Assembly (NCBI RefSeq): GCF_003431825.1
Contig: NZ_CP020084.1
Coordinates: 81,830 to 145,829, forward strand
Direction of reading: 5' to 3'
From: Blastomonas fulva
GTDB lineage: Bacteria > Pseudomonadota > Alphaproteobacteria > Sphingomonadales > Sphingomonadaceae
DNA length: 64,000 bases
The notes below the pieces were generated by a model. That model worked only from the letters and a program-made list of their open reading frames with translations, made no database searches and was not told where the DNA came from. Made by a program: the position numbers and the translations under genes. Of this stretch, positions 1 to 64,000 are shown one piece after another (the stretch's first letter is position 1; each line of letters starts with the position of its first letter).

Positions 1-45
1 CGCATTTTCTACCTCACCCAGATCGAGCCCGGGAGTGACTACTGA
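1..45 (+). CDS. 3' end of an upstream transfer gene (partial)
   Basis: The first 45 bases read without a stop as a 14-residue tail (RIFYLTQIEPGSDY) ending in TGA. The last base of that stop is the first base of the traH ATG, so the two genes are translationally coupled. In F-like operons the gene before traH is traF or trbB, so a TraF/TrbB-type periplasmic protein is the likely identity. The tail is too short to prove it. Confidence 0.55.
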   Translation, partial: RIFYLTQIEPGSDY

Positions 46-1487
46 TGGCACGCCAGACCAAGCGCGGCGTTGCCGCCCGCCTCTTCCGCTCGTCGGGGAC
101 GGCCCTTGCCGTGCTTGCCGCAGCGAGTTTCGCTGCTGCCCCCGTCAGTGCCAATGTCGGCTCGGAGCTCAATAGCTTCTTTGACGATATGGGCGCCGCC
201 GCCAATGCCACCGGCCCCGTCGCCTATCAGGGCCAGTCGGCAGGCTATTACTCGGGGGGCAACATCTGGACCCGCTTTCCGCAAAAGAACGTGAACCCGG
301 TCAATCTCCAGCTGCCCGGGGTCAAGGCTGGGTGCGGAGGCATCGACGTCTTCTCCGGCAGCTTTTCCTTCATCAACACCGATGAGATCGTGGCGATGCT
401 GAAAGCGACGGCCAACAACGCGCTGGGCTTTGCCTTCCAGCTCGCGATCAAGTCGATCAGCCCTCAGATCGCCTCGACCATCGAGGAGATGGCACAGAAG
501 GTTCAGCAGATGAACCAGTTCAACATGAACAGCTGCGAGGTGGCGCAGAATCTGGTCGGCGGCTTGTGGGGCAAGTCCGATCGGATGTCCTCGGAGATTT
601 GCAAGTCGGTTGGCAACAGCCAGGGGCTGTTCTCCGATTGGGCCAAGAGCCGCCATGAATGCGGGACCGGGGGGCAGCGAGCCTCGACGATCGCGGCCAA
701 CAGCGATCCCGACATTCCTGCACAGAGTTACAACTTCACCTGGGAGATGCTCAAGCAAAGCTACCCCAGTTTCTCGACTGAGTTTCGTGAGTACCTCATG
801 ACCTTCGTCGGAACGGTGATCTTCTACCAGGATGGCGATGCCAGTGGCAAACGCGGGTTCCAGTTCGTGGGGCAGGGCGACCGCGCCCTTCTGACCGCGC
901 TTCTGGACGGCACCAGCTCGGTCACGATGCTGAACTGCGATACCAACGACAAGTGCCTCAACCCGACCACGCAGGCCATGTCGATTTCGTCATCGCAGGC
1001 GTTGAAACCCAGGGTCCGGGCGATGATCGAGAGCATGAACGCGAAGGTTCGAAGCAATGCCGCGCTCACAAGTGACGAGATCGGTTTGCTCGGGGCGACC
1101 ACGATACCGCTCTACAAGATCATGACGGTCAACGCTGCCGCAACCCTTGGCGGCATGACCAGCAACGACATGAATGACCTCGCCGAAATCGTGGCTATGG
1201 ATCTCCTCGATGCGCTTGCGCAGCAATATTATGGCTATGCCTCGCGCGGGGTAGGGACCTTCCAGAACGCCAATGAAGAAGCTCTTTCGCAGTGGCGCGA
1301 TCAGATCAATTCGGTGCGACAGGTCCTCGACACATACTCTCAAGGCATGAAGCTGCGCCTCGACCGGACCCAGCATGTGGTTCAGCGCGCGGTGTTTCTT
1401 GAGGGCACGCTCAGGAACAATTTGTCGCCGCAGATGTCGGCCGCGCTGTCATTCAGCACGTCGCTTTCGCGTCAGGGCATCCAGTAA
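45..1487 (+). CDS. traH: conjugal transfer protein TraH
   Basis: A 480-residue exported protein that matches TraH of F-type mating-pair systems, which acts in the periplasm in pilus assembly and retraction together with TraF, TraW, TrbC and TraU. An N-terminal signal peptide is visible (basic start, then an alanine-rich core ending around residues 34-36, PVSA). It is followed by the TraH pattern of glycine- and asparagine-rich segments, cysteines near residues 83, 150 and 173, and the conserved stretch around SGSFSFIN. The C-terminal half is helical. The start overlaps the previous stop by one base, and traG follows 12 bases downstream, so this is one operon. Length is normal for the family. 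Confidence 0.93.
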   Translation: MARQTKRGVAARLFRSSGTALAVLAAASFAAAPVSANVGSELNSFFDDMGAAANATGPVAYQGQSAGYYSGGNIWTRFPQKNVNPVNLQLPGVKAGCGGIDVFSGSFSFINTDEIVAMLKATANNALGFAFQLAIKSISPQIASTIEEMAQKVQQMNQFNMNSCEVAQNLVGGLWGKSDRMSSEICKSVGNSQGLFSDWAKSRHECGTGGQRASTIAANSDPDIPAQSYNFTWEMLKQSYPSFSTEFREYLMTFVGTVIFYQDGDASGKRGFQFVGQGDRALLTALLDGTSSVTMLNCDTNDKCLNPTTQAMSISSSQALKPRVRAMIESMNAKVRSNAALTSDEIGLLGATTIPLYKIMTVNAAATLGGMTSNDMNDLAEIVAMDLLDALAQQYYGYASRGVGTFQNANEEALSQWRDQINSVRQVLDTYSQGMKLRLDRTQHVVQRAVFLEGTLRNNLSPQMSAALSFSTSLSRQGIQ

Positions 1488-1499
1488 GGACCGCGTGCC

Positions 1500-4286
1500 A
1501 TGGTGGAGATCTTCACGATCGGCGGGGGCGAATACATCGTCAATGTCTTCAATGCGGTATCCGCCTGGACAGGGGGAGGGGGGTTTCGCTCGCTGCTGCG
1601 CGTCGTGATGGTCATGGGCCTGATCTACACGCTCCTGGTGGTGGCGTTCAGCCTCGATTGGCGTGCCTGGTTCAACTGGTTTCTGGGGGCGACGCTCATG
1701 TATGGCGCCCTCATCGTACCTACGATGACGGTGAGGGTAACCGACCGCCTCAATCCCTCCCTGGCACCCGCTACGGTCGCAAACGTCCCTCTGGGGCTGG
1801 CAATGATAGCCTCGGTCAGTTCGACCGCTGGCGATTGGCTCACGCGCACGGCTGAGACGGTTTTCGTGATGCCGGGTTCGCTGCAGATGTCGAGCAACGG
1901 CATGATCTATGGCGCGCGCCTTTGGGATCGCACCCAGGACTTCCGGATCCGCGATCCCCGCATCAGCGCCAATCTTGAAGAGTACATGAAGCAGTGCCTC
2001 TTCTATGACATTCTGCTCGGCTTCAAATCCTTCGACACGATCGCGAACTCCAACGATATTCTGACGGAGATGGGGCCGGGATCGCCTGCGCGGGGGATGA
2101 AGTTCATCCCCGAAAGCGGTGCTCCTACCATCGTCACGTGTCAGGCCGGTTATACGGCGATCGCCACCGGCGTTACGACCTATTCCGACACGGCACTCGA
2201 GGAAGAAGGTCGTAAGATTTTCCCAGGGTTAACCCCAGCGCTCGCGCGCTCGAAGCTGATTGCGGACCTTCCGATTGTCGCCAACCATTTCCATGGCAGT
2301 TCACAGTCCGCCCAGCAGATTTTTCAACAGCGCTCGCTCGTCAACGCCTTCCTGCAGGCGCGCGCCAACCTCGGCGCGGCCGATGGTGACACCTTTGCTG
2401 TCCTGCGTGCAGAGGAGCAGGCGCGCAACACCTATACGTCGATAGCGGAGCAGGCCATGACCTGGGTCCCGCTGCTCAACATCGTGCTGACGGTTGTCTT
2501 TTACGCGATGTTCCCGGTGATCTTCCCGCTCTTCCTCATGCCGCGCAGCGGCACGCCTGCGTTGAAAGGATACTTTACCGGCTTCTTCTACCTGGCCGCC
2601 TGGGGACCGCTCTACGTGGTCCTGCACATGTTCATCATGGACCGGACCGCTGATGCGATGAACGCGACCTCGCCGGGCGGGGTAACGATGGCCGGGATGG
2701 CCGGCATCGATGCCGTCAACACGGATACGGCAACGATTGCAGGCTTCCTCATGATGTCGATCCCGTTTCTGGCGGCAGGCATGGCCAAAGGCGCGATGGC
2801 GGTTTCGTCTCAGGCAACGTCGATGTTGGCGCCTGCCCAGTCTGCGGCCGAGGCTGCCGCGGTGGAGCGCACGACCGGGAATTATGCCTACGGCAACGAG
2901 AGCTACATGAACCTCTCGAGCTCCAACCGGCAGTCTGACCAGTGGAACACGGCGCCGTCTTTCTCGGGGGGCGCGCCGATCATGTCGAGCGTAGGTGCGA
3001 ATGCCGCGATCACCCGAACAACATCAGATGGGTCGACGGTTTACGATACCTCACCTGCGATGAGCCGCCTCGCGTTTGCATCCTCTGTCAGCCAATTCGC
3101 GAATGCTGAGCGCCAGCAGACGCTGTCCGAACTGGAAACTGCACGCAATACGCTGAGCGAAGAGCGTTCCCGCGCGCTATCGTTGGCTGATCGGACTTCG
3201 AGCCGGCAAACGACCGGCACCCGCAATTCCAGTGGTTCCGAGAGTTCTGCAGGGTTCCGGTCGGGCGAGAACCTGCAGCGGTTTGACAACCAGTCGCTTG
3301 ATGCACGCGACACGGTCTCGGAGAGCGATCGTGTGAGTTCCTCGCAGGGAGCCCAGCAAAGCAATACTGATCGTCTCGAAACAACCAAAGGTGGCTCGCT
3401 TAGCGTTGGTGGTTCAGCGGGACGAGGCGGCAATCGCGCTGCCAATGGTGAGGGCGGCAGTGGTGTAAATGGTGCCATTGGAGGCAATGTCCAAACCGGC
3501 ATTAGCGGCGGACGGTCGAGATTTGACACCGTAAGCCGAGGAACTGAAGCCAATCAGAGCCAAGGCTTCGATTCCTCTACATCGGATAATCGGTCGAATG
3601 GATCCAACGCGACGCAGGACAGCGGCAGCTATGCGCAGAGCGGCAATTTCAGCCGGAGCGAGGGGTACTCGGAGGCGGCCTTCTCACGCGAGCAAGCGCT
3701 TGAGGAGGTTCGGCGGATTGATCAGCGCATTGCGGCGATCGATGAGGTCTCGAAATCCCTCAGTAGCAACACTTCGAGCAGGGATGGCTATGGGTCCAAT
3801 CTCTCCTTTGACCTCAGCCAGATTATCGCAAGCCGGTACCAGGAAAAGGCGGCTGAACTGGGGCTGACGGCACCGAGTCTGGCACGCACAGATCTCAGCC
3901 CCCAGGAGCAGGCGACTGCTGAAGTGGTCGCGCGGGCCATCATCGCCGATTACTATGATCAGCGCGTGGCACCATTCAATGATCTGATACCGCAGCCCGG
4001 TTCGCTCGTTGGCAATGTCTCGGGCCCAGGCGCATTTACGGAGACAGACTTACGAGGACAGGGGCCTCGCCGCTCAGTCGGATCACCACGCAATCTCGCC
4101 GAGGGGGCGACAGACAGCGCGATCAGCGATCGAATCGATGAAGGTGGTCAGACTCTGGGTCAGCGCTATGAGACCAATGTCACCCGATCTGGCCAGCGCC
4201 GTCAGGAATTTCAGCAGGACCGGAAAGGTGAGGGCGGTGCCGACGAACGCTTCAATCAACGCTTCTATGACAAGGATCAGCGTTGA
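1500..4286 (+). CDS. traG: conjugal transfer mating-pair stabilisation protein TraG
   Basis: A 928-residue inner-membrane protein of the F-type transfer apparatus. TraG takes part in pilus assembly through its N-terminal half and in mating-pair stabilisation and entry exclusion through its C-terminal half. The N-terminal 480 residues hold several hydrophobic segments (about residues 25-45, 55-70, 325-350, 355-375 and 415-440), matching the TraG_N domain. The remainder is polar and rich in Ser, Gln, Asn and Gly, with many acidic/basic repeats, and probably lies in the periplasm. The ATG follows an AAGGA-like site after the traH stop. No transfer gene follows on this strand; the F-like traD and traI lie about 55 kb away on the other strand. 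Confidence 0.93.
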   Translation: MVEIFTIGGGEYIVNVFNAVSAWTGGGGFRSLLRVVMVMGLIYTLLVVAFSLDWRAWFNWFLGATLMYGALIVPTMTVRVTDRLNPSLAPATVANVPLGLAMIASVSSTAGDWLTRTAETVFVMPGSLQMSSNGMIYGARLWDRTQDFRIRDPRISANLEEYMKQCLFYDILLGFKSFDTIANSNDILTEMGPGSPARGMKFIPESGAPTIVTCQAGYTAIATGVTTYSDTALEEEGRKIFPGLTPALARSKLIADLPIVANHFHGSSQSAQQIFQQRSLVNAFLQARANLGAADGDTFAVLRAEEQARNTYTSIAEQAMTWVPLLNIVLTVVFYAMFPVIFPLFLMPRSGTPALKGYFTGFFYLAAWGPLYVVLHMFIMDRTADAMNATSPGGVTMAGMAGIDAVNTDTATIAGFLMMSIPFLAAGMAKGAMAVSSQATSMLAPAQSAAEAAAVERTTGNYAYGNESYMNLSSSNRQSDQWNTAPSFSGGAPIMSSVGANAAITRTTSDGSTVYDTSPAMSRLAFASSVSQFANAERQQTLSELETARNTLSEERSRALSLADRTSSRQTTGTRNSSGSESSAGFRSGENLQRFDNQSLDARDTVSESDRVSSSQGAQQSNTDRLETTKGGSLSVGGSAGRGGNRAANGEGGSGVNGAIGGNVQTGISGGRSRFDTVSRGTEANQSQGFDSSTSDNRSNGSNATQDSGSYAQSGNFSRSEGYSEAAFSREQALEEVRRIDQRIAAIDEVSKSLSSNTSSRDGYGSNLSFDLSQIIASRYQEKAAELGLTAPSLARTDLSPQEQATAEVVARAIIADYYDQRVAPFNDLIPQPGSLVGNVSGPGAFTETDLRGQGPRRSVGSPRNLAEGATDSAISDRIDEGGQTLGQRYETNVTRSGQRRQEFQQDRKGEGGADERFNQRFYDKDQR

Positions 4287-4315
4287 TCGTCTGACTGTTG
4301 CAACATTCCACAAGG

Positions 4316-4540
4316 TTACCAGCTGAAATAAGCGACCACGAGAAAGCCAACCGACAGCAGCAGGGCAATGATTGAACTGGTGCGTGTTGCGTATCCGCCA
4401 TGATTCAGAGGGCCGGTCGATGCGTCCAACTCACCGACGCGGGTAAGATGGTCACTGGGCGGGTAACCGCGAGATGGGTCACCCGTTCTGTAGTAGTGCT
4501 CTATCGGTCCATCGTTGCCATGCGGGTCTAGGAATCCCAT
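4316..4540 (-). CDS. small tail-anchored membrane protein, unknown
   Basis: A 74-residue protein not matched to a named family. The first 50 residues are polar and rich in Gly, His and Pro. The last 20 or so form one hydrophobic helix (SIIALLLSVGFLVVAYFSW), as in a C-terminally anchored membrane protein. An AGGAGA ribosome site stands about 5 bases before the ATG, which supports translation. It is convergent with traG, so it is not part of the tra operon, and its position invites comparison with exclusion or accessory proteins of the mating system. That role is a guess. Confidence 0.6.
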   Translation of the reverse strand: MGFLDPHGNDGPIEHYYRTGDPSRGYPPSDHLTRVGELDASTGPLNHGGYATRTSSIIALLLSVGFLVVAYFSW

Positions 4541-4716
4541 CGCCGTTCTCCTAGCCTTTCCGTAGCGTTTTTACGCCAGAAAGACAATCATAGGTTCAAC
4601 GCTGCGAGGGGTTAGGAGTCGATTGCCGATTCGATTTGTATGCGCGATTGCGCTGGCTGCCGGAATCATACCAGAAGGGGAGCGGTTACGCCGAATTCAA
4701 GCGAGCCGTTGAGAGC

Positions 4717-5502
4717 ATGTTATCGAAGACTGACGCGACATATCTCGATCTTCGAGAGCGCATTCTATTTGGCGAGCTCAAGGCTGGAGCACCGTACTCT
4801 GCCCCGGACATGGCTGCGCACTATGGGCTTCATATCAACAGGGCGCGCAGACTGCTGGTCGCCTTGAAGGTTGGTGGCTATCTTACCCGCTCGGGCACGT
4901 CCTATGTCATCTCAACATTCTCGCAGAGCCAAGTTGAGGAATGGCGCCTTTCGTTGGGCGCCATCGTCGAGATCGGGGCAGTCCGATTGGCGCAGTCCGG
5001 GGGTGGAACTCTTGGCCCTCTCGCGGCATTCATTGACGAACGCATTCGAAACGTCCCTGTGAACCATGAGGACTTCTTTCTCGGTGCAATGTGGCTCACC
5101 CATATCGTCCTGGGTGGCAAGGAAAGTACCTTGGCCAACCTGGTTTCGCAGTTCATCCCCCAGGCGTTCTTCCGCCTCCTTTGGATGGCAGACTCTTATG
5201 CTGTCCGCACAGGGTTTCTGGTTGAGGCAAGCGACCGGTTCCTTGATGCAGCGAGGTCAGGCGACCTTGCGGGCGTTCGCGCGGCTAGCCGGATATTCTT
5301 CGATGGCATCGCCCCTTCGCTGCAAACGCTTATCGAAAAGATGGGCGAGGGCATCTATCCGGTCAATGACCGCCAGAATGGATTCCAGACGATCGAGGAC
5401 AACATCGCGGGCTATCCAACCTATGCGGGCAGCTCCCGTACACTCACGCCGATTATCGAGCCTCTGGAGGAGATCGGTCAGGCAGCCTTGCCGCTTCGCT
5501 GA
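4717..5502 (+). CDS. GntR-like transcriptional regulator with FCD-type domain
   Basis: Residues 1-70 resemble a winged-helix GntR DNA-binding domain (LRERILFGELKAGAPYSAPDMA, where GntR proteins usually have an IxxGxLxPGxxL motif). The C-terminal 190 residues are all-helical like an FCD ligand-binding domain. The reading frame stays open upstream to a TTG at 4636, but ATG 4717, preceded by GAGAG, begins just before the GntR-like homology and is preferred. The 3' end overlaps the 3' end of the convergent gene at 5453-6172 by 50 bases. FCD regulators usually sense small acids; no ligand can be read from the sequence. Confidence 0.6.
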   Translation: MLSKTDATYLDLRERILFGELKAGAPYSAPDMAAHYGLHINRARRLLVALKVGGYLTRSGTSYVISTFSQSQVEEWRLSLGAIVEIGAVRLAQSGGGTLGPLAAFIDERIRNVPVNHEDFFLGAMWLTHIVLGGKESTLANLVSQFIPQAFFRLLWMADSYAVRTGFLVEASDRFLDAARSGDLAGVRAASRIFFDGIAPSLQTLIEKMGEGIYPVNDRQNGFQTIEDNIAGYPTYAGSSRTLTPIIEPLEEIGQAALPLR

Positions 5503-6172
5503 GTGGGATGCCTCGCGCGTTCACGGGCTCTCTCGGGTGGAGCCGCATGGCGACAGCTTCGGCTGCGCAGTCTCGCGGTTCGGTCGTCCCGATGAGGTCC
5601 ACAATGACATTAGCTGAACGTTTCATGCCCTCGAGGTCGGCAGCCTCAAGTCGAGCCGCAACTGCATAGGCGACCGCCACACTGGCGTGTTTGACGTAAT
5701 CTTCCATGAGGCGAAGCTCGCCGGTGGCGCTGACGATCGCCAGCATCATCCTGTTATGAGCAAGGCTCGTCGCAATCGTGTCCCCTCCATCCGCTTCTTC
5801 GAGGAAGTTCTCAGCCAAGGCGCGGATAGCAGGTAGCGCCGGCGCGCAGTCCATGGACGACAGCCTAATGATTGCCGCAGCTTCGATTGCCGCTAGCTCG
5901 GCTATTTTATCATCGAGTTCCTTGCCGCTGGGCTGGTACCATTTGAAACGGGCCCAGTCCGTCTTGATGAAACCGGTACTCCGCAGTTCCGCAAATGCAG
6001 CGGCACCCCAGTCTGCGTCCATTTCCACGATCGCGGCAAGCGACGCCGGGTCAGCGCTCTCATATCCGAATTTGGAACTGATGCTGCAGCGCCGAATGCG
6101 CTCCATGCGAGCGTCCTGGCTGATTGCCATGCGCTTGGACGCTTCCTGGTAGAGATCAATCCGTTTGGCCAT
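5453..6172 (-). CDS. FCD-type helical regulator or regulator-like protein
   Basis: A 239-residue, mostly helical protein of similar size and helix pattern to the facing FCD-type gene. It has a conserved-looking AHNRMMLAIVSATG segment around residue 135-150, typical of FCD domains, where His and Asp/Asn residues bind metal or ligand. A clear winged helix is less obvious in the first 70 residues (SISSKFGYESADPASLAAI). It is convergent with the + strand regulator and their ends overlap by 50 bases. ATG 6172 is preferred over an upstream alternative because it begins a charged, regulator-like N terminus. Function unknown. Confidence 0.5.
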   Translation of the reverse strand: MAKRIDLYQEASKRMAISQDARMERIRRCSISSKFGYESADPASLAAIVEMDADWGAAAFAELRSTGFIKTDWARFKWYQPSGKELDDKIAELAAIEAAAIIRLSSMDCAPALPAIRALAENFLEEADGGDTIATSLAHNRMMLAIVSATGELRLMEDYVKHASVAVAYAVAARLEAADLEGMKRSANVIVDLIGTTEPRDCAAEAVAMRLHPREPVNARGIPLSEAARLPDRSPPEAR

Positions 6173-6202
6173 GCAGGAATAGTAGCATGGCAGCATTTCT
6201 CA

Positions 6203-6412
6203 TCAATCGGCCTTTGGCCAATCGCCTCCGTGTACCTCACGTTCGTATTTCGAAATGCGTTTCCACTCGATGGCCACTTCGTCAAACCCGTCGTCCGAGA
6301 ACAGACGCTCGCAGAGGCGGTCGATTTCGTGCGGGTCGTCGGGCAAACTATCGTCCTCACGGTACTTAGCGACCGCTTCCATTACTCTCAGGGCGTCGTC
6401 GTAGTTTGCCAT
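6203..6412 (-). CDS. small acidic hypothetical protein
   Basis: A 69-residue protein rich in Asp and Glu with no signal peptide or membrane segment (MANYDDALRVMEAVAKYRED at the start). It lies 30 bases upstream of the FCD-like gene on the same strand and may be cotranscribed with it. The ribosome site is weak. No family is recognised. Confidence 0.45.
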   Translation of the reverse strand: MANYDDALRVMEAVAKYREDDSLPDDPHEIDRLCERLFSDDGFDEVAIEWKRISKYEREVHGGDWPKAD

Positions 6413-6704
6413 TAGGTTCTCGCTTCGACCACTAGTTCGGTCGCATTGCTACGTGCTCGGTGTCAAGACCGTATCAATGGGTACCAAAGGTCTTTGAACC
6501 ATTGAATTGAGGCGATTTTGCCAACACGGTGATCGTCTGTCGCAGCGTGCAAGGCGAGGGATTTGAGACGGAAGACGTCTTGCCTGATTTTATAGTAGAA
6601 CCAGCTGCATGCGTACCTGCCGCTTCGGCTCGGCTTGAAGCCCGGCACATTTGTGCGCTCTCTTGGCATGAGAAGGCCGGACTGGCTCAGGAAGGAGGGC
6701 CTGC
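6413..6704. other. intergenic region before serine recombinase
   Basis: About 290 bases with no convincing gene on either strand. Its position directly upstream of a resolvase-type gene is where a recombination (res) site would be expected, but no repeated 28-bp-like subsites were recognised by eye. An open frame of 140 codons on the minus strand runs antisense into the recombinase and looks like chance coding in GC-rich DNA. Confidence 0.4.
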
Positions 6705-7358
6705 ATGCCCGAGAACGTCTCAATGATCGGCTACACCCGCGTATCCAAGGCCGATGGCAGTCAGGTCCATCACCTGCAGCACGATGCGCTGATCGCTGAA
6801 GGCGTTGATCCCAAGCGGATCTATCAGGACAGCATCTCGGGTGCCCGCGACAGCAGGCCGGGGCTGGATGCATGCCTCGCCGCATTGGCGCCCGGGGACA
6901 CGCTGGTGATCTGGAAGCTCGACCGGCTCGGCCGCAGCCTTTGCCATCTGGTCAACACCGTCGGGGAGCTGACCGCCCGCGGCATCGGTCTCAAAGTCCT
7001 CACCGGAGAGGGGGCGATGATCGACACCACCACAGCCAGCAGCCGCCTCATGTTCGGGATAGGCGCCGCGCTCGCCGAATTCGAGCGCGAGCTGATTGTC
7101 GAGCGTACGAGGGCTGGCATCGCCTCGGCACAGGCAAGGGGCAAGCACTGCGGCCGCCCACACGAGCTTAGCCCAAAGAAGATCCGCCTGCTCCAGAGGG
7201 CCATGCGCAAGCGCGAGAAAGTCGTCGTCGATTTCGTCGCAGAGTACGGCATCTCGAAGGCAACTGCGTACCGCTATGTCAGCCCGGACGGTGAGCTTCG
7301 TGCCTCAGCCAAGCGCGTGCTGGAGTTGCAGGCGGAGGGGCAGGGGAAGCGATCGTAG
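6705..7358 (+). CDS. serine recombinase (resolvase/invertase family)
   Basis: A 217-residue small serine recombinase. The catalytic serine is at about residue 14 in GYTRVSKADGSQ. The family blocks VIWKLDRLGRS (about 69-79) and LAEFERELIVERTRAG (about 127-142) are intact, followed by the E-helix. The C-terminal helix-turn-helix is at DFVAEYGISKATAYRYV. Length exceeds a minimal resolvase by about 25 residues at the C terminus. A GGAGG ribosome site precedes the ATG. Such enzymes resolve transposition cointegrates, invert DNA or resolve plasmid multimers. It stands at the left border of the defence island, and a second recombinase on the opposite strand stands at 28888-29472. Confidence 0.93.
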   Translation: MPENVSMIGYTRVSKADGSQVHHLQHDALIAEGVDPKRIYQDSISGARDSRPGLDACLAALAPGDTLVIWKLDRLGRSLCHLVNTVGELTARGIGLKVLTGEGAMIDTTTASSRLMFGIGAALAEFERELIVERTRAGIASAQARGKHCGRPHELSPKKIRLLQRAMRKREKVVVDFVAEYGISKATAYRYVSPDGELRASAKRVLELQAEGQGKRS

Positions 7359-7680
7359 GTAAAGTTGGACTGTTGACGGGTCTGGATGACAGACTTTGGG
7401 ATCTAGCTACCGTTCGCGGTGCTGATTCAAATGCTGAGCTCACGTGGCACTGGAATTGCCTCGACCGACCGGTCATCTGCGACCGGTCTGCCTAGAGTGC
7501 TATGTTCGTATGCCCTTCTGCCGATGTGCAGTTTACCCGGCTGTCCTGATTCATCGGACGCGGGCGACCTGTCAGAACCGGACACTGGCGTCTATGCGCG
7601 ATCGGACATAGAAGTCCGGTCGGCATCCGTTGCAAGTAGCCGAACATCGACGCATATTGTGCTCAACGAGGTAACGCAAC
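7359..7680. other. intergenic region with repeated palindromes
   Basis: 322 bases without a supported gene. It holds the 8-bp palindrome GACCGGTC twice as a direct repeat (7467-7474 and 7481-7488, 14-base period) and a short dyad CGGAC-N6-GTCCG at 7603-7618, about 60 bases before the start of the winged-helix gene at 7681. Either could bind the recombinase to the left or the DNA-binding protein to the right. Confidence 0.45.
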
Positions 7681-8178
7681 ATGGTCAAAATCGTTTCATC
7701 TATCAAGCCCACGAAGGTCGTGCCGATCAAACCAAAGGCGGACACGCGTAAGGCATCGGAGAAGAAATACGGCAAGCCGGTCATGGACCTCGGCTTCTGT
7801 ATTGTGCCGTCGCTGCTCATGCAGGCGCAGGCACGGCTTGGCATCAACCCGGTGCAGTTCAATATCATCATGCACCTGGCCGACATTTGGTGGGACGTCG
7901 CGCAGCGGCCTTGGCCGAAAAAGCAGCTGCTGGCTGAGCGCATGGGCATGAGCGAGCGGCAGGTGCAGCGGCAGATCGCTGAGCTGGAAAGTGCGGGCCT
8001 TGTTCAGCGCATCGAGCGCACCCGGCCTGGGCGCGGCAAGACCAGCAACGAATACGACCTCTCTGGTCTGGTGAAGCGTTTGAAGGAGCTGGAGCCTGAA
8101 TTCACCGAGATGAAGCAGGAGAACCAGAAGCGCCGTAAGGCGGTTGCCCTGCCCAAGCATCGCCGGGCATCGACGTAA
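7681..8178 (+). CDS. winged-helix DNA-binding protein
   Basis: A 165-residue protein with a helix-turn-helix/winged-helix core. KKQLLAERMGMSERQVQRQIAELESAGLVQRI (residues about 80-110) is a textbook HTH followed by the wing, where RTRPGRGKTSNEYDL would form the beta hairpin. The N-terminal 30 residues are basic, and FCIVPSLLMQAQARLGINPVQFNIIMHLAD resembles the helical lead-in of plasmid and phage wHTH proteins. The C terminus is basic and charged. It could be an autoregulator or a replication-associated wHTH protein. A terminator-like hairpin follows 8 bases after the stop. Confidence 0.7.
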   Translation: MVKIVSSIKPTKVVPIKPKADTRKASEKKYGKPVMDLGFCIVPSLLMQAQARLGINPVQFNIIMHLADIWWDVAQRPWPKKQLLAERMGMSERQVQRQIAELESAGLVQRIERTRPGRGKTSNEYDLSGLVKRLKELEPEFTEMKQENQKRRKAVALPKHRRAST

Positions 8179-8186
8179 GGTTTGAG

Positions 8187-8206
8187 GGCTGCGGTCCACC
8201 GCAGCC
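8187..8206 (+). terminator. GC-rich stem-loop after the winged-helix gene
   Basis: A perfect 8-bp stem with a 4-base loop (GGCTGCGG-TCCA-CCGCAGCC) lies 8 bases after the stop codon. A following run of T is nearly absent (TGTT), so it is an imperfect intrinsic terminator but well placed. Confidence 0.5.
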
Positions 8207-8216
8207 TGTTAGGGCG

Positions 8217-8285
8217 TAGGACGTGGCGCTTCGGCCAGAAGCATCGGCCCCTTCCATAAGGGCAGGATGACGCCGCCACGTCCTA
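8217..8285. repeat. 12-bp inverted repeat with nested hairpin
   Basis: The arms TAGGACGTGGCG (8217-8228) and CGCCACGTCCTA (8274-8285) are perfect complements separated by 45 bases. Inside is a second small hairpin, CCCTT-CCAT-AAGGG. The structure is intergenic, between the winged-helix gene and the TIR operon. It might be an operator, a recombination site or a structured RNA. Confidence 0.55.
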
Positions 8286-8434
8286 TGTCCGACTATGTAG
8301 CGCTGTGCGCGGGATTTGCGAGGTTTTCCTGCAACAGCAATCTATCCACGATCCCGCCTCGCAGGGGTCCCCTGACATATCCGTTCGTCCGGCCATGGGC
8401 GTAGGATACTGCAGGCTCATCCAAGGAGCACCCC

Positions 8435-8722
8435 ATGGTTAAGATCACTGGTCTCGACAAATTTACCCGCACGCTCGACGATGCCCAGAAAGCCTTCGCC
8501 GAGATCGACGGCGAACTAGGTGCCGTCAATTTCAAACCCAACGATCCGGGCAGCATAGAGGCGGCCATCGCCCAGATGGAAGCCATGATCGACGAGCGCC
8601 TCGGAGACTACGCTTCCAATCCCATTGTCGTGCAGATGATGGAAGGTATGAAGGAGCGTTATCGCGACGCGATTATTGAACGTGCCGCGCAGGCCCGTAT
8701 GGAGGGCGATAGCGACCAATGA
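8435..8722 (+). CDS. small helical partner of the TIR protein
   Basis: A 95-residue, strongly helical and charged protein of unknown family (MVKITGLDKFTRTLDDAQKA at the start). An AAGGAG ribosome site stands 6 bases before the ATG. Its stop overlaps the TIR gene start in an ATGA, so the two are translationally coupled. A small partner upstream of a TIR effector could be an inhibitor, sensor or antitoxin. It contains no enzymatic motif. The assignment rests on gene order alone. Confidence 0.7.
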   Translation: MVKITGLDKFTRTLDDAQKAFAEIDGELGAVNFKPNDPGSIEAAIAQMEAMIDERLGDYASNPIVVQMMEGMKERYRDAIIERAAQARMEGDSDQ

Positions 8723-9621
8723 GCACCGGTCCCGACCTGTTTGAACAAATCAATAATGCGGTTCTCGATCTTCAGGGTGCCCAGTATCAGAGCTACGACC
8801 GTCCGCTGAAGACGCTGGCGCGTTTGCTGAAGAGCCCGGAGTTGGTGCCTTATAACGAGCAGTTGACCGTCGGACTGGACCTCGACGCATTCCTCGATGA
8901 AAATGCACCGCGTGGCGGCAGGGTTGGCGGTGACAAGCTGGCTTGGCCGTTGGAACCTGAGAAAGTGCTGGGCCTGACCCTGCTGCTCATCGAGCGATTT
9001 GCAGAAAAGCCGCACGACATGGCGAGTTTCGGGCACACCTTTTATAATACGGGCCGCAAGATCATCGGCGATGTACGCGCCGTTACGTCCCAAGTCATCA
9101 TTCCCTTCGTCCGAGATTATAAGGCCTATGTCATGAGTCACGGCAGCTCTGCCCCGGCGCTGGCGCTCCCTTCGTCACACAACAACAAAGTGTTTATCGT
9201 CCACGGCCATGACGGCGAGGCGCGCGAGACGGTTGCGCGCTATTTGGAGAAAATCGGGTTCGCCCCGATCATCCTGCATGAGCAGGCCAATCGCGGCCGC
9301 ACCGTGATCGAGAAGGTGGAGGCCAATAGCGATGTCGGATTTGCCGTCGTTCTGCTGACCCCGGACGATGAGGGCTGCAAGAAGGGAGAGACCCCGGAAC
9401 CCCGCGCCAGGCAGAACGTCCTTCTTGAGCTGGGCTATTTTATCGGCAAGCTGGGCCGCGACCGCGTGTGTGCCTTCCAGCGTGGCAAGGTCAATATCCC
9501 CAGTGACTTCGCCGGAGTGGTTTGGACCGTCATGGATGAAAGCAATGGCTGGAAGCAGGAGCTGGCGCGCGAACTTTCGGCTGCCGGTTACACGATCGAC
9601 TGGAATACGGTCATGAAGTGA
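8719..9621 (+). CDS. TIR-like nucleotide-binding protein (PF10137/COG4271 type)
   Basis: A 300-residue protein. The C-terminal 145 residues match the predicted nucleotide-binding TIR-like domain found in CAP12/Pycsar-type effectors. The blocks are VFIVHGHDGEARETVARYLEK (about 154-174), IILHEQANRGRTVIEK, DVGFAVVLLTPDDEG and ARQNVLLELGYFIGKLGR (about 230-247), ending with a PSDFAGV segment. Glutamates in the ARQNVLLELGYF helix region are the candidates for NAD-cleaving catalysis. The N-terminal 145 residues are helical and unassigned. Proteins of this family deplete NAD+ in anti-phage abortive infection; that role is inferred for this one. No cyclase gene for CBASS or Pycsar lies nearby, so the signal must come from elsewhere, perhaps from the small coupled partner. 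Confidence 0.85.
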   Translation: MSTGPDLFEQINNAVLDLQGAQYQSYDRPLKTLARLLKSPELVPYNEQLTVGLDLDAFLDENAPRGGRVGGDKLAWPLEPEKVLGLTLLLIERFAEKPHDMASFGHTFYNTGRKIIGDVRAVTSQVIIPFVRDYKAYVMSHGSSAPALALPSSHNNKVFIVHGHDGEARETVARYLEKIGFAPIILHEQANRGRTVIEKVEANSDVGFAVVLLTPDDEGCKKGETPEPRARQNVLLELGYFIGKLGRDRVCAFQRGKVNIPSDFAGVVWTVMDESNGWKQELARELSAAGYTIDWNTVMK

Positions 9622-9655
9622 CCAAATGTCTGGCCGTTCACGTGCGCGTTGGATT

Positions 9656-9689
9656 GCCAACTTCCTGAGAGCAACCTGCGGAAGTTGGC
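9656..9689. terminator. 10-bp stem-loop between convergent genes
   Basis: GCCAACTTCC (9656-9665) and GGAAGTTGGC (9680-9689) form a perfect 10-bp stem with a 14-base loop. It lies 35 bases after the TIR gene and before the stop of the convergent Fic gene, so it could serve both directions. It lacks a clear U tract. Confidence 0.5.
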
Positions 9690-9753
9690 GAACCCTCGTC
9701 TCTTGGCCAGTGACCAAAATTGGGGCGCAAAGCTGACATCGGCCTTGGGCCTG

Positions 9754-10863
9754 TTACGCCGCTTCCGACACTTCCAGGAATAGCCGGACCAGCTCAGTAT
9801 TAATGTAGTAGTTGTGCTTGCCGGCGCGCTGCTTCACCACGAACCCCTGCTCTGCCAGTGCATCGAGGTACTTGGCGGCGGTCTGTCGGGCCCTCAGACC
9901 AAGATCCCGCTGGACGTACTCGATGCGTGTGTAGGGGTGCCGGAAGAGGTTGTTGAGCAGCTCCTGACTGTAAAGCCGCGGTAGCTCGGCACGCATCCTG
10001 TGTTTGGCCCTGGCCATTTGGTCGCGGATCCCTTCCACGATGCGGAGCGTGGTGGCCGCCGTCTCGGCGACGCCCTCGAGCATATAGATCACCCAAGCCT
10101 CCCATGCCTCCTGCGCCCCGGCGCTGTCACGCACAGCCTGAAGCAGGCGGTAATAGTCGGCTTTGTGCCGGGTGACGTGACGGGAAAGGTAGAGGACAGG
10201 GATGTCGAGCAGACCAGTGCGCGTCAGGTATAGGACGTTCAGGATGCGGCCAATGCGCCCGTTCCCGTCGGGGAAGGGGTGTATGCTTTCGAACTGATGA
10301 TGGATCAGCGCCATCTTGATCAGGGGATCGAGGTCGCTCACGGTATCGTCGTTCACAAAACGCTCGAGCGCGGTCATTTGCTCGACGATGTCCCGCGCAT
10401 CTTGTGGCGGAACATAAACGATTGCCCCGGTTCGGTCATGTTTCAGGGCAGTGCCGGGCGTCACCCGAAACCCGTCGTCGCGCCCCTTCAGCAGTCTGAA
10501 CATATCGATGAGAACGGAATTAGGGATCAGGCCCCCGGTCTCCAGAATTCGGGCATAGCCGAGCCGGAGGGCATCGCGGTAGAGCGCCACTTCCTTCGAG
10601 GCAGGTGATTGCGGGTCATCAGGAAAGAGGTCGGCCTGAAAAAGCTCGTCCTGGGTGGTGACGATGTTTTCGACTTCGGACGATGCCTTCGCTTCCTGAA
10701 GGGCAAGCGTGTCGATGAGGATCCCCTGATTGGGGATTGTGCGCGCCTGCCCCTTGAGGTCGGCAAGAGCCCGACTTGCGGCATTGAGTGCCTTGAGGAT
10801 GGGCACGGTTTCGAGGTCGACGCCCGGAGGAAGTGGTGGGATGATGTAGGTCGGCGCTAACAT
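9754..10863 (-). CDS. Fic family protein (class II, N-terminal inhibitory helix)
   Basis: A 369-residue Fic protein, expected to transfer AMP or another nucleotide from NTPs onto hydroxyl side chains of target proteins. The catalytic motif HPFPDGNGRIGR is intact at about residues 194-205. An inhibitory motif of the (S/T)xxxE(G/N) type is present near the N terminus as SSEVEN (about 61-66), which marks a self-inhibited class II Fic. The last 80 residues hold a winged-helix-like segment (YTRIEYVQRDLGLRARQTAAKYLDALAEQGFV), as in SoFic-type proteins, so the protein may bind DNA and regulate itself. A nested palindrome lies just upstream. No separate antitoxin is needed or seen. Confidence 0.93.
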   Translation of the reverse strand: MLAPTYIIPPLPPGVDLETVPILKALNAASRALADLKGQARTIPNQGILIDTLALQEAKASSEVENIVTTQDELFQADLFPDDPQSPASKEVALYRDALRLGYARILETGGLIPNSVLIDMFRLLKGRDDGFRVTPGTALKHDRTGAIVYVPPQDARDIVEQMTALERFVNDDTVSDLDPLIKMALIHHQFESIHPFPDGNGRIGRILNVLYLTRTGLLDIPVLYLSRHVTRHKADYYRLLQAVRDSAGAQEAWEAWVIYMLEGVAETAATTLRIVEGIRDQMARAKHRMRAELPRLYSQELLNNLFRHPYTRIEYVQRDLGLRARQTAAKYLDALAEQGFVVKQRAGKHNYYINTELVRLFLEVSEAA

Positions 10864-10874
10864 GACACTCGCAA

Positions 10875-10906
10875 CGTGTTAAAGAAATCGCGATTATCCT
10901 AACACG
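10875..10906. promoter_or_regulatory. nested palindrome upstream of fic, likely operator
   Basis: The outer arms CGTGTTA (10875-10881) and TAACACG (10900-10906) and the inner palindrome AATCGCGATT (10886-10895) share the same centre. Twelve of sixteen symmetric pairs match. It begins 12 bases upstream of the fic start codon, where a repressor would block transcription or initiation. The winged helix of the Fic protein itself is the obvious candidate binder. Confidence 0.6.
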
Positions 10907-11069
10907 ACAATGTGCACATGTCAGCGTTCTGCCAATCGCGCTTACCCGAAATATACGCCCACCCCCACTCCGCGACGCCAGCGCAGCAGTTAGCGCCCGC
11001 CGAAGCGAGTGTTCTGAGACGTGAAGCGGGCCCCCTCCTTGCCCCACGTCCAAATCGTAGGATATGCTC

Positions 11070-12101
11070 CTAGGTGTCCAGGAAGTCCCATTCGCTGCCG
11101 GTGACCCAGCGCAATGCGCTCAGCTTGCCGTTGAGCATTCCCCATTCGAAATCGTCCCAAGGCCCGAGGTTTTCTTCGCCAATCTCCTTCCTGGCCTGTT
11201 CACCGGCGGCGAGGGCTGCCTCCAAAGTGCCACGCGTAATCTGGTCCTGACGGTAATGGCCCTTCTCGGTCTTGCCCAACTCGTCCACGATCTCGATCTC
11301 GCCACTCTCCACGCGACACATTAGATTGAGATGGCGGTTGTACCAGACTTGGCGGAAAAGGAGGTGCTCCGCCTCCAATATCTCGCTCAAGCTGCGTGGC
11401 TTTTCCTCATACTCAAACTCCCACTTCAGGTCTTCCATCCAATCGGGAGCATAAGCGTTTAGCACCTCCCCGAGAGCGAGGGCATATGTGGAACCGTCTG
11501 CCGCAAATAGCTCGGCAATATCGGGATGTGGCGCTCGCTGATCGGCGTTCATGTCCGAGAAGTCGTGCTTATTGTGGGTCACGAAGGCAAGGTGATCGTC
11601 GTCGCCCTTGCCAACCAGCATGTCGCGGTAGATTTCCAACAAGACCGCATCTGCCATACTGTTCTTGTTTTTGTGAAAAGGGCAGAGCTTGTCGATTGCG
11701 CGCTGCGCGGCCCTGATTTTCACGTCATCCGAAGTCTGAACAATTGCCCCGTCGGTCAGCAGCTTCTCAATGCGATCGATGTTGAAATTGGCATATTCTC
11801 CTTGTTTGCTGATGCGGTAATCCATGTCGCTCAACTGCCTCAACAAGGTGTCGCGGCCTTCCTCTCCGCCGTGATCGCGAATGGCGTCGCTGACCCGCTT
11901 GAAGACCGCGCTGATGCTTTGGCTGGCTTCTTTGACCAAGCGGCCCTTGTTACGCTCGAACTCGTCCAGCGTCTGTTGAGGAACGACTAGTTCGACGTCG
12001 CCATCGCGGATCAGGTCGACGAGCACGTCTAGAGTTTTCAGGTGGCGATAATCCTTGGCAATGTCGAGCCACACGCAGGTATCGATCAGAATTCTCAGCA
12101 T
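11070..12101 (-). CDS. PIN-domain protein with DUF4935-like region
   Basis: A 343-residue protein beginning with a PIN ribonuclease fold. The acidic residue of strand 1 is Asp7 in MLRILIDTCVWLD. A conserved Glu lies in TLDEFERNK, an Asp in NSMADAVLLEIY, and the closing acidic/Asn pair in FVTHNKHDFSD, so the metal site looks complete. The C-terminal 140 residues are an extension. ATG 12101 with GGGAGG 6 bases upstream is preferred over a TTG 12 bases earlier. It is separated from fic by about 200 bases. No antitoxin partner is adjacent. Larger PIN/DUF4935 proteins often sit in defence islands; RNase activity is inferred. Confidence 0.75.
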   Translation of the reverse strand: MLRILIDTCVWLDIAKDYRHLKTLDVLVDLIRDGDVELVVPQQTLDEFERNKGRLVKEASQSISAVFKRVSDAIRDHGGEEGRDTLLRQLSDMDYRISKQGEYANFNIDRIEKLLTDGAIVQTSDDVKIRAAQRAIDKLCPFHKNKNSMADAVLLEIYRDMLVGKGDDDHLAFVTHNKHDFSDMNADQRAPHPDIAELFAADGSTYALALGEVLNAYAPDWMEDLKWEFEYEEKPRSLSEILEAEHLLFRQVWYNRHLNLMCRVESGEIEIVDELGKTEKGHYRQDQITRGTLEAALAAGEQARKEIGEENLGPWDDFEWGMLNGKLSALRWVTGSEWDFLDT

Positions 12102-12173
12102 GACGCCTCCCAAACTGCTTGTTATGGTAGGCGCAGAAGTTGGCGCGAAAAACCGGATTTAGGACTGGCCTAG

Positions 12174-12989
12174 TTAATCGGACTGAACAGGCCTCTGGGA
12201 TACGCGGCATTCGCGTCTTCTATCAGCCAATGCATCGAGCTGCCGGAAAAGGTTCTCGCCTATTTCTACTACCGTGGCGATGTCGCAGATCAGCTGGGCA
12301 TGGAAGCGCACCGGCTGCGCCGCTTCACCGTAGGAATGCATTATGTGCGGTTCGAAGGAGCCAAGCTGGTCTTGCATGCCTCCTAGTTCATCGAAACGGA
12401 TCCAGTCGCCTTGTGCAGCGGCTTCGCCGCGTTGAGCTTCGATAGCAGCGAAGCTGTGTTGATCGGCGGTGCCAAGTTGCCTTGGCGGAATATATAGGGG
12501 GATGCGGTGTGCAAGCGCATGCCTATAGTTCTCAAGATAAGCAAACCATTGTTGATGCTCGGCAAGGTAGGCCTGAAGGTCCGCCGGTAAAGACATCCAG
12601 ACAATCTCGTTGTCCGGCTTTAGCCCAATCCGACTCGGTGCAAGCGGGCGTTTGCGCTTATCTCTGATATCCCATTCGGCACACCAAATGTGAGCCAAGT
12701 TGTCGATCGCGCCGTACACGTTGATTACGAACGTGTGGATGAATGCCGTAGAGTCCATTAGCGATACGCGTGATGGGGATGCCTCGTCCGGTGGGATGCT
12801 TTCGAAAACACGGTCGATGCAGTGTTCAAGCATATTGAGCCGTCTGCTCAGGCCATGCACGCCGAACTCTCTGGCACGCTGGCTGCTATACGGGCGGCTT
12901 ATGGTGGCCGCAGTTAGATCGCGGCACCTATCCGTCCATTTCTGGCTTTCGGCCAAAAGCCCAGCAATCTCGTCAGGTGTGTAGGGCAC
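12174..12989 (-). CDS. HEPN-like protein, hypothetical
   Basis: A 271-residue helical protein not assigned to a named family. The segment NYRHALAHRIPLY (about residues 153-165) contains RHALAH, which fits the R-polar-x3-H form of the HEPN RNase motif, in a helical context with an upstream acidic region. The start is GTG 12989 with AAGGA 5 bases before it. It lies about 70 bases downstream of the start of the PIN gene, on the same strand but not overlapping. RNase function is an inference from one motif. Confidence 0.55.
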   Translation of the reverse strand: MPYTPDEIAGLLAESQKWTDRCRDLTAATISRPYSSQRAREFGVHGLSRRLNMLEHCIDRVFESIPPDEASPSRVSLMDSTAFIHTFVINVYGAIDNLAHIWCAEWDIRDKRKRPLAPSRIGLKPDNEIVWMSLPADLQAYLAEHQQWFAYLENYRHALAHRIPLYIPPRQLGTADQHSFAAIEAQRGEAAAQGDWIRFDELGGMQDQLGSFEPHIMHSYGEAAQPVRFHAQLICDIATVVEIGENLFRQLDALADRRRECRVSQRPVQSD

Positions 12990-13192
12990 GGGATCCTTTC
13001 GCTGGCTAGTGGGATAACGATCTTTGTTACAGCCATGTTCGTTGCAAGCGCTGTGGATATCGAGCGTTCTCGTTCGTTAACGCGGCAATTTCGTTTTCCA
13101 ACAAGGTCGTAATTCGGCTGCGGCGGATGGAAAACCGATATGGTCCGGATCAAGTCGATCTGACGTGAGCCCCAGCTTTCCCCCAGCTGGGA

Positions 13193-14104
13193 TTAGAGCC
13201 GAGCGGTTGTTTTGCGCATCAGCGCGGTTGAAGCAATGGGCTGCATAGCGGAGCCCGTAGGGCGTAGCGAAGCAGGCCATTGCTTATCCAGTTTGGCGGC
13301 GAACGCCGCCGGGGTTGCATAGCCAAGGGACGAGTGCGGTCTCTCCCGGTTGTAATCCTCGACCCAGGCAGCGATCTCGACCCGGGCGTGGGCGAGGCTC
13401 ATGAACAGGGTCTCGTTCAGCAGCTCATCGCGCATGCGGCCGTTGAAGCTCTCGACGTAGCCGTTCTGCATCGGCTTGCCCGGCGCGATGTAATGCCACT
13501 CGACCCCGATCTGCGCTACCCAAGCGAGCACGGCATTGCTGGTGAGCTCGGTGCCATTATCGCTGACGATCATGCCGGGCTTGCCCCGCTGGGCGATCAG
13601 CCGGGTCAGCTCGCGCACGACGCGGTGTCCGGAGATCGAGGTATCCGGCACAGCCGCCAGGCACTCCCTGGTCACGTCGTCGACCACATTGAGGACGCGG
13701 AACCGTCTGCCAGAAGCCATCTGGTCATGGACGAAGTCCAAGCTCCAGCGCTGGTTCGGTAGCGCCAGCACCGGAGCCGGTGCCCTGGTCCCGACAGCAC
13801 GCTTGCGGCTGCGCCGCCGCCTCACCGCCAGACCTTCCTCACGATACAGCCGCTGGGTCTTCTTGCGGTTGATCATCACACCCTCCCGGCGCAGCAGGAT
13901 ATGCAGGCGGCGGTAGCCGAACCGGCGTCGCTGGTTGGCTAGCCCGCGCAGCTTCTCGCGCAGGGCACCGTCATCATCCCGGATGGAACGGTAGCGCACG
14001 CTCTTGCGATCAGCATCGATGACGCGGCACGCCCGCCGCTCGCTCATCCCATGGCACGCTTGGAGATGAGCGGCAGCTTCCCGCTTCGCGGCGGGCGTCA
14101 CCAC
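13193..14104 (-). CDS. IS3-family transposase OrfB (DDE integrase core)
   Basis: A 303-residue integrase-core protein. It contains the HTH_21 segment with [17 protein letters not shown] (about 57-73) and the catalytic DDE triad context: [18 protein letters not shown], then [18 protein letters not shown]. The closing [12 protein letters not shown] is typical of rve transposases. It begins with a GTG inside the A6G slippery region, so most product is likely made as an OrfAB fusion by -1 frameshifting from orfA. Normal length, no disruption. Confidence 0.95.
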
Positions 14105-14364
14105 TTTTTTGAAAGCAAATCCTTCAGAGCCACGTTGTCCAGCATCGCATCGGCCAGCAGCCGCTTGAGCTTCGCGTTCTCGCTCTCGAGCTCCCGCAAA
14201 CGCCGGGCCTCCGACACCTCCATCCCCCCATACTTGGCCTTCCAGTTGTAGATCGTCGCTTCCGACACACCGTGCCGCCGAGCAAGATCAGCGGTCTTCG
14301 CACCCGCCTCCGCCTCCTTCAGCACGCCAATGATCTGCTCTTCTGAAAACCTCATACGCTTCAT
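14098..14364 (-). CDS. IS3-family transposase OrfA (HTH_8/HTH protein)
   Basis: An 88-residue DNA-binding protein. It has a helix-turn-helix ([20 protein letters not shown]) followed by a leucine-zipper-like helix ([18 protein letters not shown]), the canonical OrfA architecture that binds the terminal repeats and mediates multimerisation. It overlaps orfB by 7 bases across the A6G slippery heptamer. Confidence 0.95.
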
Positions 14365-14517
14365 CGTCTGTCCTTCCTTCAGGCCAGACTCTAATCGCTC
14401 GTGGAGGAAAATCAGGGGGTCACGTCAGATCAGTTTCCAGAACCAAATTGCTGCCATCGGGTAGTTGGCCGTGCCCGATTGGTGCTTGAGTGAGCCGATC
14501 AGATCGGGTTGATCGCA

Positions 14518-14910
14518 TCAAATCCCGCGAAGCCGTTCGCCCTTCGCGCCGATTTCATAGAACCCACTGGAAACGGACTCGGATATGCTGACCAATGTTG
14601 GCCAGAGCGTCAGAATGCGTGCGCACTGTCGCTCGGCGGACCACTTGGCAACCGCTGGAGCAGGGAAGAAACCGACCAGCCCGGCCTGCGCAAAAAGGTG
14701 TCTGGATGGCCGCTTCTTGGCGATATTGCGGTCAGCTGTCAGTACGCACCACCGACCCTCTTTCCCGAGAAGCTCGATCCATTCTTCGTCCTTGAGGCTC
14801 CCAGTGCCAAATTTGTCCTTGATGTGGACAACGGTGTGAATGCCTTCGAAAAACGCACCCAGTCCCCGGCCAAGCCTTGGGGGCAGGTTGTTGTCTACCA
14901 GCAGCTTCAT
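14518..14910 (-). CDS. PIN-like toxin of the VapC45/DUF5615 type
   Basis: A 130-residue protein with a compact PIN-like fold. MKLLVDNNLPPRLGRGLGAF supplies the first acidic strand (Asp6), and LTADRNIAKK near residue 59 the second conserved Asp. The upstream gene overlaps its start by 4 bases (ATGA), as in toxin-antitoxin operons. Predicted to be an mRNA or tRNA endonuclease toxin neutralised by the upstream protein. Confidence 0.75.
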   Translation of the reverse strand: MKLLVDNNLPPRLGRGLGAFFEGIHTVVHIKDKFGTGSLKDEEWIELLGKEGRWCVLTADRNIAKKRPSRHLFAQAGLVGFFPAPAVAKWSAERQCARILTLWPTLVSISESVSSGFYEIGAKGERLRGI

Positions 14911-15587
14911 GCAGCCTTTCGTGCACCGAGACTTGCTTCGTACTCGAGGGCATCGCGGATGAGTTTCGGCTTGATGTCATAGACCTTGGCGGCCTGATCG
15001 ACGGAGCCTTCTGCGGCCACGATCTCGGCGATCCGCGCGGTCGAGATTCCAGGGTCGGCTAGGATAGGTTGGCCAAAGGACCGTGCCGGGTCCGCCACGA
15101 CAGTCTTCTTTCCGTGAAGCAGCCACCAGCGTTCGGCACCAGCTGGCCCGAAGTCCAAATCCTCAAGGCTGGGCTCGACGACCCGCTTGAAAACACCCTG
15201 GCTTTTCTTGAGATCGATGAACTCCGGTTCATCGATGTTCCGGGTTATCTCGAGAAAAATGGTTTTCCCATCGGTCCGAAATTGCTGGGTTGAAAACGGC
15301 CGTTCGTCACCGACGATGACCCTCGCTCGCTCAATGCATTGGCGGATTGTGGTTAGCCCAATGCGGCGCTTTCGCAAGGCGTTGACGATGCGTGCTTCCA
15401 CCAGATCCCGGAAACCGAGCAGCACACCGTCTTCATCAGGTTCGTATTGGGGTTGCCATAACGCCGGCTCGTCTTTGTTGTCGTGATGATAGCCGAGTAG
15501 CCAGCGACGCAGGGTAGCCTGACTCATCCCGACCATTCGGGATGCCTCAAGTGCCGTGTAGGCGCCGATGCCATATTCTCCTTCCAT
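14907..15587 (-). CDS. VapB45-like antitoxin with HTH and DUF433-type C terminus
   Basis: A 226-residue protein. The N terminus carries a MerR-like HTH (YTALEASRMVGMSQATLRRWLLGY, about 8-31). The C terminus has a DUF433-type segment (PILADPGISTARIAEIVAAE and AAKVYDIKPKLIRDALEYE) that in this family binds the partner toxin and DNA. The frame is open further upstream, but ATG 15587 starts just before the HTH and is preferred. It is translationally coupled to the PIN-like toxin. Autoregulation of the pair is expected. Confidence 0.8.
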   Translation of the reverse strand: MEGEYGIGAYTALEASRMVGMSQATLRRWLLGYHHDNKDEPALWQPQYEPDEDGVLLGFRDLVEARIVNALRKRRIGLTTIRQCIERARVIVGDERPFSTQQFRTDGKTIFLEITRNIDEPEFIDLKKSQGVFKRVVEPSLEDLDFGPAGAERWWLLHGKKTVVADPARSFGQPILADPGISTARIAEIVAAEGSVDQAAKVYDIKPKLIRDALEYEASLGARKAA

Positions 15588-15767
15588 GACGGCCTTATAG
15601 TCACAAGCTGTGACGCTGGGCCAAGAATTTTTGCAATGAGGGCCGGGCAGTTTCGCCGACACCGTGCACTGCAACCAGCCTAGCTACGACCGGCCGATCT
15701 TGATCCAATCGCGCAGCTCAACCAGCGTAAAGGTATGCCCCCGGCCAATGATATCGCCATCCCAGTT

Positions 15768-16235
15768 TCAGTACTCGCTGCGATAGTCCGAGGTTAGGCC
15801 TGTTTGATCGGCAAGATCATCCAAAACGCATATCGTGGTTTGCAGCAGCAGCTTCATTCTGTCCGCATCAGTCCAATAGGCGCTGCCGTGCTTGCCACCG
15901 TGAAACAGATTGTTGCGCACGGCGTTTGCGAGCCGAACGACGCGCTCGAGATCGCTTGCCCCGGGATTGAAGCCGACGTCTCGAAAATCGAGGCCTGTCT
16001 CGGTTACGATTTGTCGCTTCGGGTTCGCTGCGATCAGTGCCTTGCCCGCTGCATTGATCTGATAGCCGTCCTTGTGCGCGTTGATGAAGCGGGTCCAGTC
16101 TGCCTCAGCCTTTTCGCCTGGCTCGAGCTTCTTCAGCATTCGCGCCTCTTTCAGCGCATATTCGAAGCGCGAGAACCAGAAGAAGAAGTCGTAGACGAGC
16201 GGACGAAGCTCGTCAGGGATTTCATCGTGTCGCAT
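15768..16235 (-). CDS. HEPN-domain protein paired with an Mrr-like nuclease
   Basis: A 155-residue helical protein. ANAVRNNLFHGGKHG (about 112-126) contains RNNLFH, a canonical R-N-x3-H HEPN catalytic motif. The N-terminal helices (YDFFFWFSRFEYALKEARML) also fit HEPN/MAE_28990-like proteins. The ATG overlaps the stop of the upstream nuclease-like gene by one base (TAATG), so the two are coupled. HEPN proteins act as RNases in toxin-antitoxin and abortive infection systems. Here it may be the RNA-targeting arm of a two-protein module with the gene at 16235-17215. Confidence 0.75.
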   Translation of the reverse strand: MRHDEIPDELRPLVYDFFFWFSRFEYALKEARMLKKLEPGEKAEADWTRFINAHKDGYQINAAGKALIAANPKRQIVTETGLDFRDVGFNPGASDLERVVRLANAVRNNLFHGGKHGSAYWTDADRMKLLLQTTICVLDDLADQTGLTSDYRSEY

Positions 16236-17215
16236 TAGAACGGCACATCGTCGTCGAGGTCGTCCCACGCCGGAAGCTTCGATGGAAGCGCGCCTTTGGG
16301 CAGGGGCAGATTGCTGACGACGAACAGATTGAGGATGTCGTCCCTGTCCATGAACATCACCTGCGACCGCTTGCTTGCATCGAGCTTGTTACCAATCCAG
16401 TTGCGCGCCTGCTTGGTGATTTCGCCTCCAGCAACGATGAACGCGTGATCAACCAGCACCCGGCGGTTCAGCTCGGGATCGAAGATCTCGTGGCCAAGCA
16501 TCATCATCACCTGGTTGTGGATCTCAGCGACGTTGGAGGTGCTCACGCCGGAAGCATCGAGCTTTCCCTTCTTTGCCTGAATGCCGAAATAGAGGACGTG
16601 AAGGGTCGGCAGCGTGTATTTCATCCACACATCCTTCCCATATTCCAGTGCCTTGTCCTTGTGCCCTGCGGATGTGATTCGGTGGAAGCCGAGCTGGCGG
16701 AAGAGCGGCAATAGCACTTCCTCAATCAACTCATCCTCGGAGCACTTGCCAAGATAGGCGAAGAGCTGATCGCGGCGCTCGACCTCGGATGGCGTGAATG
16801 GGCGATGGGGATTGGCCATCTGCGCGATGGTATTGGTTGCAACATGCCGAAGCTGTGCGAGGCCGTCCTCATCATAAAATGCGGCCCAGCCTTCATGAAG
16901 TAGAACGATATTGAGTGCCGAAAGCGCTTTCGAGCGATCGATGTCATCGCCCTCGGCTTCGCACTTGTCGAGAAGGCGGCGGATAATCCGCAGAAAAGCG
17001 TCGGGCATGGATGTCTGGGTGGGGCCGGGCATGGCCAGCACTTCTTCGAGCCGCTCTGCTACCCAGACCGGGCGCGTTTCGCCATTATGAACGAACTCAA
17101 GATCACAGTCCTCGAAGAATTCGGTGATGTATTTGCTTGAGCGATACTGAAAATGCTCAACGTCGCCCACGATCATTCGGCTCAGATCGCGCAGGTTGCG
17201 AGGCTTCCATTTCAT
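16235..17215 (-). CDS. putative Mrr-like PD-(D/E)xK nuclease with helical N terminus
   Basis: A 326-residue protein. The N-terminal 125 residues are helical, reminiscent of AbiJ-NTD/HEPN-associated leader regions. The C-terminal half has a restriction-endonuclease-like block. EEVLLPLFRQLGFHRI is the typical lead helix. An acidic GKD then sits near residue 197, followed about 15 residues later by YFGIQAKKGK, where QAK takes the place of the (D/E)xK signature, as in Mrr proteins. It is divergent from the SNF2 helicase gene, 217 bases away, with an 18-bp palindrome between them. No exact family is recognised. DNA cleavage is inferred from the motif layout. Confidence 0.65.
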   Translation of the reverse strand: MKWKPRNLRDLSRMIVGDVEHFQYRSSKYITEFFEDCDLEFVHNGETRPVWVAERLEEVLAMPGPTQTSMPDAFLRIIRRLLDKCEAEGDDIDRSKALSALNIVLLHEGWAAFYDEDGLAQLRHVATNTIAQMANPHRPFTPSEVERRDQLFAYLGKCSEDELIEEVLLPLFRQLGFHRITSAGHKDKALEYGKDVWMKYTLPTLHVLYFGIQAKKGKLDASGVSTSNVAEIHNQVMMMLGHEIFDPELNRRVLVDHAFIVAGGEITKQARNWIGNKLDASKRSQVMFMDRDDILNLFVVSNLPLPKGALPSKLPAWDDLDDDVPF

Positions 17216-17360
17216 CGCCAGAACATATGCTTACGTCACCGACTCATCAAGGTGAGTAGCTGCGTGAAGATACCCTTCAACCTTTGATTTGAGGACGTCG
17301 CGACTGGGCAGCTCGCCTCGATGCCCGGACAAGGCGCAGATTGGCGCAGAAAAGCTCGCG

Positions 17361-17378
17361 ATACGAAGGCCTTCGTAT
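17361..17378. promoter_or_regulatory. 18-bp perfect palindrome in divergent promoter region
   Basis: ATACGAAGGCCTTCGTAT is a perfect 18-bp palindrome. It lies 145 bases upstream of the nuclease-like gene and 54 bases upstream of the SNF2 helicase start, in the only intergenic space between the two halves of this locus. It could be a shared operator. No regulator gene lies inside the locus. Confidence 0.6.
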
Positions 17379-17432
17379 GGCTGATGAGTTTCGGGGGCTA
17401 GTCTGATTTACAGGCCATGCTACCCAGTCTGG

Positions 17433-20309
17433 ATGCGGATTACCGATTACCACGCCCGACTTTTCTCGTACCAGGTGACTCGGCAGGCGCCATCCGGTGC
17501 TGAGGATAACCTGTCGATGTCGTTGTTTGACGCATCGGTTGATCTCAACCCGCACCAGATCGAAGCCGCAACCTTCGCGCTGCAATCGCCATTGTCTCAG
17601 GGCGTCATACTTGCCGATGAGGTGGGCTTAGGCAAAACCATCGAGGCGGGGATTGTGCTCTGCCAGAAGTGGGCGGAGCGCAAGCGCCACCTGATCATCA
17701 TCTGCCCCGCCGCCATCCGCCAGCAATGGGCGAACGAACTTCAAGAGAAGTTCAATCTGCCGGCGTTTGTTCTGGACGCAAAAACCTACCGTGAGCTGCG
17801 CCGAGAAGGCCATGCTTGGCCTCTTGAGCAGAAGGCTGTGCTGATCACTTCCTATCATTACGCGGCGAGGCTGCAGGACGAGGTACGTGCGATCGAATGG
17901 GACCTCGTGGTGATCGACGAGGCCCACAAATTGCGGAACGCCTACAGGCAGAGCAATCGGCTTGGGCAGGCGATCCGATGGGCAACCGAGGGTCGCAAGA
18001 AGCTTCTGCTGACCGCCACCCCGCTTCAGAACAGCCTGCTTGAACTTTATGGCCTGTCGACGTTGATCGATGAGGATCTCTTTGGCGACCAATATGCCTT
18101 TCGCGCGAAGTACATGAACGCGGGCGGCAGCATCGCGGAACTGCGTGGCCGCCTGACCGAATTCTGCAAGCGGACGTTGCGCCGCCAGGTCATGGAGTAC
18201 GTTCGCTACACGGCAAGGCATGCCCTGACCCAGCCATTCTATCCCACCGATGCAGAGCAGGAGCTCTACGATCTGGTTACGAAGTTTCTCGAGGAAGAGG
18301 GGACGTATTCGGTGCCGGATCGGCAAAGGCATCTCACGGTGCTGGTGATGCGCAAGTTGCTCGCGTCATCGTCGGTTGCAATTGCCGGAACCCTCTCGAC
18401 TATGAAATCTCGGCTAGAGGAACTCCGCAAGAGCGAAGCCGATTCCGGCAGTGATTTGCTCGAGGCCCTGCTCGAAGATGAGGAATTCGAGCCTGAGTTG
18501 CTTGAGGAGTGGGAGACGGAGAGCGATCCGGAAGATCGAGAGCTGGTCATCCAACCGATCAAACTGCGCAAGGAAACCGAAGAGATTGCTGCGCTGGTTG
18601 ACCGGGCGAAGGCGATCCAGACCGACAGCAAGACTTTTGCGCTCCAAAAGGCGCTGGATATCGGTTTTGCCAAGCAGGCCGAAATGGGCGCCAAGCGCAA
18701 AGCGCTGATCTTTACTGAGTCCCGTCGGACCCAGGATTATCTTAGACGATTCCTCGAAGATAACGGACACCGAGGGAAGGTCGTCAGCTTCAGCGGCACC
18801 AACGCTGGCGAGGACAATCAGGCGATCTACGAGCGCTGGATCGCCGAAAATGCCGACAGCGGCCGTTCCACCGGGTCTCGCGCGATCGACATGCGTAGTG
18901 CCTTGATCGACCATTTCCGTGACCATGCCGACATCATGATCGCGACCGAGGCGGCGGCCGAGGGCGTCAACCTCCAATTCTGCTCGATGGTCATCAATTA
19001 TGACCTGCCCTGGAATCCGCAGCGGATAGAGCAGCGGATCGGACGGTGCCACCGCTACGGCCAGACCCACGACGTCATCGTCATAAACTTCCTCAACGAG
19101 CGCAACGCGGTCGATATGCGCGTGCATGAATTGCTCCGCGACAAGTTCAAGCTGTTCGACGGCGTTTTCGGCGCGTCGGATGAGGTGCTCGGCGCCATCG
19201 AGTCAGGTGTCGATTTCGAGCGCCGGATCCTGGCGATCTATGAGAAGTGCCGGACTGAGGACGAGATCAAGTCGGCCTTTGATGCCTTGCAGGCCGAGCT
19301 TGAGGAGCAAATCGCCTCTCGGATGGACGAGACCCGCGCCACGCTGTTGGAGCATTTTGACGAAGATGTTCACGCCCGGCTGAAGCTGCGTCTGGATGAG
19401 ACCAAGGCTCAGCTCGACCGGATCAGCAGCAAGTTCTGGGACGTCACGCGGCACATGCTGGACACGGCAGCGAAGTTTGATCCTGCCAGCCTCACTTTCG
19501 ACCTCCACCAGCCACCAGCGCCTGAAATCCCCCGCGGCCGATACCATCTGATTTCAAAGCTGCGCGAAGACGGGCTGGAGACAAACGCCTACGGTAGCTT
19601 CCTGTACCGGCTGTCTCATCCGTTGGGTGAGCATGTGCTCGATGCGGCGAAGGCCCTTCCAACACCCACGGCCGAACTGCACTTCGATGTCAGCGGGCAT
19701 CCGGTTCGCAACGCCGTCATGGAGGAAATGCGGGGGACCAGCGGGTGGCTCAGTCTGCGCCGGCTGACCATTTCCGCATTCGAGGATGAGGAGCATCTCC
19801 TGCTCTCGGGCATGGATGATGACGGGCGCTCGCTCGATGCCGAAGTCTGCGAGAAGATGTTCTCCATCGGCGCCACGGTGGGGCGTCCGATCTCGGTGCC
19901 CGATGGAATCGCTGCGCGGCTTCAGGCCGGTGCCGAGCGTCTCGAAAAGGCGACGCTCAATCAGGCTGCCGAGGCCAGCGGCAAGCACTTCGCCCAGGCG
20001 CGAGAGAAGCTGGAGCAGTGGGCTGAGGACAAGATCTTCGCGGCAGAACGGGCGCTCAAGGACACCAAGGAGCAGATCAAGGCGATGCGCCGGCAGGCGC
20101 GGAACGCCGCCACCGTCGAGGAGGAGCACGAGGCTCAGAGAAAGTTGCAGGAGCTGGAGCGCAAGCAGCGTAAGCAGCGGCAGGAAATCTTTGACGTTGA
20201 AGACGAAATTGCCGAACGTCGGGACAGCATGATCGATGCGCTGCAAAAGCGCATGGCTCAGCGCACGCAGTCGGAAACTCTGTTCACCATTCGTTGGTCG
20301 GTTATCTGA
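17433..20309 (+). CDS. SNF2-family helicase of a putative defence system
   Basis: A 958-residue SNF2/RapA-like ATPase. Walker A is DEVGLGKT (62-69), the Walker B box DEAH (162-165) and motif III LLLTATPLQNS (about 190). The second RecA domain carries motif V (TEAAAEGVNLQ) and motif VI (QRIEQRIGRCHRYGQ). The last 350 residues are helical, ending in a long charged coiled coil. DrmD of DISARM is a comparable SNF2 protein, but no DrmA, DrmB or DrmC is present. It heads a tight four-gene cluster with an unknown gene, a methyltransferase and a Res-like helicase. SNF2 ATPases translocate along duplex DNA, so a role in moving along or remodelling invading DNA is inferred. Confidence 0.9.
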   Translation: MRITDYHARLFSYQVTRQAPSGAEDNLSMSLFDASVDLNPHQIEAATFALQSPLSQGVILADEVGLGKTIEAGIVLCQKWAERKRHLIIICPAAIRQQWANELQEKFNLPAFVLDAKTYRELRREGHAWPLEQKAVLITSYHYAARLQDEVRAIEWDLVVIDEAHKLRNAYRQSNRLGQAIRWATEGRKKLLLTATPLQNSLLELYGLSTLIDEDLFGDQYAFRAKYMNAGGSIAELRGRLTEFCKRTLRRQVMEYVRYTARHALTQPFYPTDAEQELYDLVTKFLEEEGTYSVPDRQRHLTVLVMRKLLASSSVAIAGTLSTMKSRLEELRKSEADSGSDLLEALLEDEEFEPELLEEWETESDPEDRELVIQPIKLRKETEEIAALVDRAKAIQTDSKTFALQKALDIGFAKQAEMGAKRKALIFTESRRTQDYLRRFLEDNGHRGKVVSFSGTNAGEDNQAIYERWIAENADSGRSTGSRAIDMRSALIDHFRDHADIMIATEAAAEGVNLQFCSMVINYDLPWNPQRIEQRIGRCHRYGQTHDVIVINFLNERNAVDMRVHELLRDKFKLFDGVFGASDEVLGAIESGVDFERRILAIYEKCRTEDEIKSAFDALQAELEEQIASRMDETRATLLEHFDEDVHARLKLRLDETKAQLDRISSKFWDVTRHMLDTAAKFDPASLTFDLHQPPAPEIPRGRYHLISKLREDGLETNAYGSFLYRLSHPLGEHVLDAAKALPTPTAELHFDVSGHPVRNAVMEEMRGTSGWLSLRRLTISAFEDEEHLLLSGMDDDGRSLDAEVCEKMFSIGATVGRPISVPDGIAARLQAGAERLEKATLNQAAEASGKHFAQAREKLEQWAEDKIFAAERALKDTKEQIKAMRRQARNAATVEEEHEAQRKLQELERKQRKQRQEIFDVEDEIAERRDSMIDALQKRMAQRTQSETLFTIRWSVI

Positions 20310-20322
20310 GAGCCCTCATACT

Positions 20323-20832
20323 ATGCCAACCAAACCCTCGGACATTGGATGGTATCCGCGCGATCCGAACTATCGCAAGACCTATGAGGACGCCATGCGT
20401 GCGGCTCTGCGCCACTATGCGAGGCATGGTGACGTGACGCAGGTTCAGCAACTGCTGCAGCTCGTTACAGACAAGGAGGCCCGGTTCGTCATTGCGAGGC
20501 GGGTCGCTGCGCAGTTTCCAATTCGGGTCAATCAAAGCGGAAAGCTCTCACGCGATAAGGATCGCTCGCCAGATTTTGATTGGAGTGCGATCGAAACTGC
20601 CAGCTTTTGGCCCCGACGAATTCAAAGCGATGCCGGGCACATCTCCATTCGGAATGAAGATTTCTCGCTCTCAGAACTCATCGACGAAGTGATTGATGTG
20701 CTTGTGCTTCACCGTCATACCATAGCGGACGGCGACCTCGAGCGGTTGCAGAATGCGGTCGACACTGTAGCTAAGCGTCGACGATCAACGGCACCGTCCG
20801 AGTCAGGGCTGCCGACGTCCCCCGAGGAGTGA
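20323..20832 (+). CDS. conserved-looking small protein between SNF2 helicase and methyltransferase
   Basis: A 169-residue soluble protein with no recognised domain. It starts with MPTKPSDIGWYPRDPNY, continues with several amphipathic helices and ends in a disordered basic/proline tail. The start is 13 bases after the helicase stop, and the stop lies 2 bases before the methyltransferase GTG start, so it is an integral member of the cluster. Such proteins may link helicase and methyltransferase or recognise partner DNA. That is a guess from position only. Confidence 0.65.
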   Translation: MPTKPSDIGWYPRDPNYRKTYEDAMRAALRHYARHGDVTQVQQLLQLVTDKEARFVIARRVAAQFPIRVNQSGKLSRDKDRSPDFDWSAIETASFWPRRIQSDAGHISIRNEDFSLSELIDEVIDVLVLHRHTIADGDLERLQNAVDTVAKRRRSTAPSESGLPTSPEE

Positions 20833-20834
20833 AT

Positions 20835-23800
20835 GTGAGCAAATTCGACGAACTCGTCACCAAGCTGCGCGAGATTTTCCAGATTGACCGGCCGGAGCTT
20901 GATTTCGGCGTCTACCGCATCCTCAATGCCCGCGCGGACGAGATCAACGAATACCTGACCAAGCGACTTCGGGAGCAAGTAGAAGCGGCGCTGGCTACGG
21001 GCTCCGCCGCCAACATGGAGGCCCAGCAGCGCGAGCTTGAGGAGGCGATCAAGGCTGCTAAGGCGCTCGGCGCAGACCCCGAAACGCTCCCCAAGGTCAA
21101 GGAATTGCGCGCCGCGATCGCCGGTGCGGCATCCGGCGCGTCCGATCACGAAAACGCTGTGTTCTCGCACCTGCTGGCGTTCTTCTCGCGCTACTACGAC
21201 AAGGGCGATTTCATCAGCCAGCGCCGGTACAAGGGCGATACCTATGCCATCCCCTATGCCGGGGAGGAGGTGGTGCTGCATTGGGCCAACAAGGACCAGT
21301 ACTACACCAAGTCCGGCGAGGCGTTCAGCAACTACGGCTTCAAGCTGCCCGATGGCCGCGCGGTCCGGTTCCAGCTGATCGCCGCGGACACCGCCAAGGA
21401 CAATCGCAAGGACAATGACAAGGACCGCCGCTTCGCGCTAGCCGAGGCGCGCACTGTCACCCGCGTCGATGATGAGGGCGAGCCTTACGAGGAAGAGATC
21501 GTCCCCATTGGCGAGGAAGACGGCGATCTTGTCATCCGGTTCGAATACCGGGCCTTCCCGGCCAAGACAAAGCAGGAAAGCCTCGTCGATGCCGCGGTGC
21601 AGGCCGTGCTGGCTGATGAGGCGGTGAAGGCGAGCTGGCTGGACCTGACCACCCGCGCGCCGACGGACAAGAACCCGCAGCGCACCGTGCTGGAAAAGCA
21701 CCTGACGACCTATACCCAGAAGAACACGGTCGACTACTTCATTCACAAAGACCTTGGCACGTTCCTCCGGCGGGAGCTCGATTTCTACATCAAGAACGAG
21801 GTGATGAACCTCGACGATGTGCAGGATGCCAAGAGTTTCGCCGCGATCGAGGCCAACCTGCGAATGATCCAGTGCCTGCGCAAGATTGCGCAGGATCTAA
21901 TCACCTTCCTTGCCAGCATCGAGGATTTCCAGAAGAAGCTGTGGCTCAAGAAGAAGTTCGTCGTGGCGGCGCATTATTGCGTCACGCTCGATCGCGTGCC
22001 CGAGGCGCTCTATGACCGGATCGCAGCCAACCCCGCACAATGGGCGCAGTGGCACGATCTGGGCATGCGCGACAGCGCTGCACTTGGTACCGCCGCAGAC
22101 CTGAAAGCCCAGCCCTATCTGATGGTGGACACCGCGCTGTTCGACGCCACTTTCCGCGCTGACCTGCTCAAGGCTATTCCTGATCTGGATGCCTGCACGG
22201 ATGGCTTGCTAGTGCATGGCGACAATTTCCAAGCGTTGGCGTTGTTGGATGAGCGGTATCGGGAAAAAGTAAAATCCGTTTATATCGATCCGCCATATAA
22301 TACTGGCGACGATGGATTTGCTTACAAAGACTCATATCGCCATTCTTCTTGGATGACTATGATTGCCAATCGCATTCCATTGATGAAATCGGTCATGAAA
22401 TCGAACGGGATATTCTCGGTAAGCATCGATCGGGACGAGAACAGGAACCTATTACCATTGCTTTTTTCCGAATTTGGAGAGGGTAACTTCCTCGAAGAAG
22501 TCGTTTGGAAAAAAGCCTATGGCGGCGGTGCTAAGACAAAGCACATCAACAATTTGCATGAATATATTCACCAGTTTGCGATCGATAAGGGTGCCGTCCC
22601 CTTTCTCGATCTTCCGCCCGATCCGGATGCTGTCAAATATTATAAATTGAAGGATGGAAAATTCGAAGTGCGAGGGAAGCACCGGCTTCAGCCTTTGAAC
22701 ACCAACAGCAATGATTTTCGAAAATCTCTCACGTATCCAATCCCAGTTCCTCCGATTTCCACTTTAGGCTCAAAGGGTTGGTCGGATGAGGCTAAGCGGA
22801 TTGCTGGGTGCTTGGATCGCAATGAAATTCAATTAACCGGCTCCTTTGAAGAGGGATGGCTTCTTGCCAACGAAGACGGCTCGCCTTGGCAGGGTGAGTT
22901 CGTCAAGCCGGAAAGGCAGTGGCAATGGAGCTGGGACAAAGTGCGCCAAGCGCTCATCGACGATGAGATCGTGATCACCTTGTCCGACGGCGTTCCCATT
23001 GCAAGCTACAAGCAGTATCGGTTTAATGAAGCTGGTGAAGAACGCGGCAGAAAGCCCGCTAGCGTTCTAATTGGGCCATATACACAGAGCGGGACTGATG
23101 CGGTCCGAAGTCTCTTTGGTTTTGATGCGGCAAAGTTTCCAAAGCCCGTTGGCCTAATCCAGGATATCATTGGCATTGGATACAAAGACAGATCTGCTCT
23201 TGTTGCAGATTTTTTTGCTGGCTCTGGCACAACCGGCGAGGCGACGTTCACGCTAAACCGTTCTGATGGCGGAAGCAGAAGGTATATCTTGTCTGACCAA
23301 GGTGCATCGTTCGACACAGTGCTTAAGCCGCGAATGCAAAAGGTCACGTATTCAGCAGAATGGGTCGACGGAAAGCCCACGGCTCCCAACACGGGCATCA
23401 GCCACGCTTTCAAGGTGCTGAAGATCGAAAGTTACGAGGACACCCTGAACAACCTGACGCTCAAGCGTGACGCTGCTCAGCAGGGCCTGCTCGAGCGCAT
23501 GGGTGAAGGTGCGCGCGATGAATATCTGATGCGATACATGCTCGACGTAGAGGCGCGCGGATCGTTGCTCTCGGTCGAGGATTTCAAAAAGCCATTCGAT
23601 TACGAGTTGGATATTGCGGTCGACAGCGCCGGTGCCACCCAGCGCACCAAGGTCGATCTTGTCGAGACGTTCAACTACCTGATCGGGCTCACGGTCAAGG
23701 AATATGATTCCGACATCCGTCGTGGTTACGTTCGTGTGACGGGAACGCTGCCTGACGGAAAATTGGCCCTTATCATTTGGCGAGATTGCGAGGTCATTGA

Positions 23801-24011
23801 TCACGACCGGCTGCAACGCTTGATACCTCGCTTCGATCTGGATCTCGCCGAGAGGTCGAGCAAATACGAAGTGATATACATCAATGGCGACCACAACATT
23901 CCGCTCATCTACAGTGGAGCGGAAGGTGACGGCGTCGTTGAACGAACGCTGAAGCTGCGGCAGATCGAACCGGAGTTCCTTTCCCGCATGTTCGATGTGG
24001 CGGATGCCTGA
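20835..24011 (+). CDS. large beta-class DNA methyltransferase (type III Mod-like)
   Basis: A 1058-residue DNA methyltransferase. The catalytic motif IV is DPPY in VYIDPPYNTGDDG (485-488). The AdoMet motif I is FAGSGTT (794-800). DPPY preceding FxGxG is the beta-class order of type III Mod subunits, with target recognition in between. Mod proteins are usually about 650 residues. The extra 450 at the N terminus are helical and basic and could contact the helicases. Start GTG 20835 has GAGGAG 5 bases upstream; a GTG at 20829 is less likely. Bases about 22230-23340, which encode the catalytic and recognition part, are clearly poorer in GC than both flanks. Product expected to be N6-methyladenine. 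Confidence 0.92.
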   Translation: MSKFDELVTKLREIFQIDRPELDFGVYRILNARADEINEYLTKRLREQVEAALATGSAANMEAQQRELEEAIKAAKALGADPETLPKVKELRAAIAGAASGASDHENAVFSHLLAFFSRYYDKGDFISQRRYKGDTYAIPYAGEEVVLHWANKDQYYTKSGEAFSNYGFKLPDGRAVRFQLIAADTAKDNRKDNDKDRRFALAEARTVTRVDDEGEPYEEEIVPIGEEDGDLVIRFEYRAFPAKTKQESLVDAAVQAVLADEAVKASWLDLTTRAPTDKNPQRTVLEKHLTTYTQKNTVDYFIHKDLGTFLRRELDFYIKNEVMNLDDVQDAKSFAAIEANLRMIQCLRKIAQDLITFLASIEDFQKKLWLKKKFVVAAHYCVTLDRVPEALYDRIAANPAQWAQWHDLGMRDSAALGTAADLKAQPYLMVDTALFDATFRADLLKAIPDLDACTDGLLVHGDNFQALALLDERYREKVKSVYIDPPYNTGDDGFAYKDSYRHSSWMTMIANRIPLMKSVMKSNGIFSVSIDRDENRNLLPLLFSEFGEGNFLEEVVWKKAYGGGAKTKHINNLHEYIHQFAIDKGAVPFLDLPPDPDAVKYYKLKDGKFEVRGKHRLQPLNTNSNDFRKSLTYPIPVPPISTLGSKGWSDEAKRIAGCLDRNEIQLTGSFEEGWLLANEDGSPWQGEFVKPERQWQWSWDKVRQALIDDEIVITLSDGVPIASYKQYRFNEAGEERGRKPASVLIGPYTQSGTDAVRSLFGFDAAKFPKPVGLIQDIIGIGYKDRSALVADFFAGSGTTGEATFTLNRSDGGSRRYILSDQGASFDTVLKPRMQKVTYSAEWVDGKPTAPNTGISHAFKVLKIESYEDTLNNLTLKRDAAQQGLLERMGEGARDEYLMRYMLDVEARGSLLSVEDFKKPFDYELDIAVDSAGATQRTKVDLVETFNYLIGLTVKEYDSDIRRGYVRVTGTLPDGKLALIIWRDCEVIDHDRLQRLIPRFDLDLAERSSKYEVIYINGDHNIPLIYSGAEGDGVVERTLKLRQIEPEFLSRMFDVADA

Positions 24012-27000
24012 TGACACGTGCGCCCGCCAGGAAACGCAGCTTCCATCAGGAGCTGGTGCTCAATCGCTGGATGCTCTCCCACTTCCGGGGGAAGAGCCTC
24101 GCCGTGCTCAAGGAACGCCTGGGTGCTGACCGGCATGAAGGGCTGGACGATGACGGGCAGACGCGGTTTTTCCACGAACTGGTGCGCGACCTGTTCGAAT
24201 ATGACCGCATCAGCAATACCGAGCTGCGCCGCTATGACCTGAACATCGTTGCTCATTGGAAGGCGATCACCGAAAAACGCAACGTCGCCGAGGGCGCGGT
24301 GCTGACGATGAAGTACTTCCAGTACCTCAGCCTGCTGTTCAGCGAAATCTACCTCGACTGGTATTTCAACCATCGGCAGGACTTGCTCGATGGCCTGAAC
24401 GCCGAGCTGAAGGCGTACAGTGAGGAAGAGGGGGCCGAGCCGTTCCGCCCCTATACCGCAGACGATCTCAACAAGATCGCCTATTGGAGCGCGACCGGGA
24501 GCGGCAAGACGTTGCTGCTGCATGTCAACATCCGGCAGTATCTGCAATACTATCGCGGCGGCAACGCCGGCACGGCTTCCGGAACATACCCCGACAAGAT
24601 CATCATCCTCACCCCCAATGAGGGCCTGTCGCGCCAGCATCTTGAGGAGCTGTCGCTCTCCGGATTCTCGTTCCATCGCCTATTCGACAAGAACCGTGCC
24701 CCCGACTTCCCCGGCACGATCGAGGTGATCGACGTCAACAAGCTCGGGGATGAGGGCGGCGACAAGACTGTCGCCGTGGACGCCTTCGAAGGCGACAATC
24801 TCGTGCTGGTAGACGAGGGCCATCGCGGAACCAGCAGCGGTGCAGGCGCATGGCTTGCCCGCCGCGAGAAGCTGGTGAGCAAGGGCTTTGCCTTCGAATA
24901 CAGCGCAACATTCTCGCAGGCTGTCGGTAAGGGAATGACGGTCGAAAAGGCGGAAGAGGAACTGCTTAAGCGCAAGGCCAAAAGGATCTTCCCGGAGCGC
25001 CAATGGCGCACCTTGACCGGTGACGAACGGGCGCAGCTGAGCCTCAGCCTCGCAGAGCAGAAGCGGGCGCGCAGCGATGCCGTGAAGGAGACTTACGCCA
25101 AGGCAATCCTGTTCGATTACAGCTACAAGTTCTTCTACGCTGATGGCTACGGCAAGGAGCACCTAATCCTCAACCTTGCGGACGACCGCGATGAGGAGAC
25201 CCGCGCGCTCTATTTCACGGCATGCTTGCTGGCCTTCTACCAGCAGCTCTACCTGTGGGAGACGAAGCGGTCCGTCATGGCCGACTTCAATATCGAGCGG
25301 CCACTCTGGGTGTTTGTCGGCCATACTGTCGCTGGGGAAGAGAGCGACCTTATGGCGGTGCTCGGCTTCCTCGCCGGGTTCCTGAACAATGACGAACGCG
25401 CCAAAGGCTGGATCGCAGAGCTGATCGCCGACCGAGCCCAACTGCTTGATACCAAGGGGCGTAGTATCTTCGCCGGGCGCTTCACTCCACTTCTCGGGCA
25501 AGATGCAGAAGCCGTCTATGCCGATATCCTGCGCCGCGTTTTCAATGCGGAATCGCGCCAGCGGCTGAAGCTCATCAACCTCAAGAGCAGCAAGGGCGAG
25601 CTTGCGCTGCGTGTTGGCAGCTCAGAGCCATTTGGCCTGATCAACATCGGCGATGACAGCGGCTTCTTCAAAACGGCCGATGAGGCCGAAACCGGGTTCG
25701 ATACCGAGAGCTACGATTTCGCTGGCAGCCTGTTTCATCAGATCAACCTGCCTGACAGCCGCATGTCGATGCTGGTGGGGTCGCGCAAGTTCACCGAGGG
25801 CTGGTCGAGTTGGCGGGTGTCCACCATGGGCTTGCTCAATATGGGGCGGGGGGAGGGCTCGCAGATAATCCAGCTCTTCGGCCGCGGCGTTCGCCTGAAG
25901 GGGCGTGACATGTCGCTGAAACGGTCATTGCCGACCGAGCGGCCGAAGGGAAGCTACCTGGAAAAGCTGGAGGCGCTCAACATTTTCGGGGTGCGGGCCG
26001 ACTACATGGCCACTTTCCGCGAATATCTGATCGAGGAAGGGATCACGCCGAGCGACGAGATCATCACGCTCGATTTTCCGACCCGCAGCAACCTGCCGAC
26101 TGGCAGGCGCCTGAAAACCCTCAAGCTGCGCGATGGCTACAAAGACAATCAGGCCAAAGGGTTCAAGCGAGTCCATTTTCCATGGCTCTACGAGGTGCCT
26201 GCAGAATTCGAAGGCAAGATCAAACCGCCGCATGTCACGCTGGACCTCTACCCACGCGTTGAAGCCATGGCCTCCGACGGCAAGGGGCAGACGGATGACG
26301 GTAACGCGCGCCACATCGGCAAGATCGACCGGGCCTTGATGGCCATGTTCGACTGGGATCGCCTTTTCCTGTCGTTGCAGCAGTACAAGCTGCAGAAGAG
26401 TTGGAGCAATCTGCGCCTCGAGAAGGCACGGCTTCGTCAATTCTGCGAGAGCCGCGACGACTGGTACACCTTGTTCATGCCAGCGAGCGAGCTGACGTTC
26501 TCGGGCTTTACGACGGTCCTGAAACTTCAGGACGTCCTGCTCCAGCTGCTGTGCGACTATACTGATCGTTTCTATCAGGGCCTGAAAGCGGCCTATGAAG
26601 GTCAGTATTTCGACCTCGATGAGGTGACGGAAGAGCATGGCTCGATGCTCAAACTATACCAGTTCGAGATCGAGAACAGCGACGCCGGCGAAACCTACCT
26701 GAACCGTTTAAAGGCGCTGCAGGAGCTTGTTGCGGCGGGGAACATCGGCGAAGCCAGCAAGTGGCATGCGGCCAATATGGTAGCGATCAGCTTCGATCGG
26801 CACCTGTTTTATCCGCTGCTTTGCCCGGTCAAGGACGGCACCCTGCCGTTGAAGATGAGACCGCTAGGCCTTGGCGCGGAGAGTGAAGTCAGGTTCGTGC
26901 ACGACCTCATGGCCTTTTACGAATCCGATGCTGGGCGCAAAGCAATAGGGAAACGGAGCCTTTACCTGCTTCGAAATGCTGACAGTAAAGCCAAAGGGCT

Positions 27001-27349
27001 GGGCTTCGCCCTGGCTGGAAATTTCTACCCGGACTTCTTGCTGTGGCTCATTGATGATGAAACTGGCCATCAGAACCTCAGCTTCCTTGACCCCAAAGGC
27101 ATTCGTAATCTGGATCTCGACGATCCCAAGTTCGGCCTCTTCCGGGAGGTCAAGAAGCTCGAGGGTGAGATCGGGGATGGCTCACTTAGCTTGAACGCAT
27201 TCATCCTGTCCGAAACTGACTTTGGGGATCTGCTCAACTCGCGGCGGCTGAACCGTGCGGACCTCGAGGCGAGGAATGTCCTCTTCATGGAGAAGAGCAA
27301 CAGCAACTATATCGACCAGCTATTCAGGGCCATCGCTGCGCCCCAGTAG
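24011..27349 (+). CDS. type III Res-like helicase-nuclease
   Basis: A 1112-residue DEAD/DEAH-type protein. Walker A is ATGSGKT (161-167) and the motif II box is DEGH (268-271). Motif VI lies around QLFGRGVRLKG (about 620). Near the C terminus is a PD-(D/E)xK-type nuclease block: PDF at 1007-1009 and DPK at 1027-1029 (FYPDFLLW and SFLDPKG), as in type III Res subunits. The start overlaps the methyltransferase stop by one base (TGATG), so Mod-like and Res-like subunits are coupled. With the SNF2 helicase upstream, the cluster has two different DNA translocases and one methyltransferase. Restriction is expected on unmodified DNA, possibly with help from the SNF2 subunit. Confidence 0.9.
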   Translation: MTRAPARKRSFHQELVLNRWMLSHFRGKSLAVLKERLGADRHEGLDDDGQTRFFHELVRDLFEYDRISNTELRRYDLNIVAHWKAITEKRNVAEGAVLTMKYFQYLSLLFSEIYLDWYFNHRQDLLDGLNAELKAYSEEEGAEPFRPYTADDLNKIAYWSATGSGKTLLLHVNIRQYLQYYRGGNAGTASGTYPDKIIILTPNEGLSRQHLEELSLSGFSFHRLFDKNRAPDFPGTIEVIDVNKLGDEGGDKTVAVDAFEGDNLVLVDEGHRGTSSGAGAWLARREKLVSKGFAFEYSATFSQAVGKGMTVEKAEEELLKRKAKRIFPERQWRTLTGDERAQLSLSLAEQKRARSDAVKETYAKAILFDYSYKFFYADGYGKEHLILNLADDRDEETRALYFTACLLAFYQQLYLWETKRSVMADFNIERPLWVFVGHTVAGEESDLMAVLGFLAGFLNNDERAKGWIAELIADRAQLLDTKGRSIFAGRFTPLLGQDAEAVYADILRRVFNAESRQRLKLINLKSSKGELALRVGSSEPFGLINIGDDSGFFKTADEAETGFDTESYDFAGSLFHQINLPDSRMSMLVGSRKFTEGWSSWRVSTMGLLNMGRGEGSQIIQLFGRGVRLKGRDMSLKRSLPTERPKGSYLEKLEALNIFGVRADYMATFREYLIEEGITPSDEIITLDFPTRSNLPTGRRLKTLKLRDGYKDNQAKGFKRVHFPWLYEVPAEFEGKIKPPHVTLDLYPRVEAMASDGKGQTDDGNARHIGKIDRALMAMFDWDRLFLSLQQYKLQKSWSNLRLEKARLRQFCESRDDWYTLFMPASELTFSGFTTVLKLQDVLLQLLCDYTDRFYQGLKAAYEGQYFDLDEVTEEHGSMLKLYQFEIENSDAGETYLNRLKALQELVAAGNIGEASKWHAANMVAISFDRHLFYPLLCPVKDGTLPLKMRPLGLGAESEVRFVHDLMAFYESDAGRKAIGKRSLYLLRNADSKAKGLGFALAGNFYPDFLLWLIDDETGHQNLSFLDPKGIRNLDLDDPKFGLFREVKKLEGEIGDGSLSLNAFILSETDFGDLLNSRRLNRADLEARNVLFMEKSNSNYIDQLFRAIAAPQ

Positions 27350-27370
27350 GGGGGCTCGCGACCGCCAGCC

Positions 27371-27673
27371 TTAATGCCTCCAGGCAACGGTGATTATCGA
27401 GCTGTCCTCGGCCACGACGATGTAGACGTTCCGGAACCGCTCATGTCCTGCGATCGCTGGGCCCATGTATCCTGCAAAGGTCTTCCATGTGGCTTTGGTG
27501 AAGCTGTATGATCTGCAAGCGCCGCCTACGAAGCGTTCGTCGCCAAAGTCGATTAGCGCGTCGATTATAAACTGCGGGACACTCCGTTGAGCTTGTCGCC
27601 GATGCCCATGGCGTGAGAAGCGAAGATCACCGCGGCCGGAAATCATGCCATTGACGAACGGGGTTTTGTCCAT
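27371..27673 (-). CDS. DUF4258-like small protein, probable toxin
   Basis: A 100-residue protein. The C terminus (NVYIVVAEDSSIITVAWRH) has the beta-strand ending of DUF4258/RelE-fold small toxins. A strong AAGGAGG ribosome site, which overlaps the end of the XRE gene, stands just before its ATG. It lies 10 bases downstream of that gene, so the pair resembles a toxin-antitoxin operon with the antitoxin first. It is convergent with the Res-like gene. Confidence 0.55.
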   Translation of the reverse strand: MDKTPFVNGMISGRGDLRFSRHGHRRQAQRSVPQFIIDALIDFGDERFVGGACRSYSFTKATWKTFAGYMGPAIAGHERFRNVYIVVAEDSSIITVAWRH

Positions 27674-27683
27674 AGCGGCCTCC

Positions 27684-28616
27684 TTACACGTTCACATTGA
27701 TGAGCAGGTCGCCGAAGAGCCCTTGAAGCTTCTGGTCATGCTTGGCTTTCTGCTCCCGCATCCAAGCAATTCTCGCTTCTGCGTCATCGGAAGTGCGAAG
27801 GGCTTTCGGGAGTTTTGCAAGGGGCACAGCCCCGGATAGAATTGCCCTTGCCAGATCCTCGTCCCCGCGTGCGATGGCTAGTGCCTCCTCGCTGCCAATT
27901 TCATACGACGGGCTTCGCCAAACCGGCCAAACATCTAGCGACGGGGCTGTGTCACCATCTGGCCTCACAGCTGAAAGGCGGCGATTGAGATAGTCCACGA
28001 AGGGGTTATTGCACTCGTCGTCGTAGTCCGCCGGCACGAAGGCGTCTTCGAGGCTGTCATCGGCAAGGACATAGGCAGCGCGAATATCCCTATTCCTGAT
28101 CGAGGCCTCCTCCCGGCTCTCGACTTCTTCGGCTTGCCAGTCGTGAAGAAACCTGCCGCCTAGGTGGGAGTAGCGCTCGCCCATGCTCGCGACCGCGTCT
28201 CGGCGGAGCCAGAGTTCTGCCAGGTTACGGCTGCGCTCGAGTAGGCTTTCGCGGGCCAAAAGATCAAACAGCAGGGGGGCGAGTTCGAGGATGGTCTCGC
28301 GTGTTTCGTTGTAGCGCAATGCCACGAGCTCAAGGGCATTCTGTGCCGCGCTCGATATGCTGATGTTAAGCGGTACGCGATCGTTGAAAAGCGATTGAGA
28401 TTGTTCAGCATCGGGAGGTGTGAACAAGTCCGCAACCTGGCATTTGAGGGCATTTGCCAGCCTTTTCGCGGTCTCTGCCCGCGTGGTGCCTGCTGTTCCA
28501 TTTTCGAGTCGAGTGATCGTCGCGCGACCGACGCCCGCTTCGACAGCTAGCGCTTCGGCGGTAAGTTTTGCTCCCTTGCGCAGGAAGATCAATTTCTGTG
28601 GATTGATGGTGCTCAT
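27684..28616 (-). CDS. XRE-family transcriptional regulator with long C-terminal domain
   Basis: A 310-residue protein. A clear helix-turn-helix of the Cro/CI type lies at residues about 8-62 (AEALAVEAGVGRATITRLENG). The C-terminal 240 residues are helical, with an acidic stretch, and unassigned. It is followed by the DUF4258-like gene, which suggests an antitoxin or regulator of that gene. It could also control the neighbouring restriction-like locus, whose last gene is convergent with it. Confidence 0.75.
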   Translation of the reverse strand: MSTINPQKLIFLRKGAKLTAEALAVEAGVGRATITRLENGTAGTTRAETAKRLANALKCQVADLFTPPDAEQSQSLFNDRVPLNISISSAAQNALELVALRYNETRETILELAPLLFDLLARESLLERSRNLAELWLRRDAVASMGERYSHLGGRFLHDWQAEEVESREEASIRNRDIRAAYVLADDSLEDAFVPADYDDECNNPFVDYLNRRLSAVRPDGDTAPSLDVWPVWRSPSYEIGSEEALAIARGDEDLARAILSGAVPLAKLPKALRTSDDAEARIAWMREQKAKHDQKLQGLFGDLLINVNV

Positions 28617-28887
28617 AACGTCCTCCTGCGGCTAATAATGACGCATAAGGGGCCTATTTCAACAATCAAATATGGATCAAATGAGGGCCTTCGCACTCTT
28701 CTCCGCCCAAGAATGGGTTGGCTTTGGCTCATGCAGCGAGCCAAGTGGTGGGTGCTTCTGGCAGTTTATGGATCACGCGCCGCTTTGACTTGATCCTTTG
28801 GCTCACGCGCTCCGAGCACCAGCGACGGCGCGGAATCGGGCAGGATTGGGAAGCTGGTCGCGGATGGTCTTGATCAGGCGGCAGACG

Positions 28888-29472
28888 CTACGCTTGTGAA
28901 TGCTCACCCCGCCGGATCGTCCGATACACCGTTGGCCGTGAGACCTTGAACAGCTTGCCGAGGTCGCTGATCGAGTATTCGCCGGTTGCGTGCATCTTGA
29001 GCAGTTCGCGCTGCTGGAGGTCGGAGAGCTTGGGCGGCTTGCCGCGGAGCTTGCCCTTGTCCCGGGCGATCTTCATGCCCTCGCGGGTGCGGAGGCGGAT
29101 GAGGTCGCTCTCGAATTCGGCGAAGGTGGCGAGGATGTTGAAGAACATCCGGCCCATGGGGTCGTTGGGGTCGTAGACCTGCTTGCCCAGCGCGAGGCTG
29201 ACGCCGCGCTTTTCCAGTTCATCGGCGATCGCGCGCGCATCCGGGACTGACCGGGCGAGGCGGTCCAGCTTGGGTACGACCAGCGTCTCGCCGGCGCGGA
29301 CCGCGGCGAGTGCCTGGGCGAGGCCGGGGCGATCGCGGTTGCGGCCGGTCAGACCGTGGTCGGTGTAGATGCGGTCTTCGGGCACACCGAGCTCGATCAG
29401 CGCCCGGCGCTGGGCGGTGAGATCCTGCTTGTCGGTTGAGCAGCGGGCATATCCGATGAGAGTGTTGGTCAT
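28888..29472 (-). CDS. serine recombinase, Tn3-resolvase type
   Basis: A 194-residue resolvase. The catalytic serine is Ser12 in GYARCSTDKQD. VVPKLDRLARSV and FNILATFAEFESDLIRLRTREG are intact, and the C-terminal helix-turn-helix is ISDLGKLFKVSRPTVYRTI. Length and motifs match Tn3-family TnpR. No transposase gene accompanies it, so it is probably the relic of a transposon. It reads in the opposite direction to the recombinase at 6705-7358, and together they bracket the defence island. Confidence 0.93.
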   Translation of the reverse strand: MTNTLIGYARCSTDKQDLTAQRRALIELGVPEDRIYTDHGLTGRNRDRPGLAQALAAVRAGETLVVPKLDRLARSVPDARAIADELEKRGVSLALGKQVYDPNDPMGRMFFNILATFAEFESDLIRLRTREGMKIARDKGKLRGKPPKLSDLQQRELLKMHATGEYSISDLGKLFKVSRPTVYRTIRRGEHSQA

Positions 29473-29816
29473 TTGTAACGGATGAGGCCCCTGTGTGAGA
29501 AAATAAAGCGTACCACCTTAATGAGAGAGCAGGCAAGCCGGATTTGTGGAGGGGAGGAGGGTCTGACCTCTGGCCGCCAGAATGTGTCCGGTGAGCGATC
29601 CCTTTCGAACAACCATCGGCAAAGCTCCATTGCTGTTGCAGAGGAGTGCTTCTGATGGCGGAAACCGCTCGTTGAGACGCATTGAGGTAGCTATGCCACG
29701 CGGGTGCTCATGTGGCTAATTTGCTCACTTGTGCCTAAGTTTGCATTTTGTTGAATTTCAGGGGCTCTCCGGCTAGAGTGTTGTCCTCGACCAATTCAGC
29801 AGGAGTGGGAGCCCGC
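29473..29816. other. intergenic region between resolvase and vapBC
   Basis: About 340 bases with no supported gene. It should hold the resolvase promoter and possibly its res site as well as the vapBC promoter. No Tn3-type terminal repeat was recognised. The last 100 bases are richer in A and T, in keeping with a promoter. Confidence 0.4.
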
Positions 29817-30062
29817 ATGACAGTCCAAGTCAACATCACGCCAAACGGCCGGATGAGCCTCCCAGCGGACATCCGAAAGCGACTCGGGCTCGTCGGCGGC
29901 GGCGCGGTCTATCTGGATGAGACGCCGGATGGTCTCGTGCTACGAACAGCCGCACAGGCTGTTGCCCGCGCTCAGGCTTTGGCGAAGCAGTACACCGAAG
30001 GAAACCCAGAAGCGTCGGTCGAAGCATTCCTGGCCAAGCGCCGCGAGGATAGCGGCGAGTGA
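29817..30062 (+). CDS. vapB: AbrB/MazE-type antitoxin VapB
   Basis: An 81-residue SpoVT-AbrB fold antitoxin. VNITPNGRMSLPADIRKRLGL (about 4-24) is the swapped-hairpin DNA-binding motif. The C-terminal tail should bind and block the toxin. ATG 29817 lies after a GGGAG-like site. The toxin GTG overlaps this stop, so they are one operon that normally represses itself. Confidence 0.88.
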   Translation: MTVQVNITPNGRMSLPADIRKRLGLVGGGAVYLDETPDGLVLRTAAQAVARAQALAKQYTEGNPEASVEAFLAKRREDSGE

Positions 30063-30448
30063 GCGAGATCGTACTGGACGCCTCCGCCCTCATTGCCATG
30101 CTGAAAGGGGAGAAGGGCGCCGACAAGGTTGCCGCCGCCATAGCAGACGCCCGGATCTGCACGATCAACTACGCCGAGGTGGTCACCCACTTCATCCATC
30201 TTGGCATGCCCGAGCGTGAGGTCGACGCGATGCTCGACCCACTGCCAATGACGATTGTGCCGACCGACAAGGCCTTGGCGCAAATGGCCGGGCGATTGCG
30301 AGCGGTCACTGCCGATCACGGGCTATCGCTCGGCGACCGCTTCTGCCTTGCGCTGGCGCAGCGTGACGGTCTTCCGGCATGGACCAGCGACCAGAGCTGG
30401 AAGGCGGTAGCCGATGCCGTCAAAACCAAGGTCGTTGCTATCCGATGA
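30059..30448 (+). CDS. vapC: PIN-domain ribonuclease toxin VapC
   Basis: A 129-residue PIN toxin. Asp7 in MSEIVLDASALIAML, Glu in TINYAEVVTHF, Asp in LSLGDRFCLALA (about residue 96) and Asp in WTSDQSWK make the usual four-residue metal site. Members cleave tRNA or rRNA. GTG 30059 overlaps the antitoxin stop. Confidence 0.9.
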   Translation: MSEIVLDASALIAMLKGEKGADKVAAAIADARICTINYAEVVTHFIHLGMPEREVDAMLDPLPMTIVPTDKALAQMAGRLRAVTADHGLSLGDRFCLALAQRDGLPAWTSDQSWKAVADAVKTKVVAIR

Positions 30449-30702
30449 TGCTCAGCCTGCGAGGGAAGGGCGGTCGCCGGCTGATCCTGCCTTTGTGGCA
30501 GTCCTCAGGACCTGCGCCCTTATAAACCTGCCTGGCAGATTCGACGCATTTCTCGCCAAAACACTACATTCAGGAAACGACCCCGAAACGGACGGCACCT
30601 GGTTGCCAAGCTTGCACAGTGATCGGGCGAATGTGCCGCCCGGGCAACACGAGCGTCGGCACAAGCCAGCTCCGCACAGGCGTCATTTATGAGATTCATA
30701 TT

Positions 30703-30724
30703 ATTGTTGCGTTATCACAACAAT
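30703..30724. promoter_or_regulatory. inverted repeat upstream of HTH/membrane pair
   Basis: ATTGTTG-N8-CAACAAT, perfect arms, lies 17 bases before the start of the HTH gene in an AT-rich segment. A direct repeat ATTCATAT flanks it on both sides (30694-30701 and 30723-30730). The layout suggests autoregulation by the small HTH protein. Confidence 0.55.
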
Positions 30725-30741
30725 TCATATATCAGATCGCC

Positions 30742-30987
30742 ATGTCGAGGGAAATTCACAATCGAATCGCAATGTTTCGAGCTGATGCTGGGATGAGCCG
30801 ACGCGAGCTTGCGGAAGCCGTCGGGGTAAATCCCCAGACGATCGGCTTCCTTGAACGTGGCGATTACAAGCCCAGCCTTGAACTGGCGCTGTCGATTGCC
30901 GAACTGTTCGGCGTTTCGGTCGAACTACTGTTCTCGTTCGAACCGTTCCCCTCGCTTTCGCAGACGTTGCAGAAGGGACGCGAATGA
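30742..30987 (+). CDS. small Cro/CI-family (XRE) regulator
   Basis: An 81-residue DNA-binding protein made almost entirely of a helix-turn-helix (MSRRELAEAVGVNPQTIGFLERGDYKPS), close to YgzD/DUF2178-associated regulators. ATG 30742 is preferred over upstream starts because the homology begins there. The stop overlaps the next gene start as ATGA. Confidence 0.85.
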   Translation: MSREIHNRIAMFRADAGMSRRELAEAVGVNPQTIGFLERGDYKPSLELALSIAELFGVSVELLFSFEPFPSLSQTLQKGRE

Positions 30988-31487
30988 TGGCTTATGGAAA
31001 GAATGGAGTGGTCACCGGCATGGATAGGGTCGCTCTTGCCGTGACCGGCCAGGATGCGGCGACTGGAATTGCCAGGCGCCTTGCGATTTTTGGTAATCTT
31101 GTGTTCATGGCTGCTAGTATCGTAGGCCTCATTCTCACTGTACAAGGGCAGAGCGGCCGTTGGCTGGTGTTCGTCGCGATGATCTCCTCAAGCGCTTACT
31201 CGGGTGCCGTGGAGTACCAGCAACGCGGCAAGGCCCCGCGCGACGAACGCGAGCGGGCCGTTTTCTGGAAGGCTTTGGGCATCGGTGCCTTTGTGCCCTG
31301 CGTGCTGGCGGGGCTATGGGCCGTGCTACTAGGGCATTTTGCCGATCAAGGGATGTGGTATCCCGACCGCTCGCAAGAATGGGAAGCCGCGGGGCTGTTC
31401 ATCCTAGGACTGATGATCCAGATCACCAACATCGCCAAAGCCTGGTTGACCCCCGCTTACGCGGCCGAGTTGCTGGACGATGACTGA
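30984..31487 (+). CDS. DUF2178-like integral membrane protein
   Basis: A 167-residue protein with four predicted membrane segments (about residues 32-50, 53-70, 90-115 and 130-150). PRDERERAVFWKALG in the loop is typical of the DUF2178 family that partners small XRE regulators. Coupled to the HTH gene by a 4-base overlap. Function unknown; it may signal to the regulator or act as a membrane effector. Confidence 0.7.
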   Translation: MMAYGKNGVVTGMDRVALAVTGQDAATGIARRLAIFGNLVFMAASIVGLILTVQGQSGRWLVFVAMISSSAYSGAVEYQQRGKAPRDERERAVFWKALGIGAFVPCVLAGLWAVLLGHFADQGMWYPDRSQEWEAAGLFILGLMIQITNIAKAWLTPAYAAELLDDD

Positions 31488-31610
31488 ACCATCGCCCTCA
31501 GGCCATGCTCGACGAAATCATCTCGGTATCGGGCGGGTTTACGCGGGACATTATGGTTCGAGCGTCGGTCAACGATAGCAGACATTCGCCTTCCCGCCCA
31601 TGAGCGATCA

Positions 31611-31700
31611 TGAGCGGGGCCAAGTCGCGACACCGAAAGCGGCATGTCGGCTTTGCCCTGATCGTGAAAAATTTCTGCCGTTCAGCAATCGACCCCATTG
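31611..31700 (+). repeat. direct repeat copy A (upstream of lipoprotein gene)
   Basis: A 90-base block that aligns without gaps to 33301-33390, with 68 of 90 identical bases by eye. Conserved cores are GAAAGCGGCATG, TTTGCC, TGAAAA and GACCCCATT. It lies in the 304-base gene-free stretch 31488-31791, in which no gene is otherwise seen. It may be a relic of a duplicated element or a sphingomonad-type intergenic repeat. Confidence 0.7.
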
Positions 31701-31791
31701 CGGTCATCAACCGCGCCGCCTCCGGCCGGTAACTTGCCGTTCACAAAAAGCGGTGACATTGTAGGCCTCTAGGGTCTTCAAGGGGGTCGTC

Positions 31792-33225
31792 GTGGGGTCG
31801 CAACCACTGTCCGGTTTGTTCCTGCGCCTCGCCGCATTGTGCCTTGCCGCGCTCACCGCTGGCTGCAGCCTGTTCGGTGACGACTGGCTGGACAAGGCGG
31901 AGAAGGCGGCGTCCGGGCCGCAGGCGATGTGGTACCGGGTCCAGTTCGAGGCGGACTACGGCTCGCAGCGGGTCAAGATCGATCAGATGGTGACCTGCAC
32001 CACCACGTACATTTCCGGTGGCTTCCTCGGGCAATCGCCCAATTCTGCCGTGACCGAGGCCTATCCGAAAACCGCCGGTGTCGATCTTGCCGATGGCAGC
32101 CGGGTGGTGGTGCGCGTGCCCGACATGTGCCGGCGCAATCGCGCCTTCGTCACTGCTGCCGACGGCGATCTCGAAATGGTACGTGGGTGGGAGAAGGTCG
32201 GATCGTTCGATGTCATGCCGCTCGTCATCTGGTCGGAGCGGTCGCGCGATCCGGAGCGCATGGAATCCTACATCTCGCGCGACTATTACCTGCATCCCGA
32301 GGCGCGGTTCAAAAATGCCAAGGGCACGCTGACGCTGTGGGAGGTGGGGCGCATCCCGGAGAACGTGCGCGAGATCCTGTCTGCGCCGCCGTTCGAGCCG
32401 TTCTCGCCCAACCCGTGGGTGGATCCGGAGCGGGCCAAGAGGGTCTCTATGGAAGAGCGCCTCAAAGGCTACGATCGCGAGGGGTATCACGGCAATGGAC
32501 CCCGCTATGCCGCCTACACGATCACGGAAATCGACAGTGTCGAGGAGTGGTGGACGAAATACCTCGACTACGCGCAGCGCATAGGGTTCCGGCTTGAGGA
32601 CGTACGGAACAAGCCCGAGCCTGAGCCGGACTACGAGACAAAGGATGTATCAGTCTGGCCAACAGCTTCCGACATTATGGGGCGATGGGTTGGCGATCCC
32701 GACTTCGTCTATGCCGATTGCCCTCGTCGATACATTTATGACCTGATGGTCGGCGTTCCGCGGATGAGCGACCTGCCGTTCAACTCGCAGGATGGCGGAG
32801 CTATCATTTCGGGCATTACGATCTCCGAGAACGGCCCCTACGTGCCGGACTATAAGAATCCGGATTACAGGCTGAAGGCAATGCAATCACGAGCCTGTGC
32901 CAAGCGCGCGGCGGAGACCCGCACGTTCGATATCATCGATGGTCACCTGGATGCGTCCAAGGCCATCCCCGGCGTGCTTGTCTATCGCAAGTGGGGATTT
33001 CAGGCTGGTATTGGTACCGGAACTCCGCCGGTGCTTCGGGATACAGGAGTGATCGTTTCTGCAAGCCCTTGGGGAATGAGGCACCGTCTATTGGGTATCT
33101 CAACACAGACGAACAGTTACGATCTCCGCGATACAGTCGTAAAAATGAAGCCCAGCAAAAGATGGTTCGTACTCGGGCATCAACATCATATTTATACCGG
33201 TCGAACGGAAAATTCTCATTTTTAG
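31792..33225 (+). CDS. lipoprotein of unknown function
   Basis: A 477-residue exported protein. The hydrophobic signal (LFLRLAALCLAALTAGC) ends in a lipobox with Cys at about residue 25, so it is probably an outer-membrane lipoprotein. No domain is recognised. Two stretches rich in Tyr, Arg and Asp look like extracellular or periplasmic enzyme or structural regions. The GTG start has AGGGGG 5 bases upstream. Direct repeats flank the gene on both sides, so it could have been carried in as a unit. Confidence 0.7.
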   Translation: MGSQPLSGLFLRLAALCLAALTAGCSLFGDDWLDKAEKAASGPQAMWYRVQFEADYGSQRVKIDQMVTCTTTYISGGFLGQSPNSAVTEAYPKTAGVDLADGSRVVVRVPDMCRRNRAFVTAADGDLEMVRGWEKVGSFDVMPLVIWSERSRDPERMESYISRDYYLHPEARFKNAKGTLTLWEVGRIPENVREILSAPPFEPFSPNPWVDPERAKRVSMEERLKGYDREGYHGNGPRYAAYTITEIDSVEEWWTKYLDYAQRIGFRLEDVRNKPEPEPDYETKDVSVWPTASDIMGRWVGDPDFVYADCPRRYIYDLMVGVPRMSDLPFNSQDGGAIISGITISENGPYVPDYKNPDYRLKAMQSRACAKRAAETRTFDIIDGHLDASKAIPGVLVYRKWGFQAGIGTGTPPVLRDTGVIVSASPWGMRHRLLGISTQTNSYDLRDTVVKMKPSKRWFVLGHQHHIYTGRTENSHF

Positions 33226-33300
33226 CCCTCATCGGCGAGGCGCGTCTCGGCAAAGAGCGGCGGAAAAGCCGCCCTTCCGCTATCCACCCAGCTGCCGCCA

Positions 33301-33390
33301 TGAACGGGGCTGCGCCGCGATCCAGAAAGCGGCATGGCGGTTTTGCCTCGCTTCTGAAAAACTCCTGACATTCAGAAACCGACCCCATTC
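33301..33390 (+). repeat. direct repeat copy B (downstream of lipoprotein gene)
   Basis: Second copy of the 90-base block described at 31611-31700, same orientation. It sits in the 316-base gene-free stretch 33226-33541, which otherwise holds only the copper-operon dyad. Confidence 0.7.
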
Positions 33391-33495
33391 CCGCCACCAC
33401 CATCCGGCAATGGTCCCTACCAAGATGCCTTTCCCAGGCGGGTATTGATCGGTCGAGGCGCGGCCATTTGATCGCTTCGCAACAGCCTGTGCATC

Positions 33496-33517
33496 GACCG
33501 TATCGTGACATACGGTC
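33496..33517. promoter_or_regulatory. 22-bp dyad upstream of copper operon
   Basis: GACCGTAT-N6-ATACGGTC, perfect 8-bp arms, lies 24 bases before the first gene of the copper cluster. Position and symmetry fit an operator. MerR-type and CsoR-type copper regulators use dyads of this kind, but no regulator gene is linked. Confidence 0.6.
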
Positions 33518-33541
33518 CCCGCAACGCTATGGGCATCTCGA

Positions 33542-33955
33542 ATGACCAGCCTTCGCACCCTGATCCGTGACCATGCCCGGCTGACGCTGGTGCTGCTGGC
33601 GCTTGCGCTGGCGGTGAAGGCCCTGGTGCCGGCGGGGTTCATGCTGTGGGCGGGCGGTGACCGGTTTCTGACGGTGACGATCTGTTCGGATGCGAGCGGG
33701 ACCCCCAAACAGATGCAGATCGCCATTCCGGGCAAGCAGGATACGGGCGGCGATCATTCCGATGCGGGCGCCAAGGCGACTCATTGCGCATTCTCGGGCC
33801 TCGGCCATTCTGCGCTCGGCGGGGCCGATCCGCTGCTGCTGGCGGCTGCGCTGGCCTTCATCCTGCTGACCGGGCTTGCCCCGCTCCCTGCGCTGCCCCG
33901 GCGCGACCTTCCTTTCCTGCGCCCGCAACTGCGCGGGCCGCCAGCTACCGTCTGA
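33542..33955 (+). CDS. DUF2946-like membrane protein
   Basis: A 137-residue protein with an N-terminal membrane segment (LTLVLLALALAVKALVPAGFM), a periplasmic loop with two cysteines and several histidines (TVTICSD, GDHSDAGAKATHCAF), and a C-terminal hydrophobic segment. This is the DUF2946 pattern common at the head of alphaproteobacterial copper clusters, where it is thought to handle metal. First gene downstream of the 22-bp dyad. Confidence 0.7.
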   Translation: MTSLRTLIRDHARLTLVLLALALAVKALVPAGFMLWAGGDRFLTVTICSDASGTPKQMQIAIPGKQDTGGDHSDAGAKATHCAFSGLGHSALGGADPLLLAAALAFILLTGLAPLPALPRRDLPFLRPQLRGPPATV

Positions 33956-34029
33956 CACACTGAACCCCTTGTGTCGGTAAGCCCGGCTCTGCGCCCTTGC
34001 GGCGCGGCGGGCTGTCGGAGCTTCTTTCC

Positions 34030-34560
34030 ATGTATGCCATTCATAGCTGCCCCTCAGGGCAGCCAGACGCGGGCCATCCCGCGCAGCGCGTCGATCATGG
34101 CGGGCTGATCCTGCACTTGCAGGAGAACCGCTCGCACCTATCGCAGGACGCGCGCGTCACCTTTACCGTGCTGATCGCCGTGTTCATGGCGATGGCGATC
34201 CTGCCTGCGCTGCGGGGCCAGTGGCTGGTGCCCGGCTTTGCGATCGGAACTATGGCACTGCTGGTCGGCATTCTCGACTGGCACCGCCGGACGCGGCCCG
34301 CCACCGAGTGGCTGGCCCTCGATGGCGGGCGGTTGCTGTGGCGCAGCCTTGCGCACGAGACCGTCGACTGGCCGCTCACTGCAACGCGCTTCGTCATCGA
34401 CGATGCGGTGCCTGCGCGCCTGCGCCTGTTCCTCGAACACCGCACCCGCCGCATCGAGATCGCGACCTGCCTCGGCCTCGATGAGCGCCGCGCTGTCGCC
34501 GATCTCATCACCCGTGAACTTGCCACCGCCCGCCGAGGCAGCGCGCGCCTGTCCCTGTAA
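34030..34560 (+). CDS. DUF2244-family membrane protein
   Basis: A 176-residue inner-membrane protein. Two adjacent hydrophobic helices (VLIAVFMAMAILPAL and WLVPGFAIGTMALLVGIL) are followed by a soluble domain with LALDGGRLLWR and HRTRRIEIATCLGLDERRAVADLI, typical of DUF2244 proteins. DUF2244 genes often lie near cytochrome oxidase assembly genes. ATG 34030 was chosen because the frame upstream lacks homology. Confidence 0.7.
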   Translation: MYAIHSCPSGQPDAGHPAQRVDHGGLILHLQENRSHLSQDARVTFTVLIAVFMAMAILPALRGQWLVPGFAIGTMALLVGILDWHRRTRPATEWLALDGGRLLWRSLAHETVDWPLTATRFVIDDAVPARLRLFLEHRTRRIEIATCLGLDERRAVADLITRELATARRGSARLSL

Positions 34561-34577
34561 TCCCTGGAGACCTTGCC

Positions 34578-35102
34578 ATGATCCGTCATTCTTTTGCCGC
34601 CGCCCTGCTGGGCTCCGCCGCCCTCCTCGCAGGCTGCAACGCTGCGCCCGAAGCCGATGCTCCCGGCGCTGCCGAAACCGCCGCCAGCAGCATTGCCGTC
34701 ACCGAACCCTGGTCGCGCGAGACGGCGCAAGGCCAGAACGCGGGCGGGGCCTTCATGACCATCGCCAACACCGGCACCGCCGCCGACCGATTGACGGGCG
34801 GCATCACGCCGGTGGCGGGGCGGGTCGAGATCCACACCATGACGATGGAGGGCGACGTTATGCGGATGCGCCAGCTCGAAGAGGGGCTGGAGGTGCCGGC
34901 GGGCGGCGCAGTGACGCTCAAGCCGGGCAGCTTCCACGTGATGCTGATGGACCTCAAGCAGCCCCTGAAGGCTGGCGACACAGTGCCGCTGACGCTCACG
35001 TTCGAGGGCGCGGGCACCGTCGAGACCGAGCTCGAGGTCTGGGCTGCGGGAACCATGGCCCCCGCCATGAAGCAAGGCGAGGAGGATAAGCCCCATGGCT
35101 GA
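34578..35102 (+). CDS. periplasmic copper chaperone PCu(A)C
   Basis: A 174-residue lipoprotein (lipobox LLAGC, Cys at about 20). It carries the Cu(I) site H-(M)-x10-M-x21-H-x-M: EIHTMTME is followed by MRMRQ and later FHVMLM. PCu(A)C delivers copper to the CuA site of cytochrome oxidase with SCO, which is the next gene and overlaps by 8 bases. Confidence 0.9.
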   Translation: MIRHSFAAALLGSAALLAGCNAAPEADAPGAAETAASSIAVTEPWSRETAQGQNAGGAFMTIANTGTAADRLTGGITPVAGRVEIHTMTMEGDVMRMRQLEEGLEVPAGGAVTLKPGSFHVMLMDLKQPLKAGDTVPLTLTFEGAGTVETELEVWAAGTMAPAMKQGEEDKPHG

Positions 35103-35754
35103 TCCTTTTCCCGAGCTCGAGGATGAACCCTCGCCCGAGCGCAAGGCCGAAGGGCTCAAGACCCTGCGCCTTGCCCTATGGGGCGTTGTGGTGCTGGTGG
35201 TGGGGATCGGCCTCGTCGCCATGATCGCCCCCGACCGCACGCCGCCGGAGGGCGATCAGGCGAGCTATGCCAATCTGATCGGCGGGCCCTTCGCGCTCAC
35301 CGCGCCCGATGGTTCGCGGGTGACCGACCAGACCCTGAAGGGCACACCCTTCGCTATCTTCTTCGGCTTCACCCGCTGCCCCGATGTCTGTCCGACCACG
35401 CTCTCGCGCATGGCGCAACTCAGGAAGCAGCTCGGCCCGGACGGCGACAAGTTCCGGATCGTCTTCGTCTCGGTCGATCCGGGCTACGACAGCCCCGAGG
35501 ACATCGGCCGCTACGTCGAACTGTTCGGTACCCCGATCCTCGGGTTAACCGGAACCGACAAGGAGGTCGACGCGGCGGTGAAGGCCTACCGCGCATTCTA
35601 CCAGAAGGTCCCGACCAACGCGGGCGCGGATTACACCATCGACCACACCGCCAGCGTCTATCTGATGGACGCATCCGGCAAGCTCCAGTCGATCATCGCC
35701 TACGACGAAGCCGATCCCAGCGCACTCGCCAAGCTCAAGCGCCTGGTGGGCTGA
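35095..35754 (+). CDS. SCO1/SenC copper chaperone
   Basis: A 219-residue membrane-anchored thioredoxin-fold protein. There is one N-terminal helix (LWGVVVLVVGIGLVAMI), the metal-binding CPDVC motif in FGFTRCPDVCPT, and the distal His in TIDHTASVYLMD. It reduces and metallates the CuA site of oxidases. The start overlaps the PCu(A)C gene. Confidence 0.92.
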   Translation: MADPFPELEDEPSPERKAEGLKTLRLALWGVVVLVVGIGLVAMIAPDRTPPEGDQASYANLIGGPFALTAPDGSRVTDQTLKGTPFAIFFGFTRCPDVCPTTLSRMAQLRKQLGPDGDKFRIVFVSVDPGYDSPEDIGRYVELFGTPILGLTGTDKEVDAAVKAYRAFYQKVPTNAGADYTIDHTASVYLMDASGKLQSIIAYDEADPSALAKLKRLVG

Positions 35755-35784
35755 CTCTCATTTCCCCAACAGGACGGATCAACC

Positions 35785-37905
35785 ATGAAGATCTCTCATT
35801 TGCTTCGAACTACTCTGCTCGCCGGGTGCACACTCTCCATCGCTTGCCCCGCGCTGGCAGAGCACGGCACCACACCCGAAAGCCGCGAGGACACCCTCAC
35901 CGACACCATCATCGTCACCGCCCAGCGCCGTGAGACGATGGCCAGCGATGCTGTCGCCGCACCGCGCCAGATTGCGCTCCCTGCCGATGCGGCCGCGATT
36001 GCCGCGCGTGTGGCCGGGGGCGACATCTTCGGCAATGGCGCGCTGTCCGGCCAGCTCAGCTATCGCGGCCTTGCGGGCGAGCGCGTGCTGGGACGCATCA
36101 ACGGTCAGCGCTTTGCCACCGGCGGCCCCAATGCGATGGACCCGCCGCTGCACTACGCGCCGTCCATCCTTGTCGAACGGATTGACGTCGCCCGCGGCGT
36201 CGCGCCGGTGGCCGAGGGGCCGTCGCTCGGCGGGGCGATCAATGCCGAGCTGGTGCAGGCGCAATTCACCGATAGTGCCAGCCTCTCGCCGCAAATGCGC
36301 GCCGCAAGCCAGTATCGCAGCGTTGACGACAGCTATGCCGTCGGCGCCCTTGCCGCGCTGGCGAGCAATCAGTGGCGTTTCGGCCTCGTCGCCAGTCGCG
36401 AGCAGGGCGAGGATTACCGCTTCCCCGGCGGCACGGCGGTCGGCACATCGTTCGAGCGCAATCTCTACGGTGTCCATGCGGGCTTTCAGACCGGCGCGGG
36501 CGAGCTGTTCGTCGAATATCGCCGCAGCGAAACGGACCCCTCGGGCAACCCGCCGTTCGCGCTCGACATGGTCTATTTCGACACCGACTTCGTGCAGGGC
36601 GGCTTTCGGGGCCAGATCGCCGAGGACGTGGGGCTGACAGTGCGATTTGGGCATGTCGCAGTGCGTCACCTGATGGACAACCAGACCCTGCGTCAGCCGC
36701 GCGCGGTTCCGGCACAGGCACGTGCAAGCTTTGCCGAAGCTGACACCATGACAGCGGAAGCCGCGCTGCGTTTAGGCAGCAGCCGCGCCTATCTCGAAGT
36801 AGGTGCCGATGCGGAGCTGACTGATCGCTTTGTGACCATCACCAACCCCACCAACGCTGCTTTCTTCATCGACTCCCAGCCCAATGTGCGCTCCGACCGC
36901 ATTGGGGCCTACCTGCAATGGCGCGGCAGCTCCGGCTCGGCGCAGTTCGAGCTCGGCGGGCGGGTCGACCGGATCGAGCAGTCGGCGGGCACCCCGCAAC
37001 TGGGCGCCGCCGTGCCGATGGGGCCGCGCGGGCTGGCGGCAGCCTTCATCGCCTCCGGGCGGCAGGCTGACGATACCACGGTCGATGCCGTGGCGCGCCT
37101 CTGGATAGAGGGCGGCGCACTCGTCCCGCGCCTCACCCTTGCGCGCAAGACCCGCGTGCCGAGCGTGCTCGAACGCTTCGCGTGGCTGCCGACCGAGGCC
37201 AGCTTTGGCCTCGCCGATGGCAATATCTATGTCGGCAACCAGACCCTGAAGCCCGAAGTCGCGTGGATTGCCGAGGCCGGGTTCGATTTCGCGAATGACT
37301 GGCTGACGCTGCGCCCGACGGTCTATTATCGGCGGATCGAAGACTTCATCCAGGGCACGCCCTTCGATGCCACGCCCGGGGTCATCAATTCGCCGGTCGA
37401 GATGGTGGCGAGCATGAGCGGCGATACTACCCCGCTGATGTTCCGTAATACCGATGCCGAGTTGTACGGTGCCGATCTGGATTTCGTGGTCCGCCCGCTC
37501 GCCAGCCTCGAACTGGCGGGCACGGCGAGCTTCGTTCGCGGCCAGCGGCGCGACATCGCCGATGATCTCTATCGCATCCCGCCCGCTAATCTCAGGCTCT
37601 CGGCAACATGGGCCACCGGCGATCTGTCGTTGGGGGCCGAGGTGTTCGCCGCAGCTGACCAGAACCGCGTCTCGCTCACCAACAGCGAGCTTCCCGGTGA
37701 TGGTTATGCCACCGTGGGCCTGTTCGCGCGCTATACCTTTGCCGAAGGGCTGGCGATCGAGGCGGGCGTCGAGAACCTGCTGGACGAGCGCTATGCCCCG
37801 TACCTTGCCGGACGCAGCCGGGTGGGCGCGTCAGACGTTCCGGTCGGCGAGCGCCTGCCCGGAGCAGGGCGCGGCGTCTGGGCAAGGCTGACGGCGCAGT
37901 TCTGA
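35785..37905 (+). CDS. TonB-dependent outer-membrane receptor, probably copper
   Basis: A 706-residue receptor. A signal peptide ends around ACPALA, a TonB-box-like DTIIVTAQ follows, then the plug (LSYRGLAGERVLGRINGQR) and a 22-strand barrel ending in an aromatic residue (ARLTAQF). OprC/NosA copper receptors are the nearest well-known group, and the PCu(A)C/SCO neighbours agree with copper uptake. The substrate is inferred from context. Confidence 0.85.
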   Translation: MKISHLLRTTLLAGCTLSIACPALAEHGTTPESREDTLTDTIIVTAQRRETMASDAVAAPRQIALPADAAAIAARVAGGDIFGNGALSGQLSYRGLAGERVLGRINGQRFATGGPNAMDPPLHYAPSILVERIDVARGVAPVAEGPSLGGAINAELVQAQFTDSASLSPQMRAASQYRSVDDSYAVGALAALASNQWRFGLVASREQGEDYRFPGGTAVGTSFERNLYGVHAGFQTGAGELFVEYRRSETDPSGNPPFALDMVYFDTDFVQGGFRGQIAEDVGLTVRFGHVAVRHLMDNQTLRQPRAVPAQARASFAEADTMTAEAALRLGSSRAYLEVGADAELTDRFVTITNPTNAAFFIDSQPNVRSDRIGAYLQWRGSSGSAQFELGGRVDRIEQSAGTPQLGAAVPMGPRGLAAAFIASGRQADDTTVDAVARLWIEGGALVPRLTLARKTRVPSVLERFAWLPTEASFGLADGNIYVGNQTLKPEVAWIAEAGFDFANDWLTLRPTVYYRRIEDFIQGTPFDATPGVINSPVEMVASMSGDTTPLMFRNTDAELYGADLDFVVRPLASLELAGTASFVRGQRRDIADDLYRIPPANLRLSATWATGDLSLGAEVFAAADQNRVSLTNSELPGDGYATVGLFARYTFAEGLAIEAGVENLLDERYAPYLAGRSRVGASDVPVGERLPGAGRGVWARLTAQF

Positions 37906-37925
37906 GGCTGGAACGGCAAATGGCT

Positions 37926-37954
37926 CCCTGCCCGCAATGCGTTGCTGGGCAGGG
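37926..37954. terminator. bidirectional stem-loop
   Basis: CCCTGCCC (37926-37933) and GGGCAGGG (37947-37954) form an 8-bp stem between the convergent TonB receptor and DUF2490 genes. There is no T run on the plus side. Confidence 0.55.
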
Positions 37955-37956
37955 GG

Positions 37957-38700
37957 CTAGAAATGATAGGATAATGTGAGGCTGGCAATCTGATCGTGGC
38001 GGTCTTTTCCAGGGCGAAACACCATCTGATCAAGGTAGGCCGGCTCGATCATGAGGCCTTGTGCAATCGGAATATCAACCCCGATCAGATTCCGCCAGCG
38101 GTCAAAACCTGCGCGCGGGCCCCAGTCTGCATCGTTGAGATTGTAGAATGCCTCGGTCCATACAACCAGCTTCGGATCATCCTTGTCGCCAAGCCGCATC
38201 TGCGCGCGCAGCTGCTGGCGAAACCGTACCGAGAGATCTTCGGCGCCGACGACCATCCGTTCTTCGATACGCGTGCGAGCCGTGATGGAAACTTCGCCGA
38301 TCTTGCCGACCGGAAAGATGACGTGCTGGAATATTCGGTTTTCGTTAGTGGCCGGGCGATCCACGGGGTCCGTGTGGACGTACATGTAGCCGAGGAAGAA
38401 GGTGGTTTTCTTGCTGACTTTGTAACCGATCGACGGGCTCAACTGAAACTGCCCCAGTCGGCTCGCATTGTTGGTCATGCGCGGCTGCACATCGACTTGC
38501 ACCACCATGTCATCTGCGACCTGCTTTTGCGACACAAGCAGGGTCCATTGCTGGATATCTTGATCCTGCGCAAAGGCTGGGGTGGCCGAGACCAGCCCGA
38601 CAAAGGCGCATCCAGCCAAGTGCGACAAGGAATTACCGATTTTTCGGGCGCCAAGCAGCCCGAGCACGGCAGTCCGGCGCTCTTCTGATCGAGATGCCAT
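37957..38700 (-). CDS. DUF2490 outer-membrane protein
   Basis: A 247-residue exported protein with a signal ending at PAFAQD and strand-turn repeats with aromatic ends (TTFFLGYMYVHTD, LTLSYHF at the C terminus). This is the DUF2490 beta-barrel family. It lies 50 bases downstream of the ArsR gene on the same strand and may be its last operon member. Function unknown. Confidence 0.8.
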   Translation of the reverse strand: MASRSEERRTAVLGLLGARKIGNSLSHLAGCAFVGLVSATPAFAQDQDIQQWTLLVSQKQVADDMVVQVDVQPRMTNNASRLGQFQLSPSIGYKVSKKTTFFLGYMYVHTDPVDRPATNENRIFQHVIFPVGKIGEVSITARTRIEERMVVGAEDLSVRFRQQLRAQMRLGDKDDPKLVVWTEAFYNLNDADWGPRAGFDRWRNLIGVDIPIAQGLMIEPAYLDQMVFRPGKDRHDQIASLTLSYHF

Positions 38701-38750
38701 CTATCGTCCTTGTGCGCACGCCGCCGGTCCGAAGCCGATGAAGCAGAAGG

Positions 38751-39098
38751 TCAGAACATGCGAGCGAAGTTTGCCACGCCAGGCGCGGGCATTTCGGTGG
38801 GCGCCGAGCGGTCCGGCGCTGCATTCCCACCCGGCACAAGCGCGGCAATACGTCCGAGCGTCTCAACGATCTGCTCGTTGGCGAGCGCGTAGAACACCAG
38901 CTTCGCTTCCTTGCGGGTTGCGACGAGCCCCGCCTTGCGCAGCACGCCGAGCTGCTGTGACAGGCCGGGCTGGCCGATGCCCGTTGCCGCCTCGATTTCG
39001 CCAACATTGCGTTCGCCAGCGACCAGCGATGACAACATGCGCCAGCGCAGCGGGTGGGCAAGAGCCTTCAGCGTCTCGATCAGATCATCCTCGCTCAT
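38751..39098 (-). CDS. ArsR-family regulator without cysteines
   Basis: A 115-residue winged-helix repressor. LKALAHPLRWRMLSSL is the usual opening helix, and EIEAATGIGQPGLSQQLGVLRKAGLVATRK the recognition helix and wing. Its place next to a persulfide dioxygenase suggests the BigR/SqrR group, whose members sense persulfide through a pair of cysteines. This protein contains no cysteine at all, so it must sense another way or act as a plain repressor. The start overlaps the peroxiredoxin stop by one base. Confidence 0.9.
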   Translation of the reverse strand: MSEDDLIETLKALAHPLRWRMLSSLVAGERNVGEIEAATGIGQPGLSQQLGVLRKAGLVATRKEAKLVFYALANEQIVETLGRIAALVPGGNAAPDRSAPTEMPAPGVANFARMF

Positions 39099-39760
39099 CA
39101 GTTTTCTTCTCCTGTGTCGCGGAGGAACCAGCTCGTGGCATCTTCGGCGCCAAAGACCTCGTCCAGATCGTGCGTCGGGGGCCTGAGTAGTGCCTCGCCC
39201 TGCTGCCAGTTGGCCGGCGCGAGGCCGCCACTGGCGTCGATCGCCTGCAGGCCATCGACGATGCGCAGCATCTCTGGGATCGAGCGGCCGAGGTTCGCCG
39301 GATAGCAGGTCATCGCCCGGATCACGCCCTTGGGATCGATGAAGAAGGTGGTGCGCACTGTCGCGCTGTCGCTGTCCTGTGCTGACACCATGCCGAAAGC
39401 CCGGCCGATCACCAACGTGGGATCCTCGACGATGGGGAAGCGCACCTCCACGCCGAAGCGGTCGCGGATCATGCGCAGCCAGGCGAAGTGCGAGAACAGG
39501 CTGTCGACCGAAAGCGCCATCAACGCGCAGTCCCGCTTCGCGAAGCTTGCGGCTTCCTTGGCCAGTGCGACGAACTCAGTGGTGCAGACGGGCGTGAAAT
39601 CGGCGGGGTGGGAGAACAGGACAAGCCAGCGCCCGCGGAATGCGGAGAGGCGGATCGGACCGATCGTGCTGCGGGCTTCGAAATCGGGCGCGAGGTCGCC
39701 GATGCGCAGGCCTGCACAAGGAGCAGCACTGGCGGGGGCGGTTGGGGTGGGTTGGCTCAT
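39098..39760 (-). CDS. Prx6-type (1-Cys) peroxiredoxin
   Basis: A 220-residue peroxiredoxin. The peroxidatic Cys is in HPADFTPVCTTEF, followed by RTTFFIDPKGVIRA and the long C-terminal extension of Prx6 proteins. Extra cysteines occur in the N terminus (PCAGL) and in DCALM and TCYP. ATG 39760 is preferred. It shares a divergent promoter region with the persulfide dioxygenase and is cotranscribed with the ArsR gene. It would reduce peroxide or persulfide species. Confidence 0.9.
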   Translation of the reverse strand: MSQPTPTAPASAAPCAGLRIGDLAPDFEARSTIGPIRLSAFRGRWLVLFSHPADFTPVCTTEFVALAKEAASFAKRDCALMALSVDSLFSHFAWLRMIRDRFGVEVRFPIVEDPTLVIGRAFGMVSAQDSDSATVRTTFFIDPKGVIRAMTCYPANLGRSIPEMLRIVDGLQAIDASGGLAPANWQQGEALLRPPTHDLDEVFGAEDATSWFLRDTGEEN

Positions 39761-39776
39761 GGCGTCCTCATACCAC

Positions 39777-39804
39777 TTGACATGAGGATTGCAATACATA
39801 TACA
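39777..39804 (+). promoter_or_regulatory. promoter of the persulfide/sulfide operon
   Basis: TTGACA (39777-39782), a 16-base spacer and TATACA (39799-39804), 30 bases before the gene start. The spacer contains the palindrome ATTGCAAT (39788-39795), a likely operator for the divergently encoded ArsR protein. Confidence 0.55.
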
Positions 39805-39834
39805 CGATTTATGAAATCAAATAGGAGGAATGTC

Positions 39835-40767
39835 ATGTTTCAGGCTGATGTTGCGCTTCAGGCGGCGGCTGAACAGGTTCTGCAGGCTGCTTCTGACGCT
39901 GCTCTGCGCCCCGAGATTGCAAGCTTTTTTGACCCCGCCACTTACACGGTCACCTACGTTGTTCACGATCCGGAGACCATGGAGGCGGCAATTGTCGACT
40001 CGGTGCTGGACTTCGATCCCAACTCGGGCCGCACCTCGACCCTGTCGGCTGAAAAGGTGATTGACTACGTCAATTCGCATAATCTGAAAGTGACTTGGTT
40101 GCTAGAGACGCACGCTCACGCCGATCATTTCTCGGCCGCACCCTATCTTCAGGAGAAGCTGGGCGGGAAGATCGCGATCGGTGCGGAGATCACGACAGTG
40201 CAGAACGTGTTCGGCAAGCTGTTCAACGCCGGCACTGATTTCGAACGTGACGGATCGCAGTTCGATGCACTCTTCAATGATGGTGACACTTTCACCATCG
40301 GTAATTTGCCGGTTACGGTCATGCATGTCCCGGGCCACACTCCTGCCGACATCGCCTATGTCGTGGGCGAGGCAGTGTTTGTGGGCGATACCATGTTCAT
40401 GCCCGATTACGGCACCGCGCGCGCTGATTTTCCCGGTGGCGATGCACGCCAGCTGTTCCGTTCGCTGCGCCGTATTCTTTCGCTCCCGCCCGAAACCCGG
40501 CTGTTCATGTGCCACGACTATCTCCCCAAGGGTCGCACCACCTATGTGTGGGAGACCACGGTGGCTGCCGAGCGTGAGGGCAACATCCACGCTCATGACG
40601 GCATCACCGAGGACGAGTTCGTGGCTATGCGCGAGGCGCGCGATGCAACGCTCGATATGCCGCGCCTGATCCTGCCTTCGGTGCAGGTCAACATGCGCGC
40701 CGGGCACCTGCCGCCGCCTGACGAGAATGGGGTCACCTACCTCAAGATCCCGGTCAACGCGGTATGA
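39835..40767 (+). CDS. metallo-beta-lactamase-fold persulfide dioxygenase
   Basis: A 310-residue MBL-fold hydrolase-like protein. The metal motif THAHADH is at 92-98, with MHVPGHTPADIAYVV, VGDTMFMPDYGTARADFPGG and MCHDYLPKG downstream. This is the ETHE1/Blh pattern; the enzymes oxidise glutathione persulfide to sulfite with O2 on a mononuclear iron. ATG 39835 has a perfect AGGAGG 6 bases before it. It is the first gene of a seven-gene sulfide operon. Function is strongly supported by the neighbours. Confidence 0.88.
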   Translation: MFQADVALQAAAEQVLQAASDAALRPEIASFFDPATYTVTYVVHDPETMEAAIVDSVLDFDPNSGRTSTLSAEKVIDYVNSHNLKVTWLLETHAHADHFSAAPYLQEKLGGKIAIGAEITTVQNVFGKLFNAGTDFERDGSQFDALFNDGDTFTIGNLPVTVMHVPGHTPADIAYVVGEAVFVGDTMFMPDYGTARADFPGGDARQLFRSLRRILSLPPETRLFMCHDYLPKGRTTYVWETTVAAEREGNIHAHDGITEDEFVAMREARDATLDMPRLILPSVQVNMRAGHLPPPDENGVTYLKIPVNAV

Positions 40768-41198
40768 ACCTGCCGGGGTTCCCTGATGCGGCGCCGCTCG
40801 CCGGTCTTGCGGGCGGGGTGCTGATCGGGCTGGCGGCGGCAATCATGCTGCTGGGGGTAGGGCGGATCGCCGGGGTGTCCGGTATCGCGGCCCGCGCTTT
40901 TGGGCTGGCGGACAGCTCGATGCCTCGCGCTGGGGCTTGGGCCTTCGTTATCGGCCTGCCTTTTGGTGCGCTTGTTGTAACGAGTCTGATCGGTGCCCCG
41001 ACGCCCAGCTTTGCCGCGCCGGTTACGCTTGTGATCGCTGGGTTGATCGTCGGTGTCGGCACGCGGCTCGGCTCAGGCTGCACCAGCGGACACGGCGTGT
41101 GCGGGATGAGCCGGCTCTCGCAGCGCTCGCTCGTTGCCACGGCCACCTTTATGGTCACCGGCTTTGCCACTGTCGCGCTGATGAACGCGGCGTTCTGA
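40764..41198 (+). CDS. YeeE/YedE-family membrane protein, first half
   Basis: A 144-residue membrane protein with four helices. It contains the sulfur-transport motif GSGCTSGHGVCGM (about residues 103-115), whose cysteines are thought to pass thiosulfate or sulfane sulfur. It starts 4 bases inside the end of the dioxygenase gene. A second half-size paralogue follows at 41400. Confidence 0.88.
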   Translation: MNLPGFPDAAPLAGLAGGVLIGLAAAIMLLGVGRIAGVSGIAARAFGLADSSMPRAGAWAFVIGLPFGALVVTSLIGAPTPSFAAPVTLVIAGLIVGVGTRLGSGCTSGHGVCGMSRLSQRSLVATATFMVTGFATVALMNAAF

Positions 41199-41211
41199 GG
41201 AGGAATTGGAC

Positions 41212-41415
41212 ATGCAGAAGAACATGGGGGCTCTCGACAAGACCCTGCGCCTGATCGCCGCGATCATTGCCATCTCGCTGGCAGGGACGGGAGTGCTGAC
41301 CGGCACTGCGGCGATTATCGCCTATGCAATCGCCGGGGTGTTCTTGGTGACGAGCCTCGTCTCCTTCTGCCCGCTCTATCGTCTGATTGGTCTGCGCACA
41401 TGCGCCAACTGCTGA
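41212..41415 (+). CDS. DUF2892 membrane protein (YgaP-like anchor)
   Basis: A 67-residue protein with two membrane helices (TLRLIAAIIAISLAG and IIAYAIAGVFLVTSLVSF). This is the DUF2892 domain that in YgaP anchors a rhodanese. Here it is free-standing. Cysteines CPLY and CANC at the end are notable. The AGGAGG site supports ATG 41212. It overlaps the second YeeE gene by 16 bases. Confidence 0.85.
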   Translation: MQKNMGALDKTLRLIAAIIAISLAGTGVLTGTAAIIAYAIAGVFLVTSLVSFCPLYRLIGLRTCANC

Positions 41416-41816
41416 TCCCCCTCGCTGCGGGCACGATCTTCGGTGCCGGGCTCACTATCGGCGGGATGACCGATCCTGCGCGGGTTCGCGGCTTCCTGGA
41501 CTTGTTTGGCGCGTGGGATCCGACCCTTGCATTCGTGATGGGCGGGGCGGTGCTGGTGATGGCAATTGCTTGGACCGCACAGCGCCGGATGCTGCGCCCA
41601 GCTTTTGCCGATGCGTTTTCGCTGCCTGATCGCAACGACCTGACCCCGCGCCTTATCGGTGGTTCGGCGCTGTTCGGGATTGGCTGGGGGATCGCGGGCC
41701 TGTGCCCAGGGCCGGGCTTTGCTGCACTCGCAATTGCGCCCGCATCGGCGGCGATCTTTGTGGCCGCGATGCTCGCCGGAATGCTGGCAGTGCGCCTTTT
41801 GGAAGGACAGGGCTGA
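41400..41816 (+). CDS. YeeE/YedE-family membrane protein, second half
   Basis: A 138-residue membrane protein with four helices and the partner motif LCPGPGFAALA (about residues 101-111). Together with the first half it should form a full YeeE-type channel for reduced sulfur. The split into two genes separated by DUF2892 is a common arrangement. Confidence 0.88.
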   Translation: MRQLLIPLAAGTIFGAGLTIGGMTDPARVRGFLDLFGAWDPTLAFVMGGAVLVMAIAWTAQRRMLRPAFADAFSLPDRNDLTPRLIGGSALFGIGWGIAGLCPGPGFAALAIAPASAAIFVAAMLAGMLAVRLLEGQG

Positions 41817-42235
41817 TGGAACTCAAAACTATCGACGATACCCTTGCTGTCGCAGCGCAAATGCAGCCCGAGGACCTCGCCGCACTGGCCGGAGAAGGCT
41901 TTGCGGCTGTGATCTGCAACCGCCCCGATGGCGAGGAGCCGGGTCAACCCACGCTCGATGCCATGCGCGCGGCGGCGCAGGATGCAGGCCTCGCCTTCCA
42001 TCACTTGCCCGTCGCAGGCGGTATCTTTCCGCCTGCTGCGGTCGCGGCTTTTGGCGCGATCCGGCGCGGCACGCACGGCAAGGTTCTCGCCTATTGCCGC
42101 AGCGGCACACGCGCCGCGACGCTCGACGCGCTCGCCAACGTGCACGGCCTGAGCGTGGCCCAGCGGCTCAGCCACGCCGACGCTGCCGGATATGACCTGT
42201 CGGCACTCGCTGAACGGATGGAAGCGAGCGGCTAG
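41816..42235 (+). CDS. DUF442 (TIGR01244) phosphatase-like sulfurtransferase
   Basis: A 139-residue protein. YCRSGTRA has the active-site Cys at residue 94 in a shortened Cys-x4-Arg loop, the form seen in DUF442. This domain is fused to the persulfide dioxygenase in Blh proteins; here it is separate. ATG 41816 overlaps the previous stop by one base. It may act as a sulfurtransferase or persulfide reductase partner. Confidence 0.85.
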   Translation: MELKTIDDTLAVAAQMQPEDLAALAGEGFAAVICNRPDGEEPGQPTLDAMRAAAQDAGLAFHHLPVAGGIFPPAAVAAFGAIRRGTHGKVLAYCRSGTRAATLDALANVHGLSVAQRLSHADAAGYDLSALAERMEASG

Positions 42236-42262
42236 AGTTGCGCACTGAGGGAGGGAGAGGAC

Positions 42263-43489
42263 ATGACCAACACCAAGCACACCGTCGTCGTGATCGGCGG
42301 CGGCGCAGCCGGGATCGCCACGGCATCCTCGATGCTGAAACGCCGCTCGGGCCTCGACATCGCGATTGTCGAGCCGGCTGAAACGCACGCCTATCAGCCG
42401 GGATGGACGATGGTGGGTGGCGGCGTTTTCGATGTCGCTACCACCACCCGCCCGATGCATTCTGTCATGCCCAAGGGGGTTATCTGGATCAAACAGGCCG
42501 CGGCCAGCTTTCAGCCTGATGATAACCAGGTTACCCTACAGGATGGCAGCACATTGCGTTATGATGTGCTGGTTGTTGCCCCCGGTATCCGCTTGGCGTG
42601 GGAGAAAATCGCCGGGCTGAACGAAACCCTCGGGCAGAACGGCGTCACCTCCAATTATCGCGGGGACATTGCTCCCTACACCTGGCGCCTGGTGCAGCAG
42701 ATGCAGGGTGGGCGAGCGATTTTCACTCAGCCGCCGATGCCGATCAAATGCGCCGGCGCGCCGCAAAAGGCGATGTATCTTGCCTGCGATCACTGGCGCC
42801 GTGCGGGCGTGCTGGGTGATATTGACGTCCAGTTCCACACCGCCGGTGCAGTGCTGTTCGGCGTGGCGGATTATGTCCCGGCGCTGATGAGCTATGTCGA
42901 AAAATACGGCATCAATCTCGAGCTCGGCAGCACCCTTGTGGCTGTGGATGGCCCCGCCCGTCAGGCCACCTTCGCCACCGCCGATGGCGAGGTGACGACC
43001 ACGTTCGACATGCTGCATGTCGTGCCGCCGCAGGTCGCGCCGCAATGTGTGGCCGACAGCCCGCTTGCCGCCGCCAGTGGGTTCACAGACGTCGATCAGC
43101 ACACGTTGCAACATGTGCGCTATCCCAATGTGTTCGGCCTAGGTGATGGCGGATCCAGCCCCAATGCCAAGACGGCTGCGGCCGCGCGCAAGCAGGCCCC
43201 TGTGGTCGCCGTCAATGCGCTGAGGCAGCTTGATGGCAAGGGGCCGACCGCCGGCTACGATGGCTATGGCTCCTGCCCGCTCACGGTTGAGCGCGGCAAG
43301 ATCGTGCTCGCTGAGTTTGCCTATGGCGGCAAGCTCGCGCCGAGTTTTCCGACATGGCTGGTAGACGGCACCAAGCCCGCCCGCCTGTCATGGATGCTCA
43401 AGGCTGATGCGCTGCCGTGGATCTACTGGAACGGGATGCTCAAGGGGCGCGAATGGCTCGCCGGACCCGGCGGGCTGATCGCAACATAA
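42263..43489 (+). CDS. sqr: sulfide:quinone oxidoreductase
   Basis: A 408-residue flavoprotein of the SQR family. The FAD-binding site is VVVIGGGAAGIATA (8-21), with GLGDGGSSPNAKTAAA for the second FAD contact. The redox cysteines of SQR are present as Cys163 (IKCAGAPQK) and Cys338 (GSCPLT). It oxidises sulfide to polysulfide or persulfide and reduces membrane quinone. The product feeds the dioxygenase, and the quinol can be oxidised by the cytochrome bd encoded 6 kb away. Confidence 0.93.
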   Translation: MTNTKHTVVVIGGGAAGIATASSMLKRRSGLDIAIVEPAETHAYQPGWTMVGGGVFDVATTTRPMHSVMPKGVIWIKQAAASFQPDDNQVTLQDGSTLRYDVLVVAPGIRLAWEKIAGLNETLGQNGVTSNYRGDIAPYTWRLVQQMQGGRAIFTQPPMPIKCAGAPQKAMYLACDHWRRAGVLGDIDVQFHTAGAVLFGVADYVPALMSYVEKYGINLELGSTLVAVDGPARQATFATADGEVTTTFDMLHVVPPQVAPQCVADSPLAAASGFTDVDQHTLQHVRYPNVFGLGDGGSSPNAKTAAAARKQAPVVAVNALRQLDGKGPTAGYDGYGSCPLTVERGKIVLAEFAYGGKLAPSFPTWLVDGTKPARLSWMLKADALPWIYWNGMLKGREWLAGPGGLIAT

Positions 43490-43500
43490 AGACACAGACA

Positions 43501-45258
43501 ATGCTCCAACGCTATTTCCCCATCCTCGATTGGGGCCGCACCTATGATCGTCCTGCGCTGACCAGCGACCTGATGGCGGCGGTGATCGTCACCATCATGC
43601 TGATCCCGCAGAGCCTTGCCTATGCGATGCTCGCCGGTCTTCCGCCGGTGGTCGGCCTGTATGCCTCGATCCTGCCACTGTTTGCCTATGCGATCTTCGG
43701 CACGAGCCGGACGCTCGCCGTCGGTCCGGTCGCGGTGGTCTCGCTGATGACGGCGAGCGCCGCGGGAGCGGTCGCGGCACCGGGAACAGCGGAATACTGG
43801 GAGGCGGCCATCACGCTCGCGGCACTCTCGGGTGTGATGCTGGTGGTGCTGGGGCTGTTGCGCCTCGGGTTCCTTGCTAACCTGCTCTCGCACCCCGTCA
43901 TCAGCGGGTTCATTTCGGCCAGCGGCGTGCTGATCGCCACAAGCCAGCTAAAGCACATTCTGGGCGTGAAGGCCGGGGGTGAGACCTGGCCTGAGATGCT
44001 CCACGGGCTTGCCAGCAATCTGGGCAACATCAACCCTGCGACCCTCGCCATTGGTATCCCTGCCACGCTGCTCCTGTTCTGGGTGAGGAAGGGATTGAAG
44101 CCTGCTCTCCAAAAGCTCGGACTGAGCCCGCGCGCTGCCGACATGAGCGCGAAGGCGGGGCCAGTGGTGGCCGTGGCGTTGTCGATTCTGGCGGTCGTTG
44201 GCTTCGGGTTGCAGGCGCGGGGCGTCTCGATTGTCGGCGCTATTCCGCAAGGCTTGCCGCCCTTCATGCTCCCGTCGGCGGATATTGCCCTGATCGAGGC
44301 TCTGTGGGTGCCCGCGCTGCTGATTTCGGTGATCGGCTTTGTCGAGAGCGTGTCGGTGGCGCAGACGCTGGCCGCCAAGCGCCGCCAGCGGATTGTGCCG
44401 GATCAGGAGCTGATAGGGCTGGGCGCCTCGAACATCGCCAGCGCCCTGTCAGGCGGCTATCCGGTGACGGGAGGCTTTGCCCGGTCGGTAGTGAACTTCG
44501 ACGCGGGCGCGCAGACTCCGGCGGCAGGTGCCTTCACCGCCATCGGCATCGCGCTCGCCAGCCTGTTCCTGACGCCGTTGCTCTACAATCTGCCCAATGC
44601 GACGCTTGCCGCGACGATCATCGTTGCGGTGCTCAGTCTGGTCGATTTCAAGACCCCGCGCCTGCTGTGGGCCTATTCCAAGGCGGATTTCGCTGCCCAT
44701 GCCGCGACCATCGCCGTGACGCTGGTGGCCGGGGTGGAGATGGGCGTGATCGCGGGCGTCGGTGTCGGCCTGCTGCTGTATCTGTGGCGTGCGAGCCGTC
44801 CGCATGCCGCCATCGTCGGCCGGGTGCCGGGAACGGAGCACTTCCGCAATGTAGAGCGTCACAAGGTCCTTACCCTGCCGCATCTGCTGACCATCCGCGT
44901 CGATGAGAGCCTCACCTATCTCAACGCCCGCTGGCTGGAGGAATATGTCCTCGAACAGGTCGCCGAACGCCCGGCCCTGCGCCACGTGGTGCTGATGGCA
45001 AGCGCGGTCAACGCCATCGACGCCTCGGGGCTGGAGAGCCTTGAGGCGATCAATCACCGTCTCGCTGATGGGGGTATCAAACTGCACCTGTCTGAGGTGA
45101 AGGGCCCGGTGATGGACCGCCTGCAGCGCAGCCACCTGCTGCACGACCTGTCGGGCAAGGTCTTTCTCTCGCAGGACAGCGCCTTTGCCGAACTGGCGCA
45201 CGATACGGGCGAGACACCTGGCGATCTAGATCCAATGGCAGCTCGCGGACTGATCTGA
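43501..45258 (+). CDS. SulP-family anion transporter with STAS domain
   Basis: A 585-residue transporter. Ten or more membrane helices follow the conserved opening (IMLIPQSLAYAMLAGLPPVVGLYASI). The C-terminal STAS domain (VVLMASAVNAIDASGLESLEAI) is intact. SulP proteins move sulfate, sulfite or bicarbonate. The operon setting suggests export or exchange of sulfite or sulfate formed by persulfide oxidation, but the substrate is not proven. Confidence 0.9.
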   Translation: MLQRYFPILDWGRTYDRPALTSDLMAAVIVTIMLIPQSLAYAMLAGLPPVVGLYASILPLFAYAIFGTSRTLAVGPVAVVSLMTASAAGAVAAPGTAEYWEAAITLAALSGVMLVVLGLLRLGFLANLLSHPVISGFISASGVLIATSQLKHILGVKAGGETWPEMLHGLASNLGNINPATLAIGIPATLLLFWVRKGLKPALQKLGLSPRAADMSAKAGPVVAVALSILAVVGFGLQARGVSIVGAIPQGLPPFMLPSADIALIEALWVPALLISVIGFVESVSVAQTLAAKRRQRIVPDQELIGLGASNIASALSGGYPVTGGFARSVVNFDAGAQTPAAGAFTAIGIALASLFLTPLLYNLPNATLAATIIVAVLSLVDFKTPRLLWAYSKADFAAHAATIAVTLVAGVEMGVIAGVGVGLLLYLWRASRPHAAIVGRVPGTEHFRNVERHKVLTLPHLLTIRVDESLTYLNARWLEEYVLEQVAERPALRHVVLMASAVNAIDASGLESLEAINHRLADGGIKLHLSEVKGPVMDRLQRSHLLHDLSGKVFLSQDSAFAELAHDTGETPGDLDPMAARGLI

Positions 45259-45471
45259 AAGCCCTCCTTCAATTACAGAATAATAAATATTGAAAGTGTG
45301 GTATCCTCTCCCACGCCCCCCGCTATACGGGGAGAGTTCGGGCGAACCGCGCGTTAAAGCTGCTTACTTGCTGATATTGTGAAAATTCGATTTCAATAAA
45401 CGAGTAATTGAGTTATCTCCGAATCGCGCGCCCTGCTAAAGCGGTTGCACCCAAGCAAAGGAGCACACATC

Positions 45472-46101
45472 ATGAGCCTGCACATCGGCGACACCGCCCC
45501 GGATTTCACCGTCAACACCACGACCGGCCCCATCAGCCTGCACGATTGGGCTGGCGATTCCTGGGTGTTCTTCTTCAGCCACCCGGCTGACTTCACTCCG
45601 GTCTGCACGACCGAAATGGGCACTACCGCACGCCTCGCCGCCGAGTTCGACAAGCGCAATTGCAAGCCGCTGGGCCTCTCCACTGACACGGTCGAGGAGC
45701 ACCTCGAATGGGTGAAGGATGTCGACGAGACCCAAAACGTGACCTTGCGTTTTCCCATCGTGGCCGACCCTGATCTGGAAATCGCCAAGCTTTATGACAT
45801 GATCCACCCTGATCAGTCCGAGACGGCGGCGGTGCGTTCGGTGTTCATTATCGATCCGGCGAAGAAGATTCGTCTGACCATGACCTATCCCATGAGCGTG
45901 GGCCGCAATTTCGACGAGATCCTGCGCGTCATCGACAGCCTGCAGCTGGCCGATAAGTCCCGCATCGCGACCCCCGCCGATTGGCGTCCGGGCGACAAGG
46001 TGATCATCCCGCCGTCTATCCCCGATGAAACGGCGAAGGAGATGTTCCCGCAGGGCTTCGAGACGATCAAACCTTATCTGCGGATGGTTGCTGTCGACTA
46101 A
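45472..46101 (+). CDS. Prx6-type (1-Cys) peroxiredoxin, second paralogue
   Basis: A 209-residue peroxiredoxin close to the one at 39098-39760. The peroxidatic Cys is in HPADFTPVCTTEMG, and the conserved RSVFIIDPAKKIRLTMTYP and C-terminal RMVAVD follow. AAAGGAG precedes ATG 45472. An AT-rich 200-base leader probably holds its own promoter. It ends at a strong intrinsic terminator. Confidence 0.92.
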   Translation: MSLHIGDTAPDFTVNTTTGPISLHDWAGDSWVFFFSHPADFTPVCTTEMGTTARLAAEFDKRNCKPLGLSTDTVEEHLEWVKDVDETQNVTLRFPIVADPDLEIAKLYDMIHPDQSETAAVRSVFIIDPAKKIRLTMTYPMSVGRNFDEILRVIDSLQLADKSRIATPADWRPGDKVIIPPSIPDETAKEMFPQGFETIKPYLRMVAVD

Positions 46102-46114
46102 GGCTCTCTCCCCT

Positions 46115-46165
46115 GTGCACTGCCGGACAATACCCCAACCCCCGTCCGGCGGTGCACCCTTTTTT
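46115..46165 (+). terminator. intrinsic terminator after second peroxiredoxin
   Basis: GTGCAC-x-GCCGGAC (46115-46128) pairs with GTCCGGC-x-GTGCAC (46144-46157), a 13-pair stem with one mismatch, followed 2 bases later by six T (46160-46165). A textbook Rho-independent terminator. Confidence 0.92.
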
Positions 46166-46222
46166 GGAAAACTACGCCACACCCCCGGATGCCACTCGGC
46201 CGCTACAACAGGAGCCCAAGGT

Positions 46223-46783
46223 ATGAAGCGCATTCTCATGCTGGCGGCCCTCGGACTAATGGCTGCAAGCTGCGCCTCGGAGCAGGCGCAAAGTCCGGAT
46301 CCTGCATTCGTGCAAGAGGCGGCGCAGTTGGCCGATACCTATCAGGCGAACCTTCAGGCGGAGCTATCGGCAGCGATCAAACAGGTCGGCCCGGTGGGGG
46401 CGATCGGGGTGTGCCAATCAGCCGCGCCTGCCATCGCAGCGGACCTGTCCAGCAAAGGAGATCTTGCCGTCAGCCGTATTGCGCGCCGCAACCGCAATCC
46501 TGACAATGCTGTGCCCGCCGACCTCGATGCGCTCTACCAGCAACTCGAGCGTGAGCCCCTGCGCGCCGGAAAGCCGCACGTCGTGACCGCCACCATCGGT
46601 AACCGCGAGGTGTTCATGCGGGCCCTGCCGATGAAAGATCAGCCCTGTTCGCAGTGCCACGGAGCCAGCATCGCCCCAGAGGTCAAAGCGGCTATTGCCA
46701 CCAGCTACCCCAATGACCGCGCAACCGGATTTACCGCCGGTGACCTGCGCGGTGCCATGCTAGTGACGCGGCCAGTGCGCTGA
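46223..46783 (+). CDS. DUF3365 (Tll0287-like) haem lipoprotein
   Basis: A 186-residue exported protein (signal MLAALGLMAASC with lipobox). It has one c-type haem site, CSQCH, in DQPCSQCHGASI. The Tll0287-like/DUF3365 domain is a PAS-like sensor or electron carrier. It belongs to the sulfur/respiration block but is transcribed alone between two terminator-like regions. Confidence 0.85.
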   Translation: MKRILMLAALGLMAASCASEQAQSPDPAFVQEAAQLADTYQANLQAELSAAIKQVGPVGAIGVCQSAAPAIAADLSSKGDLAVSRIARRNRNPDNAVPADLDALYQQLEREPLRAGKPHVVTATIGNREVFMRALPMKDQPCSQCHGASIAPEVKAAIATSYPNDRATGFTAGDLRGAMLVTRPVR

Positions 46784-46818
46784 CTGACAACAGGCGGGTT
46801 CGCGCTCTGGTGCGAGCG

Positions 46819-47349
46819 TCAGTCCTGTATGATGGCATAACCCTTGAGCTGCAGGGTCGCTATGGTGGTGATCGCTGAGACATCGACCCGCACGTCCGGG
46901 TTCAATTCTTCCCGCGCAAATCCATTGGCAGCCATCGATTGTCCGCACAGCCGAACGCTGACTCCCGCGGCGGTCAATTGCCGGATCAGTTCGGCATTGG
47001 GGTTCGTCTCGCCCTCAAAGCGCTTGGCGAAGGCGGCTTCGCTCAGGGTGAATTTTGCCGCCGGGCCGTGGATTGTGACAACGATGTCCCCGGCCTGCGG
47101 CGCTGCCCCGTGCCGTGCCAGCAGGTTCACCATTCGCGCGACCCGTTCCAGCCCCTGATGCACTTCGCCGGCCTTGCGCGCAGGCTGGGACACGTCGAAA
47201 ACGATCCGGTAACGCAGGCTGGGATCGACCGCCTCGAACGGATCGGCAATCTCTGCAAACTTGCCATAGTCCGGGATCAGCGGAGCTGATGTCTGGGCGA
47301 TGGCAGGCGCGGATGCGATCATTGCGAGGAGGGCGAGAGATTTGATCAT
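46819..47349 (-). CDS. DsrE-like periplasmic protein
   Basis: A 176-residue protein with a signal peptide (LALLAMIASAPAIAQ) and a DsrE/DsrF-type fold ending in VSVRLCGQSMAANG, where the Cys may carry sulfane sulfur. ATG 47349 opens the gene, divergent from the TsdA-like cytochrome 36 bases away. Relatives of this exported group accompany thiosulfate and sulfide oxidation genes. Confidence 0.82.
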   Translation of the reverse strand: MIKSLALLAMIASAPAIAQTSAPLIPDYGKFAEIADPFEAVDPSLRYRIVFDVSQPARKAGEVHQGLERVARMVNLLARHGAAPQAGDIVVTIHGPAAKFTLSEAAFAKRFEGETNPNAELIRQLTAAGVSVRLCGQSMAANGFAREELNPDVRVDVSAITTIATLQLKGYAIIQD

Positions 47350-47384
47350 GGAAACAGTCCATCCCTGTAGCTGCGAGTGAGCCG

Positions 47385-48404
47385 TTGGCCTATCATGACC
47401 CTCGGTCAGATGAATTGGAACAAGAAGATCGCACATCTTCGGGATCTTTGGCGGTGAGACGGCAACTTCTTGTCGGCATGATGATTGGAGCCGCAGGCGC
47501 GGCTTGCTTGTTCGTGGTGGCTGACAGGCTGGGCTCGCCTTCGCCTTCCGAACCGCCCTCGTTTCCGGTGCAATTGCAAGCCGCCGGGGCATTCAGACCT
47601 CCGTCGGCGGCCGACGCGCCCAAGGACGCCTATGGCGATGCCGTCCGGTTCGGCGAGCAGCTGATGACCGACACGGCGAACCATGCGCCGCAATATGTCG
47701 GCAATGGCCTGGTGTGCAGCAATTGCCATCTCGATGCGGGGCGCAAAGCCGGAGCCGCGCCCCTGTGGGCGGCGTTCGTCAATTTCCCCGCGTTTCGGGC
47801 CAAGAATGGCGAGATCAACACCTTTCAGAAGCGGGTGCAGGATTGTTTCCTCTACAGCCTCAATGGCACCCCGCCGCCGTTGGGGAGCCGCGAATTGATC
47901 GCGATCGAAAGCTATGCCGCCTTCATGTCGCGCGGTTTGCCGAGCGGAATGTCGCCGCCAGGGCGCGGGTTTCCCGAGATCGATGCGCCCGAGCAGGCGC
48001 CGGACGATCGGCGCGGGGCCATGGTTTACGGGCAGAAATGCAGCGCCTGCCACGGCCCCGATGGTGCAGGCCAGAAAATCGCGGGCGGCCCGGCCTATCC
48101 TCCGCTGTGGGGCGCGCGGTCCTATAACTGGGGTGCAGGCATGGCGCGGATCGACAAGGCCGCCGCCTTTATCCGCGCCAATATGCCGCAAGGGAACGAG
48201 GGCAGCCTGACCGTGCAGGAAGCATGGGATGTGGCGCATTACATCGACGGCAAGACTCGCCCGCAGGACCCGCGTTTCACAAGCAGCGCAAAGGCAACCC
48301 GCACTCTCTACCAGGATACGCCCTTCTCGCGTTATGGGACGGTCGTGGGCGGAGTATCGCTGGGCGATCCTTCCAACACACCGCAGTCCGGCCTCGTCCG
48401 CTAG
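47385..48404 (+). CDS. dihaem cytochrome c, thiosulfate dehydrogenase (TsdA)-like
   Basis: A 339-residue protein with an N-terminal membrane or signal helix (LLVGMMIGAAGAACLFVVA) and two haem sites, CSNCH (about residue 111) and CSACH (about 221). QDCFLYSLNG holds the extra Cys that serves as haem ligand in TsdA. TsdA joins two thiosulfates to tetrathionate. The start is uncertain: TTG 47385 gives the longest form, GTG 47454 would begin right before the helix. Confidence 0.85.
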   Translation: MAYHDPRSDELEQEDRTSSGSLAVRRQLLVGMMIGAAGAACLFVVADRLGSPSPSEPPSFPVQLQAAGAFRPPSAADAPKDAYGDAVRFGEQLMTDTANHAPQYVGNGLVCSNCHLDAGRKAGAAPLWAAFVNFPAFRAKNGEINTFQKRVQDCFLYSLNGTPPPLGSRELIAIESYAAFMSRGLPSGMSPPGRGFPEIDAPEQAPDDRRGAMVYGQKCSACHGPDGAGQKIAGGPAYPPLWGARSYNWGAGMARIDKAAAFIRANMPQGNEGSLTVQEAWDVAHYIDGKTRPQDPRFTSSAKATRTLYQDTPFSRYGTVVGGVSLGDPSNTPQSGLVR

Positions 48405-48416
48405 GGACCGCACGAC

Positions 48417-48923
48417 TTATCGCTTCTCGCTGAAGCGGTAGGATTCGTGGCAACCGATGCAGGTGTCGAGCGCTTGCAACCGCTTGGCCTCGTAGTCCGC
48501 AAGATTTCCGGCTTCGAGATCGGTGGCCATGCCGGCAAAGGATTGGCGCATCCGCTTGCTCATCGCGCGAAAGCCGTCCGGAAGCGCTTCGTGAAACCCC
48601 TGCGGATGATCGCGGTTGGCCCCTGGCCCCTGTTCGCGCGCGAGCCGGGCCATGGCGCTGCGATCATCGGCGGATCGGGCCTCGTCCAGATTGCGGAGCG
48701 TCACCAGCAGCTCGCGCATCTGACGCAGCGCGAATTGGCGTTGCTCGGGATTGAGCACCACCGCTTCGCGGGGGTCGGCGTCCTCTGCTGCCTTGCCTGT
48801 TGCGGCGTCTGTTGCAGCATGGGCTTCGGGCGTCACGACTTCCGGCCAGAACGCAGCGAAGGCAAGCATCGCCAGAATCGCGCCGAGTAGGACGACAATC
48901 AGGTTGCCCTGGGTCTTTGTCAT
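48417..48923 (-). CDS. class II cytochrome c (cytochrome c'-like)
   Basis: A 168-residue exported protein. One N-terminal helix (LIVVLLGAILAMLAFAAF), a four-helix body with several Arg-rich helices, and a C-terminal haem site CIGCH (LDTCIGCHESYRF), as in cytochrome c'. ATG 48923 overlaps the haemoglobin gene by 4 bases. Members bind NO or carry electrons. Confidence 0.82.
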   Translation of the reverse strand: MTKTQGNLIVVLLGAILAMLAFAAFWPEVVTPEAHAATDAATGKAAEDADPREAVVLNPEQRQFALRQMRELLVTLRNLDEARSADDRSAMARLAREQGPGANRDHPQGFHEALPDGFRAMSKRMRQSFAGMATDLEAGNLADYEAKRLQALDTCIGCHESYRFSEKR

Positions 48924-49384
48924 CGAATGTCGCCTTTCACGGGTTCCGGAATTGACCCGAACGGACAGCCTGAGGCTGCCTGACTGCGCTGCTGGAGATT
49001 TTCCATGTGACAACCCAGCGCGTCGATACGCTGCGACAGGTTTGCGGCCAGCGGTGAGGCTGGCACATTTTCGTCCCAAGCCCGGTGGAAGCAGGCGAGC
49101 CACCCCGCGATTTCCTCAGGCCCGATGGGCGCAACCAGATGGCGTTGTCGCAGGCGCGGGTGGCCGTATTTTTCGCGGTAGAGTTGCGGACCGCCCAGCC
49201 AGCCCGTCAGGAATTCATAGAGCTTTTCCTCGGCCCGTTGCAGCGATGGCGGATGCACGTCGCGGCACGCTTTGGCTTCGGGCAGGATGTCCATCAGTTC
49301 ATAGAGCCGCGCGCAGACGGCTCGCACCATCGGCTCGCCGCCAAGCGCATCATAAGCGCTGGCAGAGGCCTCAGTCGCGTTCAC
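48920..49384 (-). CDS. group II truncated haemoglobin
   Basis: A 154-residue globin of the trHbO type. YDALGGEPMVRAVCARLYELM is the opening, the proximal His lies in YGHPRLRQRH (about residue 73-82), and LACFHRAWDEN is the G helix. The GTG start overlaps the cydX stop (GTGA). The C-terminal 20 residues carry extra cysteines (HMENLQQRSQAASGCPFG). Placed directly after cydX, it may deliver or scavenge O2 or NO for the oxidase. Confidence 0.88.
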   Translation of the reverse strand: MNATEASASAYDALGGEPMVRAVCARLYELMDILPEAKACRDVHPPSLQRAEEKLYEFLTGWLGGPQLYREKYGHPRLRQRHLVAPIGPEEIAGWLACFHRAWDENVPASPLAANLSQRIDALGCHMENLQQRSQAASGCPFGSIPEPVKGDIR

Positions 49385-49491
49385 TCGAGGCCGTCTTCAT
49401 TGGGCAGGCTGTGGAACTCGTGCCAGATGCCGTTGAGCACGGCGACGCCGACGGCAAGGCCAAGTCCCAGAACCCAGGCAAAATACCACAT
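49381..49491 (-). CDS. cydX: cytochrome bd small subunit CydX
   Basis: A 36-residue single-helix protein beginning MWYFAWVLGLGLAVGVAVLN and ending in an acidic tail, the CydX/YbgT signature (MWYFxWxLG). It lies 24 bases downstream of cydB and its stop overlaps the globin start. It stabilises the haems of cytochrome bd. Too short for most automatic gene calls. Confidence 0.93.
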   Translation of the reverse strand: MWYFAWVLGLGLAVGVAVLNGIWHEFHSLPNEDGLE

Positions 49492-49515
49492 GGCCAATCT
49501 CCTTGTGCGCTTCGT

Positions 49516-50658
49516 TCAGTAGAAATCGGGGTTGAGCGAGACTTCCTCTTCGCTGACCCGGCCGAACATCACCTTGTAAGCCCATGCCGTGTAGAGCAGC
49601 ACCAGCGGGAGGAAGACCGCGGTGACGATCAGCATGACAAACAGCGTCAGATGGCTCGACGACGCGTTCCAGACCGTCAGGCTCGATTGCGGATCGATCG
49701 AGCTGGGCAGGATGAAGGGGAACATCGACGCGCCCACCGAACCGATGATACCGACATTGGCCGCGGATGAGCCGGCGAAGATCAGGCCGTCATTGCGGCG
49801 CTTGATGCCGATAAGAGCAATAACCGGCCCCATCAGCCCCAGCAGCGGCAGCACCATTAGCGCGGGGTAGCTTGCGTAGTTGTTCAGCCACGCCCCGGCG
49901 GACAGCACAGTGCCCGTCAGGCGCGGGTTGGACGGCCCGGCGGCATCAACCGCGCCGGCAATCGCGAACCCGAGATCGCCATAGGCCAGCCACATCCCGC
50001 CTGCGGCATAGAGCACGATCACCGCCATGGCAGCCCAGGTGCCGAACCGCATGGCGCGCGCACGCACCGGGCCGGGCTCAAGCTTCATGGCCAGCCAGCC
50101 TGCCCCATGCAGCACCAGCATCGCCACCGACACCAGCCCCGCCAGCAGCGCGAAAGGCGAGAACAGCCCGAGGAAGCTGCCTTCATAAAAGGCCCGCATC
50201 GTGTCATCGAGCCGGAACGGCGCGCCGGTCAGCACATTGCCAACCGCGACCCCGAACACCAGTGCCGGCACAAAGCCGCCCACGAACAGCGCCCAGTCCC
50301 AGCGCGCCCGCCAGCCCGGATCGGGCCGCTTGGAGCGATACTTGAAACCGACCGGACGCAGGATCAGCGCCGCCAGCACCAGGAACATGGCGAGGTAAAA
50401 GCCCGAAAAGCTGATCGCATAGACATAGGGCCAGGCTGCAAAGATCGCTCCGCCGCCGAGAATGAACCACACTTGGTTCCCTTCCCATGTGGCGCCGACG
50501 GTGTTGATCACCTGCCGGCGTTCCAGATCATTCCGGGCCACGAAAGGCAGCAGCGAGGCCACCCCGAGATCGAACCCGTCACTCAGGGCAAAGCCGATCA
50601 GCAGCACGCCCATCAGGGCCCACCAGATCACGCGCAGAGTTTCATAATCGAGAGGCAT
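49516..50658 (-). CDS. cydB: cytochrome bd oxidase subunit II
   Basis: A 380-residue, nine-helix membrane protein. LRVIWWALMGVLLIGFALSDGFDLG is the CydB opening, and GNQVWFILGGGAIFAAWP and NPDFY at the end are typical. GAGGAG precedes ATG 50658. It forms the quinol oxidase with CydA and CydX. Confidence 0.95.
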   Translation of the reverse strand: MPLDYETLRVIWWALMGVLLIGFALSDGFDLGVASLLPFVARNDLERRQVINTVGATWEGNQVWFILGGGAIFAAWPYVYAISFSGFYLAMFLVLAALILRPVGFKYRSKRPDPGWRARWDWALFVGGFVPALVFGVAVGNVLTGAPFRLDDTMRAFYEGSFLGLFSPFALLAGLVSVAMLVLHGAGWLAMKLEPGPVRARAMRFGTWAAMAVIVLYAAGGMWLAYGDLGFAIAGAVDAAGPSNPRLTGTVLSAGAWLNNYASYPALMVLPLLGLMGPVIALIGIKRRNDGLIFAGSSAANVGIIGSVGASMFPFILPSSIDPQSSLTVWNASSSHLTLFVMLIVTAVFLPLVLLYTAWAYKVMFGRVSEEEVSLNPDFY

Positions 50659-50683
50659 GATGAACTCCTCGGGAAAGTAGCCG

Positions 50684-52276
50684 CTATTCGGCGGGAACAG
50701 CGGTGAAATCGGCGCGGGCCGGGGCAGGGCGGGGCGTGGCCGCAGGGACCGGCCGCCAGGGGACATAGCATTCCGGCCCCTTTCGGATCGCCGCCAGCAT
50801 CAGTCTGACCTCGATTACTGCGAGTGCGCCATAGAGCAGCGTGAAACCGATAATCGTGGTCCACAATTGCCCGACGGTGAGGCTCGATGCGCCAAGGAAG
50901 GTCGGCAGCACGCCCTCGATCGCCCAGGGTTGGCGGCCATATTCGGCCACTGCCCAACCCACTTCGGCAGCCAGCCACGGCAGCGGGATAGCCAGCACCG
51001 CGATGCGCAGGAACCACCGCTTGTCGAACCTGCGCGCCGTGGTCATCCACACCGCAAAGGCGAAGAAAGCGATGAAGGCAAAGCCGAGCCCCGCCATGAT
51101 GCGGAACAGCCAGAACAGGACCGGGACGTTGGGCACGGTGCTCCATGCCGCCTTCTCGATATCAGCCGAGGTGGCAGCCAGCGGATCATCGACAAAACGC
51201 TTCAAGAGCAGGGCATGGCCGAGATCGTGCTTGTGCCGCTCGAAGGTCTCGCGCGCGGCAAGATCCTTAGGGTTCTGCTTGAGCGTCTCCAGCGCAGCAT
51301 AAGCGGGTAGGCCATTGCGGATCCGGGTGGCAGCGCCCTCAACCAGCGGCGTGATCCCGGCCACTTCGCCCGTGAGGCTGCGGGTCGAGATCAGGCCCAG
51401 CACATAGGGGATCTTGACTTCATAGGCGGTCTCGCGCTGGTCGTTCGAAGGGATGCCGAAGATCGACAGGCCCGCAGGCGCGGCCTCGGTTTCCCACATG
51501 CCTTCGACAGCAGCCAGCTTCATCTTCTGGTTTTCGGTCAGGGCATAACCGCTCTCGTCCCCGAGCACGACGACCGACAGCGAAGAGGCAAGGCCGAAGG
51601 CGGCGGCCACGGCGAAGCTGCGCTTGGCAAAGCCGACATGGCGTCCGCGCAGCAGATACCACGCACTCACGCCCAGCACGAACACCGAAGCGGTGACATA
51701 GCCCGCGCTCACCGTGTGCACGAACTTGGCCTGAGCCACCGGATTGAAGATCACCGCCATGAAATCGGTCACCTCCATTCGCATCGTCGCCGGATTGAAG
51801 TCGGCCCCGACGGGGTTCTGCATCCAGCCATTGGCGATGAGGATCCACAGGGCGGAGAGGTTGGAGCCCAGAGCCACCATGAAGGTGGTGAAAAGGTGCT
51901 GCCGCTTGGTCAGCTTGTCCCAACCGAAGAACATGAGGCCGACGAAGGTCGCCTCGAGGAAGAAGGCCATCAGACCCTCGATCGCCAGCGGCGCGCCGAA
52001 CACGTCGCCGACATAGTGGCTGTAATAGGCCCAGTTGGTGCCGAATTCGAACTCCATGGTGAGGCCCGTAGCCACCCCGAGCACGAAGTTGATGCCGAAC
52101 AGCTTGCTCCAGAACCGCGTGATGTCGCGCCAGATCGGGCGATCTGTCATCACATACACAGTTTCCATAATGACCAGCATAAAGGAGAGGCCAAGGGTCA
52201 ACGGCACGAACAGAAAGTGATACATTGCCGTCAGCGCAAACTGGAGCCGCGAGAGCTCAACAACCGCCATGTCCAT
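50684..52276 (-). CDS. cydA: cytochrome bd oxidase subunit I
   Basis: A 530-residue subunit that carries the quinol site and the haems. RLQFALTAMYHFLFVPLTLGLS (about 7-28, with the axial His), the haem region around GTNWAYYSHYVGDVFGAPLA and the GRQPWAIEGVLPT motif near residue 430 are intact. Cytochrome bd uses quinol to reduce O2 and is known for tolerating sulfide and NO better than haem-copper oxidases. ATG 52276 is preferred, with an ATG two codons later as an alternative. The gene is divergent from cydDC. Confidence 0.95.
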   Translation of the reverse strand: MDMAVVELSRLQFALTAMYHFLFVPLTLGLSFMLVIMETVYVMTDRPIWRDITRFWSKLFGINFVLGVATGLTMEFEFGTNWAYYSHYVGDVFGAPLAIEGLMAFFLEATFVGLMFFGWDKLTKRQHLFTTFMVALGSNLSALWILIANGWMQNPVGADFNPATMRMEVTDFMAVIFNPVAQAKFVHTVSAGYVTASVFVLGVSAWYLLRGRHVGFAKRSFAVAAAFGLASSLSVVVLGDESGYALTENQKMKLAAVEGMWETEAAPAGLSIFGIPSNDQRETAYEVKIPYVLGLISTRSLTGEVAGITPLVEGAATRIRNGLPAYAALETLKQNPKDLAARETFERHKHDLGHALLLKRFVDDPLAATSADIEKAAWSTVPNVPVLFWLFRIMAGLGFAFIAFFAFAVWMTTARRFDKRWFLRIAVLAIPLPWLAAEVGWAVAEYGRQPWAIEGVLPTFLGASSLTVGQLWTTIIGFTLLYGALAVIEVRLMLAAIRKGPECYVPWRPVPAATPRPAPARADFTAVPAE

Positions 52277-52376
52277 TAGATTTTTCCCGTCCTCAGCCTG
52301 AGTCGTGCACCCAGTGTCCAATTTGGGTTACACCTGCCGCTAATCCATGTAAAGATAAGCAGCCTGCATAAAATAC

Positions 52377-52389
52377 ATCACTTAGTGAT
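52377..52389. promoter_or_regulatory. palindrome upstream of cydDC/cydAB
   Basis: ATCACT-T-AGTGAT, a 13-bp perfect dyad, lies just before the cydD start in the 116-base divergent region. It overlaps a GATAAT that could be a -10 box for cydD, so it may be the operator for both operons. The regulator is not identifiable here. Confidence 0.5.
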
Positions 52390-52392
52390 AAT

Positions 52393-53955
52393 ATGAAATC
52401 AAAAAGCGCCTCCTTCCACCTAGTCCTGACCCTTGAGGCCGTCGGCGCTATCCTGTTTGCGGGTGGCTTGGCGATGGGGGTGGGTGCCGTCGGTGGCGAG
52501 CGTCTGGACGGTTACACGGGTGCGGCAGTCGCAATCTTGCTGATGACAGGCGGAGCTGTGCGCGGGGCCGTGATGGCGGCGAATGAAGCGGTCGCTGCGG
52601 CAGGCGCGCAGCGGCAAGTGGCTGGCCTGCGCCAGCTCTTGATCCCGCATTTGCTGTCCGGCTGCCTTGCAGAACCGCTGCCTCCAGGGGAAGCTGCGAC
52701 GGTTGCTGTTGACCAGGTCGAGGCGCTGCGGATGCGCGCCTTGCGCTTCGCGCCGGTCCGCTTTGCTGCCGTGGCAGCACCAGTGCTGGTGCTGGCGGCG
52801 ACCGCCTCTGCCTCGCTGATCGCAGCGGCGATCCTGCTGTTCACTTTCGTCTTCTTCGTGCTGGTGCTGATCCTGGTCGGCACGGCAGCAGCGCGGGAGG
52901 CGGACGCGCAGCTTGCTGCGCTGTCCACCCTGTCAGGCCTGCTCGAAGACCGTCTCCGCCACCTCCCGATCATCCGTCATTTCGGAGCTGAGGAACGGAT
53001 TGCCCGGCAGATCGGGCAATCCTCGCGCGAAGTGTCGCAGCGCACACTGGCCGTCCTGCGCAAGGCCTTCCTATCGAGTGGGGCGCTTGAATTTTTCGCG
53101 GCTTTGGCGGTGGCGCTCGTGGCAGTCTATTGCGGCTTTAGCCTGCTTGGCCTGTTGCCGTTCAAGGTGCCCGAGGAGCTGACGCTGGGCGAGGCCTTCT
53201 TCGCGCTGGCGCTCGCGCCCGAGTTCTACCTGCCGATGCGCCGGCTTGCCGCAGCCTATCACGAAAAGCAGCTGGGCGAGGCGGCAGAGCGCGCTATTGC
53301 CCCTCTGCTTTCCGAAGCCGCCGCGCCCCGGCCCGCAACCACCCCCTTCGCCGGACTTGCCGTGGACGGAATGGCCCTACAGCTGGGCGAGCGGCGCGTC
53401 GGCCCGCTTTCGTTCGCGATTCGGCAGGCCGGGATCATCGCGCTGCTTGGTCCGTCAGGGAGCGGCAAGACCTCGGTGCTGGCGGCGATCGCTGGTCAGA
53501 TTGTGCCTGCCGACGGGACAATCTGCGTGGCGGGCAGCGCGTGCGGCCCTGATGCCAGTTCCATCGCCTGGGCAGCCCAAAGACCTTTGCTACTTCCGGG
53601 GACACTCGCCCAGAACCTCGCGCTGGCCCGCCCCGACGCCGCCCGCGAGGCTATCCTCGAAGCGGCGACCATGGTCGGTCTGGGGGGGCTGCTGATGCGG
53701 CGCGGTCTCGATCTGCCGATTGACCCGGGCGGGGCGGGGCTTTCGGGAGGAGAGCGCCGCCGTATCGGGATCGCCCGTGCCATTCTTTCCGATCGGCCGC
53801 TGATCTTGCTGGACGAGCCGACGGCCGACCTTGATGCTGCCTCAGCTGCCGAGATCGCCACGCTCATCGAGCGTCTCGGCCGGGAGCGCGCACTCATCAT
53901 TGCCACACATGACAGCCAGTTGGTTCCCCTTGCGCAGGCGGTGGTGCGTCTATGA
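52393..53955 (+). CDS. cydD: ABC exporter subunit CydD
   Basis: A 520-residue ABC transporter half with five or six membrane helices in the first 280 residues. The nucleotide domain has Walker A LLGPSGSGKTS (about 352-362), signature LSGGERRRIGIARAIL and Walker B PLILLDEPTADLD. The pair CydDC exports glutathione and cysteine and is needed to assemble cytochrome bd. cydC overlaps its end by 4 bases. No strong ribosome site is visible at the ATG. Confidence 0.93.
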   Translation: MKSKSASFHLVLTLEAVGAILFAGGLAMGVGAVGGERLDGYTGAAVAILLMTGGAVRGAVMAANEAVAAAGAQRQVAGLRQLLIPHLLSGCLAEPLPPGEAATVAVDQVEALRMRALRFAPVRFAAVAAPVLVLAATASASLIAAAILLFTFVFFVLVLILVGTAAAREADAQLAALSTLSGLLEDRLRHLPIIRHFGAEERIARQIGQSSREVSQRTLAVLRKAFLSSGALEFFAALAVALVAVYCGFSLLGLLPFKVPEELTLGEAFFALALAPEFYLPMRRLAAAYHEKQLGEAAERAIAPLLSEAAAPRPATTPFAGLAVDGMALQLGERRVGPLSFAIRQAGIIALLGPSGSGKTSVLAAIAGQIVPADGTICVAGSACGPDASSIAWAAQRPLLLPGTLAQNLALARPDAAREAILEAATMVGLGGLLMRRGLDLPIDPGGAGLSGGERRRIGIARAILSDRPLILLDEPTADLDAASAAEIATLIERLGRERALIIATHDSQLVPLAQAVVRL

Positions 53956-55565
53956 ACGAGCGCGAACTTCTCGCCGACTTGCTGGACGCCACCGGAACGG
54001 GGCGCAGCCGTTTGCGGCTCGCTGCTGCGGCGGGTGCGGTTGCCAGTCTGTCGGCTGTGGCTCTGCTTGGCCTTTCGGGCTGGTTCCTCGCGTCGGCGGC
54101 GCTGGCCGGCGCGGCCGGGGTCGTGGCGGCACAGGGATTCAACTACCTCATCCCCTCGGCCGCAATCCGGCTGCTTGCGATCCTGCGCACGGCGGGCCGC
54201 TATGGCGAGCGCCTGCTCGGGCATCAGGCAGCACTGGAGGGTATGGCAGCACTGCGCGCCCGCCTGTTCGCCCGCCGGGCCGCGATCGACTCACGCGCGG
54301 ACAGCGATGATGCGGGTGCTGCCAGCGCAGCCTTGCTCGACGATATTGCCGCGCTCGAGGACATCGTCATCCGCCGACCTGCGGTTTCTGCCGGATTGGC
54401 AGGAGCCGTGCTTTCGGTGGCGCTGGCCGCCCTGGCCGGGTGGAAGGCTGCCGCGGTTCTGGCGTTGGTGCTCGTCGCATTGCCGTTGTTCCTGCGCTCT
54501 TTGACCCTGCATCTGACGGCCAAGCCATCCGCACAGCTTGCCGATGCTCTCGTGTCTCTTCGTAAGGCGATGACCGAGTTTGCCGCCGTCCGCGCAGAGA
54601 TTGCAGCCTATGGTTTGACACCTCGGATCATCGAGGCACTCGCTCCGCTGGAAGCCGCGCATGACCGCGCGAAAACGCAGCTCGTCAAGGCTGAGGCCAT
54701 GATCGGCGCGGCGCAGACCCTCTACACGGCAGCCGTCGTAGCGATGGTGTTTGCGCTGTCCGATGGCACAGCGCCGATTGTCGCCCTCGCGGTGCTGGCA
54801 AGCGGGGCAGGGGTTGAGGCAACAGGCGGCCTTACGCGTAATGCTCTGCGCAAGGCGGGGATCGAGCGCTCGCTTGCCCGCTTGGCTGAACTGTCGCGTT
54901 CACCCGAGGTTGCGGCTCCTTACGAGGTCCGGCCGACACCGGCAGCGCCGCTGGTGCTCGGCGCAACCGCAATCGCCCCGGGCGAGCGTGTCGCGATCAG
55001 TGGCATTTCCGGATCGGGCAAGACGCGTCTGATCGAGGCCTTGGCGGGTCTGCGTCCGGCGGCGCATCCGCTACGTGTCGGAGGTGTGCCAATTGCCGAG
55101 GTCAACGCCGATGACCTGCGACGTCAATTCGCGCTCGCGCCGCAGGATCCGGCGCTGCTCGTGGGCACGGTGGCCGATAACCTGCGCATCGCGGCACCAG
55201 GGATTGATGCCGACATGATGCTTGTTGCGCTGCGGATTGTTGCGCTTGAGGCGCGAATCGTCACCGCGCCCGATGGCCTCGACACCTGGCTGTCGAGCGA
55301 TGGTGGATTTCTCTCGGGCGGTGAACGCAAGCGCCTGGCACTGGCCCGCGCGCTGCTGGCGCGGCGGCCATGGCTATTGCTTGATGAACCGACCGAGGGG
55401 CTGGACAAGGCGACAGAGCTAGCGGTGGTCGAAAATCTTCAGGGCTGGCTGGATAAAACCGGGACCGGGCTGATTCTTGTTTCGCACCGCCCCGCTGCAC
55501 TTGTGTTGAGTCACAGGGCCCTGCCGATCACTTCGCTTGAGGCTTGGGAGGACGGAGCAGCTTGA
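53952..55565 (+). CDS. cydC: ABC exporter subunit CydC
   Basis: A 537-residue partner of CydD. The membrane half begins with LRLAAAAGAVASLSAVALLG. Walker A is ISGISGSGKTRL, signature LSGGERKRLALARALL and Walker B PWLLLDEPTEGLD. ATG 53952 lies inside the cydD end. Confidence 0.93.
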   Translation: MNERELLADLLDATGTGRSRLRLAAAAGAVASLSAVALLGLSGWFLASAALAGAAGVVAAQGFNYLIPSAAIRLLAILRTAGRYGERLLGHQAALEGMAALRARLFARRAAIDSRADSDDAGAASAALLDDIAALEDIVIRRPAVSAGLAGAVLSVALAALAGWKAAAVLALVLVALPLFLRSLTLHLTAKPSAQLADALVSLRKAMTEFAAVRAEIAAYGLTPRIIEALAPLEAAHDRAKTQLVKAEAMIGAAQTLYTAAVVAMVFALSDGTAPIVALAVLASGAGVEATGGLTRNALRKAGIERSLARLAELSRSPEVAAPYEVRPTPAAPLVLGATAIAPGERVAISGISGSGKTRLIEALAGLRPAAHPLRVGGVPIAEVNADDLRRQFALAPQDPALLVGTVADNLRIAAPGIDADMMLVALRIVALEARIVTAPDGLDTWLSSDGGFLSGGERKRLALARALLARRPWLLLDEPTEGLDKATELAVVENLQGWLDKTGTGLILVSHRPAALVLSHRALPITSLEAWEDGAA

Positions 55566-55739
55566 GCGCGCCGCCCTGTTCCGGACATTCTGCGACCTGA
55601 TTTGAAGCAATGTTCGGGTGCAGCGGCCGGCTCGTGCCTTCCGACAGGAAAGGTGCCGATCAACACCCGGCGGGAACCAAAGTTGTAAATGCGCGACATA
55701 TCCGGCATTCAGCCGATAACAGAGCGAGGGAAACGCGGA

Positions 55740-56201
55740 ATGGACATCGGTATTGAAGCGCCCGACCGGGCCCGATCGGCGCAGGCGATCAAAAAGCTGC
55801 TTGCTGATACTTACGCCTTGTACCTCAAAACCCATGGTTATCATTGGAACGTCGAGGGGCCACACTTCCAGCAACTCCATGCCCTATTCATGGAGCAATA
55901 CACCGAGATGTGGACTGCCGTTGACGAACTGGCCGAAAGAATTCGAGCCCTCGGCCACTATGCGCCCTCGTCCTACGCGGAGATGGCATCAGTATCATCA
56001 ATTGCAGAGGAAACGGGCCGGCCAGACTGGCGCGAAATGGTGGCAAACCTCGCCAAGGGTCACGAGGAAGTCGTCCGGTCAGCCAGGGAGGTCCTCAGGA
56101 TCGCGGAAGAAATAGGTGACGATGCCACTGCTGACGTCGTCACGCCCAGAATAACACTGCATGAAAAAACGGCGTGGATGCTGCGGGCGACTGGAGCATG
56201 A
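55740..56201 (+). CDS. dps: Dps-family ferritin-like protein
   Basis: A 153-residue Dps/NapA protein. The dimer-interface iron site is intact: LYLKTHGYHWNVEGPHF and then MEQYTEMWTAVDELAERIRALGHYAPS, with His and Asp/Glu ligands. It sequesters iron and shields DNA from peroxide. ATG 55740 follows a GAGGGAAA site. An AT-rich region with a dyad lies downstream. Confidence 0.92.
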   Translation: MDIGIEAPDRARSAQAIKKLLADTYALYLKTHGYHWNVEGPHFQQLHALFMEQYTEMWTAVDELAERIRALGHYAPSSYAEMASVSSIAEETGRPDWREMVANLAKGHEEVVRSAREVLRIAEEIGDDATADVVTPRITLHEKTAWMLRATGA

Positions 56202-56242
56202 ATTAATCACAGGAAAAAGCTGTGCGCGACCAGCTTATTGGT

Positions 56243-56258
56243 TTGAGACGATTCTCAA
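56243..56258. promoter_or_regulatory. dyad in the AT-rich gap after dps
   Basis: TTGAGA-CGAT-TCTCAA, perfect 6-bp arms, in a 240-base gene-free AT-rich region (56202-56442). A second short palindrome, AACAT-A-ATGTT, follows at 56262-56272. A Fur/Irr-type box or a weak terminator are both possible. Confidence 0.35.
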
Positions 56259-56442
56259 TTTAACATAATGTTTATTATCAATTTTCGGAATTGTCTCTGC
56301 AATTTAGACAAGACACTATTTCCGCTAGATAGAGATGTCACTACCTGATGCAGTGGGGGCTGTGCAAATAACAGTGTTGGCCACGAGGCACCACTAGGTC
56401 TTTGCGGCACGCGGCGGCATCGACTGACTGTCGCTCGCCAAT

Positions 56443-56825
56443 TCAACGCCATCGCACAACGGTGCCGGTACGCAACATTGCAGCGCCCAGATCGCGGCCA
56501 TCGCTCAGCCTGCAAGACGCAACAACCCGACCGTAGCTTTGATGCGAAGCCCGGCAGCGCATTGGCGGTGCAGAAACCTTTACATGGCCAGAAGAAAGCC
56601 TCCCCTTGGCCCCGCCCAGAAGAGCGACCAGAGCATCGCGAGCCTCGACCCCTGAAGACCGCGGGCAAGGGTGCCCCGCCGGCAACTGCCGTCCAATTCG
56701 CGCGCAGCAATGTTGCCCAGGCGGATCTTCGGCCCTTCCGCGCACCAGATCGGGCCATCTCCATCCCAGACAGCAACCGGTGTGCAGAGGAACGCTGCAC
56801 TGGCGGCTACCGTCAGCAAACTCAT
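56443..56825 (-). pseudogene. frameshifted thermonuclease (SNase-like) gene
   Basis: The first frame gives a signal-like start and the nuclease opening VAVWDGDGPIWCAEGPKIRL with AARELDGSC. After about 56670 homology continues in another frame as GHPCPRSSGVEARDALVALL and GAKGRLSSGHV. One missing C in a CGGC/GGGG run would restore a single reading frame. The C terminus seems to shift again near 56450. Either a young pseudogene or a sequence error. Confidence 0.7.
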
Positions 56826-56945
56826 CCTGAGAACCTTCTCCTTTGCCTTAGTTTAACCTTGAAGCGCGTCATCTGAACGGTCGAATACATTGGTGGCGCG
56901 GCACTGGACAATCACGCCGGACCCATATCACACCAAGATATTGGA

Positions 56946-58980
56946 TTATGCTTGGAGCACAGAGGTTTGGGACATAGGACAGGCCCGCCTTTGGATAAGA
57001 TGTTCGACTTTCTGACGGACCTCGACATCAAACTTGGGACTCCGGTGTCCGAGATACTGGTTGAGAAAAGCGCGATCTGCCGACCCGTGCGGAGGCAACA
57101 TCTGGCTGGCGAGCACCTTCTCCACCATTAAATCAAGCCGAACCCTCGCCTCAGCCCGTGGTCCGGCGGGCTTTAATGCGCCGCATCTGATCATTCTCCC
57201 GCGCACTTCCGGACGAAAGCAAACGCATGTTGGATTATAGTATTTTTCCAACCATTTGTAGTCCGGATGCTTGCTATTCCAGTCCACTTCTCCGCTCTCG
57301 ATCCCGCATAATAGTGCCTCCAGTTTTGCTCTTGTTGCCTCAATACGGGTAGCACGAGGCTGCAAGTGACCGGACGCGATCAGGCGGGCGCGCAAATCAG
57401 GGCGGTGCCCGGGAAAGCTGGGTGACAGAAGATTCCTCAGTCTATCTTCGGCTTGGCTGAGGTTGCCATTTTGCCGCAGTTTTGCGCGGCCCTGGATAAT
57501 GTCTTCAACAAGCGCTTCAGCCTGAAGCGTCGAATTCCCTTTGCTGAAGCTCGAGAGTTCGATCCGCGAGTGCTGGATCGAGCCCGCTGCAAACTCAACA
57601 TCGAACAGGGGCACTCGCTCTACAGGAATATCGATGCCCCCCAGTCTGAGAGCCGTGCGCCTCGGAGCGGTGGTGCTGAACTGGCCGTCGGGACTAATGT
57701 TGGTCTTCAGCATGGCCACGTCCGCAAGGGTATCGAGCGAGAATGTCAGCTCGTCCTCGGCCGCGTAAACCTCCCGCATGGGGTCCAAAAATGACCGGTA
57801 GTATTGCCGCGAGCGGGAGACCGCGACGCTCAACGCGTCGACAGCATAATAGTAGGTGCTGCCCGGTTTCTGCTCCGCCTTTCTGATCAGGCGTCCGATC
57901 TTCTGGATGGCATTGCGGTAATTGTAGGGGTTCCAGGCGCAGTCGAAGCCGAGATGAAGCTCAGGGTAATCGAAGCCTTCGCGAAGCCGATAGACAACGC
58001 AAGCGATCTTGGTTGTGCCATGCGGGTCGCGCCAAGCCTGGAGCTGTGGGTCGAATTCATCAGCGCCTTGTCCCGCTCTACTTTCGCCCAGAATGGCGGT
58101 CGCATAGTTTTGCGTGCCGAAAATCGTGTTGATGTATTCCGCGCAGGCCCGCGCATGCGCCTTGCTGGGTAACCAGAAAATAGCTTTCGAGCCGCTGTGA
58201 TTGGCCTGGTACAGGTTCGCCATAAGCCGATATCTGTGTTCCACCAGCGCAGGAACGTCTCGCGGTCGCAGCCCCGCCCGGCGAGTTCCTGAACCTGCCG
58301 GGTCAGCTTCTCGAACGTACTGTCGGCACAATCCTCGTCGATAACGATATTGCTCCTTTCATGTTGGAAGGCCCTTCTCAGGTCGCAGTATTCGTCCGAC
58401 AATTTGAGCTCGAGCTTCAGCGAGCAATCGACGCGCACCAGATCGACGCTGTTCAGGTGGCCGCTGTCAAATGCCGACTGATAGCCATAAAAAGCAGTGT
58501 GGTTTTGCCGCTGGCCCATGGTGCTCTCGTTCAGCATCCACGGAGTTGCCGAGATCCAGACCGTCTTGTGGCCATCGACCGAATGACGGGGAAGCACCGC
58601 TTCTGTTGGGTGGCCGATTGGAACGCACCTCCCATATGACATTCATCAACGAGGGCGATGTGAGGGCTGTCCTTGTCGATCAGTCCCTTGACGCAGGATG
58701 ACACATATTTCCGCCAGGTGAGAAAATGCCACTGCTGGGCGGGGTCGGCGAGACCCTCTTCAACGAGCTCGGCGAGGCTGGCGCGGGCCTGCTTCAACAG
58801 GTCAATCGTGTGGGCGAGATAGTAGACCTCGCCAATTCCGAGTGAACGGGCCAGCATCGCCATCACAACCGTCTTCCCTGTCCCGGTCGGGGCTTCCAGA
58901 TAGGCATAGTCGCTTCTGGCGAGGATCTCTTCCAGGTTGTCGACGAGATTGATCTGATAGTCCCGGGCTGTTCTCGCAGA
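56946..58980 (-). pseudogene. DEAD/DEAH helicase, split over several frames
   Basis: Three overlapping reading frames together make one superfamily 2 helicase. The N-terminal frame holds YLEAPTGTGKTVVMAML (Walker A, near 58880) and IALVDECHMGG (box II, near 58640). The middle frame begins around KTVWISATPWMLNE (motif III, near 58560). The C-terminal frame from 58331 (461 codons) has GFDYPELHLGFDCAWNPYNYRNAIQKIGRLIRK-type motifs V and VI and a 250-residue tail. Frame changes are needed near 58590 and 58240. The motifs themselves are intact, so the breaks are recent or are sequence errors. Confidence 0.75.
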
Positions 58981-59112
58981 CGCGCCCTGCTCGCAATGTT
59001 GATCGCCAGGATCATCGTCGCGGCGGAAATCCGGGCTTTGTCGTTCCAGTCTGCAGCATGTCCTTTCCTTTCGAGGCAGATTTTCATTGTATCGTTCAGT
59101 GCTGGGGATGGC

Positions 59113-59322
59113 TCACCGCCAGAAACCGTCGCGCCTTTGGCCGTGCTGGTTGTCGTAGTTTTCGCGGGTGTCGTAGGCGCTCTTGCGGATACCCACTTCG
59201 ACGCGCTGCCCGCCGACGTTGCGGATGTGGAGGTCGCGCAGATCGACCTTGTTGCGCTGGGCCCAGTCCTTCGCCTCGCGTTCACTCCCGAAGGTCCCTG
59301 CGTCTTCGTAGTCAAATGCCAT
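59113..59322 (-). CDS. small hypothetical protein of the tra region
   Basis: A 69-residue, charged soluble protein with no known family. AAGGAG lies 8 bases before the ATG (AGGAAGGAGAACAGAC). It sits between the broken membrane gene and the broken helicase, all on the same strand. Confidence 0.65.
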   Translation of the reverse strand: MAFDYEDAGTFGSEREAKDWAQRNKVDLRDLHIRNVGGQRVEVGIRKSAYDTRENYDNQHGQRRDGFWR

Positions 59323-59361
59323 GTCTGTTCTCCTTCCTGATGATGATGTTGACGGCCCGTT

Positions 59362-59740
59362 TCAGGGGCTTTGCGCGACCCTTGTGCAGCGGGAGAAAGG
59401 CATCGGCGCGCTGTTCCTGAAAAGAGCCGCGCGCTGCGCCACCAGCCTCACAAAGGCGGCCGCGATCGTGCCCACCAGAACTGCGACAAGGATCACCAGA
59501 CCTATCGCCACAACTCGGCGGCCATTTCTGGTTATCGAGGGCGGCTCGCAGATCAGCGCATCCCTGAACCCCGTGCGTATTGAGGTCGCAGACCACAAAG
59601 CTGTCCCCGCCAGCGGCACGCGCAATCTCCGAGAGTCCTGCCTCGTTCACCAGATTGGTCAGGGTAACTTGCTGCGTGAGGTGAATCTCGAAAGTGTCTG
59701 AAGGCGGTTTGCTCGCTTTTGTATGGCCCATCTGTGTCAC
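59362..59740 (-). pseudogene. small membrane protein gene with one frameshift
   Basis: The first frame starts at GTG 59740 with AGGAGG upstream and runs through SFVVCDLNTHGVQGCADLRA. After about 59520 a hydrophobic helix continues in another frame (RRVVAIGLVILVAVLVGTIA). Dropping one C in TGGCCGCCG would join the two. Function unknown; it follows traI and may be a plasmid maintenance or transfer accessory gene. Confidence 0.5.
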
Positions 59741-59857
59741 GATCTTCCTCCTATCGGCTGCGTTCGATGTTGCGTTCGGGAACGTCCAATTGCGGCGTTG
59801 CCCGAAGGCTCGCCGGATCGATCCGTGAGGCAGATGCTTGCCTGTCCTCAGGCGCCC

Positions 59858-62749
59858 TCAAATGATCGGGAATTGTGGGGCGAAACTCGCCAGCTTCGCG
59901 GCCGCTGCGCTTCGTCTCGACCTGCTTTTCGCCAAGGTTTCGAGCGCGCTGGTCTTGCCGCCCGGATTGCGGTCGATCTGCGCCAGGAGCCGATCGCGGT
60001 CGTTGGTGACGATTGTGATGTCATCGCGCACCCGTGTCATCATGACGAGCGCCAGACGCTGGTTTGACAAGTGCCGGCTGATGAGTGCATCTCACCGATC
60101 GCCATGTCGCGGGTGTCGCCCTGCGCCTGATGCATGTTATCGCATAGGCCAGCCCCAGGCGCTCGAGCATGCGGTCATTCTGCTTGAGTTCTACGGTCTC
60201 GCCTGCCTTGTTCTCGAGCGTGACGATCCCATCCTGATTCCGAGGATCCTCGCCTCCTCGGACTTCATCAGCCCCTGGCATCATCCTTTTCGGTCCAGCG
60301 GATCTTGTCGCCTTCGTAGATTGTCTCCTTGTGCTTTCGGAGAGCCTCAAGGCATCGCGCTTGTCCGAAGGGTCGATTGCCGCCGGATCGAATTTGATCA
60401 GCTTGCCGCTTTCATCGCGCAGCATGACCCGGCCCTTTGCATCGATGCCTTCGACATCGTACCGGCCCCGAACAAGCCCTCCGGGGGCGTTCTGGCGCGT
60501 CACCTCGAGCAACTGACCCGTGCTGTAGGTTGCGGCGTAGCGCAGCTCCTCGCGCGTCGCGTGGGCCGGGAGGAGAGTGGTCAGCCTAAGCCCTTCCCCT
60601 GGATCGCCCCTTCTGCCTTCAGGCCCTGCTGGACCATTCGGTTGAGTTCGCCGCGCGCCGCACGTCCTGACGAATAAATCGCGGTTCGCTCGCGATCGTC
60701 CGGCGACAGCTCCAGCCATTTTTGAGCGGTGACCTTGAGGTGGTCTGCGCCTGCTTCCACGACGCGCTCGCCAAGCGAGGCAAAGCTTCCTTGAACATGC
60801 CGGCGCGCACCAGGCCGCCGCTTCTTTCATGTGCTCGGTGCGTTGCCGCAGACTGGTGTCGATGCGGGCCATTGCGGGTTGTCGGACTGGATCAGCGAAA
60901 AGCTTTGCCCGCCTCGATCGGTTGCAACTGAGCGCGGTCTCCATCATGACCAGCTTTTCAACACCAAGCCGGTTGGCGATCGTGAGCAGGTCATTCATCG
61001 CTTGTTCGCAACCAGCGACGCCTCGTCCAAGACAGCACTTTGCCGCGCAAAGCTTCGCGCGATGCCTCGAACTTCGGACCCGACCCCGCAAGCGCGGGCC
61101 GCAGATGCTCATTCACAAAGGATGAGACGGTTCTTGCTGCGATTTCCTGCCTGACGACCTCTCCATCTGGCCCGCGTATCTCCGTCCGGTCCGAAGATCG
61201 CTGACCATCTTGGTTGGCAAAGGCGAGGCCGATCACCTCCCTTCCCTCCTGATGCGCCACGCTGCAATCGCCGAGATGATCGTCGTCTTTCCGGCACCTG
61301 CGACACCCTGGATCACGACCGTGCGGTCCTTGCTGGCGAGCGCCAGTGTTCCGGCGGCAATCTGCTCGGCGTTGAGGTCATGAGTGCCCGCAACTTGCCG
61401 CAAGCGCCCGGGCGCCTCGGCGGCTTCGATAATGGCCTGGCCTGCACCCTTTCCCGCGGCGACATTAGCGAGCGTTGCCCGCTCTATCTCGACATGTTCA
61501 GTGTGGTGTATTTCTCGGGCCGGCCATCGAGCCTGCCGCTCTTGCCCTCAAGCACCTCCCGTCGGCCACCAAGACGCCGATCCGTGCTTCCACCCGTCAG
61601 CGGTCACGCTTTTACGCCGAGGTCGAGCGCGGTCTTGACCAGGTCGCCCCGGTCCAGGAGGTTTCGCGTTCGCTGATGACCCTGATCGCAGAAGCGGTTG
61701 CCATCTCAGTGCGCAGCTGCGTGGGCGTCAGGGTGATCCGTTGCAGGCCATTGGTTGTCAGTGTGTCCGCTGGCCGGGTGTAGAGCTTCACGCTGTCGCG
61801 GAGCACGCTCAGCGTTTCCTGCACCCGCTGAGGCGATCCCAATGGGCTTTCGCGCGCCTCCGAGCCGCGTTCCCGTGCCTGTTCGACCAGCGCCTTGGCA
61901 TCGAACCCCAGCCCGGCAGCGCGCTTGGCCCATTCTTGCCTGAGCGCCAGCTTGTCGTCCGATTCAGCTTGGGATCGCGGTGCGCTTGTGATTTCACGCA
62001 AGGCTTCTGCGTCGTTTGCGCTCTTCCCGAGTTCTCGGCCGTCGCCAGAATGGTCAGGCGACGCTGGCTGAAAGCTTCGATCACATCGCGCCCAGCCCTT
62101 GATCTCGAACTGGCCGTGCTTGCCCGTGATCTGGGTTTCGTAGCCGAGCTTCTCGAGGTTCGTCCGCAGCGCGGCGTTGTAGATGGAGCCAAGGACTGTG
62201 TTGTTCTTCCAGATCTCTCCGTTCCAAAGCGCCTTCCATTGCCAGCCTTGTCCTGCGTCATCGCAGCAATGACAGCATGGGTATGGTTCTGCGGGTCCAG
62301 CGCCCGGTCGTGTCGTGCTGGAACAGGGCATAGAGGAGCTTGCCTGTGACCACGCCCTCGCCGTTGGCATTGCGTGATCTATCGCGGGCCTGCGCATAGT
62401 GCTTCTCGAGATAGGCCATGGTCGCCTTGACCGCGGCCAGCTGTGCGTCGAGGATCCGCTTGTCTCCGCCCAACTGCGCCAGCAGGCTGGCCGATTTCGG
62501 CATGGAGAATGTGAGGTCTATTCCCGAGCGGCGGTTTGCGTTGCCATTTACGACGGTGTCATCGGGCAGTTTGCCATCGAGGACTTTTTCGAAGTCATCC
62601 TTGGCAACGGGACCAGCAAGACCGAGTGCTTCGGCGCCCTTCCCGCCCCATTCGCTGAGCTCCGCAGGGCCATCGCCGACATAGTAGTCGTCCTTGGCGA
62701 AGTAGTTTGCGGCGCCGCCTGCTGATGCGACTGATGCGACCGAAAGCAT
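59858..62749 (-). pseudogene. traI: MobF-family relaxase/helicase TraI, many frameshifts
   Basis: Read across frames this is a complete TraI of roughly 960 residues. The relaxase N terminus starts at ATG 62749 (MLSVASVASAGGAANYFAKD) and contains DLTFSMPKSASLLAQL. The trwC-like part continues as WKALWNGEIWKNNTVLGSIY and QITGKHGQFEIKGW. The helicase has Walker A VIQGVAGAGKTTII near 61290 and ends in RLALVMMTRVRDD and TNDRDRLLAQIDRNPGGK near 60000. At least eight frame changes are needed, yet the motifs stay intact. It lies just downstream of traD, the F-like order. In F, TraI nicks oriT and unwinds the transferred strand. Confidence 0.85.
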
Positions 62750-62839
62750 CTCAGGCTACCCTTGCCTGTTCGCGCCGGAGCATCGGCCCTGCACATTGTG
62801 CGCAGATAGGGGCACACTGGCAGGTCTGTCCTGCCGCGC

Positions 62840-64000
62840 TCATCGCCCAAGCTCCTGATCATCGTCAATGGAAGGGTCCTGACGGCTCTGCTTTTCGTGC
62901 CGATGCCGGCATTTTTCTCTGGAAAGCTCGCTCTCCTGCGCGTCTGCCCTGCTGTTCTGCGCTCGCCCCTTCGGCCCTTCGATCTTCGTCTGCGCGCTGC
63001 GCTCTTCACTGTCGCGCATGGCCAGGTTCTGCCGCTCGCGCTGGTCCTTTTTGCCCGGGCGGTGATAGCATAGAGCTCCCCTTGCGCTGGCCTGCGCTCG
63101 AAGTCTGCCCTCTTTCTTCATCTCGATCTTGCGCGCCACCTCCTCCTCGGTCAGTTCGCGCTCAGGGTTCAATGGCCCTTCGATCGCCTCCCTGAGCTGC
63201 TGCGCTGCCCGCTCAGCCTCACTTAGCGCTACCTCTTTGCGATCTTTCGGCTCCTTCGGCGCGAGGTCAGGTTCTGCGCCTTCCCTATCCCCACCCCCCA
63301 ATTCCGCGCCATCCCCTGACGGTGGTGTGTATTCGGCGGCGCGCATGTCGGTGACACGCTCGAAACCCTTTGCGCGGGGTTCGTAATCTTTCCACGTCAG
63401 CCTGATCCGGGCAGCGGGGAAACCGTCGGGGAATTTCACGAACCCGTGCATGCTGGGCAGGTCGCTGATGTCGACCGGCATGACGAGTTCTTCAACGTTG
63501 GTCCGAGGCGTGATCGTCGATGCGTCGCGGTTGTCATTGTAGCCGTAGGAATAGGCTTCATCCATGATCCGGACCTGACGGTTCCCTATGAACTCGGAGC
63601 ATCGCCGAGACGTCTCGGGATCGGCCGTCTTGAGGATCAGTTTGGTGCCCGCCAGCGAGGCCAGATTGGTCGCCCCGTTCTCGCCATAGGTTTCTTCAAG
63701 CTTGTCGAAGGAATGCATGCCAAGCACGAAGGCGCCGCCAAACGCGCGCGCGGTCTGAAGGCCATGGTCGATCGCCGGGAGACGATGCAGCGCATGGACC
63801 TCGTCGATGAGAAACCAGGTGCGCAGATCGCGGCTCCGTCCCATGTGGAACAGCGCATTGACGGCTAGGTCCATCCAGAGGGTCAAAAGCGGGCGATTGA
63901 GGACCAGGTCCGGATGCGTGGAGGTAATGAAAAGGATCGATCCTTCCTTGACCTCGGTGGTCATCCAATTCTTGATCGAGAAGCCGGTTTCACCCGGAGG
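62840..64000 (-). CDS. traD: type IV coupling protein TraD (C-terminal part, 5' end outside window)
   Basis: About 387 codons of a TraD/TrwB ATPase that runs off the right edge without a stop. GSILFITSTHPDLVLNRPLL, FLIDEVHALHRLPAIDHGLQ (Walker B region), GTKLILKTADPETSRRCSEFIG and the TWKDYEPRAKGFE segment are typical. The N-terminal membrane part and Walker A lie beyond 64000. The last 170 residues are highly charged and low complexity and may include a late frameshift. TraD links the relaxosome to the secretion channel. Confidence 0.88.
   Translation of the reverse strand, partial: PPGETGFSIKNWMTTEVKEGSILFITSTHPDLVLNRPLLTLWMDLAVNALFHMGRSRDLRTWFLIDEVHALHRLPAIDHGLQTARAFGGAFVLGMHSFDKLEETYGENGATNLASLAGTKLILKTADPETSRRCSEFIGNRQVRIMDEAYSYGYNDNRDASTITPRTNVEELVMPVDISDLPSMHGFVKFPDGFPAARIRLTWKDYEPRAKGFERVTDMRAAEYTPPSGDGAELGGGDREGAEPDLAPKEPKDRKEVALSEAERAAQQLREAIEGPLNPERELTEEEVARKIEMKKEGRLRAQASARGALCYHRPGKKDQRERQNLAMRDSEERSAQTKIEGPKGRAQNSRADAQESELSREKCRHRHEKQSRQDPSIDDDQELGR

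Follow-up and report, generated by a model that had tools for sequence, protein, structure and literature searches.

A probable three-component type III restriction–modification system with an SNF2 ATPase beside Mod and Res in Blastomonas fulva

The window analysed here, a stretch of 64,000 nucleotides from Blastomonas fulva (contig NZ_CP020084.1), contains a locus that is probably a type III restriction–modification (R-M) system of three components, in which an SNF2 ATPase accompanies Mod and Res and an optional slot between the core genes can receive an extra gene. All six reading frames described by the initial annotation were confirmed at the same positions (Table 1), and the palindrome between the divergent genes proved to be real. 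The Res and Mod genes overlap by one base at 24011. One of the initial proposals, a type III-like system expanded by a second translocase, was borne out by the conservation of the SNF2-Mod-Res link across phyla.

Table 1. Features of the locus (positions within the window)
Feature	Position	Strand	Details
HEPN-like protein, RNNLFH; neighbour, outside the system	15768..16268	-	
Mrr-like putative nuclease; neighbour, outside the system	16235..17215	-	
Palindrome between divergent genes	17358..17381	.	12-nt arms, 92% complementary
SNF2 ATPase, RapA/DrmD_b-like, core gene 1	17433..20309	+	958 aa
169-aa protein, no family match, SNF2-Mod slot	20323..20832	+	mechanical ORF start at 20236
Long Mod, beta-class N6-adenine methyltransferase, core gene 2	20829..24011	+	GTG start at 20829 or 20835; 1060 or 1058 aa
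Predicted exchanged target-recognition region in Mod	~22330..23200	+	~residues 500-790, DPPY to FAGSGTT
Res, SF2 motor and C-terminal PD-(D/E)XK nuclease, core gene 3	24011..27349	+	1112 aa

Type III enzymes are usually described as consisting of Mod and Res, with passive sliding on DNA after an ATP-driven switch. Their recognition site is asymmetric and carries methylation on one strand, and cleavage requires ATP and a pair of inverted sites. The Mod and Res of the window are already recognised as type III R-M by PADLOC, whose models gave 1111 bits for Mod and 1506 bits for Res (Res residues 7-1108); the link with SNF2 is the new part. In Mod the motif DPPY (residue 487) stands ahead of FAGSGTT (residue 796), which is the beta order, and this pattern was found in all 31 complete loci. 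The protein matches the EcoP15I Mod chain (4zcf_A) and extends beyond it at the N terminus by about 360 aa. The window Res contains a Walker A motif, DEGH and a C-terminal PDF...DPK block; the Walker A pattern was present in 31/31 complete loci and the nuclease pattern in 29/31. A profile built from 12 short partner Res proteins matched EcoP15I Res (4zcf_C, 4e-58), and a phmmer search with the window Res alone gave no PDB match at E 0.01. The locus resembles EcoP15I (Mod2Res1), as presented in excerpts of PMC4490356, in its beta-class Mod with the target-recognition region between motifs IV and I, in a Res with an SF2 motor and C-terminal PD-(D/E)XK nuclease and in the adjoining Mod and Res genes. 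It differs from EcoP15I in adding a conserved SNF2 gene and an accessory gene slot, and its proteins are longer than the solved chains (1058-1060 versus 644 aa for Mod, 1112 versus 970 aa for Res).

When the Mod proteins of near relatives were aligned, identity in the target-recognition region was mostly 10-38%, compared with 68-100% in the first 400 alignment columns. The closely related locus L002 shares 97% identity with the window in SNF2 and 96% in Res, and identity in the Mod recognition region falls to 10-30%. These alignments indicate that near relatives exchange mainly the Mod target-recognition region, and site specificity is predicted to be set by this exchangeable region, as expected of a type III system. 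The locus departs from the definition of type III R-M as Mod and Res only, since a conserved SNF2 accompanies them; because that definition was not counted as strictly defining, type III membership stands, as a variant.

The window SNF2 contains SNF2-rel_dom and Helicase_C domains (Pfam), and its motor motifs DEVGLGKT, DEAH and QRIGR were identical in all 31 complete loci. Its clade was carried by 19 of 398 Pseudomonadota genomes, in 20 full-length places. Mod and Res were found on the same strand as the SNF2 gene in 16 of these 20 places, and the other four run off contig ends. Of 20 control SNF2 places, none had Mod or Res. The SNF2-Mod-Res trio was also detected on plasmids of Bacteroidota, Deinococcota and Planctomycetota. 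Among 44 plasmid records with a clade SNF2, 17 were opened; both Mod and Res were present in 16, and the remaining one has an SNF2-Res fusion without Mod. The concern that the neighbours of the SNF2 gene might differ nearly everywhere was thus answered by a trio conserved across phyla. A point against the three-component reading is that the gene order in Conchiformibius is Mod-Res-SNF2.

In a phylogenetic tree the 31 SNF2 proteins from complete loci formed one clade with support 100/100 against seven others, and long-branch warnings were limited to joins among the seven outgroup rows and to their join to the clade. On this tree long-type and short-type Mod-Res partners are intermingled, and well-supported branches force at least three to four label changes. 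By the tree, the Mod-Res partners of one SNF2 clade derive from several type III lineages. Sequence comparison shows that the trio is conserved and modular, that the recognition region is exchanged and what kinds of gene fill the slot elsewhere.

An extra gene was observed between the core genes in 19 of 35 loci. Slot genes elsewhere often belong to abortive-infection, nuclease or candidate-defence families, namely AIPR/AbiU-like, Dsr2, RhuM, Schlafen-AlbA and HEC-01-like AAA+DUF4276, with DUF262 and Abi added by record annotation. The 169-aa protein that occupies the slot in the window had no profile match in Pfam, PADLOC or NCBIfam, and it matched neither the slot genes of other loci nor the DUF4391 loci described below. 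A protein search returned three homologues (P0007-P0009), and among the 97 loci compared relatives were found in L002 and L034 only. Its AlphaFold model is mostly helical with low confidence (mean pLDDT 52.6).

The SNF2 could instead be a passenger, or a separate defence gene of the same mobile islands, beside an ordinary two-gene type III R-M system; we regard this as unlikely. The PADLOC type III models are satisfied by Mod and Res alone, and Mod-Res without the clade SNF2 does exist. No clade SNF2 was found within the stretches read around the long Mod-Res of Priestia, Athalassotoga and two haloarchaea, short-type Res lacked SNF2 in 2 of 14 decidable places (G408 and G329), and in G248 the SNF2 is reduced to a 96-residue remnant next to Mod and Res. 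Because such places exist, Mod-Res is not always dependent on SNF2. Neither Mod nor Res was found beside the SNF2 pieces L099 and L100, or in the 9 kb after L102, a 34%-identical SNF2 piece at a contig start. A passenger, however, would not be expected to lie on the same strand as Mod-Res in 16/16 decidable full-length places, to form with them a trio spanning bacterial phyla when the other SNF2 places gave 0/20, or to stay in place through exchanges of the Mod-Res lineage. Two further readings are far less probable than a passenger SNF2. A degenerate or variant DISARM (DrmD plus methylase), which we consider the most improbable of all, would account for the best SNF2 matches being DrmD models, PDLC02619 in PADLOC (670 bits) and DISARM_DrmD_b in NCBIfam (674 bits), and DISARM class 1 likewise couples a DNA methylase to an SNF2 near the DrmD_b profile. 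The latter score nevertheless lies below the curated cut-off of 950 bits, and in the window the methylase is a type III Mod accompanied by its own Res nuclease. DrmB is expected to carry an MZB/DUF1998 domain; a search of the window's own genome gave 0 matches to it, and the opened plasmid annotations contain no DrmA, DrmB or DrmC by name (annotation names only).

Scarcely more probable than DISARM is that the six genes together make up a single composite system in which HEPN/Mrr is the toxin arm. The divergent arrangement over the palindrome in the window fits such a system, and the six genes are indeed all present, but the claim of one single system did not survive comparison with relatives. 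The HEPN call derives solely from RNNLFH at residue 118 of the 15768-16268(-) protein, which we take to be a HEPN-type motif, and the Mrr call solely from a D...QAKKG block and one homologue (P0123) that bears the name 'restriction endonuclease'; neither protein is named by any profile of Pfam, PADLOC or NCBIfam. The Mrr-like protein has 3812 relatives and occurs in two genomes (G015 and G018) where a window-type Res was not found. In a tblastn search of 97 fetched loci, matches to the Mrr-like gene were confined to four loci retrieved because they carry it (L039, L040, L051 and L052), and matches to the HEPN-like gene to a single locus retrieved for that reason (L143). None of these is a trio locus, no trio locus other than the window has either gene, and outside the window the two never occurred together. 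Among 142 loci searched for an exact copy, the palindrome occurred only in the two that cover the window's own DNA. These comparisons do not support the HEPN-like/Mrr-like pair as part of the system, and its proposed role as a toxin arm was given up. A gene pair downstream (27371-28616) was also considered as a system part and rejected; it is present in L002 at 73-76% identity and absent from the other 14 loci compared.

Membership of DISARM, BREX, BREX-related systems and ARMADA was dropped after their defining components had been searched for, in agreement with the earlier view that the locus is neither DISARM nor BREX. The best match to BREX PglZ scored 20.3 bits (cut-off 25) and lay on another contig. 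BREX-related type 1 systems, in the available part of PMC12839542, consist of a DUF499 ATPase, an N6-MTase and SNF2; they share with the window a three-gene logic of methylase and SNF2 helicase, with nucleases nearby as backup effectors. Unlike these, the window has its nuclease as a separate Res, and neither a DUF499 ATPase nor a DUF1156 methylase was matched by Pfam among the 26 window proteins scanned. ARMADA, according to excerpts of PMC12458937, comprises a BrxHII/RapA-like helicase, a PglX-like methylase and a YprA helicase, and the type II system tested in that study required all four of its genes. It resembles the window in having a RapA-like SNF2 next to a methylase and another helicase, whereas in the window the other helicase is a type III Res that carries its own nuclease and the MZB/DUF1998 domain of the YprA helicase is missing from the genome. 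Among ordinary-size type III systems, loci with an HKD-SNF2 (C3a139-like), DUF4391, Mod and Res also have an SNF2-family gene upstream and a small gene between; they differ in the SNF2 family (91-118 bits on the clade profile, versus >1190 for intact full-length members) and in having DUF4391 in place of the 169-aa protein.

The initial annotation had left room for the profile searches to place every gene in a described system. They did so for Mod and Res, which fit the PADLOC type III models, but the SNF2 stayed under the DrmD_b cut-off and the 169-aa protein fitted nothing. Our search, confined to open PMC papers, found no description of SNF2-Mod-Res as a system, and the trio is not described in the accessible parts of PMC10853773, PMC8565338, PMC8079144, PMC3874151, PMC5704250 and PMC11090510. 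Excerpts of PMC12757443 list an SNF2 helicase, Mod and a type III REase in the cargo of a Cronobacter element, unlinked by the authors. Among predicted R-M operons with MORC ATPases, one group has SWI2/SNF2 helicases and a different group has type III-type helicases (part of PMC2292703), and HEPN fusions with SWI2/SNF2 helicases are reported in part of PMC3710099.

For the three-component system we infer all biochemical steps of the SNF2 and of the 169-aa protein, and phage defence by the window copy. Mod would recognise and methylate a short site that is determined by its exchangeable target-recognition region, and Mod-Res would inspect unmodified sites, slide on DNA using ATP as EcoP15I does and cut on encountering another such complex. 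The SNF2 has intact motor motifs and is probably a RapA/DrmD-type translocase on dsDNA. It would serve the same complex whatever the sequence specificity; most likely it travels along incoming DNA and clears or repositions bound proteins, so that Mod-Res could reach sites or be driven between them. The slot gene, here that of the 169-aa protein, most likely encodes an accessory effector or an effector's regulator, and the effector would be held in check while restriction works.

A wider reading, which we offer tentatively and rate at somewhat under an even chance, is that many type III R-M systems have more than two subunits, with an SNF2 translocase as a genuine third one that was acquired on at least two occasions: as the RapA/DrmD-like clade, and as the HKD-SNF2 that accompanies DUF4391 next to type III enzymes of ordinary size. 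The trio would then be a chassis in which one SNF2 lineage works with changing Mod-Res lineages and Mod swaps its recognition regions. The core-gene gap would be an effector bay, and its occupant (AIPR, Dsr2, RhuM, Schlafen or, in the window, the 169-aa protein) would be released when restriction is blocked.

An SNF2 partner of type III enzymes would explain the separate type III and DrmD-like matches in profile libraries, and the gap between the core genes may be a place to seek new abortive-infection effectors. If the SNF2 is a conserved partner, the type III enzyme in vivo would have an untested component. The occurrence of the trio in very distant bacteria suggests that the type III class often has a part that is missing from its textbook description.

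All six reading frames that the initial annotation had joined into a composite defence locus, with the HEPN-like and Mrr-like genes as a possible toxin arm, were found at their positions in the window, which lies on contig C2 of a two-contig genome of 4.12 Mb. The SNF2, 169-aa, Mod and Res genes share the plus strand; the HEPN-like and Mrr-like frames, on the minus strand, point away from them. In PADLOC, Mod scored 1111 bits on the MTase_III model PDLC03646, a profile of length 1057; Res scored 1506 bits on the REase_III model PDLC03654, over residues 7–1108. Mod also matched solved structures, namely EcoP15I Mod (4zcf_A) and two further Mod-type proteins, and Mod and Res of the window contain the components of a type III restriction-modification (R-M) mechanism like that of EcoP15I. 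The closest profiles of SNF2 were those of DrmD (674 bits against an NCBIfam cut-off of 950), and its best solved relative was RapA. The 169-aa, HEPN-like and Mrr-like proteins had no naming profile match in Pfam, PADLOC or NCBIfam. The suggestion of a system apart from those already described therefore held only in part, since Mod and Res fit the PADLOC type III models but SNF2 falls under its cut-off and the 169-aa protein is unmatched.

Features of the window and junctions between neighbouring genes (window positions)
Feature	Position	Strand	Remark
traH- and traG-family conjugation genes	45–4286		start of window, about 13 kb from trio
CAP12/Pycsar-type TIR protein	8719–9621	+	island gene
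SoFic-like Fic protein	9754–10863	-	island gene
PIN_12 protein	11070–12113	-	island gene
HEPN-like gene	15768–16268	-	
Mrr-like gene	16235–17215	-	
SNF2	17433–20309	+	trio
SNF2 / 169-aa gene junction	20309/20323	+	gap of 13 bases
169-aa gene	20323–20832	+	between SNF2 and Mod
169-aa gene / Mod junction	20832/20829	+	overlap of 4
Mod (long)	20829/20835–24011	+	trio
Mod / Res junction	24011/24011	+	overlap of 1
Res	24011–27349	+	trio
100-aa protein and 310-aa HTH protein	27371–28616	-	after Res

A search of 398 Pseudomonadota genomes with SNF2 gave matches in 104. The class of full-length or nearly full-length proteins (at least 40% identity and at least 644 bits, window included) comprised 20 places in 19 genomes; below it came four partial matches, and the remaining SNF2 proteins scored no more than about 140 bits. 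When every open frame at the 20 places was scored with profiles from the plasmid loci and from locus L031, Mod and Res were detected on the SNF2 strand at 16 places, including one with fragmented SNF2 and Mod frames (L029), and at the remaining four the contig ended before the full neighbourhood, either after a Mod frame (L083, L090) or within about 2 kb of SNF2 (L091, L093). At none of 20 lower-scoring control SNF2 places (stretches of 6.5–20 kb, some cut by contig ends) did a frame score more than 60 bits on the Mod or Res profiles. The partial matches were two SNF2 pieces unaccompanied by Mod or Res (L099, L100), a match ending with its contig (L101) and a 34% identical match, cut by the contig start, with neither gene in the next 9 kb (L102). 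The initial annotation's grouping of SNF2 with Mod and Res was thus borne out and, judged by gene neighbourhood, the link is conserved.

The same arrangement was observed on plasmids, where 44 records contained at least 80% of SNF2 in one place, all with at least 39% identity. We examined 17 of them (most others were Klebsiella- or Salmonella-type with equal scores); in 16, Mod and Res share the strand of SNF2 and lie no more than about 9 kb away, downstream except in L020, where the order is Mod-Res-SNF2. The hosts of these plasmids belong to Pseudomonadota, Bacteroidota (Hymenobacter), Deinococcota and Planctomycetota. On the 17th record, Thioclava plasmid L145, a single frame (8995–12696) fuses the first ~826 SNF2 profile positions to the C-terminal half of Res, with no Mod; this natural fusion resembles the state that a deletion would leave. 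Mod is broken up by insertion sequences in L048, and the SNF2 and Res frames are broken in L046, a stretch also present with 99.8% identity on two E. coli chromosomes, where SNF2, methyltransferase and DEAD/DEAH genes are annotated. A trio query (Klebsiella locus L019) matched 157 of 5426 E. coli genomes, with most of the query covered in only two. Plasmids carried 181 of the 185 places, and the six short matches listed correspond to a 298-base Res piece (query bases 8411–8708) annotated as a DUF1158 protein.

The open frames of Mod and Res fell into a long class (Mod ~1030–1190 aa, Res ~1080–1270 aa) and a short class (~520–690 and ~885–1000 aa). Among the 31 complete loci, those of the short class shared 38–56% identity with the window in SNF2 and only 15–19% in Res. 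In a tree of the 31 SNF2s with seven others, among which the program warned of long branches, a 100/100 branch separated all 31 from the rest. The long and short labels needed 4 and 5 changes on this tree, with 3 and 4 forced by well-supported branches, and L031 (long) and L085 (short) carry sister SNF2s at 100/100. Since the SNF2 clade is unbroken while the labels interleave, Mod-Res is, on the evidence of this tree, exchanged under a single SNF2 lineage. The nearest loci, in Novosphingobium sediminis (L002) and in a MAG of the Sphingomonadaceae (L003), indicate that the window probably belongs to this family. Between the window and L002, SNF2 is 97% and Res 96% identical, and Mod is 94–100% identical in its first 400 columns, 10–30% from motif IV (487) to motif I (796) and 48–88% in its C-terminal part, the pattern that exchange of the target-recognition region would leave. 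At L086 (3361–6701) two tandem Mod genes precede one Res, perhaps providing two specificities for one nuclease.

The gaps between the core genes of the trio formed a slot for extra genes. Among 35 loci with readable gaps, some of them closely related and so not independent cases (the window and L002, for example), a gene of >150 aa was present in 19, absent in 13 and unclear in three (L047, L088, L095); L047 and L146 were counted once, and L029, L035, L083, L090, L091, L093 and L145 were left out. At 13 of the 19 loci the slot gene belonged to a family tied by Pfam, PADLOC or record annotation to abortive infection, nucleases or candidate defence: AIPR, AbiU-like where scanned (L042, L084, L086, L087, L089), RhuM (L031, L084), Dsr2 and YhcG (L094), Schlafen-AlbA (L096), HEC-01-like AAA+DUF4276 (L018 and, by annotation only, L048), DUF262 (L043, L046; annotation only, for L046 via its E. 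coli relatives) and Abi (L041; annotation only). The 169-aa protein occupied the slot in the window, L002 and L034 (40% identity) and was absent from all other loci of the 97 compared by tblastn. Judged by its position, it is a candidate for an effector or a regulator, and it would represent a new family.

The HEPN-like and Mrr-like genes occurred in no trio locus besides the window (tblastn, 97 loci); the former was found only in one locus fetched for it and the latter only in four. The Mrr-like protein (P0002) has no Pfam match, and its 3812 matches, with the 120 listed at 74–99% identity, indicate a very common and well conserved family. Its gene was also present in two plasmids examined and in two genomes not matched by the Res model (G015, G018); HEPN-like relatives occurred in 29 plasmid records, one of which was examined. 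The proposed toxin arm, missing from every trio locus compared outside the window and with its Mrr-like member present in genomes that gave no Res match, was therefore abandoned, and the two are most simply read as separate island genes. The 100-aa/310-aa HTH pair, possibly toxin-antitoxin-like, also lies 3' of Res in L002 (73–76% identity). Conjugative elements may be a recurring site for the trio, because traG- or tra-type genes were also detected 2.5–7 kb from it in Sphingopyxis L050, Aeromonas L018 and Klebsiella L019.

Starting from Res, we ran PDLC03654 on 197, 398 and 396 genomes (overlapping sets) and obtained matches in ten different genomes. SNF2 adjoins this type of Res in seven (G000, G060, G105, G125, G526, G330, G709); in G248 it is reduced to a 96-residue remnant, in G356 the locus is cut by the contig start and in G325 the Res match covers 80 positions only. 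A profile of 12 short Res proteins (four from the surveyed genomes), searched against the same 398 Pseudomonadota genomes, gave 21 places above 540 bits, of which 12 were SNF2-linked, two lacked SNF2 despite contig room (L123, L124) and seven were undecidable at contig ends. In Mod-Res loci of Priestia and Athalassotoga a UvrD-PDDEXK helicase-nuclease takes the place of SNF2 (L022, 6096–9002; L025, 6256–9042), and Mod-Res of two haloarchaeal plasmids have other neighbours. Since Mod-Res without this SNF2 and SNF2 pieces without Mod-Res both exist, their dependence on each other is not absolute.

An unexpected arrangement appeared among 11 lower-scoring control Res places (<450 bits, mostly on larger contigs). 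At eight (L132, L134, L135, L137, L138, L139, L141, L142) a different protein, of the HKD-SNF2 family and 1063–1097 aa long, is encoded ahead of a DUF4391-related gene. Mod comes next except in L135 and L141, where one additional gene intervenes; the Mod of L134 is fragmented. Pfam named DUF4391 in all four genes tested; in L132, PADLOC assigns SNF2 to C3a139, 'HKD+Snf2', Mod to PDLC03634 and Res to PDLC03647. Type III systems may commonly be linked to an SNF2 gene, via two different SNF2 families.

EcoP15I is described as a Mod2Res1 enzyme whose action requires two inverted sites and which, once ATP has driven a switch, moves along DNA by diffusion (PMC4490356). Because all 31 loci have the same SNF2 motor motifs DEVGLGKT, DEAH and QRIGR, SNF2 likely translocates along DNA with ATP, and its independence of the recognition region and of the Mod-Res lineage argues against a part in site recognition and in favour of a general one, for instance the removal of bound proteins, directional movement or licensing. 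Clearing or translocating is the most likely candidate, proposed tentatively. The Res copies of L027 and L028 have EPHG in place of (D/E)xK in the nuclease block and may be non-cutting. In L027, Res is also followed by a further SNF2 gene, which is DrmD-like, and in L031 (2508–6571; G330) a Gabija pair (GajA, GajB by PADLOC) directly follows Res. The label 'defence' for the trio derives from family and context. The individual parts are already known, with Mod and Res catalogued, and we found no description of the SNF2 link, of Mod-Res exchange under SNF2 or of the effector slot in the open-access papers searched. As judged from sequence, the trio would be classed as a variant of type III R-M, in which the conserved SNF2 link, the Mod-Res exchange and the effector slot appear to be new.
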